Source of the DNA: Methanobacteriales archaeon HGW-Methanobacteriales-1
GTDB taxonomy: Archaea; Methanobacteriota; Methanobacteria; Methanobacteriales; Methanobacteriaceae
Assembly: GCA_002839705.1 (NCBI GenBank)
Contig: PGYO01000001.1
Location: 496,001 to 560,000 of the forward strand
Reading direction: 5' to 3'
Length of the DNA: 64,000 bases
Part shown: piece after piece, positions 1-64,000 of the stretch
Layout of the letters: each line of letters starts with the position of its first letter
How positions within the stretch are numbered: position 1 is the first letter of the stretch
The notes under the pieces: model-generated
What the model saw: the letters and a program-made list of their open reading frames with translations, nothing else
Databases searched by the model: none
What the model was told of the DNA's origin: nothing
Program-made: the position numbers and the translations under genes

Positions 1-826
1 TATCAAAAATACCAGTTACAAGAGAGATATAATAATTAAAATAATACATTATATTAATTTGAGTGTTATTATTTGTACCTTTATAGTATTGTATGCCCAT
101 TTCATCAATACTTTTTAAAACATAATTAAATCTATTAGCAAATGAACTATAAAAATCATCATCAATATGAACATTAAAAAAAGGTACTTTATTCCTAAAA
201 GAATACCAATACCACTGCCATTCACTTATACTAACTTGTCCGGTAGTATATTTTTCATTTATTTTAAAAAATAAATCAATTATTTCACGAGCTTCATCTA
301 TATTGACAATGTTAAATTGCTGCACGTCCACGTATTTGTAGTCTTTATTTAGCATTTTTTCAAATGCTAATCTATTTTTAAGTAATATTTTATCATCGGT
401 TATTAAAAAATTGGTAATAAAATTATCATTTATGTTTACAAGTTCATTAAAGTCAATTAATAAATAAATGGCTCTTTTTTGCTTAAAATCTAACTTTTCA
501 ACCCCAAAAAACCGTTTACAATCCATTTCTATAAATTCATGCGGAAATGTCCACTGTCCATAACGCAATCCCCATTCAATACGATCAAAATCTTTATCTA
601 TTTCAAATTTAAAAACATCTAATTTGTCTAAGTTATCATGTGATGTATCACATTTTGACCTGAAAAATTCGATATATTTGGCTAAAGAACTATCTATAAG
701 TGCAGCATTAGCCCATATTAAAATTTTTTGGGCATTAATATTTTCATTATCTAATAAATAATTGAAAAATTGGGAATCAATGAATATTCTTACTTTCTTT
801 CCTTGTAATAATGCACGACTATCCAT
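1..826 (-). CDS. Unknown protein, 3' end cut by window edge
   Basis: An open frame runs leftward from an ATG for about 275 codons and leaves the window without a stop, so the C-terminus is missing. The protein begins MDSRALLQGKKVRIFIDSQF and is rich in Phe, Tyr, Asn and Asp, with a mixed alpha/beta look, no signal peptide and no membrane segment. I do not recognise the family. The early FIDSQFF stretch and a later FLITDDKILL stretch recall strand-plus-acidic patterns of PIN-like nucleases, but that is a guess. It stands alone and divergent from the next gene, with about 300 bases of AT-rich DNA between. The absence of stops over 825 bases of AT-rich sequence is the main evidence that it is real. 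Confidence 0.7.
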   Translation of the reverse strand, partial: MDSRALLQGKKVRIFIDSQFFNYLLDNENINAQKILIWANAALIDSSLAKYIEFFRSKCDTSHDNLDKLDVFKFEIDKDFDRIEWGLRYGQWTFPHEFIEMDCKRFFGVEKLDFKQKRAIYLLIDFNELVNINDNFITNFLITDDKILLKNRLAFEKMLNKDYKYVDVQQFNIVNIDEAREIIDLFFKINEKYTTGQVSISEWQWYWYSFRNKVPFFNVHIDDDFYSSFANRFNYVLKSIDEMGIQYYKGTNNNTQINIMYYFNYYISLVTGIFD

Positions 827-1130
827 AAAATCACTTTTTATGAGACTAATTTTATATTTAATTTTTTGATTTATGATTATTAATATTAATCATTCACTAA
901 TAAATACTGAGTATATCCTATTCTTGAATATAATTCTGTATTAGTATTTATTAAAAAAATAAAATCAAATGTGTTTAAATAATTGTTTATGGTCTTAAAA
1001 TGAATAATATTTGTTTTAATTAATTTTTATGGTTTGGATTGATTATTGTTTAAAGGAGTTATTTTAAGGGAGGCTTTTTTTTTAAATTGTTACCTAATTT
1101 ATATAATTATTAAGAGATATAGGATATTTA
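827..1130. other. AT-rich intergenic stretch
   Basis: Divergent spacer between the left-edge gene and the zinc-ribbon protein. It is very AT-rich and must hold promoters for both directions. Two Shine-Dalgarno-like purine runs near 1053-1075 are not followed by a usable start codon. I see no RNA gene or repeat. Confidence 0.5.
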
Positions 1131-1502
1131 GTGATTATAATGGATAAAAAAATTATTTTGGGTGTAATTATTGTAATTTTATTGTTAGGAGTTTCTTTTG
1201 CTGTTTATTCGTTTTCAAATAACGATAATAATCAAAATACTACTAATAAAACTAACATTGCTAAAATAAATAACACTACTAAAGTTAATAATACAACAAA
1301 TAATGAAGTAAAAACTAATGCAACAAAATCAACTAAAAAATATTATTGTCCTCAATGCGATGCTTATCATCCCAAACCTATAAAACAATATCACAGGTAC
1401 GGTAATTGCCCAATATGTGGAAAATATGTAGATACTCAAACAACCAGCCATACACACGATTCTAGTCCTGGTTATGAAGAGGAACCAAGAGAAGACACTT
1501 AA
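1131..1502 (+). CDS. Membrane-anchored protein with C-terminal zinc ribbon
   Basis: Small protein of about 120 residues. An N-terminal hydrophobic helix (residues 8-28) follows two lysines and acts as signal anchor. A low-complexity Asn/Thr/Lys linker follows (residues 30-70). The C-terminal part has two CxxC pairs (CPQC and CPICGK, about 20 residues apart), the pattern of a small zinc ribbon. It is probably anchored with the ribbon outside the cell. The GTG start is chosen because an AGGAT site lies 5 bases upstream; an ATG three codons on is possible. Asn/Thr-rich linkers are common in Methanobacteriales surface proteins. Role unknown. Confidence 0.75.
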   Translation: MIIMDKKIILGVIIVILLLGVSFAVYSFSNNDNNQNTTNKTNIAKINNTTKVNNTTNNEVKTNATKSTKKYYCPQCDAYHPKPIKQYHRYGNCPICGKYVDTQTTSHTHDSSPGYEEEPREDT

Positions 1503-1547
1503 TATTCTATTATTTTTTTTATTTAGGGCCTGATCAATGGGGGAAGC

Positions 1548-1676
1548 TTAAACTAGGAAGTTAAATTTAATGGTTTTCAAGTTTAAAATTAATATTCTAA
1601 TAATTTCATTAGGATCTTCTCTAAAATGAGTAATAAAAAGATATTTTGATGCATATTCTCTAGCTTTTAGCTTCAT
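1548..1676 (-). CDS. Possible small ORF, 42 residues
   Basis: A short frame begins MKLKAREYASKYLFITHFRE and has a GAGG site about 7 bases before the ATG. It is rich in Ile, Leu, Lys and Asn and carries no motif I can name. It lies just downstream of, and in the same direction as, the DUF3467 gene. It could be a genuine small protein, the remnant of a longer one, or chance. Confidence 0.35.
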   Translation of the reverse strand: MKLKAREYASKYLFITHFREDPNEIIRILILNLKTIKFNFLV

Positions 1677-1783
1677 TCAACAACCTCTTAAAAAATAAAT
1701 ACATTATATTTGATATTTTTTCTAAACTTACACGGCTTCATCGAATGAAATCTTAGCGGAAAATAAAAATATGCTAAAAAGAA

Positions 1784-2125
1784 TTATTCTGCAGTTTCTT
1801 CTAATTTTTCCAGTTTAGGGGCTATAGCACCAAAGTCATTTTCATATTCTTCAACCTTTACTACTAACCAATTTGCTAATTCTTTAGCCGCTAAGGGAGA
1901 CAATATCAATTCAGCTTGAAGTTCTCGGACCATATTTAATGTCTTTGGTAATATTATAGCATCTTTTTCCAAAGGTTCTTCAGAACAAAGCATTATTCTA
2001 AAATCTTGAGGACTATATCCTCCAAATGCACCAGTAGCATAAACTCTTGGAGCTTCTGAAGGCATAATAATTGGAATTTCATCAGCTTGCATTGTTTGAG
2101 GCTTTTCCTTTTTTTTATTAGTCAT
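1784..2125 (-). CDS. DUF3467 family protein
   Basis: A 113-residue soluble protein. The pattern from residue 25 on, with APRVYATG, GGYSPQDFRIMLCSE and then LSPLAAKELANWLV followed by a YENDFGAI ending, matches DUF3467, a small family of unknown function in bacteria and archaea. An AGGTGG site sits 6 bases before the ATG. It follows the winged-helix gene by 12 bases in the same direction, so the two are almost surely co-transcribed and may work together. The lysine-rich N-terminus (NKKKEK) is not part of the conserved core. Confidence 0.75.
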   Translation of the reverse strand: MTNKKKEKPQTMQADEIPIIMPSEAPRVYATGAFGGYSPQDFRIMLCSEEPLEKDAIILPKTLNMVRELQAELILSPLAAKELANWLVVKVEEYENDFGAIAPKLEKLEETAE

Positions 2126-2137
2126 CTTAGGCCACCT

Positions 2138-2548
2138 TTAAACGTTTATACTTTTGTTATTTGAAAAAGAAAAGAAATTATTAGGAGATGAATTAATTGA
2201 TTTTATATAGCTGGATTCACTTAGTGCAATCTTAACATCTTCTTTTTCAATCTCTTCAATTGATAAATTAATTCTTCTTAGATATTCTTCATCAGTTAAA
2301 ATTGAAATAGCAAAAGCTCTTTGATCTTCAGTATTTAACCCATACTTGGTTGTTCTACCAGGTTCTGATATTACTATTCCTAACTGTTCTAATTGGTAGA
2401 TGTGTGTATAGACAGTTTTTTCAGAAACATCTGTCATTCTTGCAATTTCGGATACTGACAAGAATTGACTCCATCGTTCAGATAATTCTTCAATTATCCT
2501 AACTCTGCTTGTATCACCAAATATATCTTTCAGGATATATGAACTCAT
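2138..2548 (-). CDS. Winged-helix transcriptional regulator
   Basis: About 136 residues. The N-terminal half (FGDTSRVRIIEELSERW, then SVSEIARMTDVSEKTVYTHI, then LEQLGIV) is a winged helix-turn-helix of the ArsR/MarR-like archaeal type: recognition helix around VSEKTVYTHIYQLEQLG and a wing ending in TTKYGLN. The C-terminal part has no known ligand-binding motif. The start is set at the internal ATG (MSSYIL) because an AGGTGA site lies 5 bases before it; the frame is open for five codons further upstream, but that earlier ATG overlaps the binding site. It heads the two-gene operon with DUF3467 and is divergent from the next gene, so autoregulation of the shared spacer is plausible. Confidence 0.85.
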   Translation of the reverse strand: MSSYILKDIFGDTSRVRIIEELSERWSQFLSVSEIARMTDVSEKTVYTHIYQLEQLGIVISEPGRTTKYGLNTEDQRAFAISILTDEEYLRRINLSIEEIEKEDVKIALSESSYIKSINSSPNNFFSFSNNKSINV

Positions 2549-2653
2549 TTTTTCACCTATCATATCCTTAGTTTATGAACTTATATACTTTTTCCTAAAT
2601 TTCACTGACTGTAAAAATTTACAAAATAATATTTATTAATAATAAGGATAAAA

Positions 2654-2980
2654 ATGATATTAATGTCTAGTATTGATGAAGTAATTGCAGTAATTGATGA
2701 TATGAGCGAAGATGAAAAAAAGATAATGCTCATTATTGGGAGGATCGATGGATCTCCTAATAAAAATTTTACTAGACAAACACTTCATAAAAAAGCAACG
2801 GACGAAGAACAACATCTTGTTAATCCAACAATTGAGATTTTTCTTTCTAAAGAATTAATAGGTTATTATAGGCGACCTGATAATTTTGCTGCCACTAAAC
2901 TTGGATTTCTTGTTGCCCAAAAATTAAAAGAAGAAGATAGGGAAAGAAAATATGGTGGTTTGAGAATACTCCCACGATAA
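2654..2980 (+). CDS. Conserved-looking small protein of unknown function
   Basis: A 108-residue, charged, mainly helical protein with no membrane segment. An AAGGA site lies 5 bases before the ATG. Residues 55-105 (EEQHLVNPTIEIFLSKELIG, then a second helix with a strand) could form a winged-helix-like fold, but no recognition helix is clear. It is transcribed divergently from the winged-helix regulator across about 105 bases, so the regulator may control it. Confidence 0.6.
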   Translation: MILMSSIDEVIAVIDDMSEDEKKIMLIIGRIDGSPNKNFTRQTLHKKATDEEQHLVNPTIEIFLSKELIGYYRRPDNFAATKLGFLVAQKLKEEDRERKYGGLRILPR

Positions 2981-3015
2981 TCCTTTAACCATCAACATAT
3001 TTAAAAAATAAAGAA

Positions 3016-3356
3016 TTAAATTGACCGCTTTGAGTCAATCAATCCCTTTAATTTATTCTTATCCACTTTCCGAGTAAATAATGGAGAATCATCTTGCCGG
3101 TAAACAGAAATGTTCTCTTCAAAGGTCTTAACACCCTCTTTAGCATAAAAAATTCCCAATGAAAACTTTCCATCATCATGATGAGGCCCTTCAATAGCTC
3201 TTTTAAAGGCCTTCACCTTATCATCAGCAACATAAGAGTCCTCTAGATAATAAGAATTCTCTTTAAACCAGCTAAAAGTATTCACATTATTAAAGGTCAC
3301 ACATGGCTAAAATATATCCACCAGTGCATATCCTTGATGATTAATGGCCTTTTTAT
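3016..3356 (-). pseudogene. Truncated copy of the 3' end of the oxidoreductase beta gene
   Basis: This segment repeats the last third of the intact beta-subunit gene at 6743-7627. Over the final 95 codons only about eight residues differ, including one deleted codon (HHDDGKF against YHDDEGKF). Upstream the match continues through [13 protein letters not shown], where a TAG (3307-3309) replaces the Gln codon before PCVTF. Similarity fades near 3356 and the catalytic N-terminal two thirds are absent. The apparent 94-codon frame starting at the GTG for Val of CVTF lacks a proper binding site and is not expected to make protein. Confidence 0.9.
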
Positions 3357-3484
3357 AAAATATCACCTTATTCCAGAAGAATATTAATTTTAAACCGAAA
3401 ATGAGTAATAATAATTAACAATTAGTAATTTTTAAGTGTTTTAAAGAGGATATTATAAATATTAATTATATAGGAGGTGAGTAT

Positions 3485-3883
3485 ATGCAAAAAAGTAATT
3501 ATTTTATTTTAGCATTGATTTTTATGGTGTTTATTGGTCTTCAGATGGCCGAACCAGCAACAGCAGCCAAAGCTAAATTGATAGATAAAGGAAAAGCTCC
3601 TGCTGGTGACAGTACAGTGGTTTGGAAAACATATCAATACAGTAAAACCTATATTATCGTTAAAGAGAAGTTCTACCAAAAAAGAAAAGTTGTTCAAACC
3701 AATACAATTTACATTATAAAAACAGCGAAAAAGAAAATTAAAACCATTGAAATAGCCAGAGGATACGGATATTACCCAGATGGATCCGGAAAAATGTACT
3801 ACTACTACAATGTAAAAAGTTACATCAAAAGTTCTCTAAGTGCAAAAACTTTCTATTTCAAAGAAATACGGCCAAAAACTTAA
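3485..3883 (+). CDS. Small secreted protein, paralogue of the 31 kb protein
   Basis: A 132-residue protein with a textbook signal peptide (hydrophobic residues 6-22, cleavage likely after PATAA). The mature part is Lys/Tyr-rich, beta-strand-like and very basic. It shares a frame with the protein at 31210-31590: LID.G near the start of the mature part, VWKTYxY in the middle, and an aromatic-Lys-RP ending (FKEIRPKT against WKVYRPEW). A strong GGAGGTGA site precedes the ATG. The basic, Tyr-rich surface suggests binding to the wall or to anionic polymer, but this is inference. Family not recognised. Confidence 0.8.
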   Translation: MQKSNYFILALIFMVFIGLQMAEPATAAKAKLIDKGKAPAGDSTVVWKTYQYSKTYIIVKEKFYQKRKVVQTNTIYIIKTAKKKIKTIEIARGYGYYPDGSGKMYYYYNVKSYIKSSLSAKTFYFKEIRPKT

Positions 3884-4031
3884 TTCACAATTATTATTTT
3901 TTTATTATTTTTATAGAACTGGCAGCTATTTACTCATTTAAACAATCTTTTTTTACTAATTTTTATTATAAAATACAAACAATCAATGAAAATACTTAAT
4001 ATAAATTAATAATTCCAAAAAAATAGAAAAA

Positions 4032-5345
4032 TTATAAATCCTCAGATTTATAATCATTTTCAATAGTATCTCTTTTATTTTTCAAATCTTCAGCTATATT
4101 ATGTATCACAGTTTTATGTAGTAAATAAAAACCCAGGAAATTTAAGGCAATTACTCCAGAAGCTATACCCATGTAACTACATATGATTATCCCAAAAGCA
4201 CCAATAATGGACATAAGAAATATAGGTACTGCTAGGGGTGATTCAAATGCTAATAACAATATAAGCAATATATCCAGTATAGTAACTATGACAAAAAGTA
4301 AGGCGAATGCAGCTATGAAAACACCTGATTGAATTCCATATAATTTTGCTAAATCGCCATAGGTTTCTGTATAGGAATCTAGTTTTTCCATGATTTTAAA
4401 AACTGTGTCCATAGACCCTATTTCTGTTTCGATTTGTGTTGTTTGTATTTCTGCTATTGCATCTGAAGTATTGAATTGAGTGTTATTTGTTTGGTTATTT
4501 ATTTGATAGGCTAGTCCAGTGTAGGAATTTATAAATTTTTCCCAGGGTATATCAACTGTGTTCCCATTTCCAGTAATTAGACTGACCATTCCGGTTGTGT
4601 TATTGTATTTTTGATACATCCAATATTTGAAAACGTTTCCTTTGAGTAGTTGTACTATGTATCCTTTTTTTAGATCTTGGGTGGTGGTTATTAGTTCGGT
4701 GTAATTTATTTTATGGTCTTCGAAGTATTTTTTGGGGTATGTGTCTGCGTTTTTACGTGCAGGATCAGAAATAATAATGGTATTATTAGTGTTATTTGTA
4801 CCATTTATAGTTTTATTAGTCCCGTTAGTATTATTTGTACCATTAACAGTTTTATTAGTATTATTAGTGCCGTTTATAGTTTTATTAGTGCTGTTAGTTT
4901 TATTTAGTATTTTTGGAGAATTAATGATGGTGGGTTTACTGCTTTTGTTTTTTATATTTTTGTTGTGTTGTATGGCTTTTTGTGCTTCAATAATGTCATT
5001 TTCGCTTTGTTTATTTTCTTTTTCACGTTCTGATTTTAGATTTTCTATTTCAGAATTTAATTCATTCATTTCTTGTTTTTTCTTTTCTGCTTCGTTAATA
5101 GCAGATTCGCCTTGACTTTTGAGGTTGCCTATTTCTGATTGGTATTCGTGGTATGAGTCATATAGTGATGAGCAGATTTCACCGAAATGCCATAGCTTTC
5201 CCCAAAAACCATAGTTATTATATCTATCGAGGTCATTAGTTACTTTATTATTAATTTCACCAATGGGCATGGCGCTAGCAGGCCCAATATTAATAATTAC
5301 TAGTATTAGGATTATTGAAATTATTGTTTTTTTTGAAAAATTCAA
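4032..5345 (-). CDS. Secreted/membrane coiled-coil protein with Asn-Thr repeats
   Basis: About 437 residues. In order: signal peptide (residues 7-26, ending PASA); coiled coil of Glu/Lys/Asn heptads (about 70-130); a low-complexity linker built of NGTNNTNKTI units (about 150-195), a likely N-glycosylation-rich stalk; a globular part (about 205-285) with KGYIVQLLKG, SLITGNGN and WEKFINSYTGLAY; and three C-terminal membrane helices (about 345-420). The globular pattern resembles the second half of a C39 peptidase-like domain, but I see no catalytic Cys, so it would be inactive if related. The TTG start is preferred: GGAGGTGG lies just upstream. Probably an envelope protein with both ends near the membrane. 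Confidence 0.75.
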   Translation of the reverse strand: MNFSKKTIISIILILVIINIGPASAMPIGEINNKVTNDLDRYNNYGFWGKLWHFGEICSSLYDSYHEYQSEIGNLKSQGESAINEAEKKKQEMNELNSEIENLKSEREKENKQSENDIIEAQKAIQHNKNIKNKSSKPTIINSPKILNKTNSTNKTINGTNNTNKTVNGTNNTNGTNKTINGTNNTNNTIIISDPARKNADTYPKKYFEDHKINYTELITTTQDLKKGYIVQLLKGNVFKYWMYQKYNNTTGMVSLITGNGNTVDIPWEKFINSYTGLAYQINNQTNNTQFNTSDAIAEIQTTQIETEIGSMDTVFKIMEKLDSYTETYGDLAKLYGIQSGVFIAAFALLFVIVTILDILLILLLAFESPLAVPIFLMSIIGAFGIIICSYMGIASGVIALNFLGFYLLHKTVIHNIAEDLKNKRDTIENDYKSEDL

Positions 5346-5348
5346 CAC

Positions 5349-5826
5349 TCCACCTCCAACTATATTCGATCGAAGATACTTTTCTCAAAAAATATAAAAG
5401 TATACAATTAAAATTTAAAAGTTTAAATATATAAAATTAACTAAAAATAAAGTTAAAAAATAAAACCAAATACCGTACAAACTCAATAAAAGAATAAAGT
5501 CATATTCTGAGATTATGATCTCTTTTTAATTCCCGGCTGTGCCTACGGCCATCTTTTTATGATGATCATGATTTATTTTCAGGCATTATTCAATCGTGAA
5601 TACTTCCTTTTTCCTGAAAATAGTCCCCTCTCTTCGTTAATCATATCTAGAAAAAGTTTTAGCTTTCACTTATAATTACAACGCCCAGTAGTTTTTAATC
5701 ACTATTATGGTGAGTATAATAATAGATGGCAAGTGTAGGAGTGCATTTGAAAACTAATTTTTATGGATAAATTTATTATTAACTAATAATAATTATTTAA
5801 TATATAATAATTGGGGGAATTGAATT
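5349..5826. other. Divergent intergenic region
   Basis: About 480 bases between divergent genes, AT-rich except for a patch near 5530-5560 that includes GGCTGTGCCTACGGCC, an imperfect palindrome. The patch is followed by a perfect inverted repeat, listed separately. No open frame with a binding site was found. The more balanced base composition of 5510-5660 makes a structured RNA or a relic possible. Confidence 0.4.
5574..5622. repeat. Perfect 10-bp inverted repeat with inner hairpin
   Basis: TATTTTCAGG (5574-5583) is matched by CCTGAAAATA (5613-5622). Inside the loop, ATTCA and TGAAT enclose ATCG and can form a second 5-bp hairpin. The nested arrangement in a gene-free region could be a structured RNA or a protein-binding site. 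It is not next to a gene end, so a terminator is less likely. Confidence 0.45.
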
Positions 5827-6423
5827 ATGGTGGAGGATTTTGAAGAAAAAATAGAAGAAATAGAAAAAGAAAATATGGAAATCATATCTGACATGGATAC
5901 TCTATGTAAAAAATTTATTGAAGAAACAAAAAGTTTTATCAAATATTATATTGATGGAAGTATTGCGGTTACTGTAAAATCCCAATATGACATAACTAAT
6001 AATCTAAATAAAGAGCAATTAAGAAATTTAAAGGAAAACCGTAACTCGTTAACTAATATCATTGCATCAAAGATAGATGAAGAATTTAAAAATCCTACCT
6101 ACTGGACCCATGCACATGAAATTCCGGATCATACAACTAATCAGGAGTTCGGATATGATAATCATAATAAGAAATTCCTAAAATTAAAAGAGATAATAAA
6201 TAGTTTTGATAACTATCCCCAAGAATTAATAACACAATATGGTTACACAAACAACAATTATCCAGATAGTCCTACATTATCTAACTGGCCAGAACCCATG
6301 ATTTCCACAATCCAGAAATATTCAAGTTTAAATAAAAGATTACTCCATTTAAAAAGAGAATTAATTACAGCTCATAGAGAAAAGAACGAATACGAAGCAC
6401 AAAAGTTATGGGATAAACTCTAA
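5827..6423 (+). CDS. Coiled-coil protein of unknown function
   Basis: A 198-residue, strongly acidic-to-neutral, helical, cytoplasmic protein. The first 30 residues (EEKIEEIEKENMEIISDMDT) and the last 35 form coiled-coil-like helices; the middle is Asn/Tyr/Pro-rich. A GGGGGA site precedes the ATG. It carries no motif I can assign and has no co-transcribed partner. It sits between the truncated and intact beta-subunit copies, in DNA that may have been inserted or rearranged. Confidence 0.65.
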   Translation: MVEDFEEKIEEIEKENMEIISDMDTLCKKFIEETKSFIKYYIDGSIAVTVKSQYDITNNLNKEQLRNLKENRNSLTNIIASKIDEEFKNPTYWTHAHEIPDHTTNQEFGYDNHNKKFLKLKEIINSFDNYPQELITQYGYTNNNYPDSPTLSNWPEPMISTIQKYSSLNKRLLHLKRELITAHREKNEYEAQKLWDKL

Positions 6424-6742
6424 GCCTACAAAATCTTAGAAAAAAAATGACGAGATAATAACAAATGTGGGGGGTTAATGGAAGACCGAGGGGGAGTCGA
6501 TCTTCCATAAAAAATGAATTTATCACAATGATAAAAACACAAACTAAACGTCTAACAACATCACTTATAAAGATTCTCTTATGAAATGTGTTATCACAGT
6601 TCTTTTATAATTTCTGAAAATTCTTTTCTGTATTTTCAATTCATTATTAACACTTTTAATTAGAAAACCATGGTTTTTCTTAATTAATAGCTTTATCTAG
6701 TTTGTGTTTGAATTTCATTGATTAATTTAAAAAAATAAAAGA
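6424..6742. other. Convergent intergenic region
   Basis: About 320 bases between the coiled-coil gene and the end of the oxidoreductase operon. It contains the hairpin at 6478-6508, then AT-rich sequence with a T-rich stretch (6660-6680) near the operon end. No open frame is supported. Confidence 0.5.
6478..6508. terminator. Stem-loop downstream of the coiled-coil gene
   Basis: ATGGAAGACCGA (6478-6489) and TCGATCTTCCAT (6497-6508) pair over 12 positions with one mismatch, around a purine loop of seven bases. The stem is followed by an A-run rather than a T-run on the + strand. It is the most stable hairpin in this convergent spacer. A terminator or an RNA 3'-end stabiliser are the likeliest roles. 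Confidence 0.45.
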
Positions 6743-7627
6743 TTAAATAGACCGTTTTGAGTCAATTAATCCCTTTAATTTATTCTTATCCACTTTTCGA
6801 GTAAATAATGGAGAATCATCTTGCCGATAAACAGAAATGTTCTCTTCAAAGGTCTTAACACCCTCTTTAACATAAAAAATTCCCAATGGAAACTTTCCCT
6901 CATCATCATGATACGGGCCTTCAATAGCTCTTTTAAAGGCCTCCACTTTATCATCAGTAACATAAGAGTCTTCCAGATAATAAGAATTCTCTTTAAACCA
7001 TTGGAATGTATTTACTTTGTTAAAGGTCACACAGGGTTGCAATATATCCACCAGTGCATATCCCTGGTGATTAATGGCCTTTTTAATGATTTCTTTGGTT
7101 TGATTGATATCACCAGCAAAGGCCCTGGCCACAAAGGTGGCTCCTAAGGATATGGCCACGGATATGGGATTAAATGGTTCCTCAAAAACACCATCCACCT
7201 GGAAGGATGTTTTATAGTGGGCTTGGCTGGTGGGTGAGGCCTGTCCTTTGGTTAGGCCATAAACCATGTTGTTGTGGACGATATTGGTAATATTAGGGTT
7301 ACGTCTTATGGTATGCATGAAGTGATTTCCACCTTCACCATAGGTACATCCATCTCCACTCACCGCAATAATCGTCATTTTATTATTGGAAGCTTTAATT
7401 CCTGTAGCTGGTGAAAGTGATCTGCCGTGCAGGCCATTGAATACATTAGCTTTGATATAGTGGGGTAATTTACCGGCCTGCCCTATACCTGAGACCATGA
7501 CCAGTTCTTCTGGTGGAATATCCAGCTCACCAAGAGCCATTTTTAATGATTTTAATATAGGGAAATTACCGCAACCAGGACACCAGGCCACATCTGCGTG
7601 TTCCATGTCATAAATTTTCGGATCCAT
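6743..7627 (-). CDS. 2-oxoacid:ferredoxin oxidoreductase, beta subunit (TPP-binding)
   Basis: A 294-residue beta subunit of the family that decarboxylates 2-oxoacids to acyl-CoA with ferredoxin as electron acceptor. The TPP/Mg motif runs from GDG (91-93) to NN (119-120), followed by [19 protein letters not shown] (Cys16, Cys19) and Cys199 are cluster ligands. The usual third ligand, Cys in GIGC, is Gln here (GIGQAG, residue 50). I recall GIGQA in a distinct beta-subunit branch found in bacteria and archaea, so it may be a lineage trait rather than damage. GGGGTG precedes the ATG. It follows the alpha gene by 12 bases and forms the second half of the operon. Which oxoacid it uses cannot be told from the sequence. 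Confidence 0.9.
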
Positions 7628-7639
7628 TTTAACACCCCT

Positions 7640-9388
7640 TTAATCTGCTCCTAATTGATATTTTATTATTTCCACTACTTCTTCTACTGAAAAAGGCATT
7701 CCATTAAATTTCAGGGCCTTTTTACCCACTTTAAAACCAATTTCGGTTTTAATTAAGTTGGCGAATTGTCCTTTAGCATTATTTTCCAGTAAAACTGTTT
7801 TCTCAGCCATCTCCAGCATTTTCTCTGTTTCTGGATGTAAGGGATAGACTTGTTTAAAGTGCAGGAATGCCACGTCTTTATTTCCTAATTTTTCCACTGC
7901 TTCTCGAATAGGCCAGTAAGTTGATCCCCAGCCAATTACCAGGAGCTTGAACTTTTGCTCTTTTTTCAAATTAGGATGACCACTATAGAATAATTCCGGT
8001 TTAAATACATCTTCCAGTATTTTATCCATTTTATTCATCCGTTTTTCAACCATAGCCGTTCTGATATCCAGATTTTCAGTGATATGCCCCTCTTCGGTGT
8101 GTTCGTCAGAATCAACAATGGCCAATCCAGTACCATGGCCAGGAACGGTACGGGGTGATATGCCGTTTTCAGTGAGTGCATATCTAAGATACTCTGGAGA
8201 ACTTTCTACCAGGTAGTCTTCCACTTCTAGATTATCCACATCCAAAGAGGGTACATTATAATAAATATCGGCAAAGTACTGGTCAGTTAAAATAAACACC
8301 GGTATCTGGTATTTATCAGCCATATTAAATGCCCAGTGGCCCACTTCTAGAGCATCTTCAAAGTTTCCCGGGGCATAAATAATTCGGGGAAATTCGCCAG
8401 GGCTGGAATAAAGGGCCAAATCCAGATCTTCCTGGGCAGTACGGGTGGGAAGTCCCACGGCAGGGCCGGGTCTTTGTGCCAGATAAATAACTATAGGAGT
8501 TTCAATCATTCCAGATAAGCCCACGGCTTCACTCATGAGGGCAAATCCACTTCCTGAGGTGGCCACTATTGACCGGGCCCCAGCATAAGAAGCACCTAAT
8601 CCCATATTAATAGCAGCAATCTCATCTTCAGCCTGTTCAAAGATCATGTCAAAATCATGTGCATTTTCAGCAATAAAAACCTGCAGAGGACTGGAAGGAG
8701 TCATAGGATAAGAAGACATGAATTTACATCCTCCAGAGATACATCCCAGGCCAACTGCTTCGGTTCCATTTATTAAAAGTTCATCTCTCGTCTGAAGAGT
8801 CTTGGAAATATTAATAGAGATTTTTTTTGAATCTAATATGCTTTGTCCCATTACATAACCAGCATTTCCAGCTTTCAAATCATTATCTAATATTTTCTCA
8901 CCCTTGCGAGCAAACATAGCCGTGATACACTCATCAAAGGCCTCTTTTTCAATTCCCAGTATGCAGGATAGGGCCCCTGCAGCAATTACATTGGAGTAGA
9001 TGGGACCTCCCAGCTCCCGAGCCTTTTCTAGAAAAGGAACCTTGATTAAATTGTATTTACTACTATCCAGTTCTTTTAAAATACTATCATCGCATATAAT
9101 CACCGTATCTGGTGATATTCTATTTTCCAGGTGTTTCACAGATTCTTCACTCAAGGCCACCAGGATATCAATCCTATCTACATATGATCTAACTCTTTTG
9201 GATGAAGCACGTATCTGGGTGGAGTTTTGCCCCCCTCTAACGCGTGACATATATTCTTTAGTAGAGAATACGTGATAAGCTCCGGCTTTAATGGCCTTAA
9301 CCATGATGCTTTCTACGGTTTGAATTCCCTGCCCTGCTTCCCCACAGAGAACAATAGAAACGTCTTCATCAATTTTTAAATTAGACAT
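7640..9388 (-). CDS. 2-oxoacid:ferredoxin oxidoreductase, fused gamma-alpha subunit
   Basis: A 582-residue protein combining the gamma domain (residues 1-185, with CGEAGQGIQ and RVRGGQN) and the alpha/pyrimidine-binding domain (about 205-580, with [16 protein letters not shown] and [16 protein letters not shown]). The fused gamma-alpha plan is typical of the two-subunit KorAB-like enzymes of archaea. It pairs with the beta gene downstream to form an alpha-beta heterodimer (or its dimer) in the cytoplasm. An AGGTGA site precedes the ATG. In an autotrophic methanogen such enzymes link acetyl-CoA and oxoacids in carbon assimilation. No ferredoxin-like delta gene lies beside it. Confidence 0.9.
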
Positions 9389-9484
9389 TAGTTCACCTTT
9401 TTCCCTTTTTTAATCAATTAAAATGATTTTAATATCAATTTTACTTATTAAATCAATAATAACGATTTAAACAACTGTTTTGTT

Positions 9485-9997
9485 TTAAAAAAATCCACAG
9501 CTTTTTAATCCCCGTTTTTTTAGATATTGCTGGTGATAATCTTCAGCTATATAAAATGTCTTTGCGGGCTCAATAGAGGTTACTATTTTTTTCCCAAATT
9601 CACCAGTGGATTGCATTTTTTCTTTGGATTCTTCAGCGTCTATTTTTTGTTGAGAATTTTGATAAAAAATAACTGATCGATACTGTTCCCCCATATCAGG
9701 GCCCTGTCTATTTATGGTGGTGGGGTCGTGACTGACCCAGAAGATGTCCAGTAAATCCTGGTAGGAAATTTCCTGGGGATTAAAAAGAACTTCTACTACC
9801 TCTACATGATGAGTATTCTTCTGACAAACATCTTCATAGGTGGGATTTTCGGTTATTCCACCCATATACCCCACTGCCGTTGATTTTACTCCATTCAATT
9901 TCCTGAAAGTTTCTTCAACTCCCCAGAAACATCCCGCTCCAAAAGTAGCTCTTTCCAGATTTTCTCCTGGCTCAACTTCAGATTTTAAATCTTTCAT
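9485..9997 (-). CDS. msrA: Peptide methionine sulfoxide reductase MsrA
   Basis: A 170-residue enzyme that reduces the S form of methionine sulfoxide in proteins. GAGCFWG holds the catalytic Cys (residue 23); further MsrA features are VGYMGG, PTYEDVC, HHVEVVEV, SHDPTTINRQGPDMGEQYRS and the EDYHQQYL ending. The usual recycling Cys is probably the one in KSCGFF near the end. The start is placed at the second Met because AGGGGGC lies about 8 bases before it. It is a single gene with its own promoter region, upstream of the oxidoreductase operon and in the same direction. An oxygen-stress repair enzyme fits an anaerobe with sensitive Fe-S proteins. Confidence 0.95.
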   Translation of the reverse strand: MKDLKSEVEPGENLERATFGAGCFWGVEETFRKLNGVKSTAVGYMGGITENPTYEDVCQKNTHHVEVVEVLFNPQEISYQDLLDIFWVSHDPTTINRQGPDMGEQYRSVIFYQNSQQKIDAEESKEKMQSTGEFGKKIVTSIEPAKTFYIAEDYHQQYLKKRGLKSCGFF

Positions 9998-10284
9998 TAT
10001 TATTAGCCCCCTTTTCAAAATTTTTCTTACATTAATTACAAATTAATTAGATATTAAAATTCCAATATTACTATTATGTTGGTTAAGGTACAAATTTTTT
10101 GAGGAAAAATATTTTTTGAAAATGAAATAATATTACCTATTTTGTTAGTTCCGATTAGGGGTTATGATTAAAAATATATGGATTATTGAACATATAATTA
10201 ATTAGAAAATAATTTTAAGATGTATATTCTGGTAGGGGCCTTATAATCACTGGATTAAGTTGAAAGTATTTAAGAGGGATATCT

Positions 10285-12600
10285 ATGGAAAAATGTAGTG
10301 TGCAGGGACAACTGGTGGATGATAGAGAAAATCCCATCTATGGCGTACAGGTAAAGGCTATTGCTGATTATTCTTCAACTTTTGCAGAGGACCCTGCACT
10401 GGGAGATACCCTAACTGATAAAAATGGTAAATTCGAAATCAGTTTCCCTTTAAACCCTGAATTCAAGGAAAATAAGAAAAATAAGATAAAAATAGAATTT
10501 CTCATAGATGAAGAGATGATAATGAATATTTCTAATGATATTAATTCTTCAAAATGCATTCCCAATGAAATTATTGACTTGGGTATTATAACCTTTAATA
10601 AGGGAAATATTGGAGTTAAAGGGCGAATTATAGATGAAAAAGGAAATCCTATAGTAGGATTACCCGTAATTGCTGAAGATGTTGATTATGGAAAGCTAGA
10701 ATTAAATGCTCTGGACCTGATTGGGTCTAAGGTTAAATCTTTTATTAGAAATCAAAATATAATTCCTAATGAAGGAGTTTTAGGTAATTCTATGGATTTT
10801 ATTAAGGATAAATTCCAAGTTTTACTCTTTTTTAGGGATGATTATTTAGGATCCTCAGTTACAGATGAACGTGGTTATTACCGCATTGTATATCCTCAGA
10901 AGAAATACAAAGAAATTCTGGACAAGGAACCCGACATAAGAATCATAGTTAAGGACAAATTGGGAGTATTTGAGCTTAGAGAGACTGAAGTTCACCAGAA
11001 CATAAGCAATACTTTTGAAAATATAGAGGATATTATTATTAACCGGGCTGAGATTGAGGGATGGCAGGTTACCTTAAATACGGATTCCCCCTCCAGAGTT
11101 AGTTCCCATAATAATTTTGAGATATTGATTGATAATCATCAGGCCTGGGAAAAGGTGGTGGAAGTAGTAGATGAAGCAAAATCTTATCTTTATTTAACTC
11201 AGTTTGTATTTTACCCCGAATTCATCCCTAAGTTTTTTTCATCTGCAATTGATTCACCAAATCCCTCAAATTCATTAAATTCATCGGATTATAAAAGTGA
11301 TGATACTTTAGCATATAAACTCCTGCAAGCTCAAAAACGGGGAGTTGATGTTAAAATTATTATAAATGAGAATCGAGTCGTCCCGGATAATTACGACGAG
11401 TTAATTGATTACTTTAAAGATAGTAATGTGGAGGTAAGAAGATACCCGGCCAAAGGACCTTATTCCATGCACGCCAAGGTTTTAGTTGCTGATGGAGAAA
11501 AAGCATTTATAATTGGATCACCATTCACCCAGAGTTACTGGGACACTAGTAAACACGATATTAACGAACCAAGGCGTCTGGAAAAGAATGAAGGCCCTTA
11601 CCATGATGTTTCCACCTATTTTGAAGGCCCGGTAATTAATCACCTGGAAGAATTTTTCAGGGAACTGTGGAATTATCTATCCGACCTTCATTTTAATGGT
11701 GAAAATAAGATAACTGATAATAGATCTTTAAATAAGGAAATCATCCATGACAATACCTCCAAAAAATTACCTGATTTCAATCCACTTTTAAGAGTTGAAA
11801 ACGAGTCTATACAAATAGTAAGATCTATCACTCCTCAATCTATAAGTGAAAAAGGAGAAACCGGGGTATTGGAGGCTTATCGAAAAGCTATAACTAATGC
11901 TGAAGATTACATTTATCTGGAAAACCAGTATTTTACCAATAAATACATCATAGGTGCTTTGAAAAAAGCGGTGGAGCTTAAACCCGACTTACAGATAATT
12001 TTATTATTAAACGAAGTTCCGGATGTTCCCACCTACCGCAGTTGGCAGCATTACGGTTTTGAATTTATGGGCCTGGATTTAGAAAAATTAATCATTGAAC
12101 ACCCTCAAATTGGAGTTTTTGCCAAGTGGTCCGGTAAATTCCAAAATGGAAAGAATAAACTTCGTAACTGTTACATTCACAGTAAAGTGGCCATTATAGA
12201 TGATGTATGGGCCACCATAGGTACTTCTAATCTGGATGGTTCTTCTTTAAGTTTTTCCGAGGAGTTTGGAAGCAGTGAATTATCACAAAATCATCGTAAC
12301 ATGGAAATAAATGCGGTAATGTTTGATTTGGAATCTCCGCGCTCAGTTAAAATTGAAAACTTTAGAAAAATACTGTGGGGAGAGCACTTAGGAATGGATA
12401 TTACTAATCTGGAAAAACCACAGGATGGATGGCTTGATTTATGGAAAGACAAAGGTTATCATAATATTAGACAGCTAGAAAATGAAGAGATTATTCTCCA
12501 TGGAGGAATATTACCTTACAGTACTAAGAAAACTCCTAAAGAACAAATTAAAGATCTAGTGGAACAATACAGAAGAATAAAAGGAAGATTCAATCGTTAA
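10285..12600 (+). CDS. Phospholipase D-like protein with N-terminal Ig/transthyretin-like domains
   Basis: A 771-residue protein. The first 250 residues hold two carboxypeptidase-regulatory-like beta domains (VQGQLVDDRENPIYGVQVKA and VKGRIIDEKGNPIVGLPVIA). From about 265 the PLD fold follows, with two HKD motifs: HAKVLVAD from His396, then GSPFTQS; and HSKVAIIDD from His632, then GTSNLDGSSLSFSEE. Both motifs are complete, so an active phosphodiesterase or phosphatidyltransferase is expected. Known PLD-family roles include phospholipid headgroup exchange, cardiolipin-type synthesis and nucleic acid cleavage; archaeal lipid would be the likely substrate. No signal peptide or membrane helix is seen. 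It stands alone, with AGAGGG before the ATG. Confidence 0.85.
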   Translation: MEKCSVQGQLVDDRENPIYGVQVKAIADYSSTFAEDPALGDTLTDKNGKFEISFPLNPEFKENKKNKIKIEFLIDEEMIMNISNDINSSKCIPNEIIDLGIITFNKGNIGVKGRIIDEKGNPIVGLPVIAEDVDYGKLELNALDLIGSKVKSFIRNQNIIPNEGVLGNSMDFIKDKFQVLLFFRDDYLGSSVTDERGYYRIVYPQKKYKEILDKEPDIRIIVKDKLGVFELRETEVHQNISNTFENIEDIIINRAEIEGWQVTLNTDSPSRVSSHNNFEILIDNHQAWEKVVEVVDEAKSYLYLTQFVFYPEFIPKFFSSAIDSPNPSNSLNSSDYKSDDTLAYKLLQAQKRGVDVKIIINENRVVPDNYDELIDYFKDSNVEVRRYPAKGPYSMHAKVLVADGEKAFIIGSPFTQSYWDTSKHDINEPRRLEKNEGPYHDVSTYFEGPVINHLEEFFRELWNYLSDLHFNGENKITDNRSLNKEIIHDNTSKKLPDFNPLLRVENESIQIVRSITPQSISEKGETGVLEAYRKAITNAEDYIYLENQYFTNKYIIGALKKAVELKPDLQIILLLNEVPDVPTYRSWQHYGFEFMGLDLEKLIIEHPQIGVFAKWSGKFQNGKNKLRNCYIHSKVAIIDDVWATIGTSNLDGSSLSFSEEFGSSELSQNHRNMEINAVMFDLESPRSVKIENFRKILWGEHLGMDITNLEKPQDGWLDLWKDKGYHNIRQLENEEIILHGGILPYSTKKTPKEQIKDLVEQYRRIKGRFNR

Positions 12601-13180
12601 TTTAAATTAACATTGAATTATTTTACAGATGGGACACATTGGCCTGATTTTAATATTCTTTAATGGATAAATGACGGAATTTATGGTAATTACTTTCCTA
12701 GAGACTATTTAAGTTTTCATAGTGAAAATAATTAATAAAATTATAATATGTATTTTATGAGTTTGACCTATTATTCTAACTCATTTGGCTTTATTTACTC
12801 CTATTAATGCTCTTTTTAAAAATTAAACATCGTTAATTTGTTAAAATATTATGGTCATTAATATTATATATCTTGTTATACAAAAAAACTGTATAAAATA
12901 CTTAAATATTCTGAATTATTTCAAACCACATTAAATTCGATTTTTTCAAATTTTCATACAAATTAATTAAAAAAGATATATGGCATTAAAACTTTTAATA
13001 TCAAAAATTGTTAATATAATATAAATAAAATTTAAGTATATAATGGGAATTATTATATTATTAATAAAAATTTAATTAAGAAATTCTCCACTAATTATCT
13101 CATAAATAAATATATAATATTCAAAAATAAATAATTTTTAAACATTTAATTTGTTCAATATTTTAATTTTAGGTGTACTA
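12601..13180. other. Long AT-rich spacer before the Mur ligase block
   Basis: About 580 bases without a supported gene. Several TATA-like runs occur; the one at about 13035-13046 (AAGTATATAATG) and another near 13107-13116 are candidates for the promoter of the wall gene block. No RNA gene was recognised. Confidence 0.45.
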
Positions 13181-14413
13181 ATGAAAATAGCAGTTCTGGG
13201 TCTTGGTGTTGAAGGGAAAAAAGCTGTCAAATCTCTTAAAGTGAGAGATTACAGTGTTTATGCCAGCGACTTAAATAATGAAGTTTCTATGGATGATTTA
13301 AAAGAGATTTTAGACGAATCTGAATTTGATTTAGGTTTCCATGACATGGAAAAAATACAATCCGCCGATGCGGTGATTGTCAGCCCTGGTTTGTGGAAAA
13401 GTGATCTGGTCAATCAAATAAAGGATTCTAAAAAAACTCTCCCTGATGTTTTACAATCTCACAAATCCATATTTACCATAGGGGTTACTGGAACCAATGG
13501 CAAAACCACCACCACCTATATGATAAAGGAAATACTTGAAAAATCAGGTTTAAAGGTTCTGGTGGGTGGAAACGCCGGAGGAGGATTTGAAGGATACTCC
13601 GAAGTAGTCCTGCAATCCCATATGGAAGAATACGACGTGATTTTGGTGGAAATCTGTGATATGACTCTTGAATTTTGCGATCACTGTTTTGACATTGATA
13701 TGGTAGTTCTAACCAACCTGGAACAAGACCACATGGACGTGCATGGCTCTTTAGATAATTATTACCGTAAAATCGATAAATTTCTGGAAGGCAAAAAGGC
13801 CATAATGAACAAAAATGATAAAAGCTTACAAAAACTCTCTAAATCCGCCCAATCATGTAATTTTTACGATGAATGCGAAAGTAAGATTCAAGTAGTGGGT
13901 AAATTCAATAAATTAAATGCTGGTGCAGCTCAGGCCACTGCCCGGGTCATGAATATTGATGAAAAAATAATAGAAAATGCTTTAGCTGAATTTGATGGAA
14001 TTGAAGGCCGTATTAAATCTTATTATATAAATGAAAGTGAAATATTTGCGGGTAAAACAGATAATGCCCATGCCACTTCCGTGGTATTAGAAGAGAGGAA
14101 GTTCAAGGCAATTTTCCTGGGGACTCCTCGAAAAAATGAAACCTGGAGATTGGATATAATAGATGAAGCTTCTAAAACTCAGCCGGAGGTAATGGTTCTC
14201 TTTCCCGGCCTTGAAAATACAATAGATCAAGCACTAAATCGATTAAAATATCTTAATTTTAAAGGGAAAGTATTAACTATAACAGATTTAGATAAATTAT
14301 TAGAAATAATTATGGAAATGACTCAAACTTATAAATATATATTTATTGGTGGAAATGGCCAGAATAAAATCCTGGAAATTCAAAAAAAGCTTGATGTGCT
14401 GGCTAAAGGTTGA
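13181..14413 (+). CDS. Mur ligase family protein (pseudomurein peptide ligase)
   Basis: A 410-residue ATP-dependent amino acid ligase of the Mur type. Residues 1-95 form a Rossmann-like N-domain (KIAVLGLGVEGKKA, then ADAVIVSPGLW). The central ATPase has the P-loop GTNGKTTTT (104-112), then VEICD and LTNLEQDHMDVHG. The C-terminal domain starts near FDGIEGRIKSYY and is shorter than usual, with FAGKTDNAHATSV where typical ligases have DYAHNP, so the substrate site may differ. In Methanobacteriales such ligases are assigned to building the pseudomurein peptide on a nucleotide or lipid carrier in the cytoplasm. AGGTG lies 5 bases before the ATG. The gene overlaps or abuts the next ligase. Confidence 0.85.
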   Translation: MKIAVLGLGVEGKKAVKSLKVRDYSVYASDLNNEVSMDDLKEILDESEFDLGFHDMEKIQSADAVIVSPGLWKSDLVNQIKDSKKTLPDVLQSHKSIFTIGVTGTNGKTTTTYMIKEILEKSGLKVLVGGNAGGGFEGYSEVVLQSHMEEYDVILVEICDMTLEFCDHCFDIDMVVLTNLEQDHMDVHGSLDNYYRKIDKFLEGKKAIMNKNDKSLQKLSKSAQSCNFYDECESKIQVVGKFNKLNAGAAQATARVMNIDEKIIENALAEFDGIEGRIKSYYINESEIFAGKTDNAHATSVVLEERKFKAIFLGTPRKNETWRLDIIDEASKTQPEVMVLFPGLENTIDQALNRLKYLNFKGKVLTITDLDKLLEIIMEMTQTYKYIFIGGNGQNKILEIQKKLDVLAKG

Positions 14414-14418
14414 TTAAC

Positions 14419-17400
14419 GTGATCAAGGATAAAAAAATTCTCGTAGTAGGGGCTGGGAACGCTGGACGCCCTGCAGCTAATCTTTTAAATTATTTAGGTA
14501 ATTCAGTAAGAGTATCAGACAGTAAAGACTTCAATTCTCTTCCAAAAAAAGCCAAAAATAAGATTAAGGAACTGGAAAAGAAAGGAATTATATTTGAACT
14601 GGGAACTCACATATTTGACAGTGTCCTATGGGCCGATGCCATATTCGTATCTCCTAATATACCTGCTGACTCAGATATAAGAAAATTCATTGAAAATTCA
14701 CGCTTAAAAAAGGATATTAAAGAAATAACAACTTCAGATATTGGGGAAATTCTTAATAATCTTATTAAATTGCCCATGATAGGTATAGCTGGTACGGATG
14801 GAAAAACAACCACTACCAATATGATAAATCAGGTCATGGAATCGGAATCCTTTAGAACACTTGTATTCTCCTCATTACAAGACTCACTGGTTATTGAAGG
14901 CCTGGTGGACATGGTAGTTAATGAAGAAAATCAAAGTAAGGATTTTGCTATTTTTGAATTACCACATGGAACCATACGCATGGCTCAGGGCTTAGAACTA
15001 TGTGCTGGAATTGTTACAAACTTAACACCAGACCATATGGATGAATTTAAAAATTATGAGGAATATATTGACCGAAATTTTTCTATAAAAGACCTAATAC
15101 ATTCCCATGGAGTTTTAGTGGCCAATGGAAATGATCCCATTATTAGCCAGCGGTTGGATGAAATTAATACCAAATATATTTTATATGGATTAGGAACTCC
15201 CCAAACCGTAAAATTCAATGGAAAAACTTATTCTCCGGCGGACATTGATTTAGATATCCTAGCTAGCGATGTTAAACTTCGAGGACTTGATGGTTCTTCA
15301 TTTAAGGTGATTAGCAATGCTATTCCCACGGCTATCTGTACCAATTGTGGTGAAATTCTCTGTAAATGTGGAAATTTCCAGAGAAAAATCATAAAACCTT
15401 TTAATATCAATATAAACCTCAATGTTCCAGGATTATTTAACATCGAAAATGCCATTTCTACTATGGCCACGGCACTGATCCTTGGCTTTGAATTGGATTA
15501 CATTAAAAATAAATTAGAGTCTTTCCCGGGTGTTAAAGGACGCTTTGAAAAAATCGATAAGGTGAATGGGGTTAATATTTTCATGGACGCGGCCCACAAT
15601 CCAGAAAGTATGGAAAAATTATTTGAAGGTCTTAAAGTTCCAGGACGTTTAATTGTAAGTCTGGATAATCCTGATACTCTCACTGTGCGAGATAAATTCA
15701 AAATAGGAACTATTCTAGGAAAAAATGCAGATGTAGTGATTGCCAGTGCTAAAAATGAAACCACAGAAATTATTGATATAGAAGCCGCCCAGGAAGTCGC
15801 TTCCGGATCCAAGGGTACTGAAACATATCTTACCGAAAATGTGGATAAATCAATTTCTAAAGCATTAGATATTGCCACTGAAGGAGATATAATACTCCAT
15901 ATAGGTCCTGGAGTGGTGAATGCCTACTCCAGTGTTAAAGATAATATTATTAATTCTATTAAAATTTTTAAAGAGTCCAATGGAAAAGTAGTGGTAATTG
16001 GTGGCTGTGGAACAGTGGGCAGTTTAATGGCCCGAGTTTTAAAGCACCACGGTGCGGATGTCACTATTTCTGATTCGGCTAATGATACTCCTCTAAGGGA
16101 TGTTTTTATTTCAGAAGGAATTCACCTGGATTTAGGGGGACATAGTGACGCAGTTATAATGGAAGCAGAAACGATTGTGGTGGCCCCCAGCTTAATGGAA
16201 AACCACACGCTTCTAGAAAATATAAGATCCCTATCAGATGCACCAATTATCAGTGTGGATGAAATTTTAAGTTTCTTTAAAGTTGAAAAACCAGTGGTGG
16301 GTATCACCGGAACCAATGGAAAAACAACTACCACCCACATGCTAAAAAATATTCTCAAAGTGGCAGGTATGTCAGTTCCGGAACATTTCATGAATATGCA
16401 GGGAAACACAGAACTGATACCTGCTTTGCAATCCCGATTAAAAGGAGATGCGGCAGTGGTGGAAATAGGAACCTTTGGCCGGGCTGGTGAAATTAAAAAT
16501 TCGGCCCTAAACTGTGAAGTTTCATTAGGTGTAATTACTAATATCTCCCGGGATCACCTGAGAGGGGATGATTTTAATGAATATATATCCTGTAAAAGAG
16601 AAATGGTCGATGCTGCAGATATTATCATATTAAATGCCGATGACCCATTGGTTGCTGATTTTGCAGAGGAAATTCATCCAGATAATGTGATTTTCTATGG
16701 AATTAAAGACATGGAAAGTGATGAAAACACTTTTCCAGAGGGAAGAGAATGTCCAGAATGTGAAAATATCTTAAAATATGATGAGCATTATTTAGGCCAT
16801 TTAGGTGATTATAGATGCATGTGTGATTATAAGCGGCCCGAAATCGATGTTTATGCCACTAGTGTCACTGAAAACTCTTTTAAATTAAATATTGGTTCTA
16901 ACACCTATAAGATACATCTTAAAACCGGTGGAACCTGTAATGTATATAATGCTCTGGCAGCGGCCTCAGCCGCCATGGTCATGGGTGTGGATTTTGATGA
17001 TATTGTAAGTGGTATAGCACAATTTGAAGGTGTAAATGGTCGGTTTGAAAAGATATGTAATAATCCTGAAATTATTATTGATTATGCTCACAATCCCGCA
17101 GGTGTTAAAGCAGCCATACAAACCATTAAAACATCTTTGGAGTCGCGATTGATTGTTATAAATACTATATCCTCGGAAAGTGGTCGAGATGGGGATCGTG
17201 AGATAGCTCAAATTTTAAATAGTGCAGATATAATTATTCCCGCTTCATTTATGGCAAAGGAATCATCGAATATTATAAAACGAGATTTAATATTCACGGA
17301 ATCCAGCAATGAACAAACTAAAATAGGAACCTTAGGGGCCAATAAAAAACAAGTTTATGAAGCTATAAATAAAGCACTGAAAGTTGTTAATGATAATGAT

Positions 17401-17469
17401 ATAATTTTAATTATTGGAGAAGGGGGAGTTAAGTATTCAAAAGAAATTTTGGAAGAAATCAGCATTTAA
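14419..17469 (+). CDS. Fused double Mur ligase with MurT-like Cys ribbons
   Basis: A protein of about 1016 residues made of two complete Mur ligases. Copy 1 (to about 510): VVGAGNAGRPAA, P-loop GTDGKTTTT, LTPDHMDEF, VKGRFEKID, MDAAHNPESM. Copy 2: VVIGGCGTVGS, P-loop GTNGKTTTT, ISRDHLRGDDF, VNGRFEKICN, DYAHNPAGVKAA. Each copy has an inserted Cys ribbon (CTNC..CKC and CPEC..CMC). The second, with LKYDEHYLGHLGDYRCMC then RP, closely resembles the ribbon of MurT, the lipid II amidating ligase partner. GTG start chosen because AAAGGT is 8 bases upstream; a TTG three codons earlier overlaps the previous stop. Translational coupling is likely. It should add or amidate amino acids in pseudomurein peptide synthesis. 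Confidence 0.85.
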   Translation: MIKDKKILVVGAGNAGRPAANLLNYLGNSVRVSDSKDFNSLPKKAKNKIKELEKKGIIFELGTHIFDSVLWADAIFVSPNIPADSDIRKFIENSRLKKDIKEITTSDIGEILNNLIKLPMIGIAGTDGKTTTTNMINQVMESESFRTLVFSSLQDSLVIEGLVDMVVNEENQSKDFAIFELPHGTIRMAQGLELCAGIVTNLTPDHMDEFKNYEEYIDRNFSIKDLIHSHGVLVANGNDPIISQRLDEINTKYILYGLGTPQTVKFNGKTYSPADIDLDILASDVKLRGLDGSSFKVISNAIPTAICTNCGEILCKCGNFQRKIIKPFNININLNVPGLFNIENAISTMATALILGFELDYIKNKLESFPGVKGRFEKIDKVNGVNIFMDAAHNPESMEKLFEGLKVPGRLIVSLDNPDTLTVRDKFKIGTILGKNADVVIASAKNETTEIIDIEAAQEVASGSKGTETYLTENVDKSISKALDIATEGDIILHIGPGVVNAYSSVKDNIINSIKIFKESNGKVVVIGGCGTVGSLMARVLKHHGADVTISDSANDTPLRDVFISEGIHLDLGGHSDAVIMEAETIVVAPSLMENHTLLENIRSLSDAPIISVDEILSFFKVEKPVVGITGTNGKTTTTHMLKNILKVAGMSVPEHFMNMQGNTELIPALQSRLKGDAAVVEIGTFGRAGEIKNSALNCEVSLGVITNISRDHLRGDDFNEYISCKREMVDAADIIILNADDPLVADFAEEIHPDNVIFYGIKDMESDENTFPEGRECPECENILKYDEHYLGHLGDYRCMCDYKRPEIDVYATSVTENSFKLNIGSNTYKIHLKTGGTCNVYNALAAASAAMVMGVDFDDIVSGIAQFEGVNGRFEKICNNPEIIIDYAHNPAGVKAAIQTIKTSLESRLIVINTISSESGRDGDREIAQILNSADIIIPASFMAKESSNIIKRDLIFTESSNEQTKIGTLGANKKQVYEAINKALKVVNDNDIILIIGEGGVKYSKEILEEISI

Positions 17470-18622
17470 AGCATTTTTAAGCGTAATTGTAGTGGCCATA
17501 GTATTAGTTCCGGTGGGAATTTATATGGGAAATCTCAGTTCTCCCCAAAATCCGGAAGAAATATCCAGTATGGCTATGGGGGATACCGTAGTTAGCGGGA
17601 TGGATGTGGTAGATGATAATAAAATAAGAAAAGTTCCTTTATTTAGTCAGCCCACTTATATTGTGGAATATGTTAAAGATTACCAGTTTGGTGATATAAT
17701 AACTGCTCTTTTAACCGGTGTTGTAAAAACGCCTATTTCTCAGATTACCAGTGGTAGTATTACTCGATCTGGTTTGGCTGGAGACTTTAAAGGTCCAGGA
17801 ATGATTGAAGTTAATAATGATAAATTAACAATTAAACTTCCAGAATCTTTTATATGGGGATTTAAATCAGCATACAAATTCGCGGTTAAAACGGATAATG
17901 GAATAAATATTGTTGAAAATAATAAGACTATCAAAACGGTTAATGTTGATAATATTAATAACGATACGGTTTCCCCTCAATATATTTCCTCCAAAGAATT
18001 AAAAGAATGGTACAATGATTCTGAAATTGGAGATAAGATAGCTATTGATTATGAACTTTCTAACTTTAGTGATGGTCGAAATAAGGTAGCCCCTTCAAAA
18101 ATAAAACAACTATTTGGTGAATCCACGGTGGAATATATGGAAAATTACCCGGCGGGCAATCCGGTAATGGTTTACATGGCCAATTATAAAGAAGTTGATG
18201 CTGCAAGTTCAGTAAGCTACTTAGGATCCTATCCGGAGTACGGTGATGACAAAAGAGCATTTAATGCACGCGCATTTTCTGAAGCATGGAATGGTACTAT
18301 TATTCCACCAAATACCATATCCTCGGGAAAAGAAAATGTACAATTCACTTCATCCAGAGACCCGGAAGCTCCGGGAGGATATGCATCACATGGTTCCTGC
18401 CCACCAGCCAGGGCCCTGCGTGCTATTGCCAATGGTGCTGGATTCCCACTACCTCGAGGAATGACCTGGGAACACGACGCGGTCCTATTCGGATTTAATC
18501 CAGCTACAGGTATTAAAGTTGATAATACTGGTAATTCTACGGTTAAAATCCTTATGTGGACCACGGGATCAAATGCCAATACCAAAATATATGCCCAACT
18601 GGTTAAATTAGTTCCTAACTAA
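17414..18622 (+). CDS. Membrane-anchored exported protein of the wall gene block
   Basis: About 400 residues. A basic N-terminus (KKFWKKSAFK) is followed by one membrane helix (about 21-36, FLSVIVVAIVLVPVGIYM) and a large, probably external, beta-rich domain. The last 90 residues (HGSCPPARALRAIANGAGF, then GMTWEHDAVLFGFNPATG) look conserved. I do not recognise the family. It overlaps the double Mur ligase by 56 bases, so it is likely translated with it and may act in wall assembly or sensing. No TTG/GTG/ATG start has a binding site: the TTG used here has none, whereas GGGGGAG at 17422-17428 points to an ATT codon at 17435, which would give M-QKKFWKK. That GGGGGAG also encodes part of the ligase. 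Confidence 0.75.
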   Translation: MEKGELSIQKKFWKKSAFKAFLSVIVVAIVLVPVGIYMGNLSSPQNPEEISSMAMGDTVVSGMDVVDDNKIRKVPLFSQPTYIVEYVKDYQFGDIITALLTGVVKTPISQITSGSITRSGLAGDFKGPGMIEVNNDKLTIKLPESFIWGFKSAYKFAVKTDNGINIVENNKTIKTVNVDNINNDTVSPQYISSKELKEWYNDSEIGDKIAIDYELSNFSDGRNKVAPSKIKQLFGESTVEYMENYPAGNPVMVYMANYKEVDAASSVSYLGSYPEYGDDKRAFNARAFSEAWNGTIIPPNTISSGKENVQFTSSRDPEAPGGYASHGSCPPARALRAIANGAGFPLPRGMTWEHDAVLFGFNPATGIKVDNTGNSTVKILMWTTGSNANTKIYAQLVKLVPN

Positions 18623-18695
18623 TTTAATTATATTTTTTTTATATTTATGGTGATGTTTTTCATGATCTTCTCAGGGTTTTCTGGTGGTGTTTAAT

Positions 18696-19376
18696 GTGGA
18701 TTTTTTAGTTTCTGCTATTATAACTGCTGCTGGAAAAAATACCAGGATGCGTGAGGATCAGAATAAAAAAGATCTCCTCATTAAAAATAAACTTCTTTTA
18801 GATATCCAGGAAAAACCTGTTATTTTACATACTCTTCAAAGAGCCCTGGATTCTGGTGTGGATGACTGCATTATTGTTCTGGGCCACTTTAAGGATGATA
18901 TTTTAGCTTTTTTAAATGAATACGGCTTAGTTGATGATACTAAAATAAAAATTGTTGAAAATAATCCCTTTGATGTTCCCCTATCTCAATCACTTTTAAA
19001 CGGAGTGAAAAACTCAAAAGGAGATATATGTCTTTGTGTGGCGGGTGATCAACCTACGGTAACCACTAAAACATTTTCTAAACTTGTTAATAAGGTTAAA
19101 TCATTTGAAAATCCAGAAAATATGGTTTGCATACTATCCCGAGGAGAAACAGGTTTCATTGACTCTGCTGAAGGATTGGGAATGCCATTTGCCTGCCATA
19201 GAACTCTTTTAGAGAAGTATCTTCCAGATCATCCCGGTAATATTAATCCTATACTCCGGGACATGGTAAATGATGGTGTGATATTTTATGGCCTGGAATG
19301 TGAGAATGAATTAGAACTGGTTAATATAAACCGAATGGTGGATTATGAATTAATTTTAAGGGATTTTAAGGACTAG
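18696..19376 (+). CDS. MobA-like nucleotidyltransferase
   Basis: A 226-residue enzyme of the MobA/IspD-like NTP transferase fold. The nucleotide-binding loop SAIITAAGKNTRM lies at the N-terminus, followed by a Lys (KDLLIKNK), VIVLGH-like IIVLGHFKDD, and the metal-binding stretch CVAGDQPTV with Asp. These enzymes couple an NTP to a phosphorylated sugar or cofactor. Placed just after the Mur ligases, it may activate an amino sugar or a peptide phosphate for pseudomurein, which is inference. The GTG at 18696 is preferred: GGTGGTG lies 6 bases upstream. Molybdopterin cytidylyltransferase is an alternative, but no molybdenum genes lie nearby. Confidence 0.8.
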   Translation: MDFLVSAIITAAGKNTRMREDQNKKDLLIKNKLLLDIQEKPVILHTLQRALDSGVDDCIIVLGHFKDDILAFLNEYGLVDDTKIKIVENNPFDVPLSQSLLNGVKNSKGDICLCVAGDQPTVTTKTFSKLVNKVKSFENPENMVCILSRGETGFIDSAEGLGMPFACHRTLLEKYLPDHPGNINPILRDMVNDGVIFYGLECENELELVNINRMVDYELILRDFKD

Positions 19377-19426
19377 ATTTTAATAAAATTGAATAATATT
19401 ATATGTTAAATAATTCGGGTCAATAT

Positions 19427-19454
19427 AAATAGGATAAAAAATATTATCCTATTT
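19427..19454. terminator. Bidirectional terminator hairpin
   Basis: AAATAGGATAA and TTATCCTATTT form a perfect 11-bp stem around a six-base loop. It lies between the convergent nucleotidyltransferase gene and a small minus-strand gene, with T-rich flanks on both strands, so it can serve both. Confidence 0.7.
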
Positions 19455-19464
19455 TCAACTATCA

Positions 19465-19635
19465 TTAATGTGTTTCTATTTTTTCTAAAATAACCTCATA
19501 AGTAGGTTTATTTTCTTTATTGGTCCCTCTTTTGAAAGTTTGCCAAATTGGTTCCCATCCATGTTCAGAATGTTCTTTTAAGGTTGCGGTGAAAACAATT
19601 TCACCAATCGCAGTCAGAAATACATAATCTTTCAT
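19465..19635 (-). CDS. Small 56-residue protein
   Basis: A short frame begins MKDYVFLTAIGEIVFTATLK, continues EHGWEPIWQTFKRGTN and ends KIETH. An AGGAGTGAT site sits 6 bases before the ATG, which is the best evidence that it is expressed. Strand-rich with two Trp; the start (YVFLTAIGEIVFTA) followed by a WEP turn looks like a small beta-sheet domain. Function unknown. It ends at the shared hairpin. Confidence 0.7.
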   Translation of the reverse strand: MKDYVFLTAIGEIVFTATLKEHSEHGWEPIWQTFKRGTNKENKPTYEVILEKIETH

Positions 19636-20072
19636 TTTAATCACTCCTATTAATATTAATTTGAAATTAAAATTTATTTATTTATTTCTTTATTTATAAC
19701 TATTATCTGTAGTATTAGAAACGTTACTGGGTATGGATATTTTCATTTAATTTTTGTGCTAATCCTAATTATTAATTTAAATATTTATTATTTAACCATA
19801 ATTATTTTTTTAAATTACAAAAGTAATCATTCTATCTCCATTAAAAATGATTTAACTTTTTAATATTCATCTTTCTATTTTTCCAGGTATACTCTCTTAA
19901 CCAATAACTTTATATAATTAAACTTTAAAAGTAAAAAGTATAAGATTTTTAATATCTATAAAAGGGATTTTAAAAAAAAGTGTAAAATCATAGTAACTAA
20001 CCATTTATTCAATTTAGATCTCTTTTTTTTAAAAAAGTAGCTTTTGAGTGTTAATTTTTAGGAGATGTATTT
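19636..20072. other. AT-rich divergent spacer
   Basis: About 440 bases between the small minus-strand gene and the transglutaminase-like gene. Very AT-rich with several TATA-like runs (for example TTTATATAATTAAA near 19911-19924). No gene or structured element was recognised. Confidence 0.45.
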
Positions 20073-20540
20073 TTGAAATTAGTTTCGGAAAATAAAATAA
20101 AACCAATCCGATATTTTTTAATTATTATTTTGATATTATCTACAGAAATGATAGTCATGGTAGATACCGCAGATACCACTTCTTATAAACCCATGGCACC
20201 AGATAATAAATTCCTGCTTAAAGCAGATGAAATTACTATTAAATCTCATTTTAATCAGATTCATGAGAAAAAATTTTCCCTAAGCTCTATGAATTGCAGT
20301 ACCAAATCCCATTTATTCGCATCATATCTTTTATCAATCGATGCTAAAAACGTTAAAATTATGGACATAAACCCTTTAAAAGGTGAATATGGGCATGAAG
20401 TAGTATCATGGGACAATCGTGTTTACGATGCTACTTCAGGTTATTACAATGTATCTAAAACAGAGTATTTGTCCTGGATTAAAACAAAAGGATTCGACGG
20501 ATTAATTGTTGAAACCCCGTTTATTCCAAGTAATTTTTGA
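20073..20540 (+). CDS. Small exported transglutaminase-like protein
   Basis: A 155-residue protein with an N-terminal hydrophobic helix (about 13-30) as signal peptide or anchor. The rest resembles a minimal transglutaminase/cysteine-protease core: Cys75 in MNCSTKSHLFASYL at the start of a helix, His108 in GEYGHEVVSWDN and Asp119 in RVYDATSGYYN. This Cys-His-Asp order and spacing matches the papain-like transglutaminase fold; Cys at a helix N-terminus and HEVV on a strand are typical. If active it would act outside the membrane, on peptide bonds or amides of the wall or of proteins. TTG start with AGGAGATG upstream. It is shorter than most family members, so a divergent or inactive member is possible. 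Confidence 0.7.
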   Translation: MKLVSENKIKPIRYFLIIILILSTEMIVMVDTADTTSYKPMAPDNKFLLKADEITIKSHFNQIHEKKFSLSSMNCSTKSHLFASYLLSIDAKNVKIMDINPLKGEYGHEVVSWDNRVYDATSGYYNVSKTEYLSWIKTKGFDGLIVETPFIPSNF

Positions 20541-20763
20541 TATTAAGTTTTTAAATCTAAAACAAGAATTTTTTTAATTATTTTTTGATGATATCTAGCT
20601 TAAGTTAAATAATATATAAAAAAATTGTAATTTTTTAGCTGCAATTTAGCATATTAATACCATATAGTGAGATTAAAATAAATTCATATTTAAATAGAAA
20701 GTTTTATTTAATTTATTTTTTTAATTATGTATTATATCACCTAAAATTAGGATAAAGGAAGAA

Positions 20764-21342
20764 ATGATCATGGATATTATTGCATCTTTATGGGATTTTA
20801 ACATTAGTTTATATTATTTAATCAATTTAAATATGCAAAATCCAGTTTTTAACTTTTTAATGCCTTTAATAACATTTTTTGGTAGGATTTTTGTTTGGGT
20901 GATTTTTTTCGTATTATTATTTATTTTTGGTGGAGTAAAAGGGAAAAAAACAGCTATTTTGGGATTTTTAATATTGCTCCTCACTACGGTAATAATAGTT
21001 TTAATAAAAAACATTGTAACGGAACCTAGACCATTTATTACCTTAGCCCAGGTGCATTTATTAGAAATCGTCAAAACAACTTCTTTTCCATCAGCACACA
21101 GTACTACATCTTTTGCGGTTTTAGTTTTACTAGGTAAAAAATATGGTTATATTTACTTATTCATTGCCTGGGCAACATTAATTGCATTCTCCAGAGTTTA
21201 CGTCGGTGTTCATTACCCATTTGATGTAATATTTGGTGCAATATTAGGAACAGTATGCACCTTAATTATCTTAAAATATGAAAACCAAATTTTGCAAAAC
21301 AAATATTTATCTAAAATTATTCCATCAGATAATCAAGAATGA
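20764..21342 (+). CDS. PAP2-family membrane phosphatase
   Basis: A 192-residue integral membrane protein with about five or six helices. The three PAP2 signature motifs are present: K-x6-RP (Lys82 to Arg89-Pro90), PSAH (109-112) and SR-x5-H-x3-D (Ser143, Arg144, His150, Asp154). Family members remove phosphate from lipid phosphates; in an archaeon a polyprenyl (dolichyl) diphosphate recycling role for wall or glycan carriers is likely. AAGGA precedes the ATG. The last 61 bases of the gene are duplicated in tandem just past the stop. Confidence 0.9.
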   Translation: MIMDIIASLWDFNISLYYLINLNMQNPVFNFLMPLITFFGRIFVWVIFFVLLFIFGGVKGKKTAILGFLILLLTTVIIVLIKNIVTEPRPFITLAQVHLLEIVKTTSFPSAHSTTSFAVLVLLGKKYGYIYLFIAWATLIAFSRVYVGVHYPFDVIFGAILGTVCTLIILKYENQILQNKYLSKIIPSDNQE

Positions 21343-21401
21343 AAACCAAATTTTGCAAAACAAATATTTATCTAAAATTATTCCATCAGATAATCAAGAA
21401 T
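21280..21401. repeat. Perfect 61-bp tandem duplication at a gene end
   Basis: The last 61 bases of the PAP2 coding sequence (21280-21340) are repeated exactly at 21341-21401. The junction preserves the stop codon (GAA TGA), so the protein is unchanged. Identity is complete, so the event looks recent. Confidence 0.95.
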
Positions 21402-21527
21402 GAAAATAGAAATTAAAAACTAAAATATTAATTGATGTTAATTGAAGGTAATGACTTCTTTTAAGGTTATGAAAATGAATCAAAAATTTTTTATTAAAAT
21501 AAAATCATATTAATAACTGGTGTTAAT

Positions 21528-21719
21528 ATGTTCTCAATTAATAAGCCTAAGTTAGAAGAAGTTAATTATAGGAAAGTAAATGAAGGAGAACCCAATTGTA
21601 TACAATGTAATCATTCTGATAGTGATATAGAGGTTACAAATAATGCAGTTGTAATATCTAAATGCTATTTCTTTAATATGAACGTGGATGAACTCCATAT
21701 TTGTGATTTGATTCATTAA
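21528..21719 (+). CDS. Small Cys-containing protein, 63 residues
   Basis: Begins MFSINKPKLEEVNYRKV and holds CIQC, then one Cys in SKCYFFN and one in HICDL: four Cys in a CxxC...C...C pattern that could bind zinc or a cluster. GGTG lies 6 bases before the ATG. Resembles small methanogen zinc proteins of unknown role. It converges with the next gene across only five bases. Confidence 0.65.
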   Translation: MFSINKPKLEEVNYRKVNEGEPNCIQCNHSDSDIEVTNNAVVISKCYFFNMNVDELHICDLIH

Positions 21720-21724
21720 ATATT

Positions 21725-21910
21725 TTATTTATTTTTAAATAATTCTTTTACTGCGTTAGTTTCATCTAATAAGTTCTGAAGTTGGACTGATAGACATTTT
21801 TCATTATTTTCAAGTTTCATACATTTATTAACAGTTTCTAGAGCATCATTCCACAGCTTGAATTCATCTCTGGATAAATCCAATTTATTTTCATCAATCA
21901 TTTTCTTCAT
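21725..21910 (-). CDS. Small helical protein, 61 residues
   Basis: Begins MKKMIDENKLDLSRDEFKLW; an all-helical, charged protein with two Cys. Start at the internal ATG because GAGGTGG lies 6 bases upstream; a TTG five codons earlier overlaps that site. No known motif. It lies tail to tail with the Cys-containing gene. Confidence 0.65.
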   Translation of the reverse strand: MKKMIDENKLDLSRDEFKLWNDALETVNKCMKLENNEKCLSVQLQNLLDETNAVKELFKNK

Positions 21911-22222
21911 GAGCAACCACCTCAAAGATAATAATTAGACTTAATGAAAGGAATAGGATTCAATTTATGAAAATGTCACAGATACTAGGTATTTTATCAA
22001 ATCTCTTGATATAAAACACTGATAATAATTATGGTAAAATTGTAATATATAAATATTGATTTAAATCAAATAAAAAAACTATTTATACCAGATCTTACTT
22101 TTTTTAGTAAAAATATAATTTTTATTTGAAATTTAAGGTCTATTAAAATAGTTACTAAAAAGATGATTCTTAAATAATAGTATTAACATAAAATATGATA
22201 TTAGTGTTAGGAGTCTGCTAAT

Positions 22223-22543
22223 ATGAAAAAAGCTTTCGAATGGCCGGACATTTTAGATGACAATGAATTAGTTGAACTAGAAGATGCAGATGCTCTGAAA
22301 GAGTATAAGTTAACTAAGGATATTATTTTAGTTTTAAATGCTAGCGAAGTTAAAAATGATGATTCAATCAATTTTGTTGTAGAAAAAAAGGATATGGTAA
22401 TTGAAGGACAGTATTCAAATGCTGAAAATAAATTAAAATTCTATGATGAATCTGAAATAGTTAATGACTTAACATTCAAGAAATTTTTACAAGAAACTTT
22501 CCCTAAACTATTAATTGACAAAATAAATCAAATACAAAAATAA
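22223..22543 (+). CDS. Small acidic protein of unknown function
   Basis: A 106-residue acidic protein, soluble, with an alpha/beta pattern and a C-terminal helix (FKKFLQETFPKLLIDKINQ). AGGAG lies about 10 bases before the ATG. I recognise no family. Sequence around residues 15-45 (ELEDADALKEYKLTKDIILV) suggests a strand-helix-strand unit. Confidence 0.6.
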   Translation: MKKAFEWPDILDDNELVELEDADALKEYKLTKDIILVLNASEVKNDDSINFVVEKKDMVIEGQYSNAENKLKFYDESEIVNDLTFKKFLQETFPKLLIDKINQIQK

Positions 22544-22620
22544 TTTCATTTTTTTAATAATATTCTCATTTTCTATAAAATTATATTTATTCTTATATTA
22601 AATAAAAAAAATTGATTATT

Positions 22621-22770
22621 TTATAATGTTTTGGCAATTTCACTGAAAGGTTTCACTTCTCGGACTTCCACTTTCATTGGACCAAAGAATTTTTGTATAA
22701 CTTCTTCATCAGGGGCTTCTATTATAAAATATCCCTTATGCTGTGCTCCTTCATCATGGGGGCAACTCAT
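22621..22770 (-). pseudogene. 5'-truncated relic resembling a DUF3303-type protein
   Basis: On the minus strand an open frame reads RHIFSAGIGLAGAYMSCPHD, then GYFIIEAPDEEVIQKFFGP and ends PFSEIAKTL. The last part matches the second half of small ferredoxin-like alpha/beta barrel proteins of methanogens (DUF3303-like or related). No ATG, GTG or TTG with a binding site lies at the expected N-terminus; upstream is an A/T homopolymer run, suggesting truncation. Translation could begin at the internal ATG (49 residues), where GGAG is 5 bases upstream, so a short product is possible. Confidence 0.5.
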
Positions 22771-22859
22771 ATATGCTCCAGCAAGCCCTATACCCGCACT
22801 GAATATATGTCTAAAAAAAAGTAAATAATTTTATATAAATATTTGAAATTAATTATGCA

Positions 22860-23546
22860 CTAACTTATCTCACTTAATGCATTCACCACGCATCCAATAT
22901 TCTCTCCATTAAGGCCTACAATAACCTCTTCATCTTTAATATCCGCAAATTTACGTGATCCACTGCATCCTAATGTAATATTGGCTGTTTTTCTTAAAAA
23001 TGGGCCGGCTACGGCATCAGCACATATGGACTGAATACCTGCAAAGTCAGATTCTACTCTTCCACCCAAGGTGTAGACCAGGGCCTGTGATAATTTCATA
23101 GCCTGTGCTGGATTGGATAGAATAACAATGACATCGGGATGGAAATTGGCCTTTTCCAGTGGTGCATAAACTAAAGCATACATCATATTTTCGATTTTAG
23201 GAATGGCATCCATGGTTCTTTTGGCAGATCCTAGACTGGAAAATCTTCCTAATTCGTAATAGAATTCTCCAGTTTTTACTTTTTCCGGTGCATCCATAAG
23301 CCCTATGGCCGTAGCTCCACCTTTACAAAGCTGTTCATCGGCAGTCGCATAAAAAGTCTCTCCTTGAGCTGCTTTTTGTACCATTTCACAGTGTCGAACA
23401 CTTTTAGATATCTTGGGGATATCTTCAGGTAAATCTTTTTCTCTTAAAACAAATTTTATGGCCACTGGAGATTTCTCTAAACCAAGTGAACTTTTAATTT
23501 TTTCTGAAACTTCATCATATCCACTAACTTCACAACTACTTTCCAT
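22860..23546 (-). CDS. DUF169 family protein
   Basis: A 228-residue soluble protein matching DUF169, an archaeal and bacterial family of unknown function: LGLEKSPVAIKFV near the start, CEMVQKAAQGE, CKGGATAIGL, YELGRFSS and PDVIVILSNPAQAMKL. Seven Cys residues, including ones in the conserved CEMV, LCKGG, ICADAV and GCSGSRKF positions, suggest metal or cofactor binding. GGTGAG precedes the ATG. It is a single gene, close to but not overlapping the truncated relic downstream. Confidence 0.85.
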   Translation of the reverse strand: MESSCEVSGYDEVSEKIKSSLGLEKSPVAIKFVLREKDLPEDIPKISKSVRHCEMVQKAAQGETFYATADEQLCKGGATAIGLMDAPEKVKTGEFYYELGRFSSLGSAKRTMDAIPKIENMMYALVYAPLEKANFHPDVIVILSNPAQAMKLSQALVYTLGGRVESDFAGIQSICADAVAGPFLRKTANITLGCSGSRKFADIKDEEVIVGLNGENIGCVVNALSEIS

Positions 23547-23737
23547 ATTCTCACCATTTTAGTTTTTGTTTGTTTTCCAGCATAAATTTTGGCAATTACT
23601 ATTGTTATAATACTTTTTGTAGAGGTTGATAGATTAATTTCAATTAGTTATTATAAAGACTATTTAAAGATATTTTAAAAGAAATAGATAATATTTATCA
23701 ACTATATATAAAAAAAAGAATAATTATAAGCTTTAAA

Positions 23738-24445
23738 TTAAAATTTAAGCTTATCTACCACATTAACAAAGGCCAGGGCCTGAATTTTTGTTTTGGTATA
23801 TGGCTGGTACATATAATTTTCATATATTATGGTTTTAGTTCCAGATTTTACAATAGGGATAGTAACGTATTTAGGGCTGGTTTGAGATTTAGGGAAACTG
23901 TAACTTAGCCAGCTTAATTTGGATCTAATTTTCAGAGCAATATTTTTAGAGGCCTTATAGTTGTTAGGGGCAAAAACAAATCTTTTTTTAGGATAATATC
24001 CTCGGTTAGAGTGTACATCAATAACCAGATTGTATTTTTGTTTTTTTACATTAGGAACCACATATGAACGGGCCAATTTCTGTCCATTCATTCTACTTTT
24101 AGCATAATTTTTAGTATCTTTGGTTACATGTACTTTATAAATGTAGTAGCAATAGTTAAGGGATTTTTGCTTGCTTATTATAGATTTAAATATTGCTGAG
24201 TGGGATTTATATTCTAAAGGATGTACGCCAATGATATATGCAATCTTAACCTTAGATGATGTATTTCCAAAGGGCCCAATTCTCTCAACATATCCTAGAC
24301 TGTTGGATCCTAAAACATTAGAGTTTATATTTTCAACAGCACTGACTCCACCACCATTATCAGATAAGTTAAATGAAATAAAAATTCCGAAAATGAATAA
24401 AGACAGTATTATTCCTGATTTTAAATATTTGGGTAAATTGGACAA
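23738..24445 (-). CDS. Secreted zinc-hydrolase-like protein (M14/AspA-like)
   Basis: A 235-residue exported protein: hydrophobic N-terminal segment (about 12-28), then a compact alpha/beta domain. IAYIIGVHPLEYKSHSA gives an H-x2-E pair and YNLVIDVHSNRGYY gives a later His, the zinc-ligand layout (HxxE...H) of M14 carboxypeptidases and of the aspartoacylase group; IIYENYMY near the end supplies the Glu expected as general base. All key positions look present. A role in trimming pseudomurein peptides or surface proteins is inference. TTG start with a weak GAGCTGAT site. Confidence 0.7.
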   Translation of the reverse strand: MSNLPKYLKSGIILSLFIFGIFISFNLSDNGGGVSAVENINSNVLGSNSLGYVERIGPFGNTSSKVKIAYIIGVHPLEYKSHSAIFKSIISKQKSLNYCYYIYKVHVTKDTKNYAKSRMNGQKLARSYVVPNVKKQKYNLVIDVHSNRGYYPKKRFVFAPNNYKASKNIALKIRSKLSWLSYSFPKSQTSPKYVTIPIVKSGTKTIIYENYMYQPYTKTKIQALAFVNVVDKLKF

Positions 24446-25144
24446 GGATATCAGCTCATTAATTAAATTATCATAATCTATTTAGTATGTGAGTTTTCAA
24501 ATTATTTTTAAAAAATCTGATTGTAATCAATATTATAAAAATATCTATAATTTTTATTTGATATTAATTTTCCTATGTATTTTATTTTAATAACTGATTT
24601 ATTATTTCAAATTAAAACTATTTTTTTTATATATACATAATTATTCTAATTTTCAATTAACATCATTTATGAATTGTGATTTTTCTCCTGCTAAATCTTT
24701 GCATTTTATAATAATAAAACATTTTTAATTTCTCTGATTAGATTAAATAGACTTTAAAAATCATATTATTTAATTAAAGAAGCCGTAATATATTTTTCAT
24801 GCTATTAACATTCTCATAGGCTTTATTTAATGTTATGCTATCCTAAAGTATTTATTTAATGAATTACTAAATATCTATACTACAATATGAAATATGAGTA
24901 ACTACATGGAATAAAATTATTAACTAATATAAATTATATCTCCTATTGATTATGGAATAAATATAGAAATTTAAAACTAGAAAATGTTTAACATTAGATA
25001 TTTTTATATTCAAAAAAAATCTATTCAATCAATCCATTTATGGAGATATTTATATTACATAGTTAAAACATAATATTAGTATTGTAAAATGTATGTTCAA
25101 CCTTCACAATATTGAGGGTATGAAAAGCTAAGGAAAGTGGTAAT
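24446..25144. other. Long AT-rich divergent spacer
   Basis: About 700 bases between the zinc-hydrolase-like gene and the CARF gene. Extremely AT-rich, with many short A/T runs and TATA-like boxes. No open frame with a binding site, no clear hairpin and no repeat was found. Confidence 0.45.
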
Positions 25145-25738
25145 ATGGATACAACTTTGATATCCACAATCTACTCCATTGAGCCGGTGATGGTTTGTAT
25201 CACCCAATTTTCTCCCAAAAAGGTAATTCTTTTAAGAGAAGATGATGCTCCTAATGAGAAAACTAAAGTGGAACAGATTTTAAATGACACCGTAGGAAAA
25301 TTTATAGAAATTGTTCCAAAAGAAACTAGTTTATATAATGTTGTAAAAGTCGCCGAAGACACTACCAGTGTCATTGAGGACGAAAAAGCTAATGGTAGGA
25401 GAGTTGTGGTTAATATTAGTGGAGGCCGTAAACCTCAGGCTCTGGGTGCTTTATTTGGCTGCTATGCGCGTCACCATGATGTAGAACGAATAGTATATGT
25501 TACTGAAGAAGATAGCGAATTAATAGACTTACCTATTTTGAATTTTGGAATTTCTAAAACTAAAAAAGAAGTCTTAGAGGAACTGCAAAAAGGCGAAACT
25601 TCTGTTAAGAACCTGGCGGTTAAAATAGGCATTAGTAGAGGAATGACCTATAACCACATCAGGGAATTAAGGGAAATGGGTTTTATTGCTCAAAGTAAAT
25701 TGGAAATTACCTCCGCGGGGGAACTGGCGGTAATTTAA
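25145..25738 (+). CDS. CARF-HTH transcriptional regulator (Csa3-like)
   Basis: A 197-residue protein. Residues 1-130 fit a CARF (Rossmann-like) domain: strands at MVCITQFSP and KVILLRED, and the ligand-loop [14 protein letters not shown] (90-103). Residues 138-195 form a winged helix ([20 protein letters not shown], then [18 protein letters not shown]). CARF-HTH proteins of the Csa3 type bind cyclic oligoadenylates and regulate CRISPR loci in archaea. No cas genes or arrays occur in this window, so it acts at a distance or in another pathway. GGTAAT overlaps the region just before the ATG. Confidence 0.8.
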
Positions 25739-25885
25739 TAATTTTTTAATATTTATTTTAAAAGTACTCATTAAAATTTTAAGAATTAGATATTTTTTTA
25801 AAAATAATTTTAATCTATAAAAATAATTTTTCAAAATATTAAATAAAGGTTAATTGAAATATTATATAATGTGGAGGAGATTAAT

Positions 25886-26071
25886 ATGCCAGTAATCACT
25901 ATAGATGGGCCTAAATTAACTAAAGAACAAAAAGAAAAGCTCGTGAAATCTTTTTCAGAATCTGCAAGTGAAATTATGGGACTACCGGTTCAGGCCATGG
26001 TAACCATAATTCGGGAAGTTGAATCTGAAAATGTGGGTACTGGAAACGTTCTACTATGCAATAGAGAGTAA
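25886..26071 (+). CDS. 4-oxalocrotonate tautomerase family protein
   Basis: A 61-residue protein starting Met-Pro-Val-Ile-Thr; after removal of Met, Pro1 is the catalytic base of this family. [14 protein letters not shown] follows as in known members. GGAGGA lies 8 bases before the ATG; an upstream GTG would mask Pro1 and is rejected. The family interconverts keto and enol forms of oxoacids as hexamers or dimers; the natural substrate here is unknown. Confidence 0.85.
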
Positions 26072-26216
26072 TTATTTTTAATAATTGCTTTATTGGCAAG
26101 TTCTTTTAAGAATAATTTAGATTTATTTTTATATTTTAAATTATATTATACCCGGAAACTAATGGAATATTTATTTTAATATATCCACATAGAATACTAA
26201 CTGAATTATATTTATT

Positions 26217-29147
26217 TTAATCTAGAATATCTTCACAAACAAAACTAAAGAAGCAATTCACGCATCTTCTACTGGGAATGGCCTGGAATTGGTTATTATT
26301 AATGCCCTGGCAAATGGATTGAACATGCGATTCAATATCTTGAAAATCTTTTTCTGGAGGATAATAAGTCTGATCATTGCTATCAAAGTGATAGGCACAC
26401 ATTTTATCAAAGTTATACTTCTTTTGCAAGCCATATTCATAAATCTTGAGCTGTAACTCAACTTGTAATCGCTCTAAGGCGGATTCGCCACGGGCCTTAA
26501 AATCAACCAGTTCCAGCTGGTTTTCTGGATTTTTAATAATTAAATCAGTCCTTCCCGTAATTAGAGTATCAGCTTTAAAGAGTGCAAAGGGCTCTTCAGT
26601 AGAAATAACTTCTTTAATATAATTTTTCATATTATCGTAGTAAAATATCAGTTTTTTTACCAGGTGGGCCTTATTTAAGTGATTTTTTAACTCATTTTCA
26701 TGTAAAGGGGCCCAAGATTTGTCTACAAAGCTCTGAATCTTGTTTTCATCAATATCTTCTTTATCTTGTATGGCCTGATGGATACGATTAAGGCAATGAT
26801 GGAGTATAGTACCATATTTCTGTTTCTGAGTGGGCTGGTATTCAAATAAATAATAATAAATCAATTTATAACGAAAAGGACAGGTTTCGTAGGTACTTAT
26901 GGATGAAAAAGAGACTTGGAGTGGATTGTGTGCTAGTTCCCGTTCCTCGCATTTTTCTATAATTTTATCAACATCAGAAAATTCTTCAATACCAATGTCG
27001 TGCTCGATGAACTGTGATTTTTTACCGCCAGGGGATATAATTAGATTATCCTGGGCCCGGGTCATGGCCACATAGAATAATCTGCGCTCTTCATTTACCT
27101 GTCCGTCGGGAATGAACTTTAAAAGTTCAGAGGGAATAGGGAGAATATCTTTATAATGACTTTTCAAGGGGAATTTATTTTCAGCGGCCCCACAGATAAA
27201 TACTACTGGAAATTCAAGGCCTTTGGCCTGATGTACCGTCATTATTTTCAGTGCCCGGGGATCTTCCAGCATCTCCTCGTCGTACTGCAATTTTTTTGGT
27301 AATTTGAATAGGAATTTAAGGAAATCCTCCAGTGATGGTTCTTTGGAAAATTCCTGATATCTTTTAATAATTCCCGAAAGTTTAGACAAATTAAAAAGGA
27401 CGTCTTCCTTTTCTTCCTTTTCTTCCTCTTTATCCTTTTTACCCTTTTCTTTCTCTTCAGCTGAATCCCATGGGTTTCTTAAGGGAGATTTATCAATTTC
27501 TACTGAATTAGATTGATTTTGTAATAGATTTTTATTATTTATGTCGCCATCTAACTTTTCAGTATTTGTAAGCTCATCATAAGTCAACCTTTTAAGATAG
27601 GTGGAAATATCCAGTAATTTATAGAATATGGATAAAACATCCATTTGATTAGTTTTTAAATCATTTTTAAAAATATTTAAGGCCATTAGCTTGGTGATAT
27701 CCTTCTTATTTATTATACCTTCCTGTTTGAATTCTTTTTCAGTTTTTAACTGATTAATATTTATAATATTTTTATTCAGGTCCGTCGTCATGATTTTTTT
27801 ATCATTCTCAGGAGCACTATCTTCCATTTTTTTTAGAATATCAACTGTTTCCGGACTTATATCCATGAAATCATTTAAAAATAAGTCCAGGTTCCACCAT
27901 CGGCCCCATCTAGTTTTAAATTTTTTGCCATAATCATCAGAGTCCACATAATGCATTAAAAAGAGTATGTTCTGGATTTCATCTCTCTTTAAGAATGACT
28001 TATCTCCGCGTATGGTGTAGTTAATCTTCTCTTTTTTTAATTCTCTAATAATGGCTCCGGCATGATATTTAACACTTCTAAAAAGTAAGGTGACATAACC
28101 ATAATGGGGAACAATGCCGTGTTCCTTCATATCATGAATTAGCTTCACAATTTGATGTGCTTCTTCCCCTTCAGTGTTGTTTTTGAGTAGCACCAGTTCA
28201 TTTCCTTTACTGCGCCATGGTTCAATCTCTTTTTCTACCAGACGGTGCTTACCCATGAATAATTCCGAGGCCTTTATGATATTTTTAGTAGACCGGAAGT
28301 TTTTATTTAAGCGAACTACTTTTGTTTCTGGATATTTTTCTGGAAATTTAACAAAATTAAAGATATTGGCCCCTCTAAAGGAATATATGCTCTGATCGTC
28401 ATCGCCTACCACGCAGATATTGTTTTGGGGATGGGCTATTAACTGGAAAATCTTATCTTGCAGGGAACTGGTGTCCTGATACTCGTCAATAAGTAAAAAC
28501 TGATATTTATCCCTTAAATCATTTAAAATATCGGGATTATTTTCTAAAATGTCTAAAACAGCAATTTGAAGGCCTGAAAAATCAATTTTATGTTCTCGGC
28601 CTAATAATTCCAGGTATTTTTTATAGGAGAGACAGATTTTTTGATAGGTCTTATTATGAGGATACCTTTCATTGATTTTCTCTATTAAAATATCTGGATC
28701 TATTTCATTTTCCCCACATTTATTGTAAAAATCCAATAATTCCACTAATCTATCTTCCCGTATATTATCAAACTCTCCTAAATTACTCCTTAAAAACATG
28801 AGCTGGCTTTCCTCGTCCAAAACATCAAAGCCACTACCCAGATTATGATATTCTGGATAATCTTCTAAAATAGATTTACAAAAAGAGTGAATGGTGGAAA
28901 TATGAACATTTTCCGCCTTCTCACCAATTTCATTACTCAAACGGGCCTTTAACTCTTCTGAGGCCTTGATGGTGAAAGTGGTTAGTAGTATATGTTCTGG
29001 AGAGACTTTATGATGTCTAATAAGATTAGTTACCTTTTGTATAAGAACCCAGGTTTTCCCAGCACCAGGCCCAGCTATAATCATCAAGGGGCCTTTATAA
29101 TGAGTTATGGCTTTTTTTTGTGAAGTGGTGAGGGTTTTATTGGTCAT
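26217..29147 (-). CDS. UvrD-family helicase fused to RecB/AddB-like nuclease
   Basis: A 976-residue protein. The superfamily 1 helicase has Walker A GPGAGKT (26-32), DEYQDTSSLQ, GDDDQSIYSFRGANIF, LNKNFRSTKNI and TVHQAKGLEFPVVF. A charged Lys/Glu linker (near 555-585) splits domain 2. The C-terminal third is a PD-(D/E)XK nuclease: Cys756 in ETCPFRYKL, GRTDLII (865-871), VDFK (881-884), and CVNC..C (962, 965, 971) near the end. The one-plus-three Cys layout is that of AddB/Cas4 Fe-S nucleases. A DNA end-processing enzyme for recombination or defence is expected. Single gene with only a weak binding site; part of the local paralogue set with 42408-44765 and 41138-42328. Confidence 0.9.
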   Translation of the reverse strand: MTNKTLTTSQKKAITHYKGPLMIIAGPGAGKTWVLIQKVTNLIRHHKVSPEHILLTTFTIKASEELKARLSNEIGEKAENVHISTIHSFCKSILEDYPEYHNLGSGFDVLDEESQLMFLRSNLGEFDNIREDRLVELLDFYNKCGENEIDPDILIEKINERYPHNKTYQKICLSYKKYLELLGREHKIDFSGLQIAVLDILENNPDILNDLRDKYQFLLIDEYQDTSSLQDKIFQLIAHPQNNICVVGDDDQSIYSFRGANIFNFVKFPEKYPETKVVRLNKNFRSTKNIIKASELFMGKHRLVEKEIEPWRSKGNELVLLKNNTEGEEAHQIVKLIHDMKEHGIVPHYGYVTLLFRSVKYHAGAIIRELKKEKINYTIRGDKSFLKRDEIQNILFLMHYVDSDDYGKKFKTRWGRWWNLDLFLNDFMDISPETVDILKKMEDSAPENDKKIMTTDLNKNIININQLKTEKEFKQEGIINKKDITKLMALNIFKNDLKTNQMDVLSIFYKLLDISTYLKRLTYDELTNTEKLDGDINNKNLLQNQSNSVEIDKSPLRNPWDSAEEKEKGKKDKEEEKEEKEDVLFNLSKLSGIIKRYQEFSKEPSLEDFLKFLFKLPKKLQYDEEMLEDPRALKIMTVHQAKGLEFPVVFICGAAENKFPLKSHYKDILPIPSELLKFIPDGQVNEERRLFYVAMTRAQDNLIISPGGKKSQFIEHDIGIEEFSDVDKIIEKCEERELAHNPLQVSFSSISTYETCPFRYKLIYYYLFEYQPTQKQKYGTILHHCLNRIHQAIQDKEDIDENKIQSFVDKSWAPLHENELKNHLNKAHLVKKLIFYYDNMKNYIKEVISTEEPFALFKADTLITGRTDLIIKNPENQLELVDFKARGESALERLQVELQLKIYEYGLQKKYNFDKMCAYHFDSNDQTYYPPEKDFQDIESHVQSICQGINNNQFQAIPSRRCVNCFFSFVCEDILD

Positions 29148-29367
29148 ATTTCCATTAAATCCATAATTTAAATTGATTAGAATAATATATTTTTTAACTT
29201 AATAAATATTTTATTTACTAGTTAATAATTATTATTTAATTTTATAAAAAATTAGAATAAAAAAAGTATTTGAATTTTTAAATTTAATGTAAAAATAGAG
29301 TAGGCTTGAATAAGCAAAAATAGTCGATTTATTTTGATGTTTAGGGTAATGATGTTATTATATAGGC

Positions 29368-29631
29368 CTATTCTTCGTCTTCTTCTTCCATTAAATCCCA
29401 TTTATCACATTTATCATTAAGATAAACTTCAAAGAATAGATCTTTAATATCTGCTTTTTCTCCAATTCTTTCTTTTAATAATTCATAAAGGAATTCACAT
29501 TCGCCATTGCCCCGGTAATCCCAATTATAACTATTTTTACAATTCCAACATCCATCAACTTCTTCAAAGCCAAATTCTTCTGCTAATTTTGCTTTTTCAC
29601 TTAAAATCAATTTAAATTTTGCTGCATCCAT
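29368..29631 (-). CDS. Small acidic Cys-containing protein
   Basis: About 87 residues, acidic, ending in a Glu/Asp run. It has CWNCKNS, then NGECEFL and NDKCDKWD, which gives four Cys that may bind a metal. Start set at the second ATG (MDAAKFK), since AGAGGG lies 6 bases upstream while it abuts the first ATG. Family not recognised; the CWNC...C...C pattern is seen in many small archaeal zinc proteins. Confidence 0.65.
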   Translation of the reverse strand: MDAAKFKLILSEKAKLAEEFGFEEVDGCWNCKNSYNWDYRGNGECEFLYELLKERIGEKADIKDLFFEVYLNDKCDKWDLMEEEDEE

Positions 29632-29795
29632 TTTCATCCCTCTTTATTTCATTCAATATTCAAAAATCAATGGCCGAATTATCCATTCAGATTTCAACTA
29701 TGATTACCTAGTTTTATTATGTTGATTGTCATTAAAACAATGTTTGAATTATTCTTTTCAATACTGTTCATGGGCCAGAATACAAATAATAAGAG

Positions 29796-30170
29796 CTATT
29801 CTGTATTTTTAATTTCCCTTAAACGATATAAAATCCTTAAAAGATAGCCTTCTTTGATAAGATTGGCCACACTGCCACTTGAGAAACGGTCTGCTCTAAC
29901 ATAGGCCGTTAAAATTTTGACAAGAGTGTCTATATCTGCATGTTCAATGTTTTCTACATTTTCTAAGGTATTGAAATCAGACCAATCCAAGGCCTGGATG
30001 AAATTGTTCTCATAAAGGGCCTGAATAAACTCTGAAGTTTTTTCTGAGTAAAAATTGGGATCCATTAGAGATTTATCAGGATTTATTTCGTAGCATTCGT
30101 TTTTAACTGATTCAAAATAGGGAATATATTCCAAAATGGCATCTATATTTTCAATGGATGGAGTTGACAT
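29796..30170 (-). CDS. DUF6508 family protein
   Basis: A 124-residue soluble helical protein. YVRADRFSSGSVANLIKEGY and the LRILYRLREI ending match DUF6508, a small family of unknown function in bacteria and archaea. Start at MSTPSI because a GTGA lies 6 bases upstream, though this site is weak. No clear partner; family members often sit in accessory gene neighbourhoods. Confidence 0.75.
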   Translation of the reverse strand: MSTPSIENIDAILEYIPYFESVKNECYEINPDKSLMDPNFYSEKTSEFIQALYENNFIQALDWSDFNTLENVENIEHADIDTLVKILTAYVRADRFSSGSVANLIKEGYLLRILYRLREIKNTE

Positions 30171-30412
30171 GATTTTCACGGGCTAAATATAATTTAAAGA
30201 ATATTTAATGATTTGTGTCATTGATATTAATAATTTTTTATAAGGAATAGGAAGTATTCAGTTTTTAGAATGAATAGAAAAGTATTAGTTTTTATAAGAA
30301 ATAGGAAAATATTCAGTTTTTTAAAAGAAAAATTTGAAATTTTTTTAAGGAAATCTAATAATGAATTCAAAAGAAAATATTTACTTTAATTCAAATAAAA
30401 AAAGAAAAAAGT

Positions 30413-30799
30413 TTATTTAATATTTATTACGTAGGTAATTACTTTCGCCGGCATTTCATTGGACCATGGCCTGGATTGAGTCATGACTATTTTGGTTTGG
30501 CCTGGGATTTTTGCGGTAAATGTGTATTGCTTTATGTAGCCACCGATAAAACTTGGATCTTTTACTGTGGAGATAATTTTTTCATTGGTTAAACTGACCT
30601 TGGCAGAATCGTATTGTGCGTTCCAGCAGTAACCACTACTGCCTGAAATATCAGGTAATTCTATTTGAAAGTTGTCATTTACGTTTACATTAATCTGTTT
30701 TTCTTCAAAAACAGTGTTAGATGTTGCCGATACAGCTGAAAAAGTACTTAATGAAATGATGCTTAGCAGCAATATCGATGCTATTTTTAAACTTCTCAC
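30413..30799 (-). CDS. Secreted chagasin-type (I42) cysteine peptidase inhibitor
   Basis: A 128-residue protein with a signal peptide (residues 6-25, ending VSA). The mature part shows the chagasin fold pattern: IELPDISGSSGYCWNA (the P-x-T/S-G-Y-x-W loop), then FIGGYIKQYTFTAKIPGQTK and SRPWSNE. Members bind and block papain-family peptidases. An extracellular methanogen inhibitor may guard surface proteins from own or foreign peptidases, which is inference. GTG start with GAGGTGA 5 bases upstream. Confidence 0.85.
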   Translation of the reverse strand: MRSLKIASILLLSIISLSTFSAVSATSNTVFEEKQINVNVNDNFQIELPDISGSSGYCWNAQYDSAKVSLTNEKIISTVKDPSFIGGYIKQYTFTAKIPGQTKIVMTQSRPWSNEMPAKVITYVINIK

Positions 30800-31014
30800 A
30801 TTTTCACCTCGTAATGTATAATGTAAAAGTTTTAATATATAAAATTATGCATTCATTGTTGCTATTAGAAATCGTAAAATCAGGTAGGGAGTATTAAATT
30901 TATTAAATTAATAAAAAAGAAAATAAATAATTTAAATTAATCATGGTTTGAAGTTTTTGTTATTTTATTTTATTATTTTTATGTGGAATAATATAGTTTT
31001 GACTAATTTGTCAT

Positions 31015-31140
31015 TCAGAGTTTTTCTGGCGTTGCTATTGTCTCACCTACTTTAATGGCTTCAAAATCTCGACAGTGATGGTAACATCCCCTGAAGCAAG
31101 GTTCATCATGCGGTAAGATGGCTGATTTTAAGAAAAATAA
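31015..31140 (-). pseudogene. Relic of a Cys-rich protein C-terminus
   Basis: A minus-strand frame without a start codon reads LPHDEPCFRGCYHHCRDFEA and ends KVGETIATPEKL before TGA. The Cys/His density is striking, and the base composition is more balanced than the flanks. Upstream, in frame, it runs into a TAA with no ATG/GTG/TTG in between. It resembles the end of a metalloprotein but I cannot name the parent. Confidence 0.4.
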
Positions 31141-31209
31141 TAGAAAAAATTATATATTTAAACTTTTAAATTATACATTAACCAAATTTTAATTAAAGGG
31201 TGTGAAAGT

Positions 31210-31590
31210 TTGAAGATAAAATTTATTACAATTTTGACTATTTTATTTGTTTTAGGTTTTCTACAAGTAATAGGTCCAGTAGCAGCAGCTCAAAACGGTA
31301 ATTTAATAGATCACGGAACCAAATATACCACAACTGACGCTAAATGTGTCTGGAAAACATATGGGTACCATAAAAATACCATAAAAATCTTTAAAACATA
31401 TTATTATAAAGAGAATGGTAAATGGGTTCGTGACTTTGGATATGGAGTGACCTTAGAAAAGACTTCCTCCACAGATATGAAAATAAGTCAGGAAGATGCC
31501 TGGGAAACATCAATTAGATATGAAACAACCCAATTCAGTGCAAATAACTATTACTGGAAAGTTTATCGTCCAGAGTGGTTAGAAAATTAG
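31210..31590 (+). CDS. Small secreted protein, paralogue of the 3.5 kb protein
   Basis: A 126-residue protein with a signal peptide (residues 5-27, ending PVAAA). The mature part is aromatic-rich: LIDHGTKYTT, CVWKTYGYHKNTIKIFKTYY, and YYWKVYRPEWLEN at the end. It matches the protein at 3485-3883 in LID.G, VWKTY.Y and the final RP, so the two define a small paralogous family of exported proteins. TTG start with AAGGG upstream. It is convergent with the TPR gene across tandem hairpins. Confidence 0.8.
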   Translation: MKIKFITILTILFVLGFLQVIGPVAAAQNGNLIDHGTKYTTTDAKCVWKTYGYHKNTIKIFKTYYYKENGKWVRDFGYGVTLEKTSSTDMKISQEDAWETSIRYETTQFSANNYYWKVYRPEWLEN

Positions 31591-31646
31591 TATTTAATTA
31601 ATTATTTTTTATATTTTTATTATCCATAAGAAAAAGTAAAAAATTT

Positions 31647-31720
31647 AATTTTAAGGACTATATAACTACTTAAAATTAATCAGCATAAAATTTTAAGGGA
31701 CTATATAACTACTTAAAATT
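31647..31720. terminator. Tandem pair of palindromic terminator-like hairpins
   Basis: AATTTTAAG and CTTAAAATT form a 9-bp stem at 31647-31677, and the whole unit recurs about 42 bases on (31689-31720) with one added G. Loop GACTATATAACTA is conserved in both. Located between convergent genes, the pair can end transcripts from both sides. The repeat arose by local duplication. Confidence 0.65.
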
Positions 31721-31750
31721 AAATCAGCCCATATTATATACAAAAACTCC

Positions 31751-33844
31751 CTATTTTTCATTTTTATTGTTAGTGTCTAAAACATGCTCTTCAATATCTC
31801 TTTTAAGATCAAGAGCTTCTTTATTTTCGGGATCAATTTCTAAGGTCTGATTGATAGTATCCAATGCATCATCAAATCTTCCATGTAGGGCTTGACTCAC
31901 GGCCAGGGAATTAAGGGCCCATTCAAATTCAGGGTTTATTTCAATGGCCTTTTCAAAGGATTCAATGGCCTTTAATTGTTCTTTCTTTTGTTGATAAGTT
32001 ATTCCTAACTCGTACCAGGCCCCGGCATGGTCAGAGTATAATTCCACCAGTTTTTGGAAATATTCCAGTGAATCATCTAAAAATTCTAAACGACGCAAAG
32101 CCTCGGCCTTCAAATAAATAGCATCAAAATCGACTTTATCATATTCTAGAATAATATCTACGGTATCTATGGCATCCATATAGTTTCCAATTTGGCCTAA
32201 GGATATGGCCTTTTTAATTAAGACTTCTTTATTTTCCGGATCAACATTTAAAATACGGTCAAAACATTCAATAGATCCTTCAAAGTCTTTTAATTCCGTT
32301 AAAACTATTCCTTTAAACAGGTAAGCTAATAGATTATTTTCATCTTCTGCTATACTTTTATTAAAACATTCTAATGCTTCAGATTCATTTTCATTCATTA
32401 GAAGTATTTTTCCCTTCCATACCCATGCTTCCGGGTTGTGGGGATTTATTTCCAGGGATTTATTTATGGAATTTAAAGCTTCTTCAGTTTTCCCAGTTTC
32501 TATTAAACACAAACCTTGATAAAACCAGGCTAAATCTAGTTCCGGGTCCACTTGAATTATTTCTTTGAGAATCTTCAGAGCATAGTCGTATTTTTCCATA
32601 TTAAAGAGGGCCTTGGCATATGATAGGCGGGCCATTAAAATTCCGGGTTCAAGTTGCATAACCTTTTTAAAACAATCTGCTGCATCTTTAAAGTTCTCGG
32701 CAGCCATTAAAATATTTCCCTTATTCATCCAGGCAATTATATCCTGGGGATTAATTCGAAGGGCGTGATTAAAACACTTTAAACCCTCAACTTCTTCTCC
32801 TAACATGACTAAAGTAGCACCCTTATTGGTCCAGGCATCAGAGTATTGGGGATTGTATTCTATGGACTTATCATAGGAGCGAATTTCTTCTTCGTGTTCT
32901 CCTAATTCTAATAAAGATAATGCTCTAGCATTCCAGGCTTCAGGATATATTTCATAAAGTTCCAGGGCTTTATCATAGCTTTCAATGGATTCTGTGAATT
33001 TTTTAAGTTCATATAAAGCCAGTCCTTTTCTAAACCAGCCCTCTGGATTTAGATCATTTAAATTCAGTGATGTATCAAAACTATTTAAAGCTCCTTCATA
33101 GTCACCCATTTCAAATAGTAATTTACCCTTTAAAAACCAGGGCCATTCATTATCTGGATTTAGAGAGATGGATTTATCATAAGATTGTAGGGATTCTTCA
33201 AATTCTTCCATCAGGAAGTGCCCAACACCCTTTAAATTCCAGGTTTCTGCTACATTCTGGTTTATATGGAGCGCATTATCAAAGATGTTTATAGCTTCCT
33301 TATAATCTCCTAATCCCAGCAAAATATTCCCTTTCTGAATTAACAATTCTTCATCATCCGGGGCTTCTTTTAAAAGAGAATCATTGCATTCTAATGCTTC
33401 GGGGTATTCTCTTAGTTCCATTAAACAGTTAATCTTTTGTTTAAGCAGTTGGGGATCGTACTGCTTTTCTAATAAACTGTTGAATATTTCCAATGCTTCG
33501 CCATATTTTCCCATACTCATGAGCAGGAAACCCAGATTATTAATGGTAATATCATCTTCTGGATCTTTCTCTAATAGATTTTCTAGATATTCCTGGGCCT
33601 CATCATATCTACCCAGCATAAATAAGGCATTTGAAATATTTTGCAAGGCCCATTCGAATTCATTATCTATTTCCAATGCCTTCTCAAAGCTTTCCAGTGC
33701 TTCAGATGGCTTACTTAATGCTAAAAGGGCCATTCCCCTTCGAGTCCAGGTGTCTGGTGCAGAGGGATTTTCCTGGAGCTGGTCATCGCAGTTTTTTAAA
33801 ATTTGTTCAAACTCTTCTGGACTTATCTCATTTTCATTGGCCAT
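31751..33844 (-). CDS. Tetratricopeptide repeat protein
   Basis: About 697 residues, nearly all TPR repeats of 34 residues; about 19 or 20 can be counted. Typical units read AWNLKGVGHFLMEEFEESLQ with Asp-Pro or Asn-Pro turns (LEIDPENKEAL). Such superhelices are scaffolds for protein-protein contacts. There is no signal peptide or membrane segment, so it is cytoplasmic. The start is uncertain: the ATG used has GGAG 9 bases upstream, and an ATG five codons earlier contains that GGAG. Large TPR proteins are common in Methanobacteriales. It is divergent from the hydrolase gene. Confidence 0.9.
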   Translation of the reverse strand: MANENEISPEEFEQILKNCDDQLQENPSAPDTWTRRGMALLALSKPSEALESFEKALEIDNEFEWALQNISNALFMLGRYDEAQEYLENLLEKDPEDDITINNLGFLLMSMGKYGEALEIFNSLLEKQYDPQLLKQKINCLMELREYPEALECNDSLLKEAPDDEELLIQKGNILLGLGDYKEAINIFDNALHINQNVAETWNLKGVGHFLMEEFEESLQSYDKSISLNPDNEWPWFLKGKLLFEMGDYEGALNSFDTSLNLNDLNPEGWFRKGLALYELKKFTESIESYDKALELYEIYPEAWNARALSLLELGEHEEEIRSYDKSIEYNPQYSDAWTNKGATLVMLGEEVEGLKCFNHALRINPQDIIAWMNKGNILMAAENFKDAADCFKKVMQLEPGILMARLSYAKALFNMEKYDYALKILKEIIQVDPELDLAWFYQGLCLIETGKTEEALNSINKSLEINPHNPEAWVWKGKILLMNENESEALECFNKSIAEDENNLLAYLFKGIVLTELKDFEGSIECFDRILNVDPENKEVLIKKAISLGQIGNYMDAIDTVDIILEYDKVDFDAIYLKAEALRRLEFLDDSLEYFQKLVELYSDHAGAWYELGITYQQKKEQLKAIESFEKAIEINPEFEWALNSLAVSQALHGRFDDALDTINQTLEIDPENKEALDLKRDIEEHVLDTNNKNEK

Positions 33845-34028
33845 TATTTTTTGCTCCATATATTGTGAAATTAAGAATACTTGCTTTTTTAGGATAAGAA
33901 TGATTTTATTAGATAAGATATTTACTCAAATAAATTATATTTGGTTCGATAATTAATGAATATCCTTTCTTATTTTATATTAAGTACTAATTCCATTATA
34001 TTAGTAATGGTTAAGGAGTGATTATTTT

Positions 34029-35531
34029 ATGGTGCAGATAGATTTTCATGGTGGAGTAGAGGAAATAGGTGGCAATAAGATTCATGTTCAGGGCTTAAAA
34101 AATTCATTTTTCCTGGACTTTGGAAAAAGTTTCAATTCAGAAGGTGATTACTTTTCTGAATTTTTACAACCTAGAAAATTAAATGGAATCATGGATCTGG
34201 TAGAATTTGGTTTATTACCTAAAATAAAGGGCCTTTATCGGGAGGATTATCTGAGGCACCTGGGCCTTAATCACCATCAAAAACCTTCCAGTGATGGAAT
34301 ATTGATATCCCACGCCCACCTGGATCACGTGGGCTATCTGCATCATATACGGGATGATATTCCATTTTACATGAGTGAAGAAACCTATTTAATTATTAAG
34401 GCCCTGGAAGAAACAGGAATGGCTGGATTTAATAATTATTTAAATTATGCTGATGATTTTCAGCTTCTGGCTAAAGCCCGGTTAAATAAAAACTCAAAAA
34501 CCACTCATAAAAGGGCTAATGCCGGGGATACTAAAAAATCAAGGCCTATAGAAATAGTAGAACCCTATAAAGACTTTGAAATGGGGGAATTTACCATAAA
34601 ATCGGCTCCGGTGGACCACTCACTTCCAGGTTCATGTGCATTTCTAATTGACAGTGAAGAAGAATCCCTGGTTTATACTGGTGATTTCCGTTTCCATGGT
34701 AAAAGAGAAGATGAGACTAAAAAATTCATTAAGGAAGCAAAGAAGTTCGCCCCTACCACATTAATTACCGAGGGAACTCGTATTGATCGAGAACGCAATA
34801 CCACTGAAGAAGAAATTGAAAAGAAGGCCCGGGAATTATCTCTTTCCCATAAGGGATTAATAATTGTGAATTATCCAATAAGAGATTTGGATCGTTTTTT
34901 AACCTTTTATGAAGCGGCCCGGGATTCAGATCGAACTATGGTGGTCAATACCAAACAGGCCTTTTTATTAAATGCATTTTCTGGTAGAGGATACCCGGAA
35001 ATTGATGACGTGGCAGTTTATGTACCTCGCCGAACCTGGGGCCTTATGGGTGGCCAGTCACAGGTCTGCTTTGATGGAGAATGGCTGTGCAGTAGTGAAA
35101 TAGACCGTGAGTATATACTGGGAGATTATAAAGGATGGGAAAAAGAATATATTGCCTGGGAAAACAATGTGAACTATCGTGATTTGCAGGAGAGACCAGA
35201 GGAGTACATGTTTCAGTGCGACTACTTTGAATTTAAAGAACTCATTGATATCAAACCAGAAAATGCTATTTACATAAAATCCAAAACAGAGCCCTTCAAC
35301 GACGAAATGGAGATTGATGGTAGGCGGGAGAGGAACTGGTTGAACCACTTTGGTATTGAAGTCCACACGGGTTACCATGCCTCTGGCCATGCCTGCGGGC
35401 CCGAGATACTGGATATGGTTCGGGATATATCTCCAGAAAAGGTTTATCCTATACATACCCGTGAGGTAAGGGCCTTTGATGTTTTAAAAGAAGATGGTAT
35501 TGAGGTGATTTATCCGGAAATTAAGGGTTAA
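34029..35531 (+). CDS. Metallo-beta-lactamase/beta-CASP-like hydrolase (RNase J-like)
   Basis: A 500-residue protein. The metal site motif SHAHLDH (HxHxDH, about residues 96-101) is followed by a His in APVDHSLPGSC, an Asp in YTGDFRFHGK, and late His residues in GYHASGHACG and YPIHTRE. The order and the TEGTRIDRERN stretch match RNase J / CPSF-type beta-CASP enzymes, though the middle domain is divergent. These cut RNA by exo- or endonuclease action with two zinc ions. AAGGAGTGATT precedes the ATG. It stands alone, divergent from the TPR gene. Confidence 0.8.
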   Translation: MVQIDFHGGVEEIGGNKIHVQGLKNSFFLDFGKSFNSEGDYFSEFLQPRKLNGIMDLVEFGLLPKIKGLYREDYLRHLGLNHHQKPSSDGILISHAHLDHVGYLHHIRDDIPFYMSEETYLIIKALEETGMAGFNNYLNYADDFQLLAKARLNKNSKTTHKRANAGDTKKSRPIEIVEPYKDFEMGEFTIKSAPVDHSLPGSCAFLIDSEEESLVYTGDFRFHGKREDETKKFIKEAKKFAPTTLITEGTRIDRERNTTEEEIEKKARELSLSHKGLIIVNYPIRDLDRFLTFYEAARDSDRTMVVNTKQAFLLNAFSGRGYPEIDDVAVYVPRRTWGLMGGQSQVCFDGEWLCSSEIDREYILGDYKGWEKEYIAWENNVNYRDLQERPEEYMFQCDYFEFKELIDIKPENAIYIKSKTEPFNDEMEIDGRRERNWLNHFGIEVHTGYHASGHACGPEILDMVRDISPEKVYPIHTREVRAFDVLKEDGIEVIYPEIKG

Positions 35532-35646
35532 TTTATGAAATTATGTAAAAAACTTTTCATTATCAAAAAAAAATTATTTAGATGAATTATATTTATTATA
35601 CTAATTCATCTAACATAAGAATTTTAACTATTCAAAATCCTTATTT

Positions 35647-36744
35647 TTACCATGGTACTTTTTTTAACCAAGGCTTATAAACTACAGATCCTCTAATAAG
35701 TGTGGAAAATCTGGGTGATTTATAACCCCACCAGTTATATTTGGCAATTGCTTTACCATATTGTTTGTAAATTCCTTTACCTTTTTTCGCGGTGTTATAC
35801 AGGATTTTAGATTTGTAAATGATTAAAGTACCACCCGCTGCGAAAATTCCACCCCCATAATGCTTGGCTGTATTTTTATATATGGTGGAATAGGTGATTT
35901 TGGTCAAATAACCACCACTGTAGACTCCACCTCCATCGCTGCCCCCTAAACAAGTGGCAATATTATATGCTATTAAACTTTTAGTTATGCTTACAGTACC
36001 CCCAAAATTAGTGACTCCACCACCAAATTTACCAATGTTGTATCTTATTTTACAATTAGAAATTGTTAAATACCCATTATTACTGAAGATTCCTGCTCCA
36101 TTGGTATTTCTTTCTATGGTGGAGTTGATTATGGTCATTGATTTACCCCCGTTAGCAACTCCTGAAACACTTGATTCACCAATCGAGACTTTATTATAAC
36201 GAATTATACAACTGTTTATAACCATTGTACCTGTACTATAGATTCCTCCTGCAGTCCATTTAGCAGTATTATTTTGTACGATACAGTTTTTGATGGTCAT
36301 AATACCTTTGTTGTAGATTCCTCCACCTTCATATACGCTCGTACCTTTGCCTCTTTGGATAGTACAATTGTAAATTTTTACATTGGTGTTTTTATTTACA
36401 AAAATGACTCTACCTGTATTTGAACCATCAATTTTGGTTGAGTACTTATTTTCTCCAATAATAATAACGTTTTTTCCTATGTTTAAGTGTTCTTTGTAGG
36501 TGCCTTTAGCTAAATAGATTTTTCCGCCGGAATCTACACGGTATAAAGACTCAGTTATTGTTTTTTTAGGTCCAGTATATCCACTTATAAATGTTGGACT
36601 AGTACCATCGTAACTATCATTCCCATAGTTTCCATTAACATATTGGATTGGACTAGCACTAGATTGCTCTATATTTGCAATGGATAAAACTCCAACTATC
36701 AAAAATAATATTAAAATAAATGGTTTATAATTTAAATTTTTCAA
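35647..36744 (-). CDS. Secreted right-handed beta-helix (adhesin-like) protein
   Basis: A 365-residue exported protein with a signal peptide (about 8-30). The N-terminal part (YVNGNYGNDSYDGTSPTFIS, then GGKIYLAKGTYKEHLNI) is the usual cap of polymorphic beta-helix proteins. Repeated turns (GGGIYNKGIMTIKNC, AGGIYSTGTMVINSC) follow, and the ending YNWWG..SP is typical of methanobacterial adhesin-like proteins. It probably sits on or near the cell surface. TTG start with GGGGGAAG 7 bases upstream. No C-terminal membrane anchor or pseudomurein-binding repeat is seen. Confidence 0.85.
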   Translation of the reverse strand: MKNLNYKPFILILFLIVGVLSIANIEQSSASPIQYVNGNYGNDSYDGTSPTFISGYTGPKKTITESLYRVDSGGKIYLAKGTYKEHLNIGKNVIIIGENKYSTKIDGSNTGRVIFVNKNTNVKIYNCTIQRGKGTSVYEGGGIYNKGIMTIKNCIVQNNTAKWTAGGIYSTGTMVINSCIIRYNKVSIGESSVSGVANGGKSMTIINSTIERNTNGAGIFSNNGYLTISNCKIRYNIGKFGGGVTNFGGTVSITKSLIAYNIATCLGGSDGGGVYSGGYLTKITYSTIYKNTAKHYGGGIFAAGGTLIIYKSKILYNTAKKGKGIYKQYGKAIAKYNWWGYKSPRFSTLIRGSVVYKPWLKKVPW

Positions 36745-36900
36745 TCAGCTTCCCCCATTATTATAACTAATACTATATTCGTTATATATAATATAAATTT
36801 TATGGGGAACTTTTAAAATAGAATTTTAATTTTTGATTATAAATATATTAAAAATAAATTATTTTAAAAAAAGAATATAAAAAAAATAGTCATTTAAAGA

Positions 36901-39624
36901 CTATTTTCTAATATTTCCCTTCTTATTGCCACTGGCCTTATTTTTTACTACTACAGATCCCCGACCTTTAGAATAAATCCCATAATATTTATTCTTTTTA
37001 ACAATGTTTCTACCAATCTTGGCCTTTATGCCGGTAGAATAAATTCCATTGTTTTTGTTGTAGGAAACTGTGTTATCAGCGATTAGTACATACTTGGATT
37101 TGGAATATATTCCGTTTTTGTAGTTACTGTTAATTTTATTGTAATATATCTGGCTAGAAGATCCGGCCGAATATACTCCATTACCCTTATTGGAGTAAAT
37201 ATTGTTTTTAACTATCTTGGAAGAAGCACCCAGAGAATAAACTCCATACTTTGCATTGGAATATATTTTACTCATATACACTATGGCTTTTGATCCTTTG
37301 GAATATACTCCATTCATATTTTTATAAATGGTACTGTTGTATACAAAGCCCTGTGAACCATAGAATATGATTCCATTTAATTTATTGGAGTAAACCGTTA
37401 AATTCTGGAAGTAAGGTTTATATCCTGTGGAGTATACTCCATTTAAATTATTGTTGGATATTACTGAGTTAAAAATCTCAACTATACTTCCGGTGGTGTA
37501 GATTCCATTTTTTTTATTGTACTGGGATTGGATACTTATTAATCTTGTATTGTACCCGGTGGAATAAACTCCATGGAAGGTATTGCCATAGCTCATCACT
37601 CCAGATAATAATGCCTTGTATCCGGTGGTGTAGATTCCATTTTGTTTATTGTACATGGAATAAATATTAGTTAAATTTGTTTGGGATCCACTGGAATAGA
37701 TTCCATTTTGGCCATTATTTTGGGCTAAAACATACAACCAAATATACGTATAATCTCCTAAAGATGCAATACCGTTTTGAGCATTGTTTGATGCATTTTG
37801 AATATAATATATATTAGCATATTTTCCGGAAGATAATATTCCATTCTGTTTATTGTGGGTGGCATTGTAAATAAAGGATATGGTGGCATTGTTTCCTGTA
37901 GAGAATATTCCATTGTTTCCATTGAATTGAACGTCCATAGAACTGAGCTGAGCATTTGTTCCGGTGGAATATACTCCATTTAATTTATTGCCCCATAGGG
38001 TGCACCCGGATATGTAATTACTTGAACCAGATTCATAAATACCATTTTTAGTGTTATTATTCGCAGTAATGGAAGTTATTGAATTCCCAATACTGGTAAT
38101 ATTAACCCCAGAATGGCCATTAAAATAGGTATAGGCAGTACTGATTTTTGCATTATTTCCGGTGGAATAGATTCCATTCATATCATTATAACTGGCCGTA
38201 GTACCACTTATGGTGGCGTTAGTTCCTTTAGAATAAACACCATGTTCATGGTTGAAATATGCAGAATTAGAACTCATATTGGCCTGAGATCCATTGGAAT
38301 AGATACCGGATTTGGAATTACTGATAGCACTATTATTGTACAAACTCGCATTATTACCGGAAGAGCTTATTCCATGGTTAGTATTGTAATTAACCTGATT
38401 ACTGTTTATTTTACTGTTATTTCCTGAGGACCTTATTCCATTCTGGCCGCTGTAATTAATGACGTTGTTGTTTATAGTATTGTTATCTCCAGAAGAGCTT
38501 ACTCCGTCTTGGCCGCTGTAATTAATGACGTTGTTGTTTATAGTATTGTTATCTCCAGTAGATTTTACAGCAGATAAAGTACTATTTTTGATACTATTAT
38601 GGGATATGGTTACATTACTGGCTGATATTAGAATACCGTCCCGAGGAGAGGTGACAATGGTGTTGTTGTCTATAATAGAATTATTTCCATCTACACTGAG
38701 AGAACCATTAATATTGAATCCAGAGATATTAGTGTTGTTGGCCGTATTTAGAACATGTATAATGTCACTGGTACCATTGCTGGTGAGGTTGACGCTTCCA
38801 TTGGCTATGATGGCCACTGGTTTATTCAGGATGATGGTCACATTCTCATAGATTCCTTCTAGGAAGGTGAAGATATCTCCATCCTGAAATGTGTAGTCGG
38901 TTCCATTCAAGTTGAAGGTGTCGGCTATTCCAGTACTGTTGAATATGCTGGTGTAGGTGGTGTTATCCACCAAGAAGTTTCTGAAGATGTGGTTGTTGTT
39001 GATTATGGCATCTGCACCAGTGGAATTGATCCCATGGTCATTATATGCATAGATGGTGTTTCCGGTGATGGTAGTGTTGTTGCCCGTGGACCTTACTCCA
39101 TATTGCTGGTTATAGACCAAAGTGTTATTGATGATGTTAGTATTGTTTCCAGCGGTGTTGATACCAGAAAGGTTACTGTTTTTTATTTTGTTGTTGAATA
39201 CGGTGACATTGTTACTGTTTATGACTATACCATCGTGTGTGGAGGCATTAATGGAGTTGTTGTTAAGAGTAACATTATCTGCAGAGACATTCAAGGAACC
39301 GTTAATATTGAATCCAGTAACATTGGAATACAGGGAAGTATTTAAAATCTGTATAACATCGAATGTACCGTTATTGGTGAGGAAGGCACCACTGCTACTT
39401 ATGATATTGACGGTTTTATCCAGGATGATTACTACATTCTCATAGATTCCGTCTAGGAAGGTGAATATATCTCCGTCCTGGAAGGTGTGATCTCCATCAC
39501 CCGAATTGAATGTGTCAGCAATTCCGGTACTGTTGAACACATTCATATAAGTAGTATTGTTCACAGTATAATTGGCCGCCGAGGCCGTACTGGCCATGGC
39601 AAATAGGGCCAGGGCCATTATCAT
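36901..39624 (-). CDS. Large secreted beta-helix repeat protein
   Basis: At least 907 residues. It has a signal peptide ending STASA, then two copies of a module of about 200 residues (each with FNSTGIADTF, YTFQDGDIFTFL-like and GFNINGSL). Some 30 short coils of 22-24 residues follow, mostly NGIYSTGNNA-like. The C-terminus is basic (KASGNKKGNIRK) with no membrane anchor. All features fit a right-handed parallel beta-helix surface protein. The ATG used cuts the signal peptide short: in frame upstream are KKIIFT and an AGGGGGC site that points to ATA at 39657 rather than to any standard start. Confidence 0.85.
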   Translation of the reverse strand: MIMALALFAMASTASAANYTVNNTTYMNVFNSTGIADTFNSGDGDHTFQDGDIFTFLDGIYENVVIILDKTVNIISSSGAFLTNNGTFDVIQILNTSLYSNVTGFNINGSLNVSADNVTLNNNSINASTHDGIVINSNNVTVFNNKIKNSNLSGINTAGNNTNIINNTLVYNQQYGVRSTGNNTTITGNTIYAYNDHGINSTGADAIINNNHIFRNFLVDNTTYTSIFNSTGIADTFNLNGTDYTFQDGDIFTFLEGIYENVTIILNKPVAIIANGSVNLTSNGTSDIIHVLNTANNTNISGFNINGSLSVDGNNSIIDNNTIVTSPRDGILISASNVTISHNSIKNSTLSAVKSTGDNNTINNNVINYSGQDGVSSSGDNNTINNNVINYSGQNGIRSSGNNSKINSNQVNYNTNHGISSSGNNASLYNNSAISNSKSGIYSNGSQANMSSNSAYFNHEHGVYSKGTNATISGTTASYNDMNGIYSTGNNAKISTAYTYFNGHSGVNITSIGNSITSITANNNTKNGIYESGSSNYISGCTLWGNKLNGVYSTGTNAQLSSMDVQFNGNNGIFSTGNNATISFIYNATHNKQNGILSSGKYANIYYIQNASNNAQNGIASLGDYTYIWLYVLAQNNGQNGIYSSGSQTNLTNIYSMYNKQNGIYTTGYKALLSGVMSYGNTFHGVYSTGYNTRLISIQSQYNKKNGIYTTGSIVEIFNSVISNNNLNGVYSTGYKPYFQNLTVYSNKLNGIIFYGSQGFVYNSTIYKNMNGVYSKGSKAIVYMSKIYSNAKYGVYSLGASSKIVKNNIYSNKGNGVYSAGSSSQIYYNKINSNYKNGIYSKSKYVLIADNTVSYNKNNGIYSTGIKAKIGRNIVKKNKYYGIYSKGRGSVVVKNKASGNKKGNIRK
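38445..38558. repeat. Near-exact 66-bp period repeat inside the beta-helix gene
   Basis: A 48-base string starting GGCCGCTGTAATTAATGACG occurs at 38445-38492 and again at 38511-38558, one 22-codon coil apart. Most other coils have drifted, so this pair reflects a recent duplication or gene conversion. The repeat is coding, not CRISPR. Confidence 0.85.
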
Positions 39625-39935
39625 GGTGAATATTATTTTCTTTTGAAATGAACTTATTATATTGCCCCCTTATTTTGGCTAATTGGTAAAAATTAATTTC
39701 TAGTTAATAGATTATTTTTAGGCCATGTTTATATTTAAATATTTTCATGAAAAGGAGTATTACCTTTTTTTAGGAGGTTTAATTTATTTAATTTAAAAAT
39801 AAATGATTTAAAAGGATTATTTCATTAATAAAATAGCCATAGGAGTTATTTTTTATTTATTTATTGAACAAAAAATAGATCTTATAAATTTTGAATTTCT
39901 TAAATGTAAACAAATTATACACTTGATTAATTTTT

Positions 39936-40943
39936 TTAATTCAAAAACTTCTTAACTTCTTTATCAAAATCTGAAGTGTATTCTTTATCCTGTAATTTTC
40001 TGAACTCTTCAAATTCTTTACCTGCTATTTCCTTGGCCACTTCAGCAGTAATTTTACCAGAATCCGCTAATATTTCATATTCATTAAATTTTAAAAAAGC
40101 ATCTAATTTTCCTATCCAGTCTTTCATGGACATTATTTTATGTCTTCTGGCCTGATTTTCAGCATAATCTAAATACATACTCACTATATTGTTTAATTCA
40201 GATATTTCTTCTTTATCTAAATAATTCTTGGCAATAATTACGTCTCTTTTTAAAATTTTACCTTCTGGTGAGTTTTTCCAGTTAGTAAGGCCCATATTCT
40301 TTTTATTATGATTGGCCCGGTCTATAATTAATTCTGCCGCTGTATGTTCAGTTATGGCCCAATGCAATTTATTTTGAACAGTTGCATAAAAAGTTCTAGT
40401 TAATTCTGAATCTTTATCATAATCATGACTGCACTGGGAATAAATATCCGTAATTTTTTGATAAAATCTTCTTTCACTGGCCCTTATTTCTTTAATACGA
40501 TCTAATAATTCATCAAAATAATCTTGGCCAAATCGGGTACCGTTTTTTAAGAGTTCGTCATCCAGGACAAAACCCTTAATGATGTATTCTTTTAAAGTTT
40601 GGGTGGCCCATATACGGAATTGTGTGGCCTGTTTAGAGTTTACTCGATAGCCGATGGCGATTATGGCATCTAGATTGTAATATTTTACTTTATAATTTTT
40701 TCCATCACTTGCAGTTGTCCGGAATTTCCGGATAACTGATTGTTCAGATAATTCCTCAGTTTTAAATATATTGTTCAAATGTTCACTGATTGTTCTAACA
40801 TTTACACCAAATAATTCAGACATGGTCTTTTGGGTCAACCACATAGTTTCATCTTTTAAAAGTACTTCGACGGTAGCTGCACCTTCATTTCCTTTATAAA
40901 GAACTATAGTATTTGTTTGCATATTCGGCAGATTAGAACTCAT
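39936..40943 (-). CDS. RhuM family protein
   Basis: A 335-residue cytoplasmic protein. MWLTQKTMSELFGVNVRTIS, SEQSVIRKFRTTASDGKNYK and YNLDAIIAIGYRVNS are hallmarks of the RhuM family; the rest includes a Fic/Doc-like helical C-terminal region whose HxFx(D/E) motif is not evident. RhuM genes are widespread near restriction-modification and mobile elements; their function is unproven. The position at the downstream end of the defence gene run supports an accessory defence or toxin-type role. GAGATGA lies 5-6 bases before the ATG. It has its own spacer of about 190 bases upstream. Confidence 0.85.
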   Translation of the reverse strand: MSSNLPNMQTNTIVLYKGNEGAATVEVLLKDETMWLTQKTMSELFGVNVRTISEHLNNIFKTEELSEQSVIRKFRTTASDGKNYKVKYYNLDAIIAIGYRVNSKQATQFRIWATQTLKEYIIKGFVLDDELLKNGTRFGQDYFDELLDRIKEIRASERRFYQKITDIYSQCSHDYDKDSELTRTFYATVQNKLHWAITEHTAAELIIDRANHNKKNMGLTNWKNSPEGKILKRDVIIAKNYLDKEEISELNNIVSMYLDYAENQARRHKIMSMKDWIGKLDAFLKFNEYEILADSGKITAEVAKEIAGKEFEEFRKLQDKEYTSDFDKEVKKFLN

Positions 40944-41137
40944 GATAAGTCATCTCTATTCTTATTTAATTTTTATAATAATATGTCACTCGATAATATT
41001 ATATCCTTGAGGAAGAGCAAATGGAAAGTATTTTCTTTATTCTTTAATTTAAGAAATTATTATAAAAATCAAATTTATATTCCAGCTTTTCTAGATCTGG
41101 CCCATTTTCAGGATATTAGTTTCATATTTCATCTCAT

Positions 41138-42328
41138 TTAAGGAACACTAAACCGCTGAGAGCTCGGCTCTGGATTATTACAAAATGTTTTAAAATCACA
41201 AGCATCACAAGTCCTCTTCTCCGGCCTAGGATGCCAAGATTTTTGAATACCGGCCCCATTAATCTCGGCCACCGTGCACTTTTCAATATCTTCCACCACA
41301 TTGTCAAATTCTCTTAAAGAATGCTGTATTGATTCATAATCCATATCTATCAACCTAATGGATCTTTTTATCTTAAAATTATCTGATAATTCTGGAATAT
41401 CTTTTTTAGAATTCCATTTTAAAATTTTATTCTTATCCTCACCTAAAGGCATGACATCGGTGTTTTCACTCATAACATCGGCTTTTATATCTCCAATATC
41501 TCCCTTAAATGGAACTAATTCGTTTAAATAAAATAATATTCCCTTAGCCACAGGATTAGAATCATTTTGCATGGATCTAAGCCAAGAATAGGTTAAGACT
41601 TGCCATTGGTGATGATTCCAAGAGGGAGAATTAACTGGTGGTCTTTTCATACCCTTGTAATCAATAATGATCTCGTAATTTTTAGAATCAAATGATTCCA
41701 CTTTTTTCTTAAAAATAGGGTCTTCTTCTAATATTTTTAAAATAAGGTTAGATGAAGAGGAGTGGACTTCCATATTAACTGAACTTAAAACATCAATAAC
41801 CCCGGTGATTCCATAGTAATTAGATCGGCTTATACCTTTTTGATATTGGGGCATGTCTCTTATACCCTTTAATCTAACCTCGGCATCATCAATTAATGGG
41901 AATAAATGAGGCCCCCAGGTATTGATAGCTGCTTCAGCTCTTTGACTGGCCACTAATTTATGTGGATGTTCCAAGTCGTCGCAGAATCCTTGTTGGTGAC
42001 CTTCTTCATAATAAGGACAAAATAGGTTGGATGGTGGATATAAACCTCTTGATCTAAGTCTTTTATCAATGAGTTCTTCAATGGACCTAATTTGGGTCTT
42101 CCAATCCCAAGGGAATTCTTTTAAATCTTTATCTCTCCACTGGAGATAGGCCTCTTCCATAACTCCGTGAATAAATTCCCCGAACCACAATTGGATAGGC
42201 ATGGATGGTGGAAGTGTTCCTTTATTCTGGTAACGATACTGGAGCCCACAAGTTAAATAAGATAATAAATCTCCGGTAAGGGAATATTCTGGAATTATAT
42301 ATGGTTTGGATCTAACTGATAAACTCAT
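41138..42328 (-). CDS. RecB/Cas4-like PD-(D/E)XK nuclease
   Basis: About 396 residues. The layout is that of Cas4/AddB-type nucleases: an early Cys in YLTCGLQYRYQ, a His in FIHGVMEEAY, ITGVIDVL with Asp, IIIDYKGMKRP with D-x-K, a Gln in HQWQVLTYSW, and a terminal CDACDFKTFC Cys cluster. One early plus three late Cys would hold a 4Fe-4S cluster. ATG start chosen because AAGGTGA is 5 bases upstream. It follows the UvrD helicase gene by about 80 bases and likely forms a two-protein helicase-nuclease with it, comparable to AddAB. Confidence 0.85.
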   Translation of the reverse strand: MSLSVRSKPYIIPEYSLTGDLLSYLTCGLQYRYQNKGTLPPSMPIQLWFGEFIHGVMEEAYLQWRDKDLKEFPWDWKTQIRSIEELIDKRLRSRGLYPPSNLFCPYYEEGHQQGFCDDLEHPHKLVASQRAEAAINTWGPHLFPLIDDAEVRLKGIRDMPQYQKGISRSNYYGITGVIDVLSSVNMEVHSSSSNLILKILEEDPIFKKKVESFDSKNYEIIIDYKGMKRPPVNSPSWNHHQWQVLTYSWLRSMQNDSNPVAKGILFYLNELVPFKGDIGDIKADVMSENTDVMPLGEDKNKILKWNSKKDIPELSDNFKIKRSIRLIDMDYESIQHSLREFDNVVEDIEKCTVAEINGAGIQKSWHPRPEKRTCDACDFKTFCNNPEPSSQRFSVP

Positions 42329-42407
42329 AATGGTCACCTTCTAAATCTTTAACGGTTTTTAGTCCATTTTTTAAATAAATATTTCTGTAAGGTTATTTTA
42401 ACCCATT

Positions 42408-44765
42408 TTAAATAAATAAAATCTCCTTTAGCCCGATGCAATTATTATTCCTATCCCAACCACTGGCCACATTAGGAATGGTTCTAGGGCCTTGTTGTGT
42501 CGTATAGCCTTCCATAACTGGTTTTAAACCAACTAATAGTAGAACGTCTTGTGAACGACTAAAGGCCACAAAATATAACCTACTCAGATCGTCAAAGGCT
42601 CGATCTTTAGAATCTCTACCTGGAACACCTAATGGTGAAAATTCTCTCAGTTCATCCTCTAAATTACAAGATTTTCCTCCTTCGTGGGGATAGCGCTTGA
42701 AGGCTTGGGCTATATGGTTCATTCTAAAATCAGAACCAATATCTACCACTACTAATGGAAATTCTAAGCCCTTAGCTTGATGAATAGACATTATATTTAT
42801 TCGGTTATCTGGTAGGGTGTCTAATAGGCCTTCGTCCACATCAATGGCTCCGGTGGCTATGGGAACAAATATATTCCAAATAGCCTCAGAAACTGATTTT
42901 TGTTCCAGCTCTGGAATTTCTGTGTCAAATATTATTTCAGCCCCAAAACTACTGAAAAGTCCCGTTTGTGAAATGGTACGAGTTATAGCCTCTAAATAAA
43001 CCAGTCCCTCCACATCCTCTTGCATAGGCTTAATCCAAGTAACTAATTTATAGGCCAGTTCCATAATGGTGATTTCTCTTTTCCAGGATTTTCTACCAAG
43101 AGGTTTTCTATTTTGCCAGGAAGAAACGAATTGAGTTAATGATACAGGATTATTAGGTTCGGGATTAGTTTCTACATATTCCTGGGCCTTTTGTCTCCAG
43201 ATGGTCATTCTTTTTTTAGCACTGTGGGGTAATTTCTCAATTTCTTTTTGATAAACACACCCGGGATCAATGCACTCTAATATGAGACCACATAAAATTT
43301 CGGATTCGTATATTCGCTCTAGATTTTGGCCTCGGGGATTGAATACTGGAATTTCGGGGTTTCCTTTTAATAATTCCTCTCTTAATATTAAAGGTAATTT
43401 CTTCTTTTTACCTCCACTAAGTTCCTGGGGAGAACTGGAGAGAATAGAAATATCAGTGGGAGAACCTTCTTGAGGGTCTACTTGGATTAATAGTGATTTT
43501 CCCTGATGTTTTATAGTTACTCCCTTACCATAGACTACATCTTTAATGAATTTACTCAAATCCTGGGCCAAACTATGAGTATCTTCTCTAAACATACCTA
43601 AAATAGGGAAATCACTGTAATTAGGATTTCTGGCCGGTTCTATGACTGGTTTATCTTTAACTCTAACTTGCTGGAACTGGGGGTCTAATTGAGCAAAGTG
43701 ATTGCAAAGCTTTACAATACTCTCGGTGGACCTATAATTTTTAGAAAGATTAATTAATTCAGGTTTAATATTTAATTGAGTTTCAATTCTTTCTTTAAAA
43801 TTAGTAAATAAATCTACAGTAGCTCCTCTAAATCTATAAAGTGATTGATCATCATCTCCTACTACCGTGACACTGCCCTGATTTTCAATGGCCGCTTGAG
43901 CCAGATAGAAGTAAATTTGCTCTTGTAAAAGATTAGTATCCTGGTATTCATCTACTAAGACTAATTTTAAGTTAGAAAGAAAATCATTTAATTTGCCAGT
44001 TTCTAGTTTATTTAAAAATTCTTCTTCTAACATGGCAAAATCATATAATAATCGGGACTCTAATTCATGTATATAATCGGCAATGGCCTCACAGGCTATT
44101 TTGGCCCCAGGATGTTCATGTTCACATTTAAGCTTATCAAAATCCACCTGATCATAATACATCCGATCCTTAATTTCTAAAAGCATTTTACTCATTTCAG
44201 AAACATTAAAATTGTATTTAGTCCCTCTGATTTTTACTAAAAACTCTTTTAAATCTTTTTCATGGTGCCGGTCTTTATCAAAAAGGCCCACCCTCATCAT
44301 GAGGGCATTGGCCACAAATCCTTCAATTACTACAGGCGGTGGAGAACCTGGGGCCCGATGAGTTTTTAGAATGTCTTCGGATATGCTATCTAGGGTTCCG
44401 GTGATTATTTGATTAAAATCCAGGGTTTTCAGTTTAGGATGGATTTTTTCATGACGGGGGTCTGCTAATAGCTCTTGTTTTATTTGGTCTCCCCAGGAGA
44501 GAATTCTAGAACGCATTTCTGCTGCAGCTTTACGGGTAAAAGTAGTGGCCAAAATGCTGGATGGGGTGATATCATCGACTAAAATGAATTTAAGAATTTT
44601 AAGAACCATGACCGTAGTTTTTCCACTGCCAGGGCCCGCCACTATGAATAGGGATTCATTTTTATGTGCGGAGATGGCCTGGTTTTGCGGTGGGTTCTGG
44701 TCTTCTTGGATGTTTCTTCCTAGTTTTTGGATTACTATTTGTTCGAATTGAGGCCAGTTGATCAT
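42408..44765 (-). CDS. UvrD/Rep-family DNA helicase
   Basis: A 785-residue superfamily 1A helicase: Walker A GPGSGKTTVM (44-53), ATTFTRKAAAEMRSR, LVDEYQDTNLLQ, GDDDQSLYRFRGATVD, NLSKNYRSTESI, SIHQAKGLEFPLVVVD and LYFVAFSRSQD. It ends shortly after, without a nuclease domain, and the nuclease is instead the next gene. The pair matches, in split form, the fused enzyme at 26217-29147, though the sequences are only distantly alike. Expected role: unwinding and resection of DNA ends. A GGTG site precedes the ATG. Confidence 0.9.
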   Translation of the reverse strand: MINWPQFEQIVIQKLGRNIQEDQNPPQNQAISAHKNESLFIVAGPGSGKTTVMVLKILKFILVDDITPSSILATTFTRKAAAEMRSRILSWGDQIKQELLADPRHEKIHPKLKTLDFNQIITGTLDSISEDILKTHRAPGSPPPVVIEGFVANALMMRVGLFDKDRHHEKDLKEFLVKIRGTKYNFNVSEMSKMLLEIKDRMYYDQVDFDKLKCEHEHPGAKIACEAIADYIHELESRLLYDFAMLEEEFLNKLETGKLNDFLSNLKLVLVDEYQDTNLLQEQIYFYLAQAAIENQGSVTVVGDDDQSLYRFRGATVDLFTNFKERIETQLNIKPELINLSKNYRSTESIVKLCNHFAQLDPQFQQVRVKDKPVIEPARNPNYSDFPILGMFREDTHSLAQDLSKFIKDVVYGKGVTIKHQGKSLLIQVDPQEGSPTDISILSSSPQELSGGKKKKLPLILREELLKGNPEIPVFNPRGQNLERIYESEILCGLILECIDPGCVYQKEIEKLPHSAKKRMTIWRQKAQEYVETNPEPNNPVSLTQFVSSWQNRKPLGRKSWKREITIMELAYKLVTWIKPMQEDVEGLVYLEAITRTISQTGLFSSFGAEIIFDTEIPELEQKSVSEAIWNIFVPIATGAIDVDEGLLDTLPDNRINIMSIHQAKGLEFPLVVVDIGSDFRMNHIAQAFKRYPHEGGKSCNLEDELREFSPLGVPGRDSKDRAFDDLSRLYFVAFSRSQDVLLLVGLKPVMEGYTTQQGPRTIPNVASGWDRNNNCIGLKEILFI

Positions 44766-44930
44766 TTTAGCACCATAAATTATACATAGATTATCAAAGA
44801 TTATAGTTATTATATGAAATGTACTGGTATCTTATTTATTAATTTATAGGTTTTGATGATGTGTATTATGATATTTTGTATGCTAAAATAAGAACGAATA
44901 TTGTATTTCTATGAATCGAAAAATCTTAAA

Positions 44931-45203
44931 TTATTGATCAATAAATTTTACTTCTAAAATATTTGCTATTAATACAATATCGTCATCATCATAGTTTTCT
45001 AATGAATCACTATTTTCAAATTTGTCTATTTCATAGAAACTCATTAAATATTCAATTTCTTTATTGTTTCTAACTGATTTTACTTCAATTTCTTCAGGTT
45101 CACTATCTAAAACAAAGGGCATGAAATCATAATCATCTAAAACCCCAATTCTTTGTTTTAATTCTCCTATTTCATTTTCATTCATTAAAAACACAGCTTT
45201 CAT
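44931..45203 (-). CDS. Small acidic protein in the defence island
   Basis: A 90-residue, very acidic protein (starts MKAVFLMNENEIGELKQRIG, with ENYDDDDIVL near the end). AGGAGTGAT lies before the ATG, and the McrC-like gene ends just 16 bases upstream, so it belongs to that operon. No motif is recognised. Its size, charge and position suit an accessory regulator or a nucleic-acid mimic, but this is speculation. Confidence 0.65.
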   Translation of the reverse strand: MKAVFLMNENEIGELKQRIGVLDDYDFMPFVLDSEPEEIEVKSVRNNKEIEYLMSFYEIDKFENSDSLENYDDDDIVLIANILEVKFIDQ

Positions 45204-45219
45204 TTTATCACTCCTTATT

Positions 45220-46737
45220 TTATATTATCTTATCAAAATTCTGATTAAACATATTCAATGGATTCAAATTAATATAATTCTCATTTTCAAGGTGAGGTGT
45301 TTTAGCTGGATCCATAATACCGGGGTAAATAAGTAATCCTTCAACTTTGAACCCTTTAAAAAGATAAGAATCTTTTAAATCTTCCATATAACTTAGAACT
45401 TTATATAATGACTCTAATTTAGGTAGTGCACTCTTGCCTTTTTTCATAGTAAATTTAACATCACCAATTAATACTTTCTTTTGTTCAGGACTATCAATGA
45501 TAACACTAACATCTGGTTTTATTTTAGTATCTTTATCATTAAGATGAAGGCCATTAATTAATCCACCATAATATTTTGAATGTTCTGAAGGATCCAAATG
45601 CATTTCCCAGATAATTTTTGCTTTAGAATCATCTTTTTTTAGATTTAAAGCCATTTTTGCAGAAATTAAATTATAAGAACTAATTTTAACCTCATTAAAT
45701 TCAACATTCTCCATTTCAAAACCTTTTGCTTTGAATGTTTCCCAGATTTTGGCCACAGACCATATCTCGTAAATAGAATAAAACTCACTCAAAGCCATAT
45801 CAATGCCTTTTTCTATACGCAAAGCTGCTATTAAAGAAATATAGATTATGATATCTCGCATTATTTTAAATATTTTATAAATATCAAGATAAAATAGATT
45901 ATTTTGAGCAATTAACTTGGATCTAATTTCTCCATCATCTAAAACTTCATCAGAGTAAAAAGACCACAGATCATATTCATTAAGGAGAGAATTACTATTT
46001 TTAAATATTTCTTCTGTTTTATTTTTTAAGTACTTATTTTTTTTATCAAGCCTATCTTCAACCATTTTTGAAGCTTGCATCATAAAATAGGCACTTTGAA
46101 ACATCATTTTATTTAAAATAGTTTCATGAGTATGTTGTTTTTTAGTGTAGTGTTTGTAGGGCGTGGGATTGATTAATGATTTTAAAATAAGCTGTGAACC
46201 ACTGTAATCGGTATTTATTTGAACTTCTTTATGCAATGGGCCGTTATTATATACGCTGAATAATGATTTTTCAAGTAATTTTTGATTATAATTTAGAAGA
46301 CTAACTAAAAAATCGGTAGATTTAGGAAAATCATTTAAAATCTGATAAGAGAAACTATCAACTGATTTAATGTCTTTTTTAATATTTTTTATAATATAAC
46401 TTAAAAACGAGCTGATATCTTTAAAAATATCATTACTAATAAAGTTATAAACCTCTTCAGGAGTTTTTTGTCTCTTAGAAAGTTTCCAAGGCACAATTTT
46501 AATCTTTCTTATTATTTGATCGTCACGTTCTATTACTAAATCTCCGAATTTATCATATAATGGAGTATAAATGGTTTTTGAATTATCCCAAATTCCTAAG
46601 GATAATTTTTGCTGGTTTAAGAGCTTTTTAGCATTTAGGCCATTAATTTTTATTTTTTCCAAATCATCTAGATTATTAATGCGAGTTATACAACGATTAA
46701 GCTCTTTATCACAGTCCCAATAATATTCAGATTCCAT
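45220..46737 (-). CDS. McrC-like PD-(D/E)XK nuclease subunit
   Basis: A 505-residue protein. The N-terminal half is helical with an arrangement recalling DUF2357/McrC-like proteins; the C-terminal nuclease has KPDVSVII with Asp, then a turn and VLIGDVKFTMK with D-x-K, the PD-(D/E)XK signature. AVAKIWETF-like SVAKIWETFKAKGFE before it is also typical for this group. It overlaps the McrB-like gene by 11 bases, so the two are translated together and act as one complex. McrC supplies DNA cleavage when the partner NTPase translocates. Confidence 0.75.
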   Translation of the reverse strand: MESEYYWDCDKELNRCITRINNLDDLEKIKINGLNAKKLLNQQKLSLGIWDNSKTIYTPLYDKFGDLVIERDDQIIRKIKIVPWKLSKRQKTPEEVYNFISNDIFKDISSFLSYIIKNIKKDIKSVDSFSYQILNDFPKSTDFLVSLLNYNQKLLEKSLFSVYNNGPLHKEVQINTDYSGSQLILKSLINPTPYKHYTKKQHTHETILNKMMFQSAYFMMQASKMVEDRLDKKNKYLKNKTEEIFKNSNSLLNEYDLWSFYSDEVLDDGEIRSKLIAQNNLFYLDIYKIFKIMRDIIIYISLIAALRIEKGIDMALSEFYSIYEIWSVAKIWETFKAKGFEMENVEFNEVKISSYNLISAKMALNLKKDDSKAKIIWEMHLDPSEHSKYYGGLINGLHLNDKDTKIKPDVSVIIDSPEQKKVLIGDVKFTMKKGKSALPKLESLYKVLSYMEDLKDSYLFKGFKVEGLLIYPGIMDPAKTPHLENENYINLNPLNMFNQNFDKII

Positions 46738-48727
46738 TTATATCACTGGTACCAAAATTTAAGCTATTTAATTTAGATATGGAATTGTTTAGATCATGCC
46801 TTTCTAGAATAGTTCTAATATTGGAGTAATTCAAATCATTTTCAAAGAAAGGAACAATTAATGAGGAAATAGCTAAATCCGCGAAATTTTCACTGTAATA
46901 AGATGTGAATAACAAAGTATCTTTTAGAATACCAATTCCTAATGGCTTGATTTTATTTAGCTCCCCAAATACATCAATGATGATATCTGCTGTTTCGTAA
47001 TCGCCTTTATATTCAAATGATTTAAGGAAGTCATCTCTTTTGGAAACTTTCAATTCTTCAATTAAATCATTTTTGGTGGTTATTTCAATAAAGGTAAATC
47101 TTCGCTTTAAGGCATCCCCTAATTTAAATAAAAAGGTCTTATCATAAACATTAAGAGTTCCAATAATTCTAAACTTATCTAAAAGGTTTCTTAGATTATC
47201 TATGTCCAAGTCTTCATCTGCTTCTTTCAAAAGAATTTGCCGTATATGTTCAGCATCATTTAGGCGGTGTTCTCTTTCTAAATAAGTGAAAAATATTCCT
47301 AATGCAGTATCTATTTGTGTACGGTTGATTTCATCTAAAATTAAAACTTTCTCTGAAAGGAGTGCATCTAATAAAAATCTTTTTTCTTTAGAGTAAATTA
47401 GATTTCCATCTTTTACTTCAGGGACTATTCTACAGACTAAATCGTAGTAATCAGTTCCTGAGTGAACGGTGTATAGTGAATAGGCATTTTTACCTAGATA
47501 TTCTTCGCTGATGATTTTAGATAAAACTGTTTTTCCTGATCCTGGTGGGCCAAAGAAGATTAGGTTTTTTCCTCTTTGCAGTTCATTAAGGCCTATTTCT
47601 TTCTCTTGACTGTAAGTTTGATTTAAAAATTCTAGAAAATCATTTTTAGGTTTTGGAGATATATTTACACCTTCAGAGAATATTTCATAAAACTGATCTT
47701 TTTGTTGTGGATTTTTTTCTATAATAAATCTCATAAGTGCATTCCACATATCCTGAGGAAGCTTATAATGGGACTGTCCAAATTTCTTTTTTACTAAATT
47801 GCAGTCTTTAAGTTCAGGGTGATTAACTAGTTCTTCCCAGGTAACTGGATTTTCAAGTATAATTTTTTTTAGAATATTTACAATAGGTCCTTTAAATTCT
47901 GTATTTTTTTTATCATTATACGAATCATTTTGAGCCATGTAGATTTCAGATATGCTGCTTAAAGGCTGACTACAATAAAATAGAATAATATCTCCTTTTT
48001 TCAGGTTTTCAGGACTACTCCATATTTTTTTCTCATAATTTGTGAAATTTGGATATTTATCTATATTTACTGCAAAAATCCATTTTTGGATTGTAGATTC
48101 ATTTTTAATTTTGTAAACTTCTTTTTTTCCTTCATCTTCAGCAGCAATTGTATGTAAAAATAAATCAACATCGGTAAAAGTTAAATTAAGTTCTGGCTTA
48201 AGATTTTTTAATTTATTTATTAATTCTAAGACATTTTTATAGACATCGCCCCTTGTATCTCCTTTATGCGAGAAATCCCAACCAAGAACTTTAAAACCAT
48301 CTTCAGTTTTTCCATTCCATAAACAATACTTTTCAGGATTGAAATCCATTAAAAAAGCAGTTACCATTGCTTTTCCCATTCCATTTAAGTGTATTTCTCC
48401 ATCTAAAACACTATTTAATCTTTCTTTTATTGGTATTGTTTCATTTAGAAGGTAAAGAATTGTTTGACGAAATTTATCAATATTTTCAATTGGCCTAAAT
48501 TTATTTATATGAATGAGACTTTGCTTTTCACCAGTCCCACTATTAAAATAATCTAAATATCTATTTTTCAATTCTTCGTCAGACATATTTTCAATCATTT
48601 CAGGCTGAATCCACTCATGGTTCTTTTTTATAGCATTTAATCTCTTAGGAAGCCATTCTGTCCTCATTTGAGAGGAACTTTCAAACCATTCTAGCAATTT
48701 TCCAATTTTTTCATCTGATAAATGCAT
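46727..48727 (-). CDS. McrB-like AAA+ NTPase with EVE-like domain
   Basis: About 666 residues. Residues 1-200 form a helical N-domain (LNGMGKAMVTAFLMDFNPEK). Residues 217-300 (KWIFAVNIDKY, then LKKGDIILFYCSQP and FKGPIV) fit an EVE/PUA-like fold, which reads modified bases. Then the McrB-type motor: Walker A FFGPPGSGKT (395-403), Walker B LILDEINR (466-472), the GTLN sensor and LGDALKRRFTFIEI arginine finger. With the McrC-like nuclease this makes a type IV restriction system that would cut modified foreign DNA. ATG start near GTGG; a GTG three codons earlier is possible. Confidence 0.85.
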   Translation of the reverse strand: MHLSDEKIGKLLEWFESSSQMRTEWLPKRLNAIKKNHEWIQPEMIENMSDEELKNRYLDYFNSGTGEKQSLIHINKFRPIENIDKFRQTILYLLNETIPIKERLNSVLDGEIHLNGMGKAMVTAFLMDFNPEKYCLWNGKTEDGFKVLGWDFSHKGDTRGDVYKNVLELINKLKNLKPELNLTFTDVDLFLHTIAAEDEGKKEVYKIKNESTIQKWIFAVNIDKYPNFTNYEKKIWSSPENLKKGDIILFYCSQPLSSISEIYMAQNDSYNDKKNTEFKGPIVNILKKIILENPVTWEELVNHPELKDCNLVKKKFGQSHYKLPQDMWNALMRFIIEKNPQQKDQFYEIFSEGVNISPKPKNDFLEFLNQTYSQEKEIGLNELQRGKNLIFFGPPGSGKTVLSKIISEEYLGKNAYSLYTVHSGTDYYDLVCRIVPEVKDGNLIYSKEKRFLLDALLSEKVLILDEINRTQIDTALGIFFTYLEREHRLNDAEHIRQILLKEADEDLDIDNLRNLLDKFRIIGTLNVYDKTFLFKLGDALKRRFTFIEITTKNDLIEELKVSKRDDFLKSFEYKGDYETADIIIDVFGELNKIKPLGIGILKDTLLFTSYYSENFADLAISSLIVPFFENDLNYSNIRTILERHDLNNSISKLNSLNFGTSDINGI

Positions 48728-48796
48728 TATAACCACATCCAGTATTAAGAACCACCAATAGATAAATATTAAAAAAAGTTTTTCATATTTAAATAA

Positions 48797-49039
48797 CTAT
48801 TTAGGCTTATTTTTCTTTACTTTCTTGAATTGGGACTTTTTAGAAAAATTATATTCATCAATATTGTAAATTTCCCTTGATTGAGCTTCTTTAGACTCAA
48901 TGGTTATTATTTTTCCAAGATGCCATCATTTAGCTCAATCTGAACAATCTTGTGTTTGGGAGTAACATATTCAATTACTACCTCTGAACCATCTTCTTTT
49001 TTATATTGAATTTACGCCCACTCTGAAATGAGCGTCCAT
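48797..49039 (-). pseudogene. Frame-shifted small gene in the defence island
   Basis: From ATG, the reading MDAHFRVG is soon broken, continues in a second frame as KKEDGSEVVIEYVTPKHKIV and IELNDGILEK, then in a third as TIESKEAQSREIYNIDEYNF and KKNKPK to a TAG. The three pieces together make an 80-residue protein-like sequence with natural codon use, so at least two frameshifts are needed. It looks like a decayed gene between the DUF1802 and McrB-like genes. Sequencing error is an alternative. Confidence 0.55.
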
Positions 49040-49051
49040 AATTTCTACTCA

Positions 49052-49570
49052 CTATTTTTTTTCAATTTCAGTAAGAATTTTTGAAAATTGAGCATCATTA
49101 AGAACTGGTTTACCATTTAAACGAATTTCTTCACTTACATTAGCATAAAGCAGGCCTTTAGTCCTATCAACCATAACAGGTTTTTCCAGTTCATAAACTC
49201 TTAAGACCCACACATAGGCCTTACTGGACCCTAAATATGCTTTAACATGTTCATTAGTCCAGATGTGGAATTTATTTAAAGTCCCTATTCTAGAAGATGG
49301 TTTTTCAATTACTTTTTCCACAGTAGCGAAATATTTCACTTCTTTTTTATCACTATCTTCTTTAGGCAGTGCATTCTTTTTGGCAAATGATCGATCTTCT
49401 TTCTTAAAGCTGTCTAAAAAGTCATCTTTGTTGGCATAGCTGGTAGTGGGATATAAAAGAAACTTTTCCACGGAAGTATTGTATTTCCTTATCAAAATAG
49501 TCTGTTTACCTTGGCCTAAGGCCTCTAAAGTGGCATTCCATTCATTCAGGCATTTAGTTATAGTTTCCAT
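49052..49570 (-). CDS. DUF1802 family protein
   Basis: A 172-residue protein. EWNATLEALGQGKQTILIRK followed by FLLYPTTSY matches DUF1802, whose function is unknown. The C-terminal half is alpha/beta without motifs. Start at METITK, since AAGGG is 9 bases upstream but abuts an earlier ATG that overlaps the previous stop as ATGA. The tight junction with the DUF365 gene points to a co-translated pair. In this island it may be an adaptor or modified-DNA reader for the methylase-helicase module. Confidence 0.75.
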   Translation of the reverse strand: METITKCLNEWNATLEALGQGKQTILIRKYNTSVEKFLLYPTTSYANKDDFLDSFKKEDRSFAKKNALPKEDSDKKEVKYFATVEKVIEKPSSRIGTLNKFHIWTNEHVKAYLGSSKAYVWVLRVYELEKPVMVDRTKGLLYANVSEEIRLNGKPVLNDAQFSKILTEIEKK

Positions 49571-49575
49571 TAGAA

Positions 49576-49989
49576 TCATCCCTTATTTTTCTCAATCATC
49601 TTGAATTCGTCTTCATAGATGTACTTTCCAGATATGGCAATGAATCGTTTAGGAACCACCTTTTTATTGAACATCTGGAAGTTTTCAAACTCAATAACAT
49701 TCATTTCAGCCCTTCCTTTAGAATATTCCTTAAATTCTTCTGTAGTTAGCATCAATTGATTTTCATATTCTTTTAAAATATCAGATGGCTTCATTTTAAC
49801 TACTTGGATTACATCAGCCCATCCAGTATAGGCTTTAGCCCCGTGGGATTCATATATTATGAATTTATCTCCTTCAGAGACTCTTCCCAGATGTGATTTT
49901 CCTACAAAAACAGTTTTTCCCTTTTTATATATCCTTTCTGCATATTCGGTTGGTATGGGATGAGTTACCCCTTTAATTTCTTTATCCAT
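49576..49989 (-). CDS. DUF365 family PUA-like protein
   Basis: A 137-residue protein matching DUF365, an archaeal family with a PUA/ASCH-like beta barrel: HPIPTEYAERIYKKGKTVFV, then EGDKFIIYESHGAKAYTGWA and KRFIAISGKYIYEDEFKMI. PUA-like folds bind RNA or modified DNA bases. AGGTGA lies 5 bases before the ATG. It follows the SNF2 helicase by about 20 bases and overlaps the DUF1802 gene region, so all belong to one operon. Confidence 0.75.
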   Translation of the reverse strand: MDKEIKGVTHPIPTEYAERIYKKGKTVFVGKSHLGRVSEGDKFIIYESHGAKAYTGWADVIQVVKMKPSDILKEYENQLMLTTEEFKEYSKGRAEMNVIEFENFQMFNKKVVPKRFIAISGKYIYEDEFKMIEKNKG

Positions 49990-50010
49990 TTTTTCACCTT
50001 TTTATGATTA

Positions 50011-53000
50011 TTATGGAATTAACAACTCAATAGCTTTTTTAAGATCCCTCTCTAAAGGTAAATATAATTCTGGATCATTTCCGTAATGATATGAAATCCA
50101 TCTAACCGTACTTTCATCAACTTCCCTATAGAAATAACAGGCTTCTTCACCTGTTTTAGGACTTTCAATTATTTTAAAGAAAGGAACAATCTGTAAAGGT
50201 TTTAAAGTCTCTTTATTTATTAAATATAGGCTTCCCTTTTGCAAAGAATTATCAGTACTTAGTTTCATGGTTATGAAAGGAGTACGAGTACCAGTTATTT
50301 TCATTACATCGTATTGATACTTATCTTCTAATCTGGAGCCTTCATTAGGTATTATAAGGATATTATCAGTATATTTATCGGAAATTGTTCGCCAGGTTTT
50401 ATATAATTGTTTTTCTAGATATTGAAGATGTTCTTTTTCCATTTTCTCAGAAGAATCTCCACCATGGCCTTTATGGCGGTTACGGAAATCTTTAACATCA
50501 TAAAGTAAGTTATATATTTGTTTATTGGTTATTAGATCAATAAATTCTCTATTTTGTCCAGTAACGTCTAAAAACTTCTCAAATAATAATCTATGATTTT
50601 TGGAACCGCTACTAGCTAGGAATCTTATTTTTTTAGCTATTCTACCACCAAAAGTATACCATTTTCCAAAAGTAGTTTGTGTTATCCATTCCACACGATC
50701 TACTAAAATATTTGGATCTTCAAGAATATTTCGATCATTCTTAATGGCTTCAGCAGTTATACTTGTTATTATTGTACCATGGAACTCACATAATGATTCA
50801 AAATAATTAAAAAGGATTTTAACTTGTTTTGAAGGATCTCTTTCAGCATAATATTTCCATAAAATGGATGATAATGGATAAGGTAAGGTTTCTAACCAAT
50901 CAACAAATGTTGAACTCATAAGTTCTTCTTTGATTTCGGAATTAGTCTCTTCTTTTGGTTTTTCAGGAACTACTAATTTTGGTTTAGCGGATTTTGCTGC
51001 TTCATCAAGACCTGAAGGGTCAATTACTACTTTATAATCATCAAAATGAATAGTTTTAGCCACTTCACTGAGATTATTATAAGGGTCTAAAATTTTAATT
51101 AATTCAGGATTATCTAGGGCATTTTTAACAACATAAAGATAGAAGTTATCTGGATTTTCAGAGGCCACTCTCCATTCATTAGAAGATATTTGTATTTTAC
51201 CCTCTGTTTTAAATGATTTAGCTTCAATCATTCTTTCTTCATGATCAGATTTAGTTAAAATATCATATCCTCTGAATTCTTCTTTATCCAGTGAATTATA
51301 AATGGTTGATCTGCCCCAATCATTCTCTTTTTTAATTATGTAATCCACACCAGCTTTTTCCACTTCTTTTTTAATTTCTTCTATATTCAGGTCTGAAGCT
51401 CCTGCAGATCCTCTTTCTGGTTTTATAACTACCCCACAACTCAAAGGACCACATAATTCCCATTTAACATTACGAGAAGATTCTAATTCAGAAATTATCT
51501 GCTGATGTTTAGCTCTAAGTGATTTAACATTATCTTCATGCCCTGGAATCAAGAATCGTTGACCTTTATCTTCTGCTTTACGAATATTACGTTCTTCAAT
51601 AGCGATTTTACATTCAAAATCAGCATTTAATCTTTTAAGATCTAATTCTAAATCCTTTTCATGTTTATGTTGAGCAAAATCATTTAAATTCTGAACTTGA
51701 GAACTTATTTCATTTGTTAATTCACTTGTGTCCACAGAATCTATAAAGTCCATTACTTTTTGGGATACGTAATTTCCTTCTAAGGTATTGTAATCCCATA
51801 TTTGTAAAGGATCAATGACCTTAGATTTTTTCCCTGTTTTAAAAATAAGAATGGGCTCAGCATATACTTCTTGACCTAATGCATCAAAGAATCTAATAAT
51901 ATATGGTAAAAGCAGACCATTTTCATCTCCTTCTAAGATACTTATCCCCTGGAAGTTCATAGATTTCTCTAAGGCCATGTTCAAGGCTGGATTTCCGAGG
52001 GCAACATATTCATATTTCCTTTGAGCTTCCTTGTCAAAGGTACCTTGGAAATCATATATTTTATTTCGGTAATGAGAAATATTTTTAGCACATTTTGGTT
52101 TATCAACGTCTTCAGCAGGATTTAAATATAAAATATAAGTATTTTTACCAATTGGATCATAAGATCCGTTTTCTCTATTAGATAAATAACTTAATAGGAA
52201 TCTTTCCACATCAAACTTAACGACTCCGCTTTCTATGCTCCTAGTAGCTCTTAAAACTTCTGTTAAGTCAAAACGATTTTTAATCATGTAATGTTCAATA
52301 TTATCAATCAATTGTAATTTTTCTTCAATTAAACCTTGCACTCTGTCAGATGCATCAGTATCGCCTACTGTACGAGCTATTTTAAAGATTTCCATCATTT
52401 CTTTTTCAGAAATTAGTGAACCAATAACATCTACGGTTCGATCACCAAAAGCTAATCTTATTTCTTCTAATTTTTCCACTAACTTCTCTAAAACATGATT
52501 ATCAATGGCAAATCCAGTTTTATAATTATAAATAAAAACAGGTTTTTCCTGACCATACCTGTAGGCCCGTCCAATCCTTTGTTCTAAACGATTAGGATTC
52601 CAAGGCAGCTCATAATTAACTACAATATTAGCAAATTGGAGGTTAAGACCCTCACTAATAGCATCAGTACCAATTAAAATATTAGCAAAGTTTTCAAAGT
52701 TGTCTCTTTGAAGTTCCCGCTCTTTAATATCCATACTACCGTGGATTTCTACTACACTAAAACCTTCTTCTCCCAATATTCTTTTAAGATTAAACAATGT
52801 AGGTTTAAATTCAGTGAAGAGGATAATTTTATCTTCGGGTCTAGTTCTTCTAAGTTCGTTTAATCCTTCTATTAGTTTCAGGCTTTTACTATCTTCATTA
52901 GTATCAACTAAATTCTGACCCATGGATATAAGTTCTTCAAGTTCTTCAAGTTCTTCTTTTAATTCATCACCAATAGATGCAGTTGACCCAATGATAATGT

Positions 53001-54093
53001 CGTCATCTTCTTCCCTTGTTTTTGCATCTAAATCTTCTGGATGTTCAAAATAAGTACTCTCATCCTTAGTTTCTAGGAAAGGTTCCCATAATCTATTTTT
53101 TCTATTTTTTAAAGCTTGTAAACCTGCATAAATGGAAGAAGAAACCATTCTATGTAAAATATATAGAGCTAAAACAGCACTGGTTTTATTTCGTTCTTCA
53201 GCTTTACGGTAGTATTTGTTTACATAAGCACCCATAGCATCATAGAACTCTTCCTCTTCTTGAGTAAAATCAATATCAATAGTATATGGCTCTTCCCGGT
53301 GAGGGAATATATTCTGTCCTTTAAAATTAGTTATTTCATTTTTCATTCGCCGGATCATGATAGGATCTAGATAACGAATAAGTTCATAACGATCTTCAGT
53401 TAATTGTAAATTTTGATCGAGAAGTCCTAAAAGGTTTAAAAAGTTATCTAACTTACCATCGTGAGGAGTAGCAGTTGCAAGAATTAAATGACTTGAATTT
53501 TCACTTAAAACTTCACCTAAAGCAAATCTTAGGTTCCCATACTTTAATTTGTGAGCTTCATCAATAATTACTAAATCCCAGTGGGTATCTTTTAATAATT
53601 CTAATTTATCAGGATTTTTAGCATAATCCATAGAGGTTATACCTTTATTCACGTGTTTAAATGGATTATCTAATCCCACTTTACCCCTAATAATTTCAAA
53701 GTTTTCCCCAAATTTATATAATAATTCTTCTTGCCATTGGATCTGTAAACCAGCGGGACAAACAATTAACACTTTTTTGATTCGAGAAGACAATAGGAGC
53801 TCTTTTAGTACCATACCAATCATAATGGTTTTTCCTAACCCTACATCATCTGCAAGAAGTACTCGTATTCTTCCATCAGTATCTCCATGAGGCCTAAGCA
53901 TATTCATCATTTTGACAAAACTTTCTATCTGATGAGGCAGAGGATCAATTCTACCGGTAGCCACACAAGATAAAGGATCAAAAAGATGTTTTAGGTGGAT
54001 ACGATAAGCATCCACAGCTAGTTTAAGCTTAAGAGAAGGTTCAATTTGGTCATTTTCAAGTCGGGATTTTATTTCTTCTAAGGTTAGGACCAT
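50011..54093 (-). CDS. SNF2-family helicase with DUF3883 and HEPN-like domains (DrmD-like)
   Basis: A 1360-residue protein. Residues 50-560 form an SNF2 helicase: VGLGKT (84-89), LIVCPAGLQIQW, IIDEAH (176-181), ATATPHDG, GTDAISEGLNLQ and QRIGRAYRYGQ. From about 915 to 1020 lies DUF3883 (GYDILTKSDHEERMIEAKSF; its GYD...EAK pattern recalls PD-(D/E)XK). Near the end, VKDFRNRHKGHGGD holds R-N-x4-H (Arg1204, His1210), the catalytic pattern of HEPN RNases, in a helical region. The first two parts resemble DrmD of class 1 DISARM. It follows the methylase by 16 bases; AGGAG precedes the ATG. A motor for DNA sensing or translocation is expected. Confidence 0.85.
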   Translation of the reverse strand: MVLTLEEIKSRLENDQIEPSLKLKLAVDAYRIHLKHLFDPLSCVATGRIDPLPHQIESFVKMMNMLRPHGDTDGRIRVLLADDVGLGKTIMIGMVLKELLLSSRIKKVLIVCPAGLQIQWQEELLYKFGENFEIIRGKVGLDNPFKHVNKGITSMDYAKNPDKLELLKDTHWDLVIIDEAHKLKYGNLRFALGEVLSENSSHLILATATPHDGKLDNFLNLLGLLDQNLQLTEDRYELIRYLDPIMIRRMKNEITNFKGQNIFPHREEPYTIDIDFTQEEEEFYDAMGAYVNKYYRKAEERNKTSAVLALYILHRMVSSSIYAGLQALKNRKNRLWEPFLETKDESTYFEHPEDLDAKTREEDDDIIIGSTASIGDELKEELEELEELISMGQNLVDTNEDSKSLKLIEGLNELRRTRPEDKIILFTEFKPTLFNLKRILGEEGFSVVEIHGSMDIKERELQRDNFENFANILIGTDAISEGLNLQFANIVVNYELPWNPNRLEQRIGRAYRYGQEKPVFIYNYKTGFAIDNHVLEKLVEKLEEIRLAFGDRTVDVIGSLISEKEMMEIFKIARTVGDTDASDRVQGLIEEKLQLIDNIEHYMIKNRFDLTEVLRATRSIESGVVKFDVERFLLSYLSNRENGSYDPIGKNTYILYLNPAEDVDKPKCAKNISHYRNKIYDFQGTFDKEAQRKYEYVALGNPALNMALEKSMNFQGISILEGDENGLLLPYIIRFFDALGQEVYAEPILIFKTGKKSKVIDPLQIWDYNTLEGNYVSQKVMDFIDSVDTSELTNEISSQVQNLNDFAQHKHEKDLELDLKRLNADFECKIAIEERNIRKAEDKGQRFLIPGHEDNVKSLRAKHQQIISELESSRNVKWELCGPLSCGVVIKPERGSAGASDLNIEEIKKEVEKAGVDYIIKKENDWGRSTIYNSLDKEEFRGYDILTKSDHEERMIEAKSFKTEGKIQISSNEWRVASENPDNFYLYVVKNALDNPELIKILDPYNNLSEVAKTIHFDDYKVVIDPSGLDEAAKSAKPKLVVPEKPKEETNSEIKEELMSSTFVDWLETLPYPLSSILWKYYAERDPSKQVKILFNYFESLCEFHGTIITSITAEAIKNDRNILEDPNILVDRVEWITQTTFGKWYTFGGRIAKKIRFLASSGSKNHRLLFEKFLDVTGQNREFIDLITNKQIYNLLYDVKDFRNRHKGHGGDSSEKMEKEHLQYLEKQLYKTWRTISDKYTDNILIIPNEGSRLEDKYQYDVMKITGTRTPFITMKLSTDNSLQKGSLYLINKETLKPLQIVPFFKIIESPKTGEEACYFYREVDESTVRWISYHYGNDPELYLPLERDLKKAIELLIP

Positions 54094-54109
54094 TTTAATT
54101 CGCTCCTAT

Positions 54110-56638
54110 CTAATCAAATGTTGTTTGGCCTTTTTCAGGGATTAGGTCGGCTGATTTTCCGAGTATTTGGAGAGCTATTTGTTTTTCGGGATCTCCTGAT
54201 TCTAGGTGTTGGAATGCAGATAAGACATTAAAAATATCTAATGATGAGTATTGAATATTGTTTAGTGTAGACTTGAATTCGCGTTTACCACCGGATTCAT
54301 ATGCTCTCATTGATAAATGCACACAATCTATTAAAGTTCTATCATCAATATTCTCTCTTTCATTAAATTTTAATAATTTAACACCCTTAGTTTTACCTTT
54401 TTTAATGGATAATACGAGTCCTGACGAATCTAAAGTGCTTAGATCTATATTTAAACTTTTTGATATTAAATTGGCAGTATCAAAAGGCATAGCATCTAGT
54501 TCACTTAATCTACAATAAACATAGAATCTAGTAGCACCATCCAAGCTTTCAGAATTCTTAATGAACTTATCAAGTGTATATTGGACAACATAAATTTCTG
54601 CTAATTCAAGGATGTCAGTGACATTAAAATCTCCACTGATACTTTTTATTTCAGAGTATTGTGTTAATTGATTTAGAGTAGCTCCCATTGCTGCAACTGT
54701 TATATCAGCACCACGTAAACCATGATTCCACAATTCATTAAATTTTTCTTTTAAATCATCTGCTAAATCTTCTTTTATCTCTTCTATAAATCCCGACTTT
54801 TCTGTTTGGCGTTTTCTAGCTACAATCACTATTGAAGACATAATTGATGCTTTTCCCCTTGCAAGGGGGTTGTCGGGACTTTCTGTGTGTATTGGCCATG
54901 TTGCAGTGATTCTGAGTTTAGCATTTCTAAGTGCTGTTAAAACGAAATCCCATGCTTTAACACTACTATGGGCAAAATACATAATTAATATTCCGTCATC
55001 TGTTAACATTGAGTTCATTTTCTGACATGAAAGTGTGAACAGGTGCTGAAATAGCTCTTCACTCCGATTTCCTCCAACAGAAAGATCTTGAGACTTAGGA
55101 GTTTCTTTAGGTAAATCAATCAAATTTTGCAGTGCCCTTTTTTCAAAAACATAAAAAAACTCGCTCAATTCTGGATATTGAACATCATCAAAATATGGAG
55201 GATCAGTTACTATTATTTGTGTTTTAAATTCAGAATCTAGAATAGATCTATTTTCTATAATGATCTTTTTGTCATCTAAATTCTTTAATTTTTCAATAGA
55301 ATAATTTAAGCTTCTTAATATTCTATTATTAACGCTTATTAATGTTCCTGAAGCCTTTACAAAAGGATTAACCTCGGCATGATCCCACATCATCGAAATT
55401 CCTCGCGCTGTCAGAGCGTGCGCAACTATTTCTCTCTTTTGGATCCAACCAATGGATCTGCAGTTGTAATCTATATGTTTTCCAAGAATAAATGATAGAT
55501 AAGTAGCTATAGCGATTTTATAATCTTTATTTCCTTTAAAATCATGAGTATCAATATATTCTCTAATCAATTTTATAAGAGTAATAAACAACAGTCTTTG
55601 GCGTGGATTTAAAAATTTATACCAATATTTTAGATATTTTGTACTTCTTATGTCCCCTTCTGGCATTTTTTCAATAGGTATTAAATCTTCTTTGAGAAAT
55701 AAGTCCCAATTTTTATCTAAAATTTCTTTTGATTTTTGGAATGCTTTCAAATCATTTTCATTAGGTAAATCATATTCTTTACCTTTTTTTGCTAATAATA
55801 CAACTGCTAGGAGCATTTCTTCATCGTTTTCAAGTATTTCATTTTTAATATGGTCATTAGGAATTGTTTTACCACAATCTAGACATTTACCTTTTCCACC
55901 AATTACAGTCCTTTCTGGAACATCAGTACCATAACAAATTTCCATTTTTAATCTTTTCTCAGTGTCAATTATGGGTTTAAGGTAAATTTTCTTTTCTTTG
56001 GTATCAGAAAGCCACCATTTCCCTACTAACGGATTCTTAAATCCGCAGTCAGGACAAGAAACCATCCAAGCATGAATATATGCTGATACATCTTTACCAT
56101 TATGTTTGGGATAAAATTCATTTAATTCCGCTTGTGCTTTATCAAAAACCCAATTTAAAGCCAATTCTACATCTTCATATAATTTTTCACTATATTTTGC
56201 AGGATAATCTATTGTAGCATTTTGAATTAGATGGGCAACTGGATTATAATCATTGGAGAATGCAGTACATCCCATCCTAACTGCTTCAAATGGAATTGAT
56301 CCTCCGCCCGCAAATGGATCTAAAATAGAAGGTTTGTCATTCCCCCAAACTTCTTTGTATTTTTTTTTTAAGCTTTCTAATTGGCTTTTACTTAAATCAT
56401 ATTTATGCGCTCTTTTTTTTTTATCTCCTAAACCTAATAAACGTTTAAATTCAATAACATCAAAATCTTCAGGTAATAAAGCCCCTAATACTGTTGCTCT
56501 AGCAGCTACTAAAGGTTTCCGGGTCCACCAATAATGTAATTCAAAAGTTGGAGCTCTCCCTTTTTTTTCGATCTTAGACTCGGCACTAATTTCTTCAACA
56601 GGTAAAAATGTTTCAATTAACGTCCTTTTTTCTCCCAT
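54110..56638 (-). CDS. DUF1156 adenine-specific DNA methylase (DrmMI-like)
   Basis: An 842-residue N6-adenine methyltransferase. The N-terminus (FELHYWWTRKPLVAARATVL) is DUF1156. SAM-binding motif I is ILDPFAGGGSIPFEA (DPFAGGGS at 107-114); the catalytic motif is TDPPYFDD (DPPY at 479-482). Two Cys pairs (CPDC near 200 and CLDC near 260) form a zinc-binding insert. The domain order matches the DISARM class 1 methylase DrmMI and related modification systems. It would mark host DNA so that the helicase and nuclease partners spare it. GGTGAT is 4 bases before the ATG. The gene sits 12 bases after the DUF7680-like gene. Confidence 0.9.
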   Translation of the reverse strand: MGEKRTLIETFLPVEEISAESKIEKKGRAPTFELHYWWTRKPLVAARATVLGALLPEDFDVIEFKRLLGLGDKKKRAHKYDLSKSQLESLKKKYKEVWGNDKPSILDPFAGGGSIPFEAVRMGCTAFSNDYNPVAHLIQNATIDYPAKYSEKLYEDVELALNWVFDKAQAELNEFYPKHNGKDVSAYIHAWMVSCPDCGFKNPLVGKWWLSDTKEKKIYLKPIIDTEKRLKMEICYGTDVPERTVIGGKGKCLDCGKTIPNDHIKNEILENDEEMLLAVVLLAKKGKEYDLPNENDLKAFQKSKEILDKNWDLFLKEDLIPIEKMPEGDIRSTKYLKYWYKFLNPRQRLLFITLIKLIREYIDTHDFKGNKDYKIAIATYLSFILGKHIDYNCRSIGWIQKREIVAHALTARGISMMWDHAEVNPFVKASGTLISVNNRILRSLNYSIEKLKNLDDKKIIIENRSILDSEFKTQIIVTDPPYFDDVQYPELSEFFYVFEKRALQNLIDLPKETPKSQDLSVGGNRSEELFQHLFTLSCQKMNSMLTDDGILIMYFAHSSVKAWDFVLTALRNAKLRITATWPIHTESPDNPLARGKASIMSSIVIVARKRQTEKSGFIEEIKEDLADDLKEKFNELWNHGLRGADITVAAMGATLNQLTQYSEIKSISGDFNVTDILELAEIYVVQYTLDKFIKNSESLDGATRFYVYCRLSELDAMPFDTANLISKSLNIDLSTLDSSGLVLSIKKGKTKGVKLLKFNERENIDDRTLIDCVHLSMRAYESGGKREFKSTLNNIQYSSLDIFNVLSAFQHLESGDPEKQIALQILGKSADLIPEKGQTTFD

Positions 56639-56650
56639 TACATCACCATT

Positions 56651-57067
56651 TTATAAATACATGGCCTTAAAAGCTGTTAAAGCTTTATTTTTTAATGAAA
56701 GTATCTTCCATACCCAGAAAGATACTTCTTCATCTGATAATCTTCTTAAATTGTCAAAAGCTTCTTCAATTCTTAATCTTTCTTCAATACTGGAAGCTAA
56801 TTTCATGGCCACTAATATTCTCATACCCTCATCTACCTTGAAATCAAATTCATCTCCCCAGGATAATTTTTTCAAACCTTTTTCTTCTTGAAGCCTATCT
56901 GCAAAATTTTTGACCATTTCACTTCGCCAGGAAAAAATTATACTTATAGGGGTGGAATAACTTCGATTTATGCTTTCTATATGTTCAAACAGTTGCATAC
57001 TTCTGTTTTTGCCTTCTTTTAATCTTAAAGAATAATGAATACGTTTATCATTGGGACATATTTTCAA
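56651..57067 (-). CDS. DUF7680-like small protein
   Basis: A 138-residue charged, helical protein (begins MKICPNDKRIHYSLRLKEGK; ends SLKNKALTAFKAMYL). It matches the short proteins placed between DUF499 ATPases and DUF1156 methylases, which I take to be DUF7680. TTG start chosen because AAGGTG lies 5 bases upstream; the GTG used by a longer reading is inside that site. The gene is nine bases from the ATPase gene end and is very likely co-translated. Probably a small structural subunit or adaptor of the complex. Confidence 0.7.
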   Translation of the reverse strand: MKICPNDKRIHYSLRLKEGKNRSMQLFEHIESINRSYSTPISIIFSWRSEMVKNFADRLQEEKGLKKLSWGDEFDFKVDEGMRILVAMKLASSIEERLRIEEAFDNLRRLSDEEVSFWVWKILSLKNKALTAFKAMYL

Positions 57068-57076
57068 ATTCACACC

Positions 57077-60000
57077 TTAACTAGTTATAATTTCAATTTT
57101 AAATTCAATTTCATCTTCATATGATTTGAAGCCTTTAATTGATTCAATTAATGGAGATACTTCTATTCCATCCCCATAATCAAATTTAATAGTAGTTATC
57201 ACATCTTCTTGAACTAAATTAGATAATCTTTGCACTATATCTGATAGTTCATTCACATCCACTTTTTCAGTTTCTTTAATAGTTAAACCAATTTTATTTC
57301 CTTGCATAGAAGCTTTTATTATTGGATTATATCCTGTGGTTAAGGTACTAAATTTAAATCTTGCAGCTTGAAGTGTTTGAGTTGTGGGTAATCTAAATTT
57401 GACTTTTTGGAGCTTGAATGATTGCGATTCTACATCTTCCAAGAATTCGTCAATAGAAGTAAAAATTAATTTTTTAGATATTATCCATTTTTCACATTTT
57501 TCACATTTTTGAGCGGCTTTAGGATTTTTAGCCTTACAGTAAGGACATTCGCTGATATTTTCTTCATCTTCAGGTTTGACTAGATCTTTTGGAGGCTCAA
57601 TAATATCAAAAGATTCCCCACAGCAACTACATTTAATAGCACTTTTTGAATTTCTTCCTTTACAATGTGGACAAATTTTAGTATTTTCAACAATATCATT
57701 TAATTTATCAAAAAGATCATCAGCAATACTTTTAGGTAATATATTATACGCATCTTTAACTCCGCCTTTGATGGGCTGTTTATATTCAAAATCATTAGCA
57801 ATATTATCGAATTTACAAAGATTTATTTCATTAATATCTTGCATGGAACCTTTATATGAAGCAAATAGTCCCTGATCAACACCATTATTAACTGCATTTT
57901 TTAATACCTCTTTATTTTTGGGCAGAGGAAAAGAAGGATTATTTTGAAACTTTTCATTAAGATCTGAAAAAGTAATGGCTTTATCTTGTAAAACTCTGTC
58001 TGCAATAAAAGCAGGATGAAGATCTTCTAAAATTTTATCTGCCTTTTTAAGGGCCAGATAAACTTTCTCGGGAACTTTTTTAGCCCCTTCAAATCCACTT
58101 TGCAATGTAATATATTTTAAATCTTTACCTTTGGGATAAAATATCATTGAGTAACAAAGTTCAATAGTACTGCTAGAATTACTATTAGTTTCTTTTTCAT
58201 ACTCTTCAATTTTCTTTTTGTAAGTTTTCAGTTGTTCTTTAGTATCTGAAGAAGTTTTTAAATCCTTAATAGCTAAATAAAGGGCAATAGTATCTTCCAT
58301 TTTTAATATTCTTTCTTTTTTAGGAACTAATAAATAAATAAGATTCTGTTTTTCCCGGAAATTTTGGCCTTCTTTTTCTACAACATCTTTTAAAGCTGCA
58401 GATGCCTCCCCACCTTCAGTTGATGAAAGATTTTCATAATCAGTTACCACTAATGTAGGTTTAGTTGGATTTCTAACATCAGTTTCCCAAACTCGAACAT
58501 CAAAAATATCCGTCCAAAGCATCTTACTTATTCGGGACTTAATTTCTTGTTTCTTTTGGACTCTAGAAATACGGGTTTTCGCATCGTTAATAAGTTTTTT
58601 AATTGATATGTCTACAGTAAAGTACCAATGACCTGCAGTTTGTTTAAAATACCATAATCCATCAATACTATCCAATTTGTCAATTGATTCTTCTACATCT
58701 CCAGGATATAAAAGATTAGGTATAGAAACTGCTAGAGCAATGTCTTTTAGTGTTGCACCTCTGCTGTATTCTTTAGTAGAACCAATTAATGTGTATAAAT
58801 AAATTGTGGTTGCTATTCTGACGTTGGGCCCCATGAAAGTCATAGGATCTAATGATTGAGAGCGTGATTTGTGTTCATCATTCACTATATCTGTTCTTAT
58901 AACATTTTGGAATTCTCCACGGTCAATTCTATTAGTCAATTCATTATAAATTGAATTATCTAATAAATCAATGATTCCAGGAGTTATTATAAGATCAATA
59001 TCTAAATTATTTCTTTGTTGATATACACTTTTCACAACATGAGACAATAATCTTAAAACTCCCCTAGTTTTATTGAATTCACTAATAGTGGACACTCGAT
59101 CATACAAAATATCAATAATTACTGGATGAAATGGATATGCTCTTTCTAAAGATTTAAAATATTCTGTTGAATTTATTTCATCTGAAAGATAATTTGAGTT
59201 TTGAACATAGAATTTTTGCATTGATTCGGCAGCAGCATTTCCTAAGTTTTCATCAATATGTTCAAATAATCTTTTTTTAACAATTGTGTAAACATCATTT
59301 TTTTGCAATGGAACAACAAATGATCCTTCACGTGCAATAATAGAACTTACTTTCTCTTTGTATTCTTCGAGAAGTTCAGCCTCTCTTTTATATGATGGTT
59401 CATTTCCAGGTAATGTAAGTACCATCATTGCATTTTTTTTATTAGAAACAGCTTCTGTAATATTGTGCAAAAAAGAAATGGTTATTTCTGATAAATTAGT
59501 ATTTCCAACAGTAATTCCTTCAGAATCTTTTAAATAGTTTACTAATTCATCTAATAATATTAAAACAGGTTTATTTACGCTTTCTAAAGCTTTTGTAAGA
59601 ACTTTTGCAGGGGGTCTTTGCATATTAATATCATATTGCTCTAAAAGTTCATAACATCCTAATTGTCGCCCTATTTCTCCCCATATTGTTCTAAATTCAC
59701 TTTCCAATCCACTCAGATCTCTACAATCAATAGATGCCATGGCTACTTCAGGTATTTCACGCATATCTTTTTCTTGCAATATTTCTTGAATGTTCTCATT
59801 ATCTTTAAGTTCCCAGGAGTTTTGATATAAGTGATATAAAGCCACGAGAGTGTGAGTTTTCCCTCCTCCAAAACTAGTATCAATGACCATTAAGGGCTTA
59901 GCCTTTCCAGTACCTAATCTTTCTAATGATTCACCTAAAATACCCTGTAAGTTACGGGTCATATGAGTTAATTTAAAGAATTCTTTGGGATCTTGGTAAA

Positions 60001-60133
60001 TGGGATCAGCTTTTCCCTCTAAAAATGAAAAAAAACTTACTACAAATGAATTTTCTTGAATTTTGCCTTCTCTGATGTTTTCCCGTGGAACTAGTTTACC
60101 GGTTTCAAATGCTTCTTTGAGTTTCAATACCAA
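57077..60133 (-). CDS. DUF499 ATPase with double zinc ribbon
   Basis: About 1018 residues. The N-terminal ATPase matches DUF499: FKLTHMTRNLQGILGESLER, Walker A IDTSFGGGKTHTL (GGGKT at 89-93) and a Walker B in PVLILLDELVNYL. The middle is helical. Near residues 840-905 are two Cys4 zinc ribbons (CPHC..CSCC and CPYC..CEKC). The C-terminal part is a small alpha/beta domain. DUF499 ATPases are found with DUF1156 methylases and helicases in predicted defence loci, where they may drive DNA or partner remodelling. TTG start, with AAGGGGTG 6 bases upstream. It is the first gene of the operon. Confidence 0.85.
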   Translation of the reverse strand: MVLKLKEAFETGKLVPRENIREGKIQENSFVVSFFSFLEGKADPIYQDPKEFFKLTHMTRNLQGILGESLERLGTGKAKPLMVIDTSFGGGKTHTLVALYHLYQNSWELKDNENIQEILQEKDMREIPEVAMASIDCRDLSGLESEFRTIWGEIGRQLGCYELLEQYDINMQRPPAKVLTKALESVNKPVLILLDELVNYLKDSEGITVGNTNLSEITISFLHNITEAVSNKKNAMMVLTLPGNEPSYKREAELLEEYKEKVSSIIAREGSFVVPLQKNDVYTIVKKRLFEHIDENLGNAAAESMQKFYVQNSNYLSDEINSTEYFKSLERAYPFHPVIIDILYDRVSTISEFNKTRGVLRLLSHVVKSVYQQRNNLDIDLIITPGIIDLLDNSIYNELTNRIDRGEFQNVIRTDIVNDEHKSRSQSLDPMTFMGPNVRIATTIYLYTLIGSTKEYSRGATLKDIALAVSIPNLLYPGDVEESIDKLDSIDGLWYFKQTAGHWYFTVDISIKKLINDAKTRISRVQKKQEIKSRISKMLWTDIFDVRVWETDVRNPTKPTLVVTDYENLSSTEGGEASAALKDVVEKEGQNFREKQNLIYLLVPKKERILKMEDTIALYLAIKDLKTSSDTKEQLKTYKKKIEEYEKETNSNSSSTIELCYSMIFYPKGKDLKYITLQSGFEGAKKVPEKVYLALKKADKILEDLHPAFIADRVLQDKAITFSDLNEKFQNNPSFPLPKNKEVLKNAVNNGVDQGLFASYKGSMQDINEINLCKFDNIANDFEYKQPIKGGVKDAYNILPKSIADDLFDKLNDIVENTKICPHCKGRNSKSAIKCSCCGESFDIIEPPKDLVKPEDEENISECPYCKAKNPKAAQKCEKCEKWIISKKLIFTSIDEFLEDVESQSFKLQKVKFRLPTTQTLQAARFKFSTLTTGYNPIIKASMQGNKIGLTIKETEKVDVNELSDIVQRLSNLVQEDVITTIKFDYGDGIEVSPLIESIKGFKSYEDEIEFKIEIITS

Positions 60134-60142
60134 GATATACAC

Positions 60143-60479
60143 CCCTTAAAATTAATTTAATTTAAATAATGATTTTTTTAAAGATTTAGAATGAATTTAT
60201 TATCTAAATGTTATTAATTATCCATTAACTATTATATTTTCTATTAATGCCAATTAGTAACATTTATATTGAATAATAATACTTTTAAATTAATTATTAT
60301 TTCAAAATATCAATAGAAACATATAATACTGTTATAAATGCTATATATATACTTGTCCACACATGACATTCAAAAATAGAAGAACATAATCTCAAAAGAA
60401 GTATTAATCCATATTATAATTATTATTATAATAAACTTTTATCAAAAATTCTAATAGCATTCATAGGAACGGTAATAAA
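60143..60479. promoter_or_regulatory. Divergent promoter region at the head of the defence operon
   Basis: About 340 bases between the DUF499 operon and the PD-(D/E)XK-like gene, all AT-rich. CTATATATATACTTG near 60338-60353 is a good TATA box candidate for the + strand gene. The operon promoter on the minus strand is not clear; TTTAAAT-like runs near 60158-60170 are candidates. No palindromic operator was recognised. Confidence 0.45.
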
Positions 60480-61253
60480 ATGATTAATGTAGAAAAAGAT
60501 TTATATCCTTTTGTTGAACGATTTCTTATAGAAAAAAAGAACTGTTTTAATGATTATGTGGGAAATGAGTTGCATATGGGTTCAGATAAAAGAATGAGGG
60601 CAGACATATATGGATATTCAAATAATAAAGATTCTAAATTAATCTACCTGCTAGAGGGTAAACACTACTTAGATGCAAGAAAAAATTTTAGTAAAGTACT
60701 CTGTGAAGCTCTACCTCTTCTGGAATATGCAGATCATGTTTATATTTTTGGAATAAGCAGCAATGATTTTGAAAAGCAAAATAAAAAATATTTTGAAATA
60801 TGTAAACTTTTAGGAATTGGAATATTAATTTTAGATGAATATGGGGAAATAAATGAAATATTAGTGGCAAAAAGAAATCAATTAGATGAATTTGATAGAA
60901 AAGAAGTATTATTTAGAATTTTTCTTAAAGGAGTCAAGTCACCAACAGCTAATTTAATTTTTCAGGCAGTATGTGAGTATATTAAATTAAATAGGCTTGA
61001 AAATAATTGTGTTCAGTTCATTGAAGTTTATCAAGAACTATTTTCTAAAGAAGAGTATAAAGAAAGCTTAGATCATATTTTTAATTCTAATTTTGTTTTG
61101 ACGGATATTGGAATGAGAAATGCATTTGAAAAAGAGTTTGGAAACTCAGAATTTGTTAAAATACAACCAATGAGTCGAAAGGTTGATGATTACATTTGCA
61201 TAACTCAAAAAGGGAGGGAACTAATTAGAAAATCTATTTTAATTATTGAGTAA
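60480..61253 (+). CDS. Putative PD-(D/E)XK nuclease-like protein with C-terminal winged helix
   Basis: A 257-residue protein. The N-terminal half reads as a restriction-endonuclease-like core: a first helix (DLYPFVERFLIEKK), then RADIYGYS with Asp42 and LIYLLEGKHYLD with E59-G-K61, giving D-x16-E-x-K, then an alpha/beta hairpin (YADHVYIFGISS, IGILILDEYG). The last 60 residues look like a winged helix ending YICITQKGRELI. The gene diverges from the DUF499 operon across the shared promoter region. It could be the missing nuclease of that system, or a regulator. No family was recognised for the whole protein. Confidence 0.65.
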   Translation: MINVEKDLYPFVERFLIEKKNCFNDYVGNELHMGSDKRMRADIYGYSNNKDSKLIYLLEGKHYLDARKNFSKVLCEALPLLEYADHVYIFGISSNDFEKQNKKYFEICKLLGIGILILDEYGEINEILVAKRNQLDEFDRKEVLFRIFLKGVKSPTANLIFQAVCEYIKLNRLENNCVQFIEVYQELFSKEEYKESLDHIFNSNFVLTDIGMRNAFEKEFGNSEFVKIQPMSRKVDDYICITQKGRELIRKSILIIE

Positions 61254-61279
61254 ATTTATGATAGATTATAAGTAATATA

Positions 61280-61287
61280 TTTATATA
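61280..61287 (+). promoter_or_regulatory. TATA box of a likely leaderless transcript
   Basis: TTTATATA is centred about 26 bases before the ATG at 61310, and no ribosome binding site lies between. This spacing puts the transcription start at or near the ATG, as expected for a leaderless mRNA. Confidence 0.45.
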
Positions 61288-61309
61288 ATATATTATTAAT
61301 AATATTAGT

Positions 61310-61918
61310 ATGAATTTATTACAAATTGAATCTCATATAAATCAAGGCCAGAACCTTTTATTCTATAAAAAAGATGTTCATGATATTTATAAACAAATAA
61401 ATTCCAATTTTCTGTGCGTATTCTTTAATGAGCCTACTCCTATTAAACATAGATTAATGGAATCTATTGAAACTGTGGTTAATCAAACAGAACCTTCATT
61501 AAGTCGTTTAACTTTACCAGAACTGATTAAAATTCTAATGGTAAAATTGAATTCCAAAACATTAATCATACTTTTTAATAATTTTCATATATTAACTCGT
61601 AGACTAGTGGCCACCCTACAGGAGTTGAACCGATATCAGAATATAATTTTTATCTGTAGCTTTGATAAAGACTTTAAGAGTGAGGCCTATGGTTTTTTCA
61701 CTACATTTCACCTGATGAATGTGGATCAGTATAAACTGGAAACAGGAAAAGATGAAATAAATATATCCTATGCTGTGTATTTTTTTCTGGGACTGATTGG
61801 ATTTTTTATCTACCTTAAAACTGCATCATCGGCCTATATGGCTGCCATGCTAATTGGAGGTATCTGGTTTGGAATGATTATTTTTAGAACATTTATTTAC
61901 ACGGGAGGCCGAGTATGA
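61310..61918 (+). CDS. Membrane protein with degenerate ATPase-like domain
   Basis: A 202-residue protein. The first 140 residues read like an archaeal STAND/AAA-type ATPase core: FLCVFFNEPTPIKHRLMESI sits where a P-loop strand-helix should be, and TLIILFNNFHILTRRLVATL is like a Walker B/sensor helix. The Gly-Lys-Ser/Thr of a P-loop is missing, so it should not hydrolyse ATP. Two membrane helices end the protein (about 153-170 and 176-192). It overlaps the next gene by four bases (ATGA) and is co-translated with it. Function unknown. Confidence 0.7.
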   Translation: MNLLQIESHINQGQNLLFYKKDVHDIYKQINSNFLCVFFNEPTPIKHRLMESIETVVNQTEPSLSRLTLPELIKILMVKLNSKTLIILFNNFHILTRRLVATLQELNRYQNIIFICSFDKDFKSEAYGFFTTFHLMNVDQYKLETGKDEINISYAVYFFLGLIGFFIYLKTASSAYMAAMLIGGIWFGMIIFRTFIYTGGRV

Positions 61919-62550
61919 AAGCCTACACTCATATCATGGGAGGAATACTCTTTTTCCTTATACTAGCCTATCTACTTAATATTAGCAATCCTTTTTTAGG
62001 AGTATTCTGTGCTGCGTGGATATCAGTATTCCCCAATATTGTAGATAAGCTTACAGGTAAACCTCGTGCATGGGGCCACTCATTTTTATGGCTAATTCCT
62101 ATGGCCCTTTTCGCAATTTACAGCCCATTAATAGCAACTGCATTGGTCGTTGGGTTTCTTTCACATCTTCTGATGGATAGTTTCACGGTTTATGGTGTAC
62201 CTGCGCTGTATCCTTTTAAAAAATCTGGCTTTGTTTGTTTAAATAAAAAAAGAAGATTTAAAACGGGTTCTAATCAGGATAAGGCCGTATTTATTTTCTT
62301 GTTATTTTTGATTGTTCCAATTATCTTATTTACTACTGGTTTGGGTAATTTTTTTCTTGGTGAGAATATGAATGTGGCCTTTGCAGTCAGTAATCAATCA
62401 AATAACAGCTCCATCTCTCCTCAAAATAGTAATATTTATTTAAGTTTTAAACTTGATGAGGCCTGTAATAAGAACATTACTTTTGAAAAGGTCAATGAAA
62501 ATAAAACTAGTATTGTGGTTCAGGATATTAATACTACAGTGAAAAAATAA
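61915..62550 (+). CDS. YdjM/DUF457-like membrane protein (putative metal-dependent hydrolase)
   Basis: A 211-residue membrane protein with about four helices. THIMGGILFFL, PNIVDKLTGKPRAWGHSFLW and GFLSHLLMDSFTVYGVPALYPF place His and Asp residues as in the YdjM/DUF457 family of predicted membrane metal-dependent hydrolases. A Ser/Asn-rich stretch and a polar domain of about 60 residues follow the last helix. It overlaps the degenerate ATPase gene by four bases. The substrate is unknown; phospholipid is a possibility. Confidence 0.8.
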   Translation: MKAYTHIMGGILFFLILAYLLNISNPFLGVFCAAWISVFPNIVDKLTGKPRAWGHSFLWLIPMALFAIYSPLIATALVVGFLSHLLMDSFTVYGVPALYPFKKSGFVCLNKKRRFKTGSNQDKAVFIFLLFLIVPIILFTTGLGNFFLGENMNVAFAVSNQSNNSSISPQNSNIYLSFKLDEACNKNITFEKVNENKTSIVVQDINTTVKK

Positions 62551-62563
62551 AAAAATATTAATT

Positions 62564-62992
62564 TTATTGGAATCTTTTTTGTAATTGATTAGATATTAGT
62601 TCGTTTATATTCACTCCTTTTTGAATAGCTGTATTGTAATCTATGGATAGTTTTTGATTGTCTTTACTTATTTGCATGGCATTGGGTCTGATAAATATCC
62701 ATGATGTTTGGTTTATGAATTTTAGGGCCACCCATGGTTCTGCTTTGAATTTCCAAGCGAACCTTATGAGATTTTTTATTTGGGCCGTTCTGATTATTAT
62801 TCTATTATTGGTGCTTATTTTTACTTCTATGACAAATACTGACTCTCCATCTCCAACCAGTAGGTCTGGATTTCTTACGGAAGATCCTGGTAGTCTACAG
62901 GCTTCATAATCTGCTTTTTTTAGTTCTCCTACCAATTCATATTCGTGCTTTATTCCAAAATCTTTGATTCTATTAATGTTCATTTTTTTCAT
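62564..62992 (-). CDS. Holliday junction resolvase Hjc-like protein
   Basis: A 142-residue protein. HEYELVGELKKADYEACRLPGS, then NPDLLVGDGESVFVIEVKIS, give the archaeal Hjc layout: Glu in the first helix, Ser after PG, P-D with Asp, and E-V-K. All catalytic residues of this PD-(D/E)XK resolvase seem present. It is longer at the C-terminus than typical Hjc. It would resolve four-way DNA junctions in recombination and repair. AGGAG precedes the first ATG by three bases and the ATG three codons on by twelve. It faces the YdjM gene tail to tail. Confidence 0.8.
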   Translation of the reverse strand: MKKMNINRIKDFGIKHEYELVGELKKADYEACRLPGSSVRNPDLLVGDGESVFVIEVKISTNNRIIIRTAQIKNLIRFAWKFKAEPWVALKFINQTSWIFIRPNAMQISKDNQKLSIDYNTAIQKGVNINELISNQLQKRFQ

Positions 62993-63081
62993 AATCTCCT
63001 AAGTTTTATTACTTACTATTGTATTAGTAGTAACACTTATATATGTATTACCATTATATTAAATAGTATCACTTATAGGAG

Positions 63082-63621
63082 GTGAAAAATCTGAACAAGA
63101 CAAAAGTATTAGGACTGTTTACCATCATTTTATGTCTAATATGTGTTACAGCTCAGCCAATAAGCGCTGCTAAGACATACAATGATTATTACTGGAAAGG
63201 CAGCTACTTAAGTGCTGATGATAATGGTATTTCTTATCATTACCTCAAAAATGGTGCACCAGTTACCAGATGGACCAGAGACATACCCTCTGCAACAGTA
63301 TCCATTGACAATAAATTAGTTTATGTTCTGGATAACCATAACGTACTGATAGCACTTAATAAAACCAATGGAAAAGATATTTGGACTTTAGATCTCTTTG
63401 AATCGTATAGTAAGTCCCAATTTGTTACCAAGAATTATTTACTTCTCTCCAGTCCTGAAAATGCGGCCATGATCAAATTAACTCCGGCCCACTTAGTCTG
63501 GACTAAGAGTTACAAGATAAATAATCTAGTGTTTTATGGTGCAATAAAAGCTAAAAATGGTTCTTACTACTTGATGTTAAAGAGTGCTAATAAAACGAGA
63601 TTCTATAAATTGCAAGTTTAA
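63082..63621 (+). CDS. Secreted PQQ-repeat-like protein
   Basis: A protein of about 176-179 residues with a signal peptide (VLGLFTIILCLICVTAQPISA). The mature part has beta-propeller-like units: LVYVLDNHNVLIALNKTNGK followed by DIWTLDL, and YLLLSSPENAAMIKLTPAHL followed by VWTKSYK, typical of PQQ-like repeats. At about three blades it is short, so it may pair with another protein or be truncated. A perfect AGGAGGTGA (63078-63086) contains the GTG used here; the codon at the right spacing is CTG at 63091. It is divergent from the Hjc-like gene. Confidence 0.75.
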   Translation: MKNLNKTKVLGLFTIILCLICVTAQPISAAKTYNDYYWKGSYLSADDNGISYHYLKNGAPVTRWTRDIPSATVSIDNKLVYVLDNHNVLIALNKTNGKDIWTLDLFESYSKSQFVTKNYLLLSSPENAAMIKLTPAHLVWTKSYKINNLVFYGAIKAKNGSYYLMLKSANKTRFYKLQV

Positions 63622-63703
63622 TTTATACCCACCCCCATCAATTAAACTTATTTTTTTATTTTATTTTTTTAACAAATGGGGGATTATGGTGAGGTATGGG
63701 GAT

Positions 63704-63808
63704 ATGAAGAAAAGGGATTTTTTTGGTATTCAAGGGTTTATTTTAGTATTGATTAGACAAATTTATCTTGATTTTAATGGGGAGGTTATTATTTATGAGG
63801 AAACCTAA
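63704..63808 (+). CDS. Possible small ORF, 34 residues
   Basis: Reads MKKRDFFGIQGFILVLIRQI and ends VIIYEET. GGTGAGG lies 9 bases before the ATG; a longer start at 63686 also has a nearby GGGGGA. It overlaps the next gene by 14 bases, which suggests coupling. Coding status is uncertain. Confidence 0.35.
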   Translation: MKKRDFFGIQGFILVLIRQIYLDFNGEVIIYEET

Positions 63809-64000
63809 AAAGGTGCTTATTTCAGCTGTTTGTATTCCAAAGTCTAAGCGAATTATTCGGAAAAGTAAATATTCTTATGGTGATGCTTTGGATTTTTTTG
63901 CTAGAGTTTTAACTAACAAATCTACGGGTTTGAAGTCAATTATTGATGTGACTGAGGTTGAAATTCGTGAGTTGAAGTTACATATTGAAAAACTTCAAGC
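63795..64000 (+). CDS. Unknown protein, 3' end cut by window edge
   Basis: An open frame of 68 codons, from ATG with GGGGAGG 6 bases upstream, continues past the window. It begins MRKPKKVLISAVCIPKSKRI and is basic, then reads YSYGDALDFFARVLTNKSTG and VTEVEIRELKLHIEKL (a helix). The basic start suggests nucleic acid binding. The + strand here is richer in G than the neighbouring genes, which may signal a mobile or viral segment. Not recognised. Confidence 0.55.
   Translation, partial: MRKPKKVLISAVCIPKSKRIIRKSKYSYGDALDFFARVLTNKSTGLKSIIDVTEVEIRELKLHIEKLQ

Follow-up and report, generated by a model that had tools for sequence, protein, structure and literature searches.

Which defence system is encoded by an archaeal operon that carries a methylase and a helicase resembling those of DISARM, together with a DUF499 ATPase? 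The window, which is the whole stretch of 64,000 nucleotides analysed here, contains six closely spaced genes on the (-) strand. They encode an ATPase, a small protein, a methylase, a helicase, and two further small proteins. The preliminary description had set this operon beside DISARM and had predicted a modification-based defence function.

Gene order and spacing

The first gene encodes a DUF499 AAA+ ATPase (HmaC, 57077..60142), and the ATPase leads the operon, as had been described. An alternative TTG start at 60133 (57077..60133) is preceded by a Shine-Dalgarno-like GGGGTG, and the end coordinate 60133 of the preliminary description is therefore good. The ATPase gene is followed by the genes of a 140-aa DUF7680 small subunit (56651..57073), a DUF1156 DNA methyltransferase (HmaB, 54110..56638), and a 1360-aa SNF2 helicase-nuclease (HmaA, 50011..54093). 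An accessory pair, a DUF365/EVE-like (PUA-like) protein (49576..49989) and a DUF1802 protein (49052..49579), completes the operon, and the two genes of this pair overlap by 4 bases. The gaps between the remaining genes are 3, 12, 16, and 21 bases, which corrects the earlier figure of 9–20 bases. The same tight order occurs in independent genomes and is therefore not a chance arrangement; the genes are presumably co-transcribed.

The divergent gene at 60480–61253 had been listed as a candidate PD-(D/E)XK nuclease. It was rejected as a nuclease partner, since it matched no Pfam or PADLOC family and had no homologue at any fetched locus, and it is therefore placed outside the system.

Identity of the system

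Judged from its family matches, the operon is a complete Hma system, alias a DUF499-centred BREX-related (BR) system. PADLOC defines Hma by adjacent HmaA, HmaB, and HmaC, and all three were found side by side, as the helicase (2.9e-109), the methylase (9.8e-77), and the ATPase (1.5e-95). The ATPase matched Pfam DUF499 at 3.5e-56 and has a Walker A motif (FGGGKTH), a Walker B motif (LLLDE), and Cys4-type zinc ribbons close to its C-terminus, while no HEPN domain was found at its N-terminus. The methylase matched Pfam DUF1156 at 4.7e-15. Its motifs DPFAGGGS and DPPY lie in invariant columns of alignment A1, and it is predicted to be an N6-adenine methylase. Sequence searches of solved structures with the ATPase and the methylase gave no match, and scanning viral contigs for the methylase and for the C-terminal module of the helicase revealed no relatives. 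The same gene set has been published as DUF499-centred BREX-related systems (PMC12839542) and as an archaeal COG1743/DUF499/SNF2-nuclease/EVE operon (Bell 2020 PMC7641849). These matches and the related systems in the literature agree with the predicted modification-based defence operon.

The comparison with DISARM held in one part only. DrmA, DrmB, and DrmC are absent, as had been claimed, and no DISARM genes were found within or near the operon; however, the operon is no DISARM remnant but a complete Hma/BR system, a kind that has been described in papers of its own. A divergent or degenerate DISARM operon that has lost DrmABC would account for the match of the helicase to the PADLOC DrmD models (1.5e-89), but HmaA outscores DrmD on the same protein, and the NCBIfam DrmD score of 319.9 bits is far under the cut-off of 610. 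DUF499 and DUF1156 are also foreign to DISARM, and intact relatives across many phyla have the same gene set without DrmABC. The preliminary description had named drmABC just outside the window as a finding that would speak against it. DISARM models gave no match to the nine ORFs of at least 200 aa in the adjoining 20 kb, which had only weak matches, to models named pAgo and DpdF, and the single genome-wide MZB/DUF1998 match is a 970-aa ORF on a different contig. A DISARM derivative was rejected as extremely improbable. PglZ, the marker of BREX and of BREX-related Type-3, had no match in this genome.

Helicase and candidate nuclease domains

The helicase matched Pfam SNF2-rel_dom, SNF2 (6.2e-19), Helicase_C, and NOV_C/DUF3883 (5e-16). 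The DUF3883 domain occupies residues 911–1000 and was published in 2013 as an REase domain fused to such SNF2 helicases. Its predicted catalytic columns E923, D944, and E957-x-K959 are intact in the window and invariant in 42/42 homologues. Cleavage most likely resides in this domain. DUF3883 was one of the candidate nucleases named earlier, and the question of where cleavage takes place, which had been left open, is largely answered by the 2013 description and the invariant residues.

At the other end of the protein, only 82 residues precede motif I, counted from the most upstream in-frame start possible, and there is therefore no room for an N-terminal HKD nuclease. The corresponding length is 115–148 residues in class I, 292–351 in class II, and 61–82 in the archaeal trio (the window and the two loci that group with it). 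By length alone, the Type-1 N-terminal (TUDOR) region is also absent from the window helicase.

Residues 1035–1360 of the helicase (50014..50991) form a C-terminal module, which carries the HEPN-like motif reported earlier (RNRHKGH, R1204...H1210). HEPN proteins are defined by a four-helix fold and R-x4-6-H; RN-x4-H is invariant in the 6/6 aligned module homologues, and the module is HEPN-like by this motif only, with no match in Pfam or the PDB. The module is mobile. Its homologues form C-terminal parts of HsdM-like methylases and of UvrD-type helicases, and among Hma loci only the helicase of the window has it. It may be asked whether abortive infection dominates, with the ATPase sensing invasion, the HEPN-like module cutting RNA, and DUF3883 being secondary. 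The motif is kept in all six homologues, the module is common to several predicted defence proteins, and HEPN fusions to SNF2 helicases and DUF499 ATPases have been published for related systems. However, the module is confined to one helicase among Hma loci, its single-sequence AlphaFold model reached a pLDDT of 39.8 and is unusable for fold assignment, and DUF3883, which all members of the family have, is intact. We consider dominant abortive infection unlikely.

DUF7680 small subunit

The 140-aa protein matched Pfam DUF7680 (PF24728) at 7.3e-5 with 23.4 bits, just under the curated cut-off of 24. Its alignment shows the conserved C-terminal pattern EE..YW..K of this family, and hhalign of the archaeal trio against bacterial DUF7680 gave a probability of 95% (E 2.8e-8). 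By these comparisons the protein belongs to DUF7680, in agreement with its earlier naming as DUF7680-like. The AlphaFold2 model of DUF7680 (pLDDT 92.8) has four strands and five helices, and a PDB fold search with it gave no match (best E 0.13).

A search of plasmids and 152 genomes of the phylum with the small protein of the window alone found nothing beyond this genome, and the relatives were reached via synteny. DUF7680 occupies the slot between ATPase and methylase in more than 30 loci whose helicases are without DUF3883. It was present in every complete locus of the order ATPase, methylase, helicase (28 class-II loci, the window, and locus L026) and in 0/36 loci in which the methylase precedes the ATPase. 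Among 30 genomes reached via such loci, it was found in 23/24 that had been selected on the basis of an ATPase-DUF7680 locus and in 0/6 others, and DUF3780 was found in none of the 30. A regulatory or toxin-like passenger would fit the fact that unrelated small genes, e.g., VapBC, interrupt some of these operons. However, such VapBC genes are sporadic, whereas practically all class-II loci, from many phyla, have DUF7680 directly after the ATPase, and we regard a passenger that is no working subunit as very unlikely.

DUF7680 and DUF3780 are probably distantly related. A first comparison, against four sequences of DUF3780, yielded 1.7%. It was repeated with ten DUF3780 sequences and with shuffled and reversed controls; local P values were 6e-5 to 4e-4, and among 100 shuffled controls one scored nearly as high (29.8 vs 31.2). 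The DUF7680 model also fits the way in which DUF3780 has been described in print, namely as a sheet of four strands with five helices. The archaeal DUF7680 trio alone gave no signal against DUF3780, and the Pfam DUF3780 model did not match the small protein of the window. Within the literature searched, the published accounts of these systems do not mention DUF7680, which is a new element of the parts list of this defence system.

Position among known subtypes

In three trees, one per protein, the window grouped with two other loci between Type-1 and Type-2. This archaeal group was monophyletic in all three (99/100, 97/96, and 96/86). The split of archaeal plus class I from class II plus Type-2 received 89/82, 92/84, and 100/100, and class I was monophyletic with the window outside (100/100, 100/100, and 100/99). 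An AU test on the methylase tree rejected the grouping of archaeal with class II (p 0.022).

The gene content can be compared with the described systems. Hma / Type-1 BREX-related systems (Payne 2021 PMC8565338; Rakesh and Krishnan 2026 PMC12839542) share the DUF499 ATPase, the DUF1156 N6-methylase, and the SNF2 helicase, and likewise have a predicted PD-(D/E)XK (DUF3883) nuclease at the helicase C-terminus. However, Type-1 consists of three genes in the order helicase-methylase-ATPase, with no small subunit and with a region at the helicase N-terminus that is ascribed to a TUDOR domain, whereas the window has the order ATPase-DUF7680-methylase-helicase and, by length only, lacks that region. 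Type-2 (DUF499-DUF3780-DUF1156-PLD/HKD helicase) has the same order as the window, with the gene of a small subunit separating those of the ATPase and the methylase, and a helicase without the TUDOR region, but DUF3780 takes the slot of DUF7680, and its helicase has an N-terminal HKD nuclease where the window has no HKD and keeps DUF3883. With a Type-1 nuclease and a small extra subunit otherwise of the other subtype, the window therefore stands between both subtypes, and an exchange of the TUDOR region for DUF7680 can be read from the sequence. The archaeal COG1743-DUF499-SWI2/SNF2-nuclease operon has the same core genes and an adjoining EVE-like protein, but DUF7680 is not mentioned for it in the literature searched. 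The ATPase, methylase, and helicase of BREX type 3 have been published as homologous (PMC12839542), but BREX type 3 is a PglZ system and the genome of the window has no PglZ match.

The hybrid gene set was complete in two loci only, the window and L026. In L052, the ATPase-DUF7680 order is kept, and the methylase and helicase lie on the opposite strand.

DUF365-DUF1802 pair

The DUF365/EVE-like protein matched Pfam DUF365 (5.9e-15), EVE (0.0015), and PADLOC PDC-M11B (7.1e-10), and is predicted to be a modified-base reader. The DUF1802 protein matched its Pfam family at 1.9e-28. A DUF365 homologue is located past the helicase in L026, and in a sister species the same overlapping pair adjoins a different modification system.

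The operon may also represent an unrecognised fourth BREX-related subtype, with DUF7680 as a core component that replaces TUDOR whichever nuclease is present, a HEPN-like effector, and the DUF365-DUF1802 pair as readers. This proposal is possible but doubtful; if it is true, a second, HEPN-like effector and a reader pair would let one operon check for both missing marks and foreign marks.

Proposed mechanism and implications

We favour, with a probability of about 0.7, an Hma / DUF499-centred BREX-related defence operon with restriction-modification-like action, in which DUF7680 stands in for TUDOR and the DUF365-DUF1802 pair is a plug-in. The DUF1156 methylase would mark host DNA, probably at N6-adenine. 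The DUF499 ATPase and DUF7680 would assemble on DNA, and this assembly would recruit or license the SNF2 translocase, whose DUF3883 PD-(D/E)XK domain would cut unmarked invading DNA. As an adaptor, either structural or sensing the mark, DUF7680 may take the place of the TUDOR-type region that Type-1 helicases have at the N-terminus, and the DUF365-DUF1802 plug-in would probably add modified-base recognition.

Among the subtypes described in the literature, a change of nuclease between DUF3883 and HKD always goes together with the exchange of TUDOR for a small subunit, and the window uncouples the two. It has been guessed in the literature that DUF3780 replaces TUDOR; the small subunit occurs here without HKD, and this guess therefore becomes testable apart from the nuclease. 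The host is a methanogenic archaeon. The type of operon, methylation-based and predicted to be antiviral, is already known, and the combination of subunits is new. DUF7680, a widespread family on which the literature searched contains nothing, is a further component of a defence system that thousands of taxa are reported to have.

Identity of the operon

The six-gene operon of the preliminary description is present on the minus strand from 60133 down to 49052. Its genes are tightly packed, as claimed; the gaps are 3 to 21 bases, with one 4-base overlap, rather than 9–20 bases. TTG 60133 is most likely the start codon of the ATPase, because GTG 60142 falls within the Shine-Dalgarno-like GGGGTG. 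The three large proteins matched the PADLOC models HmaA (2.9e-109), HmaB (9.8e-77) and HmaC (1.5e-95), and their Pfam domains are SNF2 with NOV_C/DUF3883, DUF1156 and DUF499, respectively. The Hma name dates from 2021 (PMC8565338). A 2020 EVE paper described an archaeal COG1743-DUF499-SNF2-nuclease operon with EVE proteins (PMC7641849), and a 2026 BREX survey, citing reports of 2013 and 2020, placed such systems in BREX-related (BR) Types 1–3 (PMC12839542). Given these matches and the 2013, 2020, 2021 and 2026 literature, the operon is an already known kind of system. It is the only DUF499 locus in the 2.57 Mb archaeal genome.

The operon had been read as a DISARM derivative missing DrmABC. 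A truncated DISARM was ruled out: DrmD scored about half its cut-off, and the adjoining 20 kb contained no DISARM genes. A single MZB match exists in the whole genome, to an ORF of 970 aa that lies on a different contig. The genome had no match to PglZ, which characterizes Type-3 BR and BREX.

The DUF7680 small subunit

The 140-aa protein between the ATPase and the methylase showed a weak Pfam match to DUF7680 (7.3e-5), a family unmentioned in the literature searched. The methylase alignment, searched against one genome per prokaryotic species, gave 80 loci, which were pooled with plasmid and related-genome loci and divided into two classes. Class I loci read helicase(DUF3883)-methylase-ATPase, without a small gene. 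Class II loci read ATPase-DUF7680-methylase-helicase; their helicase lacks DUF3883 and carries a long N-terminal region, which gave weak Pfam PLD matches in both of the helicases inspected. Every one of the 28 complete class-II loci contained DUF7680, compared with 0 of the 36 loci in which the methylase precedes the ATPase. Of the 30 genomes reached through these loci, 24 had an ATPase-DUF7680 locus, and the search recovered DUF7680 in 23 of them and in 0 of the other 6; the one missed genome is that of L026 (a WOR-3 MAG contig), whose divergent copy scores 0.012. DUF3780 was found in 0/30 genomes, a soft absence since the search was also blank in all control genomes.

The window and L026, whose methylases are 44% identical, pair a helicase of the class-I type with the gene order and small gene of class II. 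The Sulfolobales locus L052 has the same ATPase-DUF7680 pair and, nearby, a helicase assigned to the DUF3883 type through its conserved catalytic columns. Genes of archaeal appearance (DUF365, several VapBC pairs) lie on the L026 contig, which is filed under a WOR-3 bacterium and may be mis-binned. VapC-type toxin-antitoxin genes adjoin the methylase inside several Hma-like operons (L026:9372-9991, L015:22877-23556, L022:14450-15093).

In Type-2 BR systems the slot between ATPase and methylase is occupied by DUF3780 (PMC12839542), as also observed in loci of this analysis, whereas the window has DUF7680 there. Profile comparison of 10 DUF3780 and 30 DUF7680 sequences gave a co-linear match over 144–149 columns (P 6e-5 to 4e-4), with scores of 31.2 to 36.0; shuffled controls scored at most 29.8, and reversing the columns left no match. 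The DUF7680 protein of the window gave a confident model (pLDDT 92.8) of three strands, a helix, a strand and four helices, the same count as the four strands and five helices reported for DUF3780 in 2026 (PMC12839542). The two families are likely homologous. ASCH fusions were seen for DUF7680 in fetched loci (L071:6863-7912 and L073:3350-4321), parallel to those published for DUF3780 (PMC12839542).

Phylogenetic position

Unrooted IQ-TREE trees of the methylase, ATPase and helicase all gave the order Type-2 (DUF3780), class II (DUF7680), archaeal group, class I. The window, L026 and L052, joined by L027 in the methylase tree, make up the archaeal group, which was monophyletic in all three trees and lay on the class-I side of a split (support 89/82, 92/84 and 100/100); the positions of the long-branch rows L026 and L052 are less sure. 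For the methylase, the alternative grouping of the archaeal rows with class II was rejected (p 0.022). Midpoint rooting of the larger quick trees, which had no Type-2 rows, set the archaeal rows beside class II, and the unrooted order was identical.

The residues before helicase motif I number 61–82 in the archaeal group, 115–148 in class I and 292–351 in class II. A TUDOR domain has been placed in the class I N-terminal region (PMC12839542), which was compared here by length only. On this tree order, each trait would change once. The nuclease type would change on the branch joining class II and the archaeal group, and the small subunit and the TUDOR region, as judged by length, would change jointly on the branch joining the archaeal group and class I.

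Candidate nucleases

The preliminary description left the cleavage site among three candidates, of which the DUF3883 domain is the best. On this SNF2 helicase, DUF3883 was described as a new REase domain in a 2013 HEPN paper. Its residues E923, D944, E957 and K959 did not vary among 42 aligned helicases, class-I and archaeal, and the PD-(D/E)XK arrangement was intact in every homologue.

The second candidate was a HEPN-like motif. The window helicase extends about 325 residues at its C-terminus past the end of nearly all class-I relatives, and this module (50014-50991, minus strand) carries RNRHKGH at R1204-H1210. It may be a HEPN RNase; it had no Pfam or PDB match, and fold prediction gave no usable model. 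The undescribed, mobile RNxxxGH module also ends HsdM-like methylases and UvrD-type helicases of other archaea and actinobacteria (L131, L132, L133, L134, L024, L025), and in genome G146 a UvrD-type copy lies within ~10 kb of the Hma locus. The third candidate, the divergent plus-strand gene 60480-61253 with a possible PD-(D/E)XK-like D...E-G-K pattern, matched no family, and none of the fetched loci contained a homologue.

Accessory and neighbouring genes

Downstream of the helicase are genes for DUF365 (EVE-like) and DUF1802. The two genes recur as an overlapping pair in a sister species that has no Hma match, where they are divergent from a methylase/DUF4391/SNF2 system that resembles the PADLOC type-III methylase and HKD+Snf2 models. 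Given this recurrence, the pair is a module joining different modification systems. By analogy with the EVE literature (PMC7641849), it probably has a role in base recognition.

Just downstream of the operon, a McrBC-like pair (45220-48736, minus strand) comprises a McrB-like AAA protein that bears an EVE domain (46727-48736) and, at 45220-46737, a McrC-like protein that has a D-x-K motif and no Pfam match at 0.01; it is probably a separate type IV system. At 41138-44765 (minus strand), a UvrD-like helicase gene adjoins a PDDEXK_1 nuclease gene, AddAB/Gabija-like, with a GC content of 0.37, above its neighbours. A nucleotidyltransferase-HEPN-like gene pair of the MNT/HEPN toxin-antitoxin type lies ~10 kb beyond the window (L003:10628-11726), and a Schlafen/AlbA-like regulator is at L003:6681-8021.

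Proposed mechanism

The DUF1156 methylase would mark self DNA, the ATPase and DUF7680 protein would form a sensing platform, and the SNF2 translocase would cleave unmarked DNA through its DUF3883 domain. Gene content, motifs and phylogeny come from the sequences themselves, and we infer every biochemical step from the protein families. The operon uncouples the nuclease switch from the exchange of small subunit and TUDOR region, and it draws attention to DUF7680.
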